From a virus, in the IMG/VR virus record IMGVR_UViG_3300035180_000355, positions 1 to 20,694 of that record: a stretch of DNA of 20,694 bases. One strand, written 5' to 3'. Below are positions 1-20,694 of the stretch, in pieces (position 1 is the first letter of the stretch; each line of letters opens with the position of its first letter). Both the position numbers and the translations under genes were made by a program. The notes under the pieces are model-generated. The model was not told the origin of the DNA, did no database searches, and saw only the letters and a list, made by a program, of their open reading frames with translations.

Positions 1-2
1 CT

Positions 3-176
3 GAGGGTTCTGTGTCAGTCTCGTTTGACTATGGCACCAGCGCCTCAGAACGTCGCGCCTTCTTTGCCCAAACCCGCTACGGCGCGATGTATTGGGCGGC
101 AACGCAGCAATACCGCACCGCATGCTACCTTCCGGGTGGGTGTGCATATTCCGGCGCAAGTCCATGGCAGCCGTGA
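3..176 (+). CDS. DUF4054-like head-tail adaptor, C-terminal part (5' end outside window)
   Basis: The reading frame starting at base 3 is open from the left edge and ends at TGA 174-176, giving 57 residues. The sequence runs through [17 protein letters not shown], then QTRYGAMYW and ends in [10 protein letters not shown] followed by a short tail. An aromatic-rich '[12 protein letters not shown]' stretch followed by a final tyrosine/proline/glycine segment is what I know from the C-terminus of DUF4054 family proteins, which sit next to the capsid genes of myophages and act as head-tail connector/adaptor subunits. Position fits: the next genes are tail-completion and neck proteins. The following gene starts inside it (13-base overlap), suggesting translational coupling. 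The start and most of the protein are missing, so length cannot be judged. A competing frame that is open from base 25 is a shadow: it has no family resemblance and runs through the next gene. Confidence 0.72.
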
Positions 177-697
177 CCGGAGGGAACAAGTTGGCCTCTC
201 GCCTGCAACAGATCGCCGCGAACCTGGCAAAGGCGACGACTGTGGAGGTCGGCTTTATGGCAGGCAGCACCGAACCGGATGGCACTCCGACGCCACTAGT
301 TGCCGCCCTGAACGAATACGGCACAAGAACCGCGCCTCCTCGGCCTTTCTTCCGAACGATGATTTCCAAGGAAAGCCATTCGTGGCCGGGGAATCTCGGA
401 AATGCGCTCAGGGCCAACGACTACGATGCGGCAAAAGCACTCGGTTTGCTTGGGCAAAATATCCAGGAACAACTACAGCTCTCTATTGCCGATCTGATGT
501 CGCCGGAATTGTCTCCGGTGACGGTTATGCTGCGTGGCATGCGCAGCAAAGGCGGCGCCAATTTCAAGGTGACCGGCAAGATTGTTGGCGAAGCTGCTCG
601 CCGCGTTGCCGAAGGCAAAACCAATTACGGGGCTTCCACAAAACCGCTAGTCGATACTGGCACGATGCTCCGATCTCCGACTTACCGTGTCAAATAA
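164..697 (+). CDS. HK97 gp10-like tail completion / minor tail protein
   Basis: A 177-residue protein starting [14 protein letters not shown]. Landmarks are [16 protein letters not shown] at about residues 33-48, an LNEYGT motif near 55 and PPRPFF just after. The order 'GNKL..L..IA / V.VGF..G...PDGT / .NE(Y/F)GT / PPRPFFR' is the hallmark of the HK97-gp10-like phage proteins that act at the head-tail interface or terminate the tail tube. I chose ATG 164 over the in-frame ATG 92 because the 24 extra residues lie inside the end of the upstream gene, are cysteine- and basic-rich and do not resemble the family, while [10 protein letters not shown] does. No strong ribosome site precedes 164, consistent with coupling to the upstream gene. 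Family assignment is good; the exact structural role (tail terminator versus minor tail) is inferred from gene order. Confidence 0.8.
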
Positions 698-709
698 TCG
701 AGGGGCCGC

Positions 710-1084
710 ATGAACCTGCATGCCATCGCTTCAGGAGCGGCAGCGGCCGTAAATCCTCGGGTGCCGCTGCAATTGCGAGTTTCCACTGGTAGCACGGTCG
801 GTGCCGACTTCAAGCCGGTCCCGACTTATGCTCCGGCAGTGACGGTTATGGGCCAGGTGCAGCCAATGACTTGGCGGGACCTCCAGATGACCGATGGTCT
901 GAATCTCCAAGGCACGCGTCGCGCAATCTATTTGGACGGCAATTTCGATGGCGTCGTGCGAGCATCTGCCAAGGGGGGCGATCTGATCACTGATCCCGCT
1001 GGCAACGTGTGGCTGGTCGCGATGGTGCTGGAAACCTGGCCTACCTGGTGCAAGGTCGCAGCAACGCTCCAGAATGGAGCCTGA
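710..1084 (+). CDS. Small neck / head-closure-like phage protein
   Basis: A 124-residue protein preceded by GAGGGG at 700-705, a good ribosome site five bases before ATG. It contains MGQVQPMTWRDLQMTDGLNL (about 46-65), an AIYLDGNFDGVVRA strand-rich block and a C-terminal block around DPAGNVWLVAMVLETWP and WCKVAATLQ. This pattern, with beta-strands and a closing 'W.VA.VLE.W..WC.V....Q.G', matches a protein of unknown function that I recall between the gp10-like and LIC_12616-like genes in myophages of this type. By position and size it is a head-closure (stopper) or neck candidate; no catalytic motif is visible. Function is inferred from synteny only. Confidence 0.62.
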   Translation: MNLHAIASGAAAAVNPRVPLQLRVSTGSTVGADFKPVPTYAPAVTVMGQVQPMTWRDLQMTDGLNLQGTRRAIYLDGNFDGVVRASAKGGDLITDPAGNVWLVAMVLETWPTWCKVAATLQNGA

Positions 1085-1089
1085 GACGC

Positions 1090-1827
1090 ATGCCAATGTT
1101 CGTCGCATCACCGACCGAGGCCAACGTGTTTGCCGCTCTGGGAGGCTTCTTGGCTGCTGTGTTGCCTGCTGGAACGCCCATCCGTCAGGGACAAGTTAGT
1201 CGTGTGGCTGAACCGACAGCGCCAGACTTTGTGATCATGTGGCCTTTGATGCGATCGCGCATTTCCACCAATGTTGACAGCTATATGGACGCAGTATTTA
1301 CCGGCTCGATTGCTGGCACGCAGCTGACTATTACTGCGGTCAACCCGGCATTCACTGGTCAGATTGCCGTTGGCAGTCGGATATTCGGCGTCGGAGTATC
1401 GGCAAACACTGTTGTTGTAGCGCTGGGATCTGGAACGGGCGGTATCGGCACATATACAGTGACGCCAAGCCAGACAGTCGGCAGTGGCACGTTGGCTGCT
1501 GGTATGGAAGCGCTAGCACAGGCAACGGAAATTGTTATCCAGATTGATGTGCATGGACCGAACAGTGCAGGAAATGCGCAGATCATCTCCACTGCATTTC
1601 GAGATGATTTCGCAGTTCAGCAGTTCGCGGCCACGGGGTTTGATGTGACGCCCCTTTATGCTGACGACCCTCGTCAGCTACCTTTCCAGAATGCAGAGCA
1701 GGCGTGGGAAGATCGCTGGGTCGTGGACGTTCACCTGCAAGCTAATATAGGTCTGACTGTGCCAATGGAGTTTGCCGGGATAGTAAATACCGGTATCGTC
1801 AACGTAGAGGCGGCATATCCCGCCTGA
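1090..1827 (+). CDS. LIC_12616-like phage neck/terminator protein with inserted beta module
   Basis: A 245-residue protein. I placed the start at ATG 1090 (MPMFVASPTEANVF) because an upstream in-frame ATG at 1009 lies inside the preceding gene; GGAG at 1075-1078 is nearby. N-terminal part: FAALGGFLAAVLP, GTPIRQGQVSRVAEP, DFVIMWPLMRSRISTNVDSY. C-terminal part: IQIDVHGPNSAGNAQIIS then FRDDFAVQQF, PLYADDPRQLPFQNAEQ and a final VVDVHLQANI strand. This layout is that of the LIC_12616/neck-terminator-like family preceding DUF3383 sheaths. Between the halves, residues about 70-138 form a separate Ser/Thr/Gly-rich module with LGSGTGGIGTYTVTPSQTV, related to modules in the sheath and baseplate J proteins of this window. 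Role in capping or joining the tail to the neck is inferred from the family and gene order. Confidence 0.75.
   Translation: MPMFVASPTEANVFAALGGFLAAVLPAGTPIRQGQVSRVAEPTAPDFVIMWPLMRSRISTNVDSYMDAVFTGSIAGTQLTITAVNPAFTGQIAVGSRIFGVGVSANTVVVALGSGTGGIGTYTVTPSQTVGSGTLAAGMEALAQATEIVIQIDVHGPNSAGNAQIISTAFRDDFAVQQFAATGFDVTPLYADDPRQLPFQNAEQAWEDRWVVDVHLQANIGLTVPMEFAGIVNTGIVNVEAAYPA
1297..1503 (+). other. Shared beta module, copy in neck protein
   Basis: Encodes roughly residues 70-138 of the neck protein: an IAGTQLTITAV strand, QIAVGSRIFGVGVSANT, then LGSGTGGIGTYTVTPSQTV. The order 'G..LTVT.V..G.(I/L).VGQ.I.G.GV.A.T.I...GTG.GG.GTYTV..SQ' recurs in the sheath gene (two copies) and the baseplate J gene (about three copies). 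It looks like a self-contained small beta-fold inserted in a loop; flanking family sequence continues on both sides. Confidence 0.7.
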
Positions 1828-1869
1828 TCTTGTCAGAAAGCCGTCCTTGCGCTCTCAGTGGAGAATCAC

Positions 1870-3816
1870 ATGACCTCGAGCATTCCCGCCTCGTATTTCG
1901 TCAATGTCCAGCCCAGTGTTCTGGCTGCCGAAAGTACGGGGCCTGCACTTAATGGCTTGCTGCTGACCAACGGCACGCGCGTGCCGATTGGCCAAGTGCT
2001 GTCATTCCCCAGTGCCTCATCTGTTGCAACATACTTCGGGGCGTCGTCGTCTGAGGCCGCGTTTGCCGCGCAGTATTTTGCGGGGGTAACTAATGCTAGC
2101 CAGCAACCCGGCGCGTTGCTGATCACACAATATCCGGAGACGGGAGCCGCCGCTTGGTTGCGTGGCGGATCTATCGCATCGTTGCCCCTGACTTCGCTGC
2201 AAGCGATCTCTGGCACGCTGAATGTCACGGTGGATGGCTACGTGCGCTCTGCGGCATCCGTTAATCTGTCCACCGCCACCAGCTTCAGCGCTGCTGCAGC
2301 GATTATTCAGACGGACTTGAATGCGACGTTGCCAGTCATTGGCACCAGCACGGCTAGCTCGATTGTGACGAATACGGCAACGCAGGCAACGATTAGCGGC
2401 AACATTCTCACTATCCCGAGTGGATCGACCGTTACGGGCATGTTCATCCCGGGACAAACCATCACTGGCGGGACGATCCTTGCCGGGACTACCATTACCG
2501 GATTTGGCACCGGCACCGGCGGCATCGGCACCTATACGGTGAGCGTGTCTCAGAACGTATCGGCAACGACGATTACCGGCAGCGGTGCCACTCTCACTGT
2601 GGGAGGCACCGTCACGGGCACCTGGGCGATCGGTCAGACCGTCACCGGTGGCTCTGTTGCCGCCAATACGCAAATCATTGGTCTGGGCACCGGCAAAGGC
2701 GGCGCCGGCACTTACTTTGTGAGCGTGGCGCAGACCGTTTCTAGTGCCGCGCTAAGCAGTGAGGCTACTCCCGTCGCAGTAACTTATGACACTGTCTCTG
2801 GGGCATTCCTGATCACGTCTGGCGTTGCGATCGGCGCGGCATCGTCGATCGCGTTTGCTTCAGGCACTGCGGCGGCGCCCCTGATGCTCACTCAGGCGAC
2901 GGGAGCGGTTACCAGCCAAGGCGCGGCACCAGCGACGCCTGCAACATTCATGCCCGCTGTAGTGGCGCAGACTAGTAACTGGGCGACTTTCACGACGCTC
3001 TGGGAGCCGTCGATCTCTGAAGCGCTCGCCTTCGCAGCATGGAATAGTTTGCAAAATAACCTTTTCGCCTACCTGGCATGGGATACTGACCCGACTGTTG
3101 TTGGCGCCCCTGGCGCTTTCACAGGTCTCGGCCAGCAGATTATTGCGGCAGGAGGTGGCAGCACGCATCTGATCTATTCGCCAAATAATCTTTCGGCCAC
3201 AGCCGCTTTTGTCATGGCATTTGCGGCATCGCTGGTGTTCACACAAACTAACGGGCGCGCAACGCTTGCCTATAAGTCGGCACCAAACCTTGTGCCAGAC
3301 GTCAGCGATTCGCTGTCCCTGTCGAACCTCATAGCCAATGGCTATAATGCCTATTGTGCGGTGGCAACGGCAAAGCAGCAGTCTAACTACTACTATCCGG
3401 GCCAGATCACGGGTTCTTTCTCGTGGTTTGACACTTATGCAAATCAGATCTGGCTCAACTTGAGTTTCCAGAGCGATATGCTACAACTGCTCACGCAGGT
3501 TCAGTCGATCCCTTACAATGCGGACGGAGATGCGCTCATTCGTGCCGCAGTGCAAGGCACGATCACGCAGGCGGCGAATTTCGGCATCTGCCGTGCCGGC
3601 GTGGCGCTTTCTCCGTCCCAGATTGCAGATGTCAACCTTGCGGCGGGCAAGGTTATCGCGCCGACGCTCGCAGCGCAGGGATGGTATCTGTTGTCCAATG
3701 CGGCGGGAACGGCGCCAAGTGTGCGGCAGGCGCGGGGATCGCCGCCATTCGAGTTCTGGTATGTGGACGGTGAGTCTGTGCAGACGTTGAATCTGCAATC
3801 GGTTGTCCTTCAGTAG
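1870..3816 (+). CDS. DUF3383-like contractile tail sheath protein
   Basis: A 648-residue protein starting MTSSIPASYFVNVQPSVLAA, directly preceded by GGAG (1860-1863); an in-frame GTG at 1858 is rejected because it would overlap this ribosome site. The N-terminus (FVNVQPSVLAA, GLLLTNGTRVPIG, FPSASSVATYFG, SSEAAFAAQYF) and C-terminus (PPFEFWYVDGESVQTLNLQS) match DUF3383 proteins, the sheath of myophages with this gene order. The centre holds NSLQNNLFAYLAWDTDP, STHLIYSPNN and SNYYYPGQITGSFSW, typical of the conserved sheath core. Family members I recall are near 500 residues; the excess is explained by about 128 Gly/Thr-rich residues (about 171-298) forming two tandem copies of the module also found in the neck and baseplate J proteins. 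Sheath subunits polymerise on the tube and contract at infection. It is followed directly by the tube gene, as expected. Confidence 0.88.
   Translation: MTSSIPASYFVNVQPSVLAAESTGPALNGLLLTNGTRVPIGQVLSFPSASSVATYFGASSSEAAFAAQYFAGVTNASQQPGALLITQYPETGAAAWLRGGSIASLPLTSLQAISGTLNVTVDGYVRSAASVNLSTATSFSAAAAIIQTDLNATLPVIGTSTASSIVTNTATQATISGNILTIPSGSTVTGMFIPGQTITGGTILAGTTITGFGTGTGGIGTYTVSVSQNVSATTITGSGATLTVGGTVTGTWAIGQTVTGGSVAANTQIIGLGTGKGGAGTYFVSVAQTVSSAALSSEATPVAVTYDTVSGAFLITSGVAIGAASSIAFASGTAAAPLMLTQATGAVTSQGAAPATPATFMPAVVAQTSNWATFTTLWEPSISEALAFAAWNSLQNNLFAYLAWDTDPTVVGAPGAFTGLGQQIIAAGGGSTHLIYSPNNLSATAAFVMAFAASLVFTQTNGRATLAYKSAPNLVPDVSDSLSLSNLIANGYNAYCAVATAKQQSNYYYPGQITGSFSWFDTYANQIWLNLSFQSDMLQLLTQVQSIPYNADGDALIRAAVQGTITQAANFGICRAGVALSPSQIADVNLAAGKVIAPTLAAQGWYLLSNAAGTAPSVRQARGSPPFEFWYVDGESVQTLNLQSVVLQ
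2380..2763 (+). repeat. Two tandem shared beta modules inside the sheath gene
   Basis: Two consecutive related segments: 2380-2574 with ISGNILTIPSGSTVTGMFIP, GGTILAGTTITGFGTG and GGIGTYTVSVSQNVS; and 2575-2763 with SGATLTVGGTVTGTWAIGQT, GSVAANTQIIGLGTG and GGAGTYFVSVAQTVS. They are homologous to each other and to the neck-protein module. Boundaries are approximate because the ends are low in complexity. In a sheath, an insertion of this size most plausibly sits on the outer surface. Confidence 0.72.
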
Positions 3817-3827
3817 GAGCACAGAAT

Positions 3828-4259
3828 ATGGCCACTATTACGTCTGCAAACAGCTCGTTCTTCCTGGCTATTGCCGGCTTATATGCGACTGCGCAGAAGA
3901 TCGTCGGATACTCGGCCGATGATGCCTTCACGGCTGACAGCGTGACCATCAAAGAGACGATGATGGGGATCGATGGGAAGCTGTCGGCCGGCTTTATCAA
4001 CGCTGAGTATCCAATGACAATTACTCTGCAAGCCGATAGCACTAGCGGAGCGATGTTTGATGCCTGGGCGGCGGCGGAGAAAGCCGCGCAGGACGTCTAT
4101 TTCGCCAACGGCGTCATCATCTATCCCAGCCTCGGCATGACCTACGTGCTCAATCGAGGTGTTCTGAAAACCTATCGGGCGTTGCCAGAGGCAAAGAAAG
4201 TGTTGCAGCCCAGGCAATTCGGTATCACCTGGGAAAGCATCTTCGGAGCGCCGATCTAA
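3828..4259 (+). CDS. DUF3277-like tail tube protein
   Basis: A 143-residue protein with GGAG (3816-3819 region) eight bases before ATG. Key stretches are MATITSANSSFFLAIAGLY, QKIVGYSADDAFTADSV, an ETMMGIDGKLSAGFINAEYP segment, MTITLQADSTSG and YPSLGMTYVLNRGVLKTY, ending PRQFGITWESIFG. The 'G.DG..SAG......MT(I/V)TLQA.S.....' core and small size are typical of DUF3277-type tube subunits that stack into the inner tail tube. Placement immediately after the sheath and before the frameshifted chaperone is the canonical order for contractile tails. The stop TAA overlaps the next start (TAATG). Confidence 0.85.
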   Translation: MATITSANSSFFLAIAGLYATAQKIVGYSADDAFTADSVTIKETMMGIDGKLSAGFINAEYPMTITLQADSTSGAMFDAWAAAEKAAQDVYFANGVIIYPSLGMTYVLNRGVLKTYRALPEAKKVLQPRQFGITWESIFGAPI

Positions 4260-4717
4260 TGCGCAAGGAAACTATAGTCACGATCAGTGCGGAAGGGCGC
4301 GACTTCGGCAAGGCGTTCTTCCTGCGCGAAATGTCTGCGGTGAGGGCGGAGAAATGGGCCACGCGGGCAATCCTCGCGCTCACGCGGTCCGGAATAAACA
4401 TTCCCGAAGACGTCGCCAAACAAGGGCTGGCCGCTGTTGCGGCCATTGGCCTTCATGCCTTGGCCGGCGTCCAATTCGCAGAGGCCGAGCCGCTTCTAGA
4501 CGAAATGATGCAGTGCGTGCAGATTATTCCCACGCCTTCGCGGCCGGAGGTAAAGCGTCCGCTGGTTGAGGATGATATTGAGGAAATCTCGACGCTGGTG
4601 ACGTTGCGTCGTGAGATCCTCGCGCTGCACATGGGTTTTTTGCCGCCCGCCGTCCGCTCAATATTCAGCAGGCCAGCGACGACGGGCGATTCGCCGAATA
4701 TCCAAACGTCCCCCTGA
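4259..4717 (+). CDS. Tail assembly chaperone, zero-frame product
   Basis: A 152-residue protein, MRKETIVTISAEGRDFGKAF, then FFLREMSAVRAEKWATRAIL, GINIPEDVAKQGLAAVA and a helical middle part ending LVTLRREILALHMGFL. The start 'strand - EGRD.GK.F.L.EM.A..AE.WA.RA' is characteristic of tail assembly chaperones of this phage type, which coat the tape measure protein before tube polymerisation. ATG overlaps the tube stop by one base. After residue 128 the zero frame continues only as a low-complexity 24-residue tail, whereas the -1 frame encodes a protein-like domain of 72 residues; the gene carries a slippery heptamer at this junction. The zero-frame protein thus corresponds to the shorter of two products, as with lambda G and GT or P2 E and E'. 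Confidence 0.83.
   Translation: MRKETIVTISAEGRDFGKAFFLREMSAVRAEKWATRAILALTRSGINIPEDVAKQGLAAVAAIGLHALAGVQFAEAEPLLDEMMQCVQIIPTPSRPEVKRPLVEDDIEEISTLVTLRREILALHMGFLPPAVRSIFSRPATTGDSPNIQTSP
4636..4642 (+). promoter_or_regulatory. Programmed -1 ribosomal frameshift slippery heptamer
   Basis: The zero-frame codons are GGT TTT TTG, forming T TTT TTG, a canonical X XXY YYZ heptamer. The overlapping G GGT TTT just before it also fits. The -1 frame is closed by a stop at 4612-4614 and opens only 21 bases before the heptamer, then stays open to 4858. Downstream, 4644-4654 can pair with 4678-4688 (ten of eleven pairs, one C/A mismatch). The spacer is only one base, shorter than usual, so the lower stem would have to be open when the ribosome is at the site. 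Confidence 0.8.
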
Positions 4718-4860
4718 CGATTGGCTGCGTCGTGTCTTCTCGACTAGCCACTCTGGCGGAGCTGGACGACGTATACGGTGCTGAGGCGATGTATATGCTG
4801 CTCGAAATAGCGGCCGTCGACGCACATAACCAGCGCATCGCGAGCAAAGTGACGGAGTAG
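4642..4860 (+). CDS. Tail assembly chaperone, -1 frameshift extension (T-like domain)
   Basis: Read in the -1 frame from 4642, this adds 72 residues to the first 128 residues of the chaperone, giving a 200-residue fusion ending at TAG 4858-4860. It contains GRFAEYPNVPLTIGCVVSSR and then LATLAELDDVYGAEAMYMLL and EIAAVDAHNQRIASK, a helical, charged sequence unlike a random frame and with no good start codon of its own in its first half. By analogy with GT and E' products, the extension would bind the tube protein while the shared N-terminus binds the tape measure. The TMP gene starts four bases after its stop, so the extension fills the otherwise unexplained 146-base gap between chaperone and tape measure. 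Confidence 0.8.
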   Translation, partial: AARRPLNIQQASDDGRFAEYPNVPLTIGCVVSSRLATLAELDDVYGAEAMYMLLEIAAVDAHNQRIASKVTE

Positions 4861-4863
4861 CCA

Positions 4864-6603
4864 ATGCCAACTGTGGTTGACTCCCTTCTCGTCGCTTTGT
4901 CGCTTGATTCATCGGCGTTTGTGAAGGGCCAGAAAGAAGCGCAGGAGAGTATGCGGAAGACGCGCGAAAGCGCGGATAAGACCGCAAAGGAGCTGCACGA
5001 AAAAGGCCAGCTTGGCGCGGAGTTCTTTGGCAAGATCCGAAGCAGCGCCATTGCTATGTTTTCCGTGTTTACCGCAGGAGTTGGCCTAAAGGATTTCATC
5101 CGCGATACCACGAGAACCAATCTGGCGCTAGGATATATGGCGACCAACCTAGGCGCTTCAGTTGAGAAACTGTCTGCGTGGCAGCAGATCGCCGAGCGGG
5201 CAGGCGGTAGTGCGGGCGACCTGACGCAATCGATGCAAGCCCTGGTCTCGCATTTTGAGACCATGAAGTTCGGACCTGATCCAGAAGCAGGCGCGCTTGG
5301 CTTCCTTGGCCTAACTCCAGACGATCTGCAACATGCCGACCGAGGGTTGATGAAGCTGGCGGCCACTGCTCAGCGTATGAGCGCGCCGGACTTCATGAAA
5401 TGGACGAGTCAAATTGGCATCGCGCCAAGCGTGGCCAATGTGCTGCGGCAAGGTCCGGCAGCCGTGCAGAAGATGCTCGACGAGCAGGAGAAGCTCGGTG
5501 TCCGGACGAAAGAAGAAACCGAAGCATCCAAACAACTCTATGACGCATGGATCGGGCTGACGCAGGTTTCTAGATCCCTTGGCAATGTTTTATTTGATCA
5601 TGTCGCCCCGGCGTTGACTGCGGTCTTGAATGCGCTTACAGGCCTCGGCAAGTTCTTTCTTAACCACAGGATGGCACTTGACTTTATAGGCGCCAGTATG
5701 GGCGCCATTTCGCTTGCGCTTGCAGTCACGAAAGTTGGAGCTGCGTTTATGTTCCTAGCGCGGGCGATCGGCCTGGCAGGGCCGGCGCTTGCTAGCACGG
5801 GGCTTGCCGGCGGCGCCGGCGCAGCAGCTGGCGGCGTGATGGGATCATTGTTGCGGTGGATGCCGTGGCTTGCTGGTCTCGCTGCGTTGTTTGCCCCGAC
5901 AAACAATACGCCGGATTCGGCAGAGGAACAGCGCATTCTTCACGGCGGGGCGCTAAGGCCGTCAAGCTCTGGTGGCGGTAATCTGTTTATCGGTTCCGCG
6001 CAGGGCGCTGAACTGCCATCTGCTCAGGGTGGCGACCTGTTGGCGCAAATCCGTAAGCGCGAAGGCTTTTCGCCGACGGCTTACTGGGACAACAAGCAGT
6101 GGTCGATCGGCTACGGAACGCGGGCATCATCCAGCACCGAGACGATCTCGCGCGAGGAAGCCGAGGCGAGATTGCGGCGGGAGGTGGCAAGCTCTTCTGC
6201 CACCGTCGATGCTCTTGCGCGCAGTTTCGGCCTCACGCTCAACAGCAACCAGCGCGAGGCGCTGACTGACTTTGCCTACAACTTGGGAGGAGGTGCGCTC
6301 CGCGGTTTACTCTCGCAGGCCAATGGGAACCTAGGCGTTATCCCGGGGCTGATGCAAGAATACAATCATGCTGGCGGACAAGTGAACGAAGGCCTAACTA
6401 TGCGGCGTCTGTGGGAAGGCCGACTATTTGCGACGCCAGCCCAATTTGCCGGGGCGAGTGGAGGCGGTGGCGCACAAACGACCAATATCGGCGTCATCAA
6501 TGTCCACACTCAGGCCACCGATGCTAGGGGCATCGCACGCGATATACGCCACGCACTCAACCGGTATAGCCTGGTGACGCAAGCAAACGCAGGACTCAGC
6601 TGA
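4864..6603 (+). CDS. Tape measure protein with C-terminal GH24 lysozyme domain
   Basis: A 579-residue protein preceded by GGAG (4854-4857). N-terminus VVDSLLVALSLDSSAFVKG is the usual tape-measure start ('L...L.LD...F..G'), followed by a heptad-rich helix (KGQKEAQESMRKTRESADKT). Residues about 270-345 are strongly hydrophobic and Ala/Gly-rich, as in the membrane-active part of other tape measures. From about residue 390 there is a GH24 (T4-type) lysozyme domain: KREGFSPTAYWDNKQWSIGYGT. Glu400 and Asp409 have the same spacing as T4 lysozyme Glu11 and Asp20; the Thr26 position is occupied by Ser414. The domain ends with MRRLWEGRLF near 513-522. The protein sets tail length and is expected to leave the tube at infection, where the lysozyme would open peptidoglycan. 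Its stop overlaps the next ATG (TGATG). Confidence 0.87.
   Translation: MPTVVDSLLVALSLDSSAFVKGQKEAQESMRKTRESADKTAKELHEKGQLGAEFFGKIRSSAIAMFSVFTAGVGLKDFIRDTTRTNLALGYMATNLGASVEKLSAWQQIAERAGGSAGDLTQSMQALVSHFETMKFGPDPEAGALGFLGLTPDDLQHADRGLMKLAATAQRMSAPDFMKWTSQIGIAPSVANVLRQGPAAVQKMLDEQEKLGVRTKEETEASKQLYDAWIGLTQVSRSLGNVLFDHVAPALTAVLNALTGLGKFFLNHRMALDFIGASMGAISLALAVTKVGAAFMFLARAIGLAGPALASTGLAGGAGAAAGGVMGSLLRWMPWLAGLAALFAPTNNTPDSAEEQRILHGGALRPSSSGGGNLFIGSAQGAELPSAQGGDLLAQIRKREGFSPTAYWDNKQWSIGYGTRASSSTETISREEAEARLRREVASSSATVDALARSFGLTLNSNQREALTDFAYNLGGGALRGLLSQANGNLGVIPGLMQEYNHAGGQVNEGLTMRRLWEGRLFATPAQFAGASGGGGAQTTNIGVINVHTQATDARGIARDIRHALNRYSLVTQANAGLS
6040..6438 (+). other. GH24 lysozyme domain within the tape measure gene
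   Basis: Domain span about residues 393-525 of the tape measure protein. Visible hallmarks are REGF (Glu400), AYWDN (Asp409), SIGYGTRAS, the SREEAEARLRREV helix, LNSNQREALTDFAYNLGGGA (the N..Q..AL..FA.N.G..A signature of GH24) and a closing RRLWEGRLF. All positions needed for activity are present except that Ser replaces the third catalytic-site Thr, a conservative change. Confidence 0.85.
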
Positions 6604-7397
6604 TGTCGTTCTCTCGGATTGCCTCGGGCGCAGCTCTGCTTACGTCAGATGCAGCATCAGTCCTGGCGATGTTCCATGGGCCAAAGTGGGGTATTTTCGC
6701 CCTCAATGGCCAGCCTGTTGTGACTGGATCAGTGATGGGCGTCTCGTATCGCAAAGAGTATCGCGTCGCCAGTTATCCGATTGAGGACGGAGGCTTCCGC
6801 AACTACAACAAAGTCGAAGGGCCTTATGAGGCGCGCGTTGTGTTTGCTGTTGACGGCTCCACGCCGCTGGGAGCCTATCTGACCGGCCCGGTGGCAAATG
6901 TTGCGAATCGTCATTCGGTGTTGCAGTCGATTGAGGCGGCATTGTCTGTTACCGATTTATTCGCCATTGTGACGCCAGAGTTTACTTATACCGCCGCCAA
7001 CATAGTTTACTTCGACTACGACAGAAGTTGGCGCGGGATGAGCAAGTCATCTTCAATGCTTTTGCTTGAAGTCGGCGCCCAGCAAATCCGCCTGGCTCCG
7101 CCTGGGGCATTCACTAATGCCACCGTAGCGGCCCCGAGTGGTGCTGATTCGCAGAATGCCGGCACTGTGCAGACGCAGAATCCGACAAAGGGCCAGCTGC
7201 CGCTAAGCTCTAATGATTCCGACGCACAATCGAAGGGAACAGTCACGGTCGGACCCGCGATCCCGACCGATATGGTGCCAGATGTTTACTCATACAGGCC
7301 GCCTCCGTCGGCTAGCTCATTTGGCAACCCGACTGACGAAGGACTTTTCGGCCCCTCTACAGTGGGACCTTCTGCTATCAATTTTGGGCAGATGTAG
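6603..7397 (+). CDS. Putative baseplate / tail-tube adaptor protein
   Basis: A 264-residue protein starting MSFSRIASGAALLTSDAASV and overlapping the tape measure stop by one base. It has a structured N-terminal two thirds with WGIFALNGQPVV, VMGVSYRKEYRVASYPIEDG, GFRNYNKVEGPYEARVVFAV and LFAIVTPEFTYTAANIVYFDYDR in separate blocks, and a Pro/Ser/Gln-rich C-terminal third from about residue 185. The 'YR.E..V..YP.E.G.F..YNK...P....V.....G' block is typical of the protein after the tape measure in contractile-tail phages with a DUF3383 sheath, and resembles small-tube-initiator (gp53/LysM-type adaptor) position. No enzymatic motif is evident. I regard a baseplate hub/adaptor role as likely from order, not proven by sequence. 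Confidence 0.65.
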   Translation: MSFSRIASGAALLTSDAASVLAMFHGPKWGIFALNGQPVVTGSVMGVSYRKEYRVASYPIEDGGFRNYNKVEGPYEARVVFAVDGSTPLGAYLTGPVANVANRHSVLQSIEAALSVTDLFAIVTPEFTYTAANIVYFDYDRSWRGMSKSSSMLLLEVGAQQIRLAPPGAFTNATVAAPSGADSQNAGTVQTQNPTKGQLPLSSNDSDAQSKGTVTVGPAIPTDMVPDVYSYRPPPSASSFGNPTDEGLFGPSTVGPSAINFGQM

Positions 7398-7402
7398 TCA
7401 TC

Positions 7403-7708
7403 ATGCTTCTTCAGATCATTCCATTGCAGGCTGTTCCGAATCAGACAGTTAATGTCAGTCTGGGCAAACAAGCCTGCTCGCTGCACGTTTATCAGAAGGC
7501 GTTTGGTCTGTTTATGGACGTCTATGCGAACGGCTCATTGATTATTGGCGGCGTCATTTGCGAGAACGCAAACAGAATTGTGCGCGATGCCTATCTCGGG
7601 TTCGTCGGCGATCTGGCTTTCTGGGATACGCAAGGCGCAAGTGATCCGGATTACACTGGCCTTGGCGGGCGGTTCCTTCTGTTCTACAACGGCCCAAGCT
7701 CAGCATGA
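7403..7708 (+). CDS. Baseplate plug family protein (DUF6983-like)
   Basis: A 101-residue beta-rich protein: IIPLQAVPNQTVNVSLGKQA near the start, then CSLHVYQKAFGLFMDVYANG, LIIGGVICENANRIV and finally GLGGRFLLFYNG. The 'IPL...PNQ....L......L...........D(V/I)...G..L..G......R.......GF.G.L...D..G..DP.Y.GLG.R..L.Y' pattern fits the phage baseplate plug family, short proteins that sit next to the hub gene. The stop overlaps the hub ATG (ATGA, 7705-7708), consistent with coupled synthesis of interacting baseplate subunits. Family call is from remembered pattern; no alignment was run. Confidence 0.72.
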   Translation: MLLQIIPLQAVPNQTVNVSLGKQACSLHVYQKAFGLFMDVYANGSLIIGGVICENANRIVRDAYLGFVGDLAFWDTQGASDPDYTGLGGRFLLFYNGPSSA

Positions 7709-8616
7709 CCGGCACATCTGAATACGTAAAGCGGGCGATCGAGGTCACGTTCCGCCTTACCGGAACGCAGAAGCCGATCACGTTTGGGACAGGCCACGGC
7801 ACCAATAATACGGCGACTTTCAGCGGAATGCGTATTCAGGCGCATATCCGCAAGGTTGGCGGGTCCAGCATGCCCACCGCAGAAGTCCGGGCATACGGGT
7901 TGCCTTTGAGCGTGATGAATGCGCTTTCCACTATAGGGAAATACCTCTATCAGAGCAACGGAAACGAGATTACGATAAAAGCGGGCAATGTTGGAGGTCC
8001 GCTTTCGACCGTATTCGTTGGCAATATTCAGCAAGCCTTCTTCGATGCGGCAGAGGCGCCCGACATAGCTTTCGTTGTCGTCGCCTATGTTGGCCCGTTG
8101 CAGATGATGGCGCCAATTCCGCCAACCAGTTATGCCGGCAGCGTCGATGCGGCAGTAGTGCTGCATCGCCTAGCCACGACCATGGGACTTTCGTTTGAGA
8201 ATAGCCTGCCGGGGCCAGTTATGCTATCGGGCGGATACTATCCCGGCACAGCAAGGCAACAGGCCGAAGCGGTTGCTCGTGCGGCTGGTATTTCGATCTT
8301 TTACGATGACACGACTGGAACAATGGCAGTCTTTCCAAAGAATGGCAGCCGCAACACGCGTATTCCGCTGATTTCTCCAGAGACTGGCCTGATCGGTTAT
8401 CCGATATATCAACAGGCGGGCATGACCTTCACTACGCTATACAATCCGCAAATCGTCTGTAATGGCAAGGTCAAAATTCAATCAACTCTCCAACCAGCAT
8501 GCGGCACCTGGACGACCATTTCGCTGGATCATACGCTCGAGAGCGAAACGCCGGACGGAGCCTGGTTCACGGTCGTTCAGTGTATGCAGTATGGCTTTGT
8601 CCCAGACGGAGGTTAG
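7705..8616 (+). CDS. Baseplate hub protein
   Basis: A 303-residue protein. Landmarks are EYVKRAIEVTFRLTG, a strand block FSGMRIQAHIRKVGGSSMPT, AEVRAYGLPLSVMNALST, ISAGN-like segment NEITIKAGN, VFVGNIQQAFFDAAEAPDI and later FYDDTTGTMAVFPKNG and PIYQQAGMTFTTLYNP, ending SETPDGAWFTVVQC. The combination 'I.A...K.GG...P.A...IYGL....MN.L........N.I.I.AG......VF.G.I..A..D' is typical of hub proteins (gp27/gpD-like fold) in this phage type. The hub links tube to spike, and the spike gene follows three bases later. Moderate-to-good confidence in the role; the precise subfamily is not identified. Confidence 0.78.
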   Translation: MTGTSEYVKRAIEVTFRLTGTQKPITFGTGHGTNNTATFSGMRIQAHIRKVGGSSMPTAEVRAYGLPLSVMNALSTIGKYLYQSNGNEITIKAGNVGGPLSTVFVGNIQQAFFDAAEAPDIAFVVVAYVGPLQMMAPIPPTSYAGSVDAAVVLHRLATTMGLSFENSLPGPVMLSGGYYPGTARQQAEAVARAAGISIFYDDTTGTMAVFPKNGSRNTRIPLISPETGLIGYPIYQQAGMTFTTLYNPQIVCNGKVKIQSTLQPACGTWTTISLDHTLESETPDGAWFTVVQCMQYGFVPDGG

Positions 8617-8619
8617 CGG

Positions 8620-9231
8620 ATGGCAGGTCCGACCTACACGGGCGCGCAGGATGCCACTTCGGACATATCCGATTTCAATGCGTTATCCTTCGTGATTAGG
8701 CAGATCCTTGCTACTGTGCCAGGATCAACGGTAGTGCAGGTGGTGGCGGTCAATAGTAGTGGTGTCGCGCCGGTGGGATTTGTTGATGTGCACCCGCTGA
8801 TCAACCAAATGTCTGGAAACGGCATTCCTATGCCCCATGGAGTCATTCACAATTTGCCTTTCTTCCGGCTGCAAGGTGGTGCCAACGCGGTCATCTGTGA
8901 TCCAGTAGCCGGTGATATCGGGCTAGCCGTTTTCATTGACCGCGACGCCTCCCGTGTAAAAGCAACGCGAGCGCAGGCCAATCCTGGATCGGCGCGGCAG
9001 CATGACTGGGCAGACGGCTTCTACCTCGGCGGCTACCTCAATGCAGCGCCCACTAGTTATGTGCAATTTGTGAACAACACGATCAATATCATCGCGCAAG
9101 GTGCAATCACGATAGTGTCTTCCGGCCCGGTGGCGGTTTCTGCGCCGGCGTTGACCCACAACGGCGTGAACGTCGGCGCGACGCATGTCCACTCCGACCC
9201 GCAGGGCGGAAGCACGGGCGTGCCTCACTGA
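8620..9231 (+). CDS. Gp138-type membrane-puncturing tail spike
   Basis: A 203-residue protein with GGAGG at 8608-8612, seven bases from ATG. The N-terminal half has LSFVIRQILATVPGSTVVQV, GFVDVHPLINQMSGNGIPMP and a VICDPVAGDIGLAVFIDRD strand block, i.e. an OB-like domain as in phi92 gp138. A short beta-helix stretch follows (NNTINIIAQGAITIVSSGPV, AVSAPALTHNGVNVG). It ends with THVHSDPQGGSTGVPH; His189-x-His191 matches the HxH motif that coordinates a metal ion at the tip of P2 gpV- and gp138-type spikes. The trimer would sit under the hub and pierce the outer membrane, which argues for a Gram-negative host. Strong family resemblance and ideal position. Confidence 0.9.
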   Translation: MAGPTYTGAQDATSDISDFNALSFVIRQILATVPGSTVVQVVAVNSSGVAPVGFVDVHPLINQMSGNGIPMPHGVIHNLPFFRLQGGANAVICDPVAGDIGLAVFIDRDASRVKATRAQANPGSARQHDWADGFYLGGYLNAAPTSYVQFVNNTINIIAQGAITIVSSGPVAVSAPALTHNGVNVGATHVHSDPQGGSTGVPH

Positions 9232-9350
9232 GTGCCCCTTGACAAAGCATATTCGGACAGCGTAGTGCCGCGCATCCTTGCAACCACAAGGAAGCGCGAA
9301 CGGATGATGACGGACGGCTGCACCGTCTCTTCGGCTGCCTGATAATTTGG

Positions 9351-9465
9351 CAAGGCAAGCATGGCGGGCCAAACAGGCGTGGCGAGGCCGGCACGGCGAG
9401 GCAATGCGCGGCGAGGCAATGCGCGGCGAGGCTGAGCGGGGCGATGCTGGCGTGGCGATGCAAGG
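9351..9465 (+). repeat. G-rich imperfect direct-repeat array
   Basis: The 15-base unit GGCGAGGCAATGCGC occurs perfectly at 9395-9409 and 9410-9424, followed by a degenerate third copy at 9425-9439 (GGCGAGGCTGAGCGG). Related shorter units flank it: GGCGAGGCCGGCAC at 9381-9394, GGCAAGGCAAGCAT at 9351-9364 and GGCGTGGCGATGC near 9450. The + strand is strongly purine/G biased here. Cause and function are unknown; slipped-strand expansion of a short seed would explain it. Confidence 0.8.
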
Positions 9466-9518
9466 CCGCACGCAGCGCAGCAACGCGACCCAGGCAGTGT
9501 GCGGCTCGATCATAATGC

Positions 9519-9540
9519 AGGGCGGTCTTCGGGCCGCCCT
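9519..9540 (+). other. UUCG-tetraloop RNA hairpin upstream of gp25 gene
   Basis: GGGCGGTC (9520-9527) pairs with GGCCGCCC (9532-9539) around TTCG (9528-9531): seven Watson-Crick pairs plus one G-U, extended by A9519-T9540. The closing C-G pair makes a cUUCGg, an exceptionally stable tetraloop. Only two T bases follow, so it is a poor intrinsic terminator. It ends 24 bases before the gp25 start codon and could act as an attenuator, mRNA-processing or stability element. Confidence 0.6.
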
Positions 9541-9564
9541 TCGCATGTCAGGGAATTGGATTGG

Positions 9565-9912
9565 ATGCAAACCCTAGCTCTTGATGCGAATTGGGACGTC
9601 TTCGCCGATGCCGTCGGCAATATTGCCGTGGCGACGGAACCATATGCGCTCGCGCAGGATGCAGCAAGCGCCGTCAAAACCTTCGCTGGAGAAGTCTACT
9701 ATAACACTTCACTTGGCATTCCGTATTTTGCTGATGTGCTTGGTAAAATGCCGCCGCTAGAGCTTCTTCGCGAATACTTTATTGCTGCGGCATTAACAGT
9801 GCCGGGTGTGGCATCAGCGACGGTATTCTTCAGCTCGATCAGCAAGCGCACAGTGACTGGTCAGATAAACATCACTGATAATTCAGGGGTAACAACCAGT
9901 GTCGGGTTCTAG
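9565..9912 (+). CDS. Gp25-like baseplate wedge protein
   Basis: A 115-residue protein starting MQTLALDANWDVFADAVGNI. ATG 9565 was chosen over an in-frame ATG at 9499 because the extra 22 residues would cover the hairpin and are unlike the family; AGGGAA at 9549-9554 lies upstream. It contains AQDAASAVKTFAGEVYYNTS followed by LGIPYFADVLGK, the 'A.....T..GE..YN...GIPY...ILG' core of gp25/W-like wedge proteins, then LLREYFIAAALTVPGV and a C-terminal strand pair. It is half of the conserved wedge pair with the baseplate J protein encoded directly after it, whose GTG start overlaps this gene by 14 bases. Confidence 0.86.
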   Translation: MQTLALDANWDVFADAVGNIAVATEPYALAQDAASAVKTFAGEVYYNTSLGIPYFADVLGKMPPLELLREYFIAAALTVPGVASATVFFSSISKRTVTGQINITDNSGVTTSVGF

Positions 9913-11773
9913 CACGTCAGTCCCGCCTCCGGTTTTCGGTGCAACGGGTTTCGTGGCTCCTGCTGAGTCAGCGATCCTGGCCGGCGTTCAGGCCGACATC
10001 AATGCCGCGTTCGGAGGCGCCCTCAATCCAGGACTTACTACTCCGCAGGGCCAACTCGCGTCTAGCGCAGCCGCAATCATTGGCAATGCCAACGATATGT
10101 TCCTCGCGCTCGCAAACGGAGTGGATCCTGCATACGCCAGCGGCCGGATGCAGGACGCGATCGGCCGCATTTACTTTCTGACTAGATTGCCTGATCAATC
10201 AACCGTAACGCAAGTCACCTGCACTGGTCTAGCTAACACTCAAATCCCGACCGGGGCACTAATCCAGGCTCTGGACAGCAACTTATATTATTGTTTAAGC
10301 GGAGGCACAATTCCTGCATCCGGAGCAATTACACTACCGTTTGCCTGTCAGGTAACCGGGCCAATTGCTTGTCCAGCGCAGACGTTTACCATCTATGGCA
10401 CGATTTCTGGATGGGATACGGCGGTCAGCACGGCAGATGGCGTGCTCGGAAGCTCGGTTGAGAGCCGCTCTGCGTTTGAGACGCGGCGCCAGCAAACCGT
10501 GATGGCAAACGCTGCCGGATTTACGAGCGCCATTCTCGGCTCGCTCCTCGGCAATGATCCTGTGACTGGTGCGCAGAATGTTCCTGGCATTCTCGATGCG
10601 CTGGTAGTAGATAATGCAAACTCCTACCCAGTCGGCTTCGGGCCGCAGGCCGTTATCATCGGCTCGATTTCGGGCACAACGTTGACCGTGTCGCTGGTCA
10701 GCTCTGGCGCAGTGGCTATCGGTCAATCGGTGACTGGATCAGATGGCCTCGGCGTCCCTGTGGCCGCAGGCACTACCATAGTGTCGGGAAGCGGCAGCAC
10801 TTGGACCGTTAATATTTCGCAGAATGTTCCCAGCACGACGCTGAACCTCGGCGGGGTCATTCTCTCTCCTAATTCAGTCTATGTGGCCGCGCTAGGTGGC
10901 ACTGATACCGCTGTGGCGCAGGCGATCTGGCGGAAAAAGCCGCCGGGCTGCGCTTATACCGGCAATACGTCAGTCACTGTCTATGCCACCAATATTCAGT
11001 ATCCGTCGCCTGGGGTGCCCTATACTGTGACGTTTGAACGGCCCGCTGCTCTGCCCTTCGTGGTGGCGGTCACTATTGCCAATGGTCCACTTGTTCCAAG
11101 CAACGCCACTTCGCTGATCCAAGCCGCGATTATTGCAGCTTTCGCTGGTGCAGACGGCGGCCCTCGCGCGCGCATCGGATCGACCGTCTTGGCTTCGAGG
11201 TTCTATTCTGGCCTGGCCGCTTTGGGTTCCTGGGTGGAAATTGTATCTCTGCTCCTGGGATCGACCAATGCACCGGCAGCCACTATGACGGCCTCGATCG
11301 GCGCTAGTTTTACCGGCACCGGTTCAGGCACCAGTCTAACTGTTACGAATGCAACGGGGCGCATTAGTATTCAGGATGTGGTGGTGGGGAATGGAGTGCC
11401 TGCGGGCACGTATATTGTTTCCCAAACTAGTGGCACCGCTGGCGGCAATGGCGTTTACGTGACATCCCAGGCAACGACCGCCAATAATTCTGCGCTAACC
11501 ACGACTTCGTCAGTGCTAAATGTGACTGCTGTTCAAAGTGGCGCTCTTGCAGCAGGCCAGGTGCTGTTTGCGACGGGTATTACTGACGGGACAACCGTCC
11601 TTTCTCAAACTAGTGGCACTGCTGGTGGCATCGGGACATACACGATCACGCCCAGCCAGAGCTTTGCCCCCGCTCCGGTGACTGCGGTTTCTGCTACGCT
11701 GACCCGCGTTCAAGCATCGATCGCTCAAGCGCCAGTCATCACTGCAAACACAATCCAGGTAACGTTGCTATGA
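9899..11773 (+). CDS. Baseplate J-like wedge protein with inserted beta modules
   Basis: A 624-residue protein with a GTG start at 9899 preceded by AGGGG (9885-9889). Early segments FGATGFVAPAESAILAGVQA, DINAAFGGALNPGLTTPQGQ and GRMQDAIGRIYFLTR are characteristic of baseplate J / Mu gp47-like proteins; later parts include SAFETRRQQTVMANAAGFTS, a QNVPGILDALVVDNA segment, VYVAALGGTDTAVAQAI and FERPAALPFVVAVTI. Two insertions of the shared beta module enlarge it: one about residues 252-322 and a longer double one about 461-600. The latter carries SQTSGTAGGNGVYVTSQ and SQTSGTAGGIGTYTITPSQ. The protein forms the baseplate wedge ring with gp25. Its TGA overlaps the next ATG (ATGA), placing a tail spike gene in the same transcript. 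Confidence 0.87.
   Translation: MSGSSTSVPPPVFGATGFVAPAESAILAGVQADINAAFGGALNPGLTTPQGQLASSAAAIIGNANDMFLALANGVDPAYASGRMQDAIGRIYFLTRLPDQSTVTQVTCTGLANTQIPTGALIQALDSNLYYCLSGGTIPASGAITLPFACQVTGPIACPAQTFTIYGTISGWDTAVSTADGVLGSSVESRSAFETRRQQTVMANAAGFTSAILGSLLGNDPVTGAQNVPGILDALVVDNANSYPVGFGPQAVIIGSISGTTLTVSLVSSGAVAIGQSVTGSDGLGVPVAAGTTIVSGSGSTWTVNISQNVPSTTLNLGGVILSPNSVYVAALGGTDTAVAQAIWRKKPPGCAYTGNTSVTVYATNIQYPSPGVPYTVTFERPAALPFVVAVTIANGPLVPSNATSLIQAAIIAAFAGADGGPRARIGSTVLASRFYSGLAALGSWVEIVSLLLGSTNAPAATMTASIGASFTGTGSGTSLTVTNATGRISIQDVVVGNGVPAGTYIVSQTSGTAGGNGVYVTSQATTANNSALTTTSSVLNVTAVQSGALAAGQVLFATGITDGTTVLSQTSGTAGGIGTYTITPSQSFAPAPVTAVSATLTRVQASIAQAPVITANTIQVTLL
10649..10863 (+). other. Shared beta module, first copy in baseplate J gene (diverged)
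   Basis: Encodes IIGSISGTTLTVSLVSSGAV, then AIGQSVTGSDGLGVPVAAGT, TIVSGSGSTWTVNISQNVPS and TTLNLGG before the J sequence resumes at SPNSVYVAALGG. It keeps the order 'SG..LTV / AIGQ.V.G / AAGT.IV / GS..TV..SQNV' but lacks the GTGxGGxGTY tract, so it is a diverged copy. Confidence 0.6.
11279..11698 (+). repeat. Shared beta modules, tandem pair in baseplate J gene
   Basis: Two consecutive related segments within J. The first includes TGSGTSLTVTNATGRISIQD, VVVGNGVPAGTYIVSQTSG and GTAGGNGVYVTSQATT; the second SVLNVTAVQSGALAAGQVLF, ATGITDGTTVLSQTSG and GTAGGIGTYTITPSQS. At DNA level the two share a near-identical core with CAAACTAGTGGCAC followed by GCTGGYGGCA, at about 11423-11446 and 11607-11630, pointing to fairly recent duplication. 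Confidence 0.7.
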
Positions 11774-13902
11774 ACAAGTTTCCTCGGTTTCTGATCGGCA
11801 TCGTGGCTTTGGCCTTGCCCGCTGTGGCGGCTGCGCAAAGCCCTGTTGCGCCGTCTTCAGCCGGCCCGTTCTATGCGCCAAATTGGTATACCGGATACAC
11901 GCCGACATCGTTGCAGTGGAAATACCTGCTCAGCAACAAGATGGACTATTTCCCCAGCGGCATCCCGTTGCAATATGGCGGCACTGGGGTCACATCGCTG
12001 TCTGCGCTGCAATCTCTGCTCGCTTCTTCTCCAGCCCCGGGTGCGTTCTCGTCCCTATCCGTAAGCGGAAACGACTCGATTGACGGAACGCTCAACGTGA
12101 CCGGAACGGCAACTTTTGCCGGCTCAGTCTCCGGTGCAGGCATCTCGCCTGCCGGTGCCACAACTCTTCGCTCGCTCTCTGCGCGCTTTGCAGAAACGGA
12201 GAACGTCCTGGACTTCGGTGCCAAGGGCGACGGAGTAACTGATGACACCGCTGCAATTCAGGCTGCTGAAAACGCTTGCCCCGCAACTGGTTGCATACTT
12301 TACTTCCCGCCTGGGCACACGTATGGCATCAAGTCTGCAATCTTGCTTTCATCCAATACACACGTTGTGGCCTACGGCGCGACGATACTTGATATCGGCG
12401 GCCAGACGGGGTTGTTTACAAATCTGCACAACACCGCCACGACGTTGACTGACAGCAACATCACCATTGAAGGTGGCACTTATGACTACGGCGCATCAAT
12501 GGCTAATGGTGGACAGCACGCCATTCAATTCAATTTTGTCAAGCATGCCCAGGTCCTCAATGCAATCGGGCAGGGACGAGGCGCACTAACTCCGGCCACA
12601 GGAACTTTCACCGTTTCTGGTGGACAAGTTACGAGTGTCAGCTTGACCAGTGGCGGTTCGACGTATGTAAACGGCACTTACAACGGATTGCTGATCTTTA
12701 ACGGCGCCGGAGGAAGTGGGGCCAGCGGCAGCTATACGGCATCTGGCGGCGCAGTAACGTCAGTATCCATAACGAATGGCGGCTCTGGTTATACTAACGG
12801 GACTTATCCGCTGACGTTTGCATCAGGTGCCGGTGACTTTGTGGCTATGATAGGCTGCGATGATGTTCTGGTCCAAGGCAACTCTGCATTTGGCTTTGAT
12901 AATGCCGCATACGACTTCTGGTGGGCGCCGACAAACGTACGCCTGATTGGCAATTACGCGATTTCGGGTGAGTCAGCTCAGATGGTAAACTTTAATCCTG
13001 ATCCGACCTTCGGCAGCAGTACGGGCTTGGTGGCAAATGGATTTGTCATGTCTGGCAATACTTTCGTTGCCACGAGCGCAAATGCCATTCCAATGCAATT
13101 GGAGCCACTAGCTAGCGGAAGCGCAGTCAAGAATGTATCAGTCACGGGCAACGTGTTCAACAATGTCTATTTGGTCTCTCGGGGAGCAATGCTGGGTGAG
13201 ACGATTAGCAGCAACATGTTCGTCAACGTTGCTGGGGGTGTCTCAGCTGTTTTCTCATACCCGAACTATGGCAGCACTCCAGACTCCATTACGGTTTCAG
13301 GCAACTCGTTTGTAAACCCACAGACGGCGGCAGGAAACTTGGCCGTCATTTTCTTGTCTGCTACCAATTCATCCATTACCGGCAACATCATTAGTGGATC
13401 GTCTTATTACGCGGCTACCTACACCGGCACATATCCCGTCGTGATCAGTGGCAACAGTTTCCCAAGCAGTGCCTACCAAAACACCGGCTCAGCGTGGATT
13501 TCAGAAAACGGTCCGTTTATCGTGACTGGGAACGCCTCGATTGGCGGGACGCTCGGAATAACTGGGAAGGCCACGTTCAGTGGCCTTGTCTCAGTGTCCT
13601 CAGCAACAGGCATCACAGCGCATGCTGGCGGCGGCCAGGCTTCAGCAACGCCGCTTGTAGCGCAGGTCAATCTCGTGTCCACCGTGGCAACGGCGGCGGA
13701 TAGCGTGAAACTTCCCGCGAGCGCATCAGGGTTGTGTATCACGGTGATCAACGGCGCAGCCAACGCCTTGCAGCTATTCGGCGCTGGATCCGACACGATC
13801 AATGGCGCAGCGGCTGCGACAGGCGTGAGTGTGGCAGCCGGCAAAACCGGGCATTACTGTTCCGCCGCTGCTGGCACCTGGTTCGGCGGCACGCTAAATT
13901 AG
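11770..13902 (+). CDS. Pectate-lyase-fold tail spike with N-terminal signal peptide
   Basis: A 710-residue protein. Residues 1-22 form a classical Sec signal: Lys2/Arg6, a hydrophobic core (FLIGIVALALPAVA) and a cleavable AAA-Q end. Next comes a fibre-like region with LQYGGTGVTSL and LNVTGTATFAGSVSGAG. Residues 145-160, NVLDFGAKGDGVTDDT, are the signature of the Pectate_lyase_3 right-handed beta-helix found in phage tail spikes; many 'ITGN.F' turns follow (SGNTFVATS, VTGNVFNNV, VSGNSFVNP, ITGNIISGS). Residues about 283-347 hold a duplicated GGxVTSVS motif. A C-terminal cap of about 57 residues begins GLCITVINGAANALQLFGAG and ends with TWFGGTLN. It may bind or degrade a surface polysaccharide; no catalytic residues can be assigned. 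A signal peptide on a tail spike encoded by an ATGA overlap with the J gene is very unusual. Confidence 0.82.
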   Translation: MNKFPRFLIGIVALALPAVAAAQSPVAPSSAGPFYAPNWYTGYTPTSLQWKYLLSNKMDYFPSGIPLQYGGTGVTSLSALQSLLASSPAPGAFSSLSVSGNDSIDGTLNVTGTATFAGSVSGAGISPAGATTLRSLSARFAETENVLDFGAKGDGVTDDTAAIQAAENACPATGCILYFPPGHTYGIKSAILLSSNTHVVAYGATILDIGGQTGLFTNLHNTATTLTDSNITIEGGTYDYGASMANGGQHAIQFNFVKHAQVLNAIGQGRGALTPATGTFTVSGGQVTSVSLTSGGSTYVNGTYNGLLIFNGAGGSGASGSYTASGGAVTSVSITNGGSGYTNGTYPLTFASGAGDFVAMIGCDDVLVQGNSAFGFDNAAYDFWWAPTNVRLIGNYAISGESAQMVNFNPDPTFGSSTGLVANGFVMSGNTFVATSANAIPMQLEPLASGSAVKNVSVTGNVFNNVYLVSRGAMLGETISSNMFVNVAGGVSAVFSYPNYGSTPDSITVSGNSFVNPQTAAGNLAVIFLSATNSSITGNIISGSSYYAATYTGTYPVVISGNSFPSSAYQNTGSAWISENGPFIVTGNASIGGTLGITGKATFSGLVSVSSATGITAHAGGGQASATPLVAQVNLVSTVATAADSVKLPASASGLCITVINGAANALQLFGAGSDTINGAAAATGVSVAAGKTGHYCSAAAGTWFGGTLN
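12616..12810 (+). repeat. Duplicated GGxVTSVS / GGSxYxNGTY motif in tail spike
   Basis: Two units in the beta-helix: SGGQVTSVSLTSGGSTYVNG (from 12616) and SGGAVTSVSITNGGSGYTNG (from 12742), separated by a Gly/Ser-rich linker. The DNA is clearly related but diverged at third positions, so the duplication is not recent. The 'GG.VTSV.(L/I)T.GGS.Y.NGTY' unit is a recurrent element of phage fibre proteins. Confidence 0.75.
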
Positions 13903-13967
13903 TAGCCTACTTTGGGGCCGCGCACAGTCAACGGCATCCAACACTACCTGCCAGTATGGTGATCAAC

Positions 13968-14246
13968 ATGCGTTCTCTTCTCTTCGCATCTCTTCTGACA
14001 TTCCCCGTTGCGGCCTATGCACAGGAGCCATCGCCGCAGATCTTTCCGCTGCCTGCCCAAGTGTTCCAGCACGTAATCATGTTCCTGCAACAGGGCGGCA
14101 CGCATGCCGAAGGGCAGGCACTGGCTGAGCAGCTTATCGACTTGGCGCGTCAGCAGATGGCAGCGCAGGCCAAGCCAGCGGCCCCGCCGGCCACGCTCCC
14201 GGCTTCTCCGACCAAACCCACTGAGCCGAAAGCCAAGCAGCCGTGA
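13968..14246 (+). CDS. Small exported protein of unknown function
   Basis: A 92-residue protein starting MRSLLFASLLTFPVAAYAQE, a textbook signal peptide with cleavage expected after AYA. An in-frame ATG at 13956 would add MVIN; I prefer 13968 because it puts the basic residue at the N-terminus, but neither start has a clear ribosome site. The mature part has one predicted helix-rich block (FQHVIMFLQQGGTHAEGQAL, then AEQLIDLARQQMAA) and a Pro/Ala/Lys-rich tail with repeated PA and KP pairs. No cysteine and no known family. It sits between the tail spike and the DUF2612 baseplate gene and shares a GTGA overlap with the latter, so it is co-translated with virion proteins. Could be a spike-associated factor or a cargo gene. 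Confidence 0.62.
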   Translation: MRSLLFASLLTFPVAAYAQEPSPQIFPLPAQVFQHVIMFLQQGGTHAEGQALAEQLIDLARQQMAAQAKPAAPPATLPASPTKPTEPKAKQP

Positions 14247-14872
14247 GCGGCTCGGGCGCTATTGGCGAGGCGGACTTTGGAACTCTGACTATTGGTGGCT
14301 CGCCATTTAACTGGTGGGCCACCATTCAGAGCCAATACGCCAACAGCCCGCACCTCCTGGCAATCATCCAGGCTTTCGCCAGCGCAATGGACCAGACGCA
14401 GAACGTAGCGAACTTCCATGACCTGCTCTGGAATATTGAGACAGCACAAGGCTACGGACTAGACGTTTGGGGCCGCATTGTTGGAGTTGGTCGCGTTATT
14501 CCAATCAGCGTGCAACAAACCTATCTCGGGTTTGAGCAGATGGGACCACCTAATGCTTCCGGGTTCGACCAAGCGCCATTCTATTCCGGTCAGCCAACCA
14601 CGCAGAACTACGCGCTGCTTGACAATGAATATCGGACGGTCATTCTCGCCAAAGCACTAGCCAATATCTGCGATGGCACTGTGCCCGGACTTAATGCAAT
14701 TTTGCAATTACTATTCCCTGGTCGTGGTCCGTGTTATGTCGTCGATGGCTTGAACATGACGATGCGATATGTTTTCGGATTCCCGTTGACCGCAGTGGAA
14801 ACCTCCATCGTGCAAAACTCAGGGGTTTTGCCTCGACCGGCTGGCGTCACAATGTCATTTGTTTTCTCGTAG
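14243..14872 (+). CDS. DUF2612-like baseplate protein
   Basis: A 209-residue protein with a GTG start overlapping the previous stop (GTGA). Motifs: SPHLLAIIQAFASAMDQTQN, NFHDLLWNIETAQGYGLDVW and GRIVGVGRVI, then FGFEQ-like LGFEQMGPPNASGFDQAPFY, and LLDNEYRTVILAKALANICD with TVPGLNAILQLLFPGRG. The 'A.GYGLD.WG.IVGV.R.....' and 'L.D..YR..I..KA..N..DGT.P..N..L..LF' blocks are diagnostic for the DUF2612 family, which replaces P2 gpI-like proteins at the baseplate periphery of myophages with gp25/J wedges. It likely connects wedge and fibre. In the usual order it directly follows J; here two exported-protein genes intervene. Confidence 0.87.
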   Translation: MSGSGAIGEADFGTLTIGGSPFNWWATIQSQYANSPHLLAIIQAFASAMDQTQNVANFHDLLWNIETAQGYGLDVWGRIVGVGRVIPISVQQTYLGFEQMGPPNASGFDQAPFYSGQPTTQNYALLDNEYRTVILAKALANICDGTVPGLNAILQLLFPGRGPCYVVDGLNMTMRYVFGFPLTAVETSIVQNSGVLPRPAGVTMSFVFS

Positions 14873-14882
14873 GACGTTGATT

Positions 14883-16109
14883 ATGCAGGCAAGTCAAATC
14901 CCGACGAAAATACCCACTCCGTTTGCATCGTCTGCAGGCGCAGATTACGTGGCGACGATCCCGCAGGCAACTGCCGCGCCGGGCCGAGCATCCTTTGTCA
15001 CTGGATTCCCTCCTGTGACTTTCCTCCCCGGTTCCGCTGGTGGCATCAATCCGGATGGCAGAGATTTCAATGGCATCCTGCAAGCCTGCACCGCGTGGCT
15101 GCAATGGCAGAACGCGGGCGGCCCTATCTGTTATGATGCGGCATTCTCGCAAGCCATTGGTGGTTATCCTGCCGGTGCAATCCTGTCGAGCAATCCACTT
15201 GGGGGGTTGTGGCTTTCTACCGTCGATAACAACACCAGTGATCCAGACGCGGGTGGCGCCAACTGGTCGAGGATTTTGCCGGGTCAGTGGACTGCCGGCC
15301 CGGTCTCATCGGTAGTTGGGCCTACGATTAGCGGTGGTGTGCTGACGACGCAGTGGCGAGCTGGCACCGTTTTATCGGTGGTTGGCGCTACGATCAATAA
15401 CAACACTCTGACGACGCAATGGACGGCCGGCCCGGTTTCGTCAGTAGTGGGTGGAACAGTCAGCGGTGGCGCGTTGACAATGCAGTGGACGGCTGGCCCA
15501 GTCTCGTCAGTAGTTGGAGGCACGGTCAGCGGTGGCGTGCTGACGGTTTCGGATATTCCGTCTGCCGCCGTTGCCTTTACTACCCCGGGCAGCACGCTTT
15601 GGACAGTTCCGGCCGGCGTAACACGCGCGCTAGTAACGGTCATTGGCGGTGGCGGCGGTGGCGGCGCCACTTATGGTGGTGGCGGCGGCGCTGGTGGCTA
15701 TGCGTTTGGTCTGGTGACCGGGCTAACGCCTGGGAGCCAGATTACAGTCACGGTCGGCAGTGGCGGGATCGGTGCCAACACTTCCGGCGGCAATAGCACT
15801 AACGGCGGCACTAGCTCATTTGGCAATTACATGACTGCCACCGGTGGAGCGGGCGGCACCTCCGCCATCGGCGGCCTGGGTGGTTCTGGCACCGGCGGGG
15901 CGCTGAATATGGGAGGTTCTGCCGGGATGAACGCCGGCTACGGAGTTTCCACCAACCCCGCTTTTATGGGTGGCAACGGTGGCGGACCCGGAGGCGGTCT
16001 TGGCAGCCTTACTGGCACCGGAGGGAACGGAGCAGGTTACGGGGGCGGCGGCGCGGGCGGCAACGGCGGCGGCAATGGCGCTGGTGGCTTCGTCATGGTG
16101 GAGTATTGA
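14883..16109 (+). CDS. Tail fibre with repeat shaft and glycine-rich tip
   Basis: A 408-residue protein. ATG 14883 (MQASQIPTKIPTPFASSAGA) is preferred to an upstream in-frame start at 14859 that lies in the DUF2612 gene. Residues about 18-130 form the common fibre attachment domain (ATIPQATAAPGRASFVTGFP, GGINPDGRDFNGILQACTAW, LQWQNAGGPICYD, AIGGYPAGAIL, VDNNTSDPDAGGANW). Residues 135-222 are four tandem 22-residue repeats. Then FTTPGSTLWTVPAGVTRALV leads into a glycine-rich domain with poly-Gly runs (IGGGGGGGATYGGGGGAGG) to the end GAGGFVMVEY. That is the phage glycine-rich domain, probably packed as polyglycine-II helices like tip adhesins of some fibres. It would recognise the host surface. 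A fibre-assembly-like gene follows two bases later. Confidence 0.82.
   Translation: MQASQIPTKIPTPFASSAGADYVATIPQATAAPGRASFVTGFPPVTFLPGSAGGINPDGRDFNGILQACTAWLQWQNAGGPICYDAAFSQAIGGYPAGAILSSNPLGGLWLSTVDNNTSDPDAGGANWSRILPGQWTAGPVSSVVGPTISGGVLTTQWRAGTVLSVVGATINNNTLTTQWTAGPVSSVVGGTVSGGALTMQWTAGPVSSVVGGTVSGGVLTVSDIPSAAVAFTTPGSTLWTVPAGVTRALVTVIGGGGGGGATYGGGGGAGGYAFGLVTGLTPGSQITVTVGSGGIGANTSGGNSTNGGTSSFGNYMTATGGAGGTSAIGGLGGSGTGGALNMGGSAGMNAGYGVSTNPAFMGGNGGGPGGGLGSLTGTGGNGAGYGGGGAGGNGGGNGAGGFVMVEY
15285..15548 (+). repeat. Four tandem 66-base repeats in tail fibre gene
   Basis: Four units of exactly 66 bases (15285, 15351, 15417 and 15483), each encoding 22 residues with the pattern QW(T/R)AGxVxSVVGxTxxxxxLT. 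Units 3 and 4 are nearly identical (QWTAGPVSSVVGGTVSGG), unit 2 is the most diverged (RAGTVLSVVGATINNN). They form the shaft between attachment and glycine-rich domains; copy number could vary by recombination. Confidence 0.92.
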
Positions 16110-16111
16110 GC

Positions 16112-16627
16112 ATGTATGCACGCATTCAAAATGGCGTTGTCGTCGAGATGTTCACCCCACCATCTGGTGCGACGCTTGCGGAGTGTTTCCATGCCGACGT
16201 AGCAGCGCAGTTTGTTGAAGTGCCTTCTGGCGTGGCGCCTGCTCAGGGCTGGACGTATGATGGCAAGACGTTCGCACCTCCACCGCCGCCTCCAGAACCC
16301 ACGCTCCCCCAGCAAGCCGCCGCGCTACTCGGAACGGGCCTCGCCATCACCAGCACGGCGACCCCGGCGCTGAACGCCACGTATCCGGCCACCCCAGCAG
16401 TGCAACAGCAGGTCATTGCTGAGGTCACGTCGATCCTGCTCAATGGCACATTCGCGGACGGCACCAGCACGATCGAGTGGCCTGATGTGACCGGGGTCGG
16501 GCATGCCTTCACGGTCGCGCAATTCAAAGCGCTGGCATCCGCGATCGCGGCTTTCGTATCGGGCTGCGTCAAGTGCCTCAACGGGCAATCGACAACACTG
16601 CCCAGCGCAACAGCGACGATCCCCTAA
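16112..16627 (+). CDS. Probable tail fibre assembly protein
   Basis: A 171-residue protein. ATG 16112 (MYARIQNGVVVEMFTPPSGA) is chosen over an in-frame TTG at 16106 because GGAG at 16099-16102 is well placed for it. The N-terminal domain 'MYA.I.NGVVVE...P......F......F..VP.GV..GW.YDG..F.PP' followed by a proline-rich hinge (APPPPPPEPTLPQQ) is the usual architecture of fibre-associated chaperone-like proteins. The C-terminal half (QQQVIAEVTSILLNGTFADG, WPDVTGVGHAFTVAQFKALA) resembles the DUF4376-type domain often attached to such genes. It directly follows the fibre gene, the standard location. Direct evidence for chaperone activity is lacking; it could instead be a minor fibre component. Confidence 0.65.
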   Translation: MYARIQNGVVVEMFTPPSGATLAECFHADVAAQFVEVPSGVAPAQGWTYDGKTFAPPPPPPEPTLPQQAAALLGTGLAITSTATPALNATYPATPAVQQQVIAEVTSILLNGTFADGTSTIEWPDVTGVGHAFTVAQFKALASAIAAFVSGCVKCLNGQSTTLPSATATIP

Positions 16628-16634
16628 CGCTACC

Positions 16635-16946
16635 ATGACTGTCTTGTCAACATATCTCGGCAGAGTGTTTGATGCGCTCGACGTTTTGCTGAATGCCTTG
16701 GTCTATCCGGGCGCGCGGCTCAAGCAAACCGTTTCGGTGCATGCGGCACTTGATAGGCGGAAGGGGAAGCGTGTAGGATGTATGTTGTGCGCTATCCTGG
16801 GGGTGCTGGTGCAACCCCACCACTGCGACCAGGTGCTGACGCAGGCGCCAATGCCGGCTGGCGCGGCGGTCCGCGCGGCACTGCTGCTCGCTGCAATTTG
16901 GAGTCTTATTGGCTGGGGCGTATCTATAATCTGCCACCACCTGTGA
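16635..16946 (+). CDS. Small phage membrane protein of unknown function
   Basis: A 103-residue protein starting MTVLSTYLGRVFDALDVLLN. The N-terminal half, 'ALD.LLNAL......KQT(V/I)S..AAL', followed by a cysteine motif GCMLCAILGVL and PHHCDQV, resembles small proteins of unknown function that I recall near fibre and lysis genes of Gram-negative phages. The C-terminal part AAVRAALLLAAIWSLIGWGV (79-98) is one hydrophobic membrane-spanning segment. There is no signal peptide; a single C-terminal anchor is predicted. ATG 16635 begins the recognisable part; an upstream extension to 16503 lies in the preceding gene. No clear ribosome site. It may belong to the lysis set, but I would not name a function. 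Confidence 0.6.
   Translation: MTVLSTYLGRVFDALDVLLNALVYPGARLKQTVSVHAALDRRKGKRVGCMLCAILGVLVQPHHCDQVLTQAPMPAGAAVRAALLLAAIWSLIGWGVSIICHHL
16925..16930 (+). promoter_or_regulatory. Possible -10 element upstream of exported gene pair
   Basis: A perfect TATAAT lies 30 bases before the ATG at 16960, inside the end of the preceding gene. No acceptable -35 is found at 16-18 base spacing (the nearest TTGGAG at 16898 is 21 bases away) and there is no extended -10 TG. It is therefore only a candidate for separate transcription of the two exported-protein genes. Confidence 0.25.
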
Positions 16947-16959
16947 TAGGAGCAGAATA

Positions 16960-17430
16960 ATGCCGCGTTTTCTGATCGCCGCCGCAATGCTGGCACTGTT
17001 TGCCGCTGATGCCTATGCTCAGACGCCGCCACCGACCAATCCAGCTTCTGCGGCAGTATTTCCTTATTGCTGGGATTCTGTAACGCAGGCCTACGCAGCT
17101 TGTGGCTCTGGGCACACAGGCGGACAGGCGACGACTACTCCGCCCGCCGTCACCGGTTTCGGAACGCTTGCACTGGGCAATACAAGCACGGCTCTATCGA
17201 CGCTTTCGCTGGGGCCGAATAGTGCAGCATGGCCGGCCCAGCCGGGGATGGTCTACGTTATGAACTCGACGACCTCCGCCGGACCGATTTATGTTTGCCC
17301 GCTGGGGGGCACATGCACGGCAGCGAATGGCATCCCGATCGCGGTGGGGCAGTGGTATGGGTTCTATCGGCCCGCCAGCGGCATGACGGCCATTGCCCCT
17401 TCGACTGCGACGGTGGAGGTTCAGTACTAA
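16960..17430 (+). CDS. Exported beta-rich protein with four cysteines
   Basis: A 156-residue protein preceded by AGGAG at 16948-16952, a good ribosome site. MPRFLIAAAMLALFAADAYA followed by QTP is a typical Sec signal. The mature part has a proline/threonine linker, then FGTLALGNTSTALSTLSLG, MVYVMNSTTSAGPIYVCPLG and AIAPSTATVEVQ, a beta-sandwich-like sequence reminiscent of capping domains on phage fibres. Cys37/Cys48 and Cys113/Cys119 could form two disulfides, fitting an oxidising periplasm. The signal shares the PRFLI start with that of the tail spike gene about 5 kb upstream. Stop overlaps the next start (TAATG), so it is coupled to a second exported, glycine-rich protein. Function unknown; adhesin subunit or lysogenic-conversion factor are the options I would weigh. 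Confidence 0.65.
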   Translation: MPRFLIAAAMLALFAADAYAQTPPPTNPASAAVFPYCWDSVTQAYAACGSGHTGGQATTTPPAVTGFGTLALGNTSTALSTLSLGPNSAAWPAQPGMVYVMNSTTSAGPIYVCPLGGTCTAANGIPIAVGQWYGFYRPASGMTAIAPSTATVEVQY

Positions 17431-18413
17431 TGATGCGCAAGATTTTGCTGGCTACTGTATTCCTCCCGGCGGTGGCATGGGCGCAGCCGGGGCCGATCCC
17501 GTCGTCTACGGACGTGCAGAGCTGGTCTACGCCCGGAACGTATACTTGGATCAATCGGCGCCCGATGGGCACCTGTACGGCGTATCTCGCGAGCGGTGGC
17601 GCATCCGGGGGCGGCGGCGGGACGATTGCATCCGGAAACTCGGGGTCTGGCGGGGGTGGCGGCGGGGCTGGCGCGCTTCGCATCGTCGGGCCGATTGCGG
17701 CGTCTGCTTTGCCAGCCACCGCGACGGTTGTGGTTGGGGCCGGTGGTGCGCAGACAGCAGCCGGGGCGAACGGCAACACTGGCGGTGTCTCCAGCATTGC
17801 GTGGGGTCTAGCCGCTCCATACGAGACAGCTTACGCAGGTGGTGGCGGTGGCTACGGCTCACAGGGCGCGGCGAGCGCGGGCGGGAACGGCCCGGGGACG
17901 AACGCGAGTACTACCAGCAGTAACGGCTCTGCTACTGGGGGCGGAGCATATTATAGTCCGGCCGGTGGGACTGGTGGATTAGGGTCCGGTCCAGTATCGG
18001 GTGGGCTTGGGCAAGTTATTCTTGGCCCCGGTGGCGGCGGCACCAGCGCAACCGGAACGGCAAATGGTGTTTATACGCTTCCTAACATTCCCGGCAGCGG
18101 CTCGAGTGGTGGTGGACTTAACGCTGGCACTGCTACCGCCGGGGCCGGGGGCACTATCAGTCATATGCCGCCAGCGACGGCAGGCGCAGCGGGCGGCGGT
18201 GCGGGCGGCAACGGCGCCAGCAACACTCTCTGGCCGGCTGGTCCGCCTGGCCAAGGTGGCGCAGGCGGTGGCGGCAATGCCAACGGGGTTGGTGGCGCAG
18301 GCGGCGCAGGCGGCTCTCCCGGCGGTGGTGGTGGCGGCGGTGGTTCGGGCACTGGCGGCGGTGGCACTGGCGGTGCCGGGGGCAACGGGATGGTCGTGGT
18401 GGTGTGCCGGTAA
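17430..18413 (+). CDS. Exported glycine-rich adhesin-like protein
   Basis: A 327-residue protein. ATG 17430 overlaps the previous TAA, with GGAGG at 17415-17419; a second ATG follows at once at 17433. MRKILLATVFLPAVAWAQPG is a signal peptide with an AWA-Q cleavage site. After VQSWSTPGTYTWINRRPMGT the rest is dominated by glycine (ASGGASGGGGG, NSGSGGGGGGAGA, AGGGGGYGSQGAA, SPGGGGGGGGSGTGGGG), ending GGNGMVVVVCR. The 'W..PGTYTW ... G-rich ... GG.G.VVV' layout is that of the phage glycine-rich domain also present in the tail fibre of this window (which ends GAGGFVMVEY). Cys near residue 49 and the penultimate Cys could form a disulfide closing the domain. Possible second receptor-binding protein or surface adhesin; the signal peptide is the unexplained part. 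Confidence 0.7.
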   Translation: MMRKILLATVFLPAVAWAQPGPIPSSTDVQSWSTPGTYTWINRRPMGTCTAYLASGGASGGGGGTIASGNSGSGGGGGGAGALRIVGPIAASALPATATVVVGAGGAQTAAGANGNTGGVSSIAWGLAAPYETAYAGGGGGYGSQGAASAGGNGPGTNASTTSSNGSATGGGAYYSPAGGTGGLGSGPVSGGLGQVILGPGGGGTSATGTANGVYTLPNIPGSGSSGGGLNAGTATAGAGGTISHMPPATAGAAGGGAGGNGASNTLWPAGPPGQGGAGGGGNANGVGGAGGAGGSPGGGGGGGGSGTGGGGTGGAGGNGMVVVVCR

Positions 18414-18460
18414 TAACGCGGCTCTCACCGTAACTACTACGCAGCCGAAAGGTCCCACAG

Positions 18461-18736
18461 ATGGCGCCAGAGCCTACTTTGACTGATCGGATTGTGCGCC
18501 TGGAAGTGCTCCAGGCCACCGACCGCGAACGGCTAGACGAATTGCGGGCATTGGTGGACCGAATGGACGCTAAACTTGACGTGCTTCTCGCACGTGATGC
18601 GGAACGCCACGGCGGCACTTCTTCAATCACTGGAGCACTTCGGACGTTTATTCCTGCTATATGGTTGGCCCTGTTGGCGGGAATGGGCGCATTGATCGAC
18701 TTTTACATCTCCCATGCATGGATGCGCCATCCGTGA
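18461..18736 (+). CDS. Holin-like coiled-coil membrane protein
   Basis: A 91-residue protein starting MAPEPTLTDRIVRLEVLQAT. Residues about 8-46 form an amphipathic heptad helix (RLDELRALVDRMDAKLDVLL) and residues about 63-84 one membrane-spanning segment (FIPAIWLALLAGMGALIDFY), with a basic/aromatic end. This is the XhlA-like layout (N-terminal coiled coil plus one C-terminal membrane helix) common next to phage endolysins. The next gene's GTG overlaps its stop (GTGA). A holin or holin-associated role is inferred from topology and from the endolysin about 1.2 kb downstream; sequence alone does not prove it. Confidence 0.68.
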   Translation: MAPEPTLTDRIVRLEVLQATDRERLDELRALVDRMDAKLDVLLARDAERHGGTSSITGALRTFIPAIWLALLAGMGALIDFYISHAWMRHP

Positions 18737-19905
18737 GCACCATCGAGGAGACTGCTGAAGCAGTGCGCAAATACAAGTCGATCCGGGCTGCGGCCCGGGC
18801 GCTTGGCCTTCCTCCCACGACAGTGCAGCATCGCCTCGAACGGGCGCGCCAGCTGTGGCCCGGCCGCTATCCGACGAAAAGCGAACATGCGGAGATGGCC
18901 CTGCTGGACGCCCTCAAGACGCGTTCCGGCAACGTGGCAGATATTGCGCAACGAGTCGGTATGGATCCCGACGCCGTCAGAAATACGCTGCGTAGTATGG
19001 CGGAGCGAGGCGTGGCCATCCATGAGCGAGGCGACCATTGGGACTTCAACACGACCCCGCCGATCGGATCGGCCGGCGACAACATTCCCGAGCTGTCGGC
19101 AGATCATAAAGGGATGGTGGAGTTTGCCGCAATCGGCGATACGCATTTGTGCAGTAAATACGAGCGGCTTGACTGCCTCGGCGACTTCTACGACGAGGTA
19201 GCGCGACGCGGCATCCGCCACGTGCTGCACGCCGGCAATTGGATCGACGGCGAGGCGGTATTCAACCGCCACGATCTGCTAGTGCCGGCCGGCATCGATA
19301 GTCAAATGCGCTACCTTGCCGAGAACTATCCCCGGCGCACTGGCATCGAGACGTGGGCAATCACTGGCGCGGACCACGAGGGATGGTATGCTCGCACGGC
19401 CGGCGTAGACGTTGGCCGGTATGCCGAGCGCGCGATGCAAGACGCCGGGCGCACAGACTGGCGCAACCTCGGCTATATGGAGAGTTACGTGCGCCTGCGG
19501 CATCCCGTCTCCGGCCAGTCAAGCATGCTGCTGCTGATGCATCCCGGCGGCGGTTCAGCCTATGCTATAAGTTATGCGCCACAGAAGATCGTCGAAGGAT
19601 TTGATGGTGGCGACAAGCCGGCAGTGCTGCTAGTGGGACACTACCACAAGGCGAGCTACCAGATGACTCGCAATGTTCATACAATCCAAGTAGGTTGCTT
19701 CCAAGATCAAACCGTGTTTATGCGACAGAAGAAACTGTCCGCTCATATTGGCGGGATGCTGGTGCGACTGCATCTTGACCCAGAGACAGGAGCAGTTATC
19801 GGTTGCGGGATCGAGTTCAGAAACTACTACAACAAGGGCTATTACAACGGACGGTGGTCGCAACACGGGCCTGTTACACTCGCCCGTCGTGCGGCATACA
19901 GATGA
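18733..19905 (+). CDS. HTH-calcineurin-like metallophosphoesterase fusion
   Basis: A 390-residue protein from GTG 18733 (GTGA overlap); an ATG at 18718 adding MDAPS is possible. Residues about 8-38 (KSIRAAARALGLPPTTVQHR) and about 55-95 (GNVADIAQRVGMDPDAVRNT) look like two helix-turn-helix units, the second winged. A calcineurin-like phosphoesterase domain follows: Asp136-Thr-His138 (IGDTHLCSKY), Gly168-Asn169-Trp-Ile-Asp172, Asp214-His215-Glu216 (ITGADHEGWY), His270 (MHPGGG) and Gly302-His303-Tyr-His305 (LVGHYHKAS). In the canonical pattern GDxxD and GNH(D/E), so Asp and Asn appear exchanged between two metal motifs. Such proteins recur in phages of Gram-negative bacteria, often beside lysis genes; the substrate is unknown. 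DNA binding plus phosphoesterase suggests nucleic-acid processing, but this is inference. Confidence 0.83.
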   Translation: MSTIEETAEAVRKYKSIRAAARALGLPPTTVQHRLERARQLWPGRYPTKSEHAEMALLDALKTRSGNVADIAQRVGMDPDAVRNTLRSMAERGVAIHERGDHWDFNTTPPIGSAGDNIPELSADHKGMVEFAAIGDTHLCSKYERLDCLGDFYDEVARRGIRHVLHAGNWIDGEAVFNRHDLLVPAGIDSQMRYLAENYPRRTGIETWAITGADHEGWYARTAGVDVGRYAERAMQDAGRTDWRNLGYMESYVRLRHPVSGQSSMLLLMHPGGGSAYAISYAPQKIVEGFDGGDKPAVLLVGHYHKASYQMTRNVHTIQVGCFQDQTVFMRQKKLSAHIGGMLVRLHLDPETGAVIGCGIEFRNYYNKGYYNGRWSQHGPVTLARRAAYR

Positions 19906-19932
19906 ACACACCATTACACGGGGGCACTCGGC

Positions 19933-20466
19933 ATGAGCGTCTTGTTCGACACCTGCGCGACGATCACGCTTGCGCATGAAGGACCGTTCTCGTGCGATCA
20001 CGCAGACCCGGGCAATTGGACTGGGGGCGCAGTCGGCTCCGGCCGCCTCGTCGGCACTGCATGGGGCATCTCTGCTGCAAGCTATCCTGATCTGGATATT
20101 CCGCACCTCAGTCGTGAAGCAGCTCTAGCAATTTACGAGCGCGACTACTGGCAGAAATACCATGACGACGATTTGCCGCCTGGGCTTGCACTTCTTCATT
20201 TTGACGCAGCTGTGAACAATGGACCTGGACGAGCCAACAAATGGCTTCAACAGGCTGTTTTTGTCTATCCGGACGGCACTATCGGCCCTGTCACTTTAGC
20301 CGCTGTAGCAGCCCGCAGTTGGCAAGATACAGCTCGCGCTTTCATGGCATTCCGGCTATTGTTCATGACTGGCTTGGCAACCTGGAAAATCTTCGGCGCG
20401 GGTTGGTCCCGACGGCTTGCCGCGCTGCCGTTTCAGGCTGTTGCAATTGCAGGAGGCACTAAATAA
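19933..20466 (+). CDS. GH108-type endolysin
   Basis: A 177-residue protein, MSVLFDTCATITLAHEGPFS. Glu16 in LAHEG is the expected catalytic acid of the GH108 family (formerly DUF847); the following DPGNWTGG and LVGTAWGISAASYPDLDI match the 'D.GG.T..G.T..GI' region. The second half, LPPGLALLHFDAAVNNGPGR, then ANKWLQQAV, DGTIGPVTLAAVAA and the RLLFMTGLATWKIFGAGWSR end, is the C-terminal peptidoglycan-binding/catalytic-support part. There is no signal peptide, so it needs a holin for access to the cell wall; holin-like genes lie on both sides. A GGGGG tract at about 19920-19924 is the likely ribosome site. Stop overlaps the following start (TAATG). Confidence 0.87.
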   Translation: MSVLFDTCATITLAHEGPFSCDHADPGNWTGGAVGSGRLVGTAWGISAASYPDLDIPHLSREAALAIYERDYWQKYHDDDLPPGLALLHFDAAVNNGPGRANKWLQQAVFVYPDGTIGPVTLAAVAARSWQDTARAFMAFRLLFMTGLATWKIFGAGWSRRLAALPFQAVAIAGGTK

Positions 20467-20694
20467 TGGACCCGTCGCAACTGATGTCGCTGGTGCATGC
20501 TCTCGGGCTTGACGCCTACGGCAACTACCTGCTGGCGGCAATTGGCATTGCTGCCATTCTCGCCGCTGTGCTGCCTCCCGCCACGGCTACGTCGCCACGC
20601 TGGTGGCGCATCGCGCGGGAAGTGCTGGACTGGTGCGCTGCCAACAGGGGCAACGCCAAGAACGCTCAGTCGGTAACTCAGGAGACCAAACCAT
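20466..20694 (+). CDS. Holin-like small membrane protein, 3' end outside window
   Basis: From ATG 20466 (TAATG overlap with the endolysin) the frame stays open to the window edge: 76 codons, MDPSQLMSLVHALGLDAYGN onwards. Residues about 20-38 are one hydrophobic segment (YLLAAIGIAAILAAVLPP), followed by TSPRWWRIAREVLDWCAANR and a polar Asn/Gln/Lys-rich tail. The layout 'one membrane helix - LPPP - short amphipathic helix with W/Y and (L/V)..(C/A)ANxGNAKNA - polar end' is a small family seen after endolysins in Gram-negative phages. Holin or accessory lysis protein is the most likely role; spanin-like character is not visible in the part available. Confidence 0.66.
   Translation, partial: MDPSQLMSLVHALGLDAYGNYLLAAIGIAAILAAVLPPATATSPRWWRIAREVLDWCAANRGNAKNAQSVTQETKP

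Follow-up and report, generated by a model that had tools for sequence, protein, structure and literature searches.

In the textbook view tailed phages are built wholly in the cytoplasm and freed by lysis. The locus described here raises the question of why such a phage should carry export leaders on genes lying among those for its baseplate and fibres. The stretch of DNA analysed, here called the window, is a 20,694-base IMG/VR virus fragment with a contractile-tail module containing sheath (DUF3383), tube, tape measure, hub, J, DUF2612, fibres and a GH108 endolysin, Table 1. The first-pass annotation had picked out four genes, starting at 11770, 13968, 16960 and 17430 (A, B, C and D below), as having a basic start, a hydrophobic core and an AxA-Q end, and had suggested surface display, late decoration of virions in the periplasm or after lysis, receptor masking or a part in Sec-timed lysis as their role.

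Table 1. Coordinates of the baseplate, fibre and leader-bearing genes of the window. A hyphen marks the predicted cleavage site of each signal peptide.
Feature	Position	Strand	Remarks
Baseplate hub, E217 gp41-like	7705..8616	+	PF22759, E 1.8e-14
Baseplate J-like wedge, coupled to gene A	9899..11773	+	PF04865, phrog_6
Gene A, 710-aa exported tailspike-type fibre (predicted)	11770..13902	+	Fam1 N-terminal domain, PF12708 beta-helix
Sec/SPI signal peptide of A	11770..11838	+	Predicted cleavage AAA-Q
Gene B, 92-aa small predicted-exported protein	13968..14246	+	4-base overlap with DUF2612
Sec/SPI signal peptide of B	13968..14021	+	AYA-Q
DUF2612 baseplate wedge	14243..14872	+	PF11041, E 2.8e-59
Fam2 tail fibre without leader	14883..16109	+	Docking N-terminal domain and glycine-rich C-terminal domain PF21722
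DUF4376, tail-fibre-assembly-chaperone-like, without leader, behind leaderless fibre 14883	16112..16627	+	
Gene C, 156-aa predicted-exported protein	16960..17430	+	4 cysteines in mature part
Sec/SPI signal peptide of C	16960..17019	+	AYA-Q
Gene D, 327-aa glycine-rich predicted-exported protein	17430..18413	+	Cysteines 49 and 326
Sec/SPI signal peptide of D	17430..17483	+	AWA-Q

All four leaders are present by a rule-based test of n-region charge, a 9-residue uncharged core and an AxA site; the rule accepts OmpA, MalE, DsbA, PhoA, OmpF and PelB and rejects LacZ and SecY. The leaders read MNKFPRFLIGIVALALPAVAAA for A, MRSLLFASLLTFPVAAYA for B, MPRFLIAAAMLALFAADAYA for C and MMRKILLATVFLPAVAWA for D, with cleavage predicted before QSPV, QEPS, QTPP and QPGP respectively, and their sequences are of the textbook Sec/signal-peptidase-I type. 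For A the rule's own best cleavage site lies a few residues before AAA-Q. The PRFLI start said to be common to two leaders is that of A and C. A rule-based scan of the window found leaders in 3 of 51 plus-strand ORFs (A, C and a weak match at 6603) and in none of 61 on the minus strand; B and D pass at their own starts, which lie over 60 codons into longer open frames. The claimed overlaps of 1-4 bases are real, J and A sharing ATGA, B and DUF2612 sharing GTGA and C and D overlapping by one base in TAATG, and they support the boundaries of the leader genes. C shows no coupling to its upstream neighbour and B has possible earlier in-frame starts at ATG 13956 and GTG 13959. Paired cysteines had been ascribed to three of the proteins. 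This holds for C and D, the latter with two in its mature part, but not for A, which has five; B has none. Residues 145-224 of A match the pectate-lyase-like beta-helix PF12708 (E 8.2e-12), making it by domain content a probable tailspike with a putative polysaccharide-degrading function.

The E217 gp41-like hub identifies the baseplate of the window as being of the E217/Pa193 type. The window's J is matched in 454 phage records, of which 295 are Pseudomonas. In Pseudomonas phage Pa193 an N-terminal bead docks the fibre on the wedge protein gp46 via loops 38-52 (PMC11042391). As in Pa193, the fibre gene of the window comes after the wedge genes, and from this gene order the DUF2612 gene is likely to be the fibre-attachment wedge and analogue of gp46. 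The fibre at 14883 has no leader, starting MQASQIPTK without a hydrophobic core.

Several other features of the module were observed. The tape measure (4864-6603) contains a phage lysozyme domain, PF00959, at residues 398-518. Several copies of the motif GTGGIGTYTVxxSQ and its variants are found in the tail terminator (1009-1827), the sheath (1858-3816) and J; these inserts resemble a common surface beta-module in otherwise unrelated tail proteins. G+C-rich 15-base tandem repeats (CGGCGAGGCAATGCG) occupy 9374-9462. They fall in a gap of about 300 bases with no obvious gene, after the gene whose end is at 9231 and before the next gene for a baseplate protein. A 66-base tandem repeat at 15408-15544, inside the leaderless fibre, encodes TAGPVSSVVGxTxSGGxLTxQW.

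Relatives were found using DUF2612 as the anchor gene, giving 27 + 80 viral and 80 genome loci, of which 163 are non-identical; related sequences in all counts given here are not independent of each other. A rule-based scan of the relatives showed that leader-bearing ORFs concentrate downstream of DUF2612, on the coding strand only. Of the 99 fully covered loci, 47 had one or more leader genes not shorter than 150 aa between +0.3 and +6 kb, against 2 of 99 for the opposite strand, while upstream of DUF2612 five of these loci had a leader gene on the coding strand and three on the opposite one. By source, the downstream leader gene occurred in 31 of 49 IMG/VR contigs and 11 of 34 Acetobacteraceae prophages. 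An exported-type gene directly after J and before DUF2612 was found in L109, L112, L135, L123, L124, L114, L142 and L152. The set is found in relatives in part: the order of J, a coupled leader-bearing fibre and DUF2612 recurs, but B, C and D matched nothing in the fetched loci, the Fam1 domain included. L109 has an 87-aa leader-bearing gene where the window has B, a match of position for which no sequence similarity is claimed. No relatives of C were found in the viral contigs searched, and tblastn of D against isolated phages gave no match. The case for B, C and D thus rests on their own sequences and position, and their place among virion parts is a guess from position. D was also considered as an oxidised counterpart of the glycine-rich domain in 14883, an idea that was dropped, the similarity being low complexity only.

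Two fibre families, Fam1 and Fam2, dominate the leader loci. Fam1 usually has the leader (42 of 50 by the rule, to which inspection by eye adds two; in another set that partly overlaps the first, 70 of 79). Its defining mature N-terminal domain, PNWxxGxxPTxxQW...NKxDY behind the leader, is present in A; the mature starts are mostly QSSPxxxYGQVPTAxQW and the proteins reach 1,639 aa, with a Peptidase_S74 fibre chaperone among their domains. The rare leaderless members start MGSSPN or MGNSPG. At about 8979 in L234 a Fam1 protein starts MGAQSSPGW, retaining the AQ of the cleavage site, which looks like secondary loss of the leader. A matches the Fam1 profile with E 7e-10 in a single-sequence search and is, on sequence comparison, a divergent Fam1 member with L109 and L135, which have homologues at the same position, as intermediates. 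The Fam1 domain gave no Pfam match and only one weak match in PHROGs, and a fold search with its model (pLDDT 82) found no solved structural relative. With a match in 5 of 397 genomes, Fam1 is uncommon in the order of Bradyrhizobium. At about 8405-9000 in L112, directly behind an exported fibre, lies a tail-fibre-assembly-chaperone-like protein with a signal peptide and a cysteine pair. The idea that every exported fibre is accompanied by an exported assembly chaperone was not upheld, this being the only case and 23 other chaperone-like proteins having no leader.

Fam2 is the first fibre after DUF2612 and is represented by 161 copies. The leader is absent from 141 of these (14883 and 140 others), which start directly with M-xxSxIPxKF. 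In the other 20 the leader is fused exactly at the start of the leaderless protein, and in five of them the former start Met survives at the cleavage site or close to it. A cysteine pair at alignment columns 65/86 is found in 10 leader copies and a second at columns 49/98 in five; the 141 copies without a leader have neither (per-column Fisher p of 7.6e-11 and 1.8e-5, respectively). Both members of a pair are present or both absent, without exception. In the numbering of mature L139 a disulfide Cys37-Cys58 is predicted. Parsimony gives eight changes of leader state against 19 in shuffles. The tree is weakly resolved with few supported branches, so eight is a parsimony count and a single origin may be compatible with the supported branches.

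All 87 Fam2 domains tested match phrog_12796, a tail fibre family, and gp31 of Burkholderia phage Bcep781, annotated as a tail fibre, is a homologue. Unlike the leader copies, the matches in isolated phages, Bcep781 included, begin behind the leader. The model of the mature domain (pLDDT 94) has as its best solved match chain 2 of the Pa193 baseplate/tail fibre (E 6e-4, TM 0.62), so that the N-terminal fibre domain of Pa193 gp47 (PDB 9b45; PMC11042391) has the same fold; no leader is described for gp47 in the parts of that paper concerned with it, unlike in the leader copies of Fam2. The best named matches in a viral library were myophage tail fibres, and the Fam2 profile gave no match to Protein Data Bank sequences. 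Conserved columns are retained equally with the leader (0.82) and without it (0.83). Exactly one Fam2 was present in each of 10 leader-Fam2 phage contigs checked, which are 15.5 to 89 kb long and possibly incomplete. Wherever the gene after a leader-bearing Fam2 is readable, it bears a leader too. Leader-bearing proteins of 231-264 aa also occur in leader-Fam2 phages (L026 13727-14518, L146 15040-15810, L139 14435-15127 and L183 16292-17011); some start GFYxGV or GWYLGV and look by eye like small outer-membrane barrels, with no Pfam match. These are possible exclusion proteins.

Even numbers of cysteines are known to characterise proteins that undergo oxidation in the periplasm. Even and odd counts in the mature parts stand at 38:2 for leader-bearing Fam1, which has two further covarying cysteine pairs, 11:1 for leader-bearing Fam2 and 36:6 for other leader proteins, compared with 38:68 for leaderless Fam2 and 146:179 for upstream tail genes. 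After clustering, 58 leader proteins are even and nine odd (p 3.4e-10). C and D of the window fit this pattern; A has an odd count and B no cysteines. Since every tailed-phage fibre is eventually extracellular, oxidation at a late stage would not by itself explain why the pairs are restricted to copies with a leader. Export of the leader proteins is well supported by the leaders themselves, the cysteine pairs restricted to leader copies, the even counts and the leaderless homologues that start at the cleavage point.

Given this, we consider it probable that the leaders are functional Sec/signal-peptidase-I signals on genuine fibres and spikes that would be cleaved, oxidised and finally docked at lysis. 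The fibres would pass the inner membrane via Sec, and removal of the leader by signal peptidase I would leave a mature N-terminus equal to that of an ordinary cytoplasmic fibre. Trimerisation and disulfide formation would follow in the periplasm, where the fibres would remain while heads, tails and baseplates undergo their usual cytoplasmic assembly. At lysis, fibreless or partly fibred virions would meet the ready fibres, which would dock on the baseplate wedge; in T4 and P22, fibres or tailspikes can join finished particles in vitro. The scheme in the window would be mixed, with 14883 and the DUF4376 chaperone cytoplasmic and the spike A together with B, C and D exported. Two points in the window count against this reading, namely the odd number of mature cysteines in A and their absence from B. 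Among the roles first proposed, late decoration in the periplasm or after lysis fits best, since what is exported in Fam2 of the relatives is the domain for baseplate attachment, which shows no decay; attachment after export is suggested by this conservation. A part in Sec-timed lysis was rejected, as the GH108 endolysin at 19933 starts without a leader and no lytic domain was recognised on the exported proteins. Surface display or receptor masking may still apply, most of all to the smaller proteins.

The exported proteins could instead serve the infected or lysogenic cell as secreted or surface factors, acting in receptor masking, superinfection exclusion or capsule degradation or as adhesins, and not virion parts at all. 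The signal peptides are genuine, the pectate-lyase-like domain of A would be plausible in a free depolymerase, and there are precedents, lambda Lom for one, for phage proteins that are exported without being part of the virion (PMC12309495). The window also has a leaderless Fam2 fibre, so its virion need not use the exported ones; in phages combining leaderless Fam2 with exported Fam1, the window among them, the exported proteins could serve a non-virion use. However, the Fam2 docking domain is under equal constraint with and without the leader and has the fold of a baseplate-attached fibre, no second Fam2 was present in the leader-Fam2 contigs, the exported spike of L140 ends in the fibre chaperone Peptidase_S74, and both families have leaderless members in the same region. 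That the exported fibres reach the virion accounts most simply for an intact docking domain and for the lack of a cytoplasmic counterpart in the same contig, and we regard a purely non-virion role as unlikely.

Inefficient or competing targeting might alternatively keep some of the fibre in the cytoplasm for assembly, the exported part having a separate role. An ATG near the cleavage site in 7 of 20 Fam2 leaders, in some cases the ancestral Met retained, would allow this, but such an ATG is found in only 2 of 42 Fam1 leaders and a recognisable ribosome-binding site in none, which makes dual translation starts unlikely for most leader fibres. The leader-only cysteine pairs further imply that the fibre does its work in the oxidised form, and we judge a dual location to be distinctly improbable. 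Hydrophobic N-termini can act in oligomerisation or membrane contact, but that the leader is such a structural, membrane-binding or baseplate-binding element of a virion fibre is very hard to sustain given the n-h-c architecture with AxA-Q in the relatives, the clean fusion at the homologous start, and the cysteine pairs and even counts confined to leader proteins.

Coat proteins of a virion made with Sec signal peptides are familiar from pIII and pVIII of filamentous phage. These are membrane-anchored and the whole virion is assembled at the membrane without lysis, whereas the export proposed here is of fibres only. Lambda Lom (PMC12309495) and the fOg44 endolysin (PMC4640515) are likewise phage proteins with signal peptides but, unlike the leader fibres, are not virion fibres. 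We found no report of Sec-exported tail fibres of tailed phages in the openly licensed papers searched, and no proteomics for any relative with a leader. Judged by J and DUF2612, the isolated phage closest to the window is Acetobacter phage phiAO1, whose Fam2 fibre, unlike the leader copies, has no leader; a leader is predicted for PhiAO1_380, a spike-like gene of 820 aa that comes last in the fibre region. This myophage comes from an inducible culture-collection strain, Acetobacter orleanensis NBRC 3170, and was induced with mitomycin, and particles were seen, yet it is predicted to be a degenerate prophage (PMC8566455). An annotated catalase gene lies on the opposite strand inside its tail module (L273 2463-4586). 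The infectious phage phiAP1 has a related spike for which the annotated start gives no leader.

Prophages with leader-bearing fibres are present in named bacteria (Bradyrhizobium oropedii, with Fam1 and Fam2 in strain Pear76, Rhizobium, Acetobacter, Gluconobacter and Asaia), so direct testing of the exported-fibre idea is possible. The broader proposition, which we hold to be evenly balanced, is that a widespread group of tailed phages finishes its virions outside the cytoplasm with Sec-secreted fibres that form their disulfides in the periplasm and are loaded at lysis, the leader having been gained and lost on pre-existing fibres and in some genomes being carried by every recognised fibre. 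If true, Sec-exported fibres would mean a second assembly compartment for tailed phages, disulfides would become usable in their receptor-binding proteins, and a leader together with an even number of cysteines would be a simple genomic mark for such fibres.
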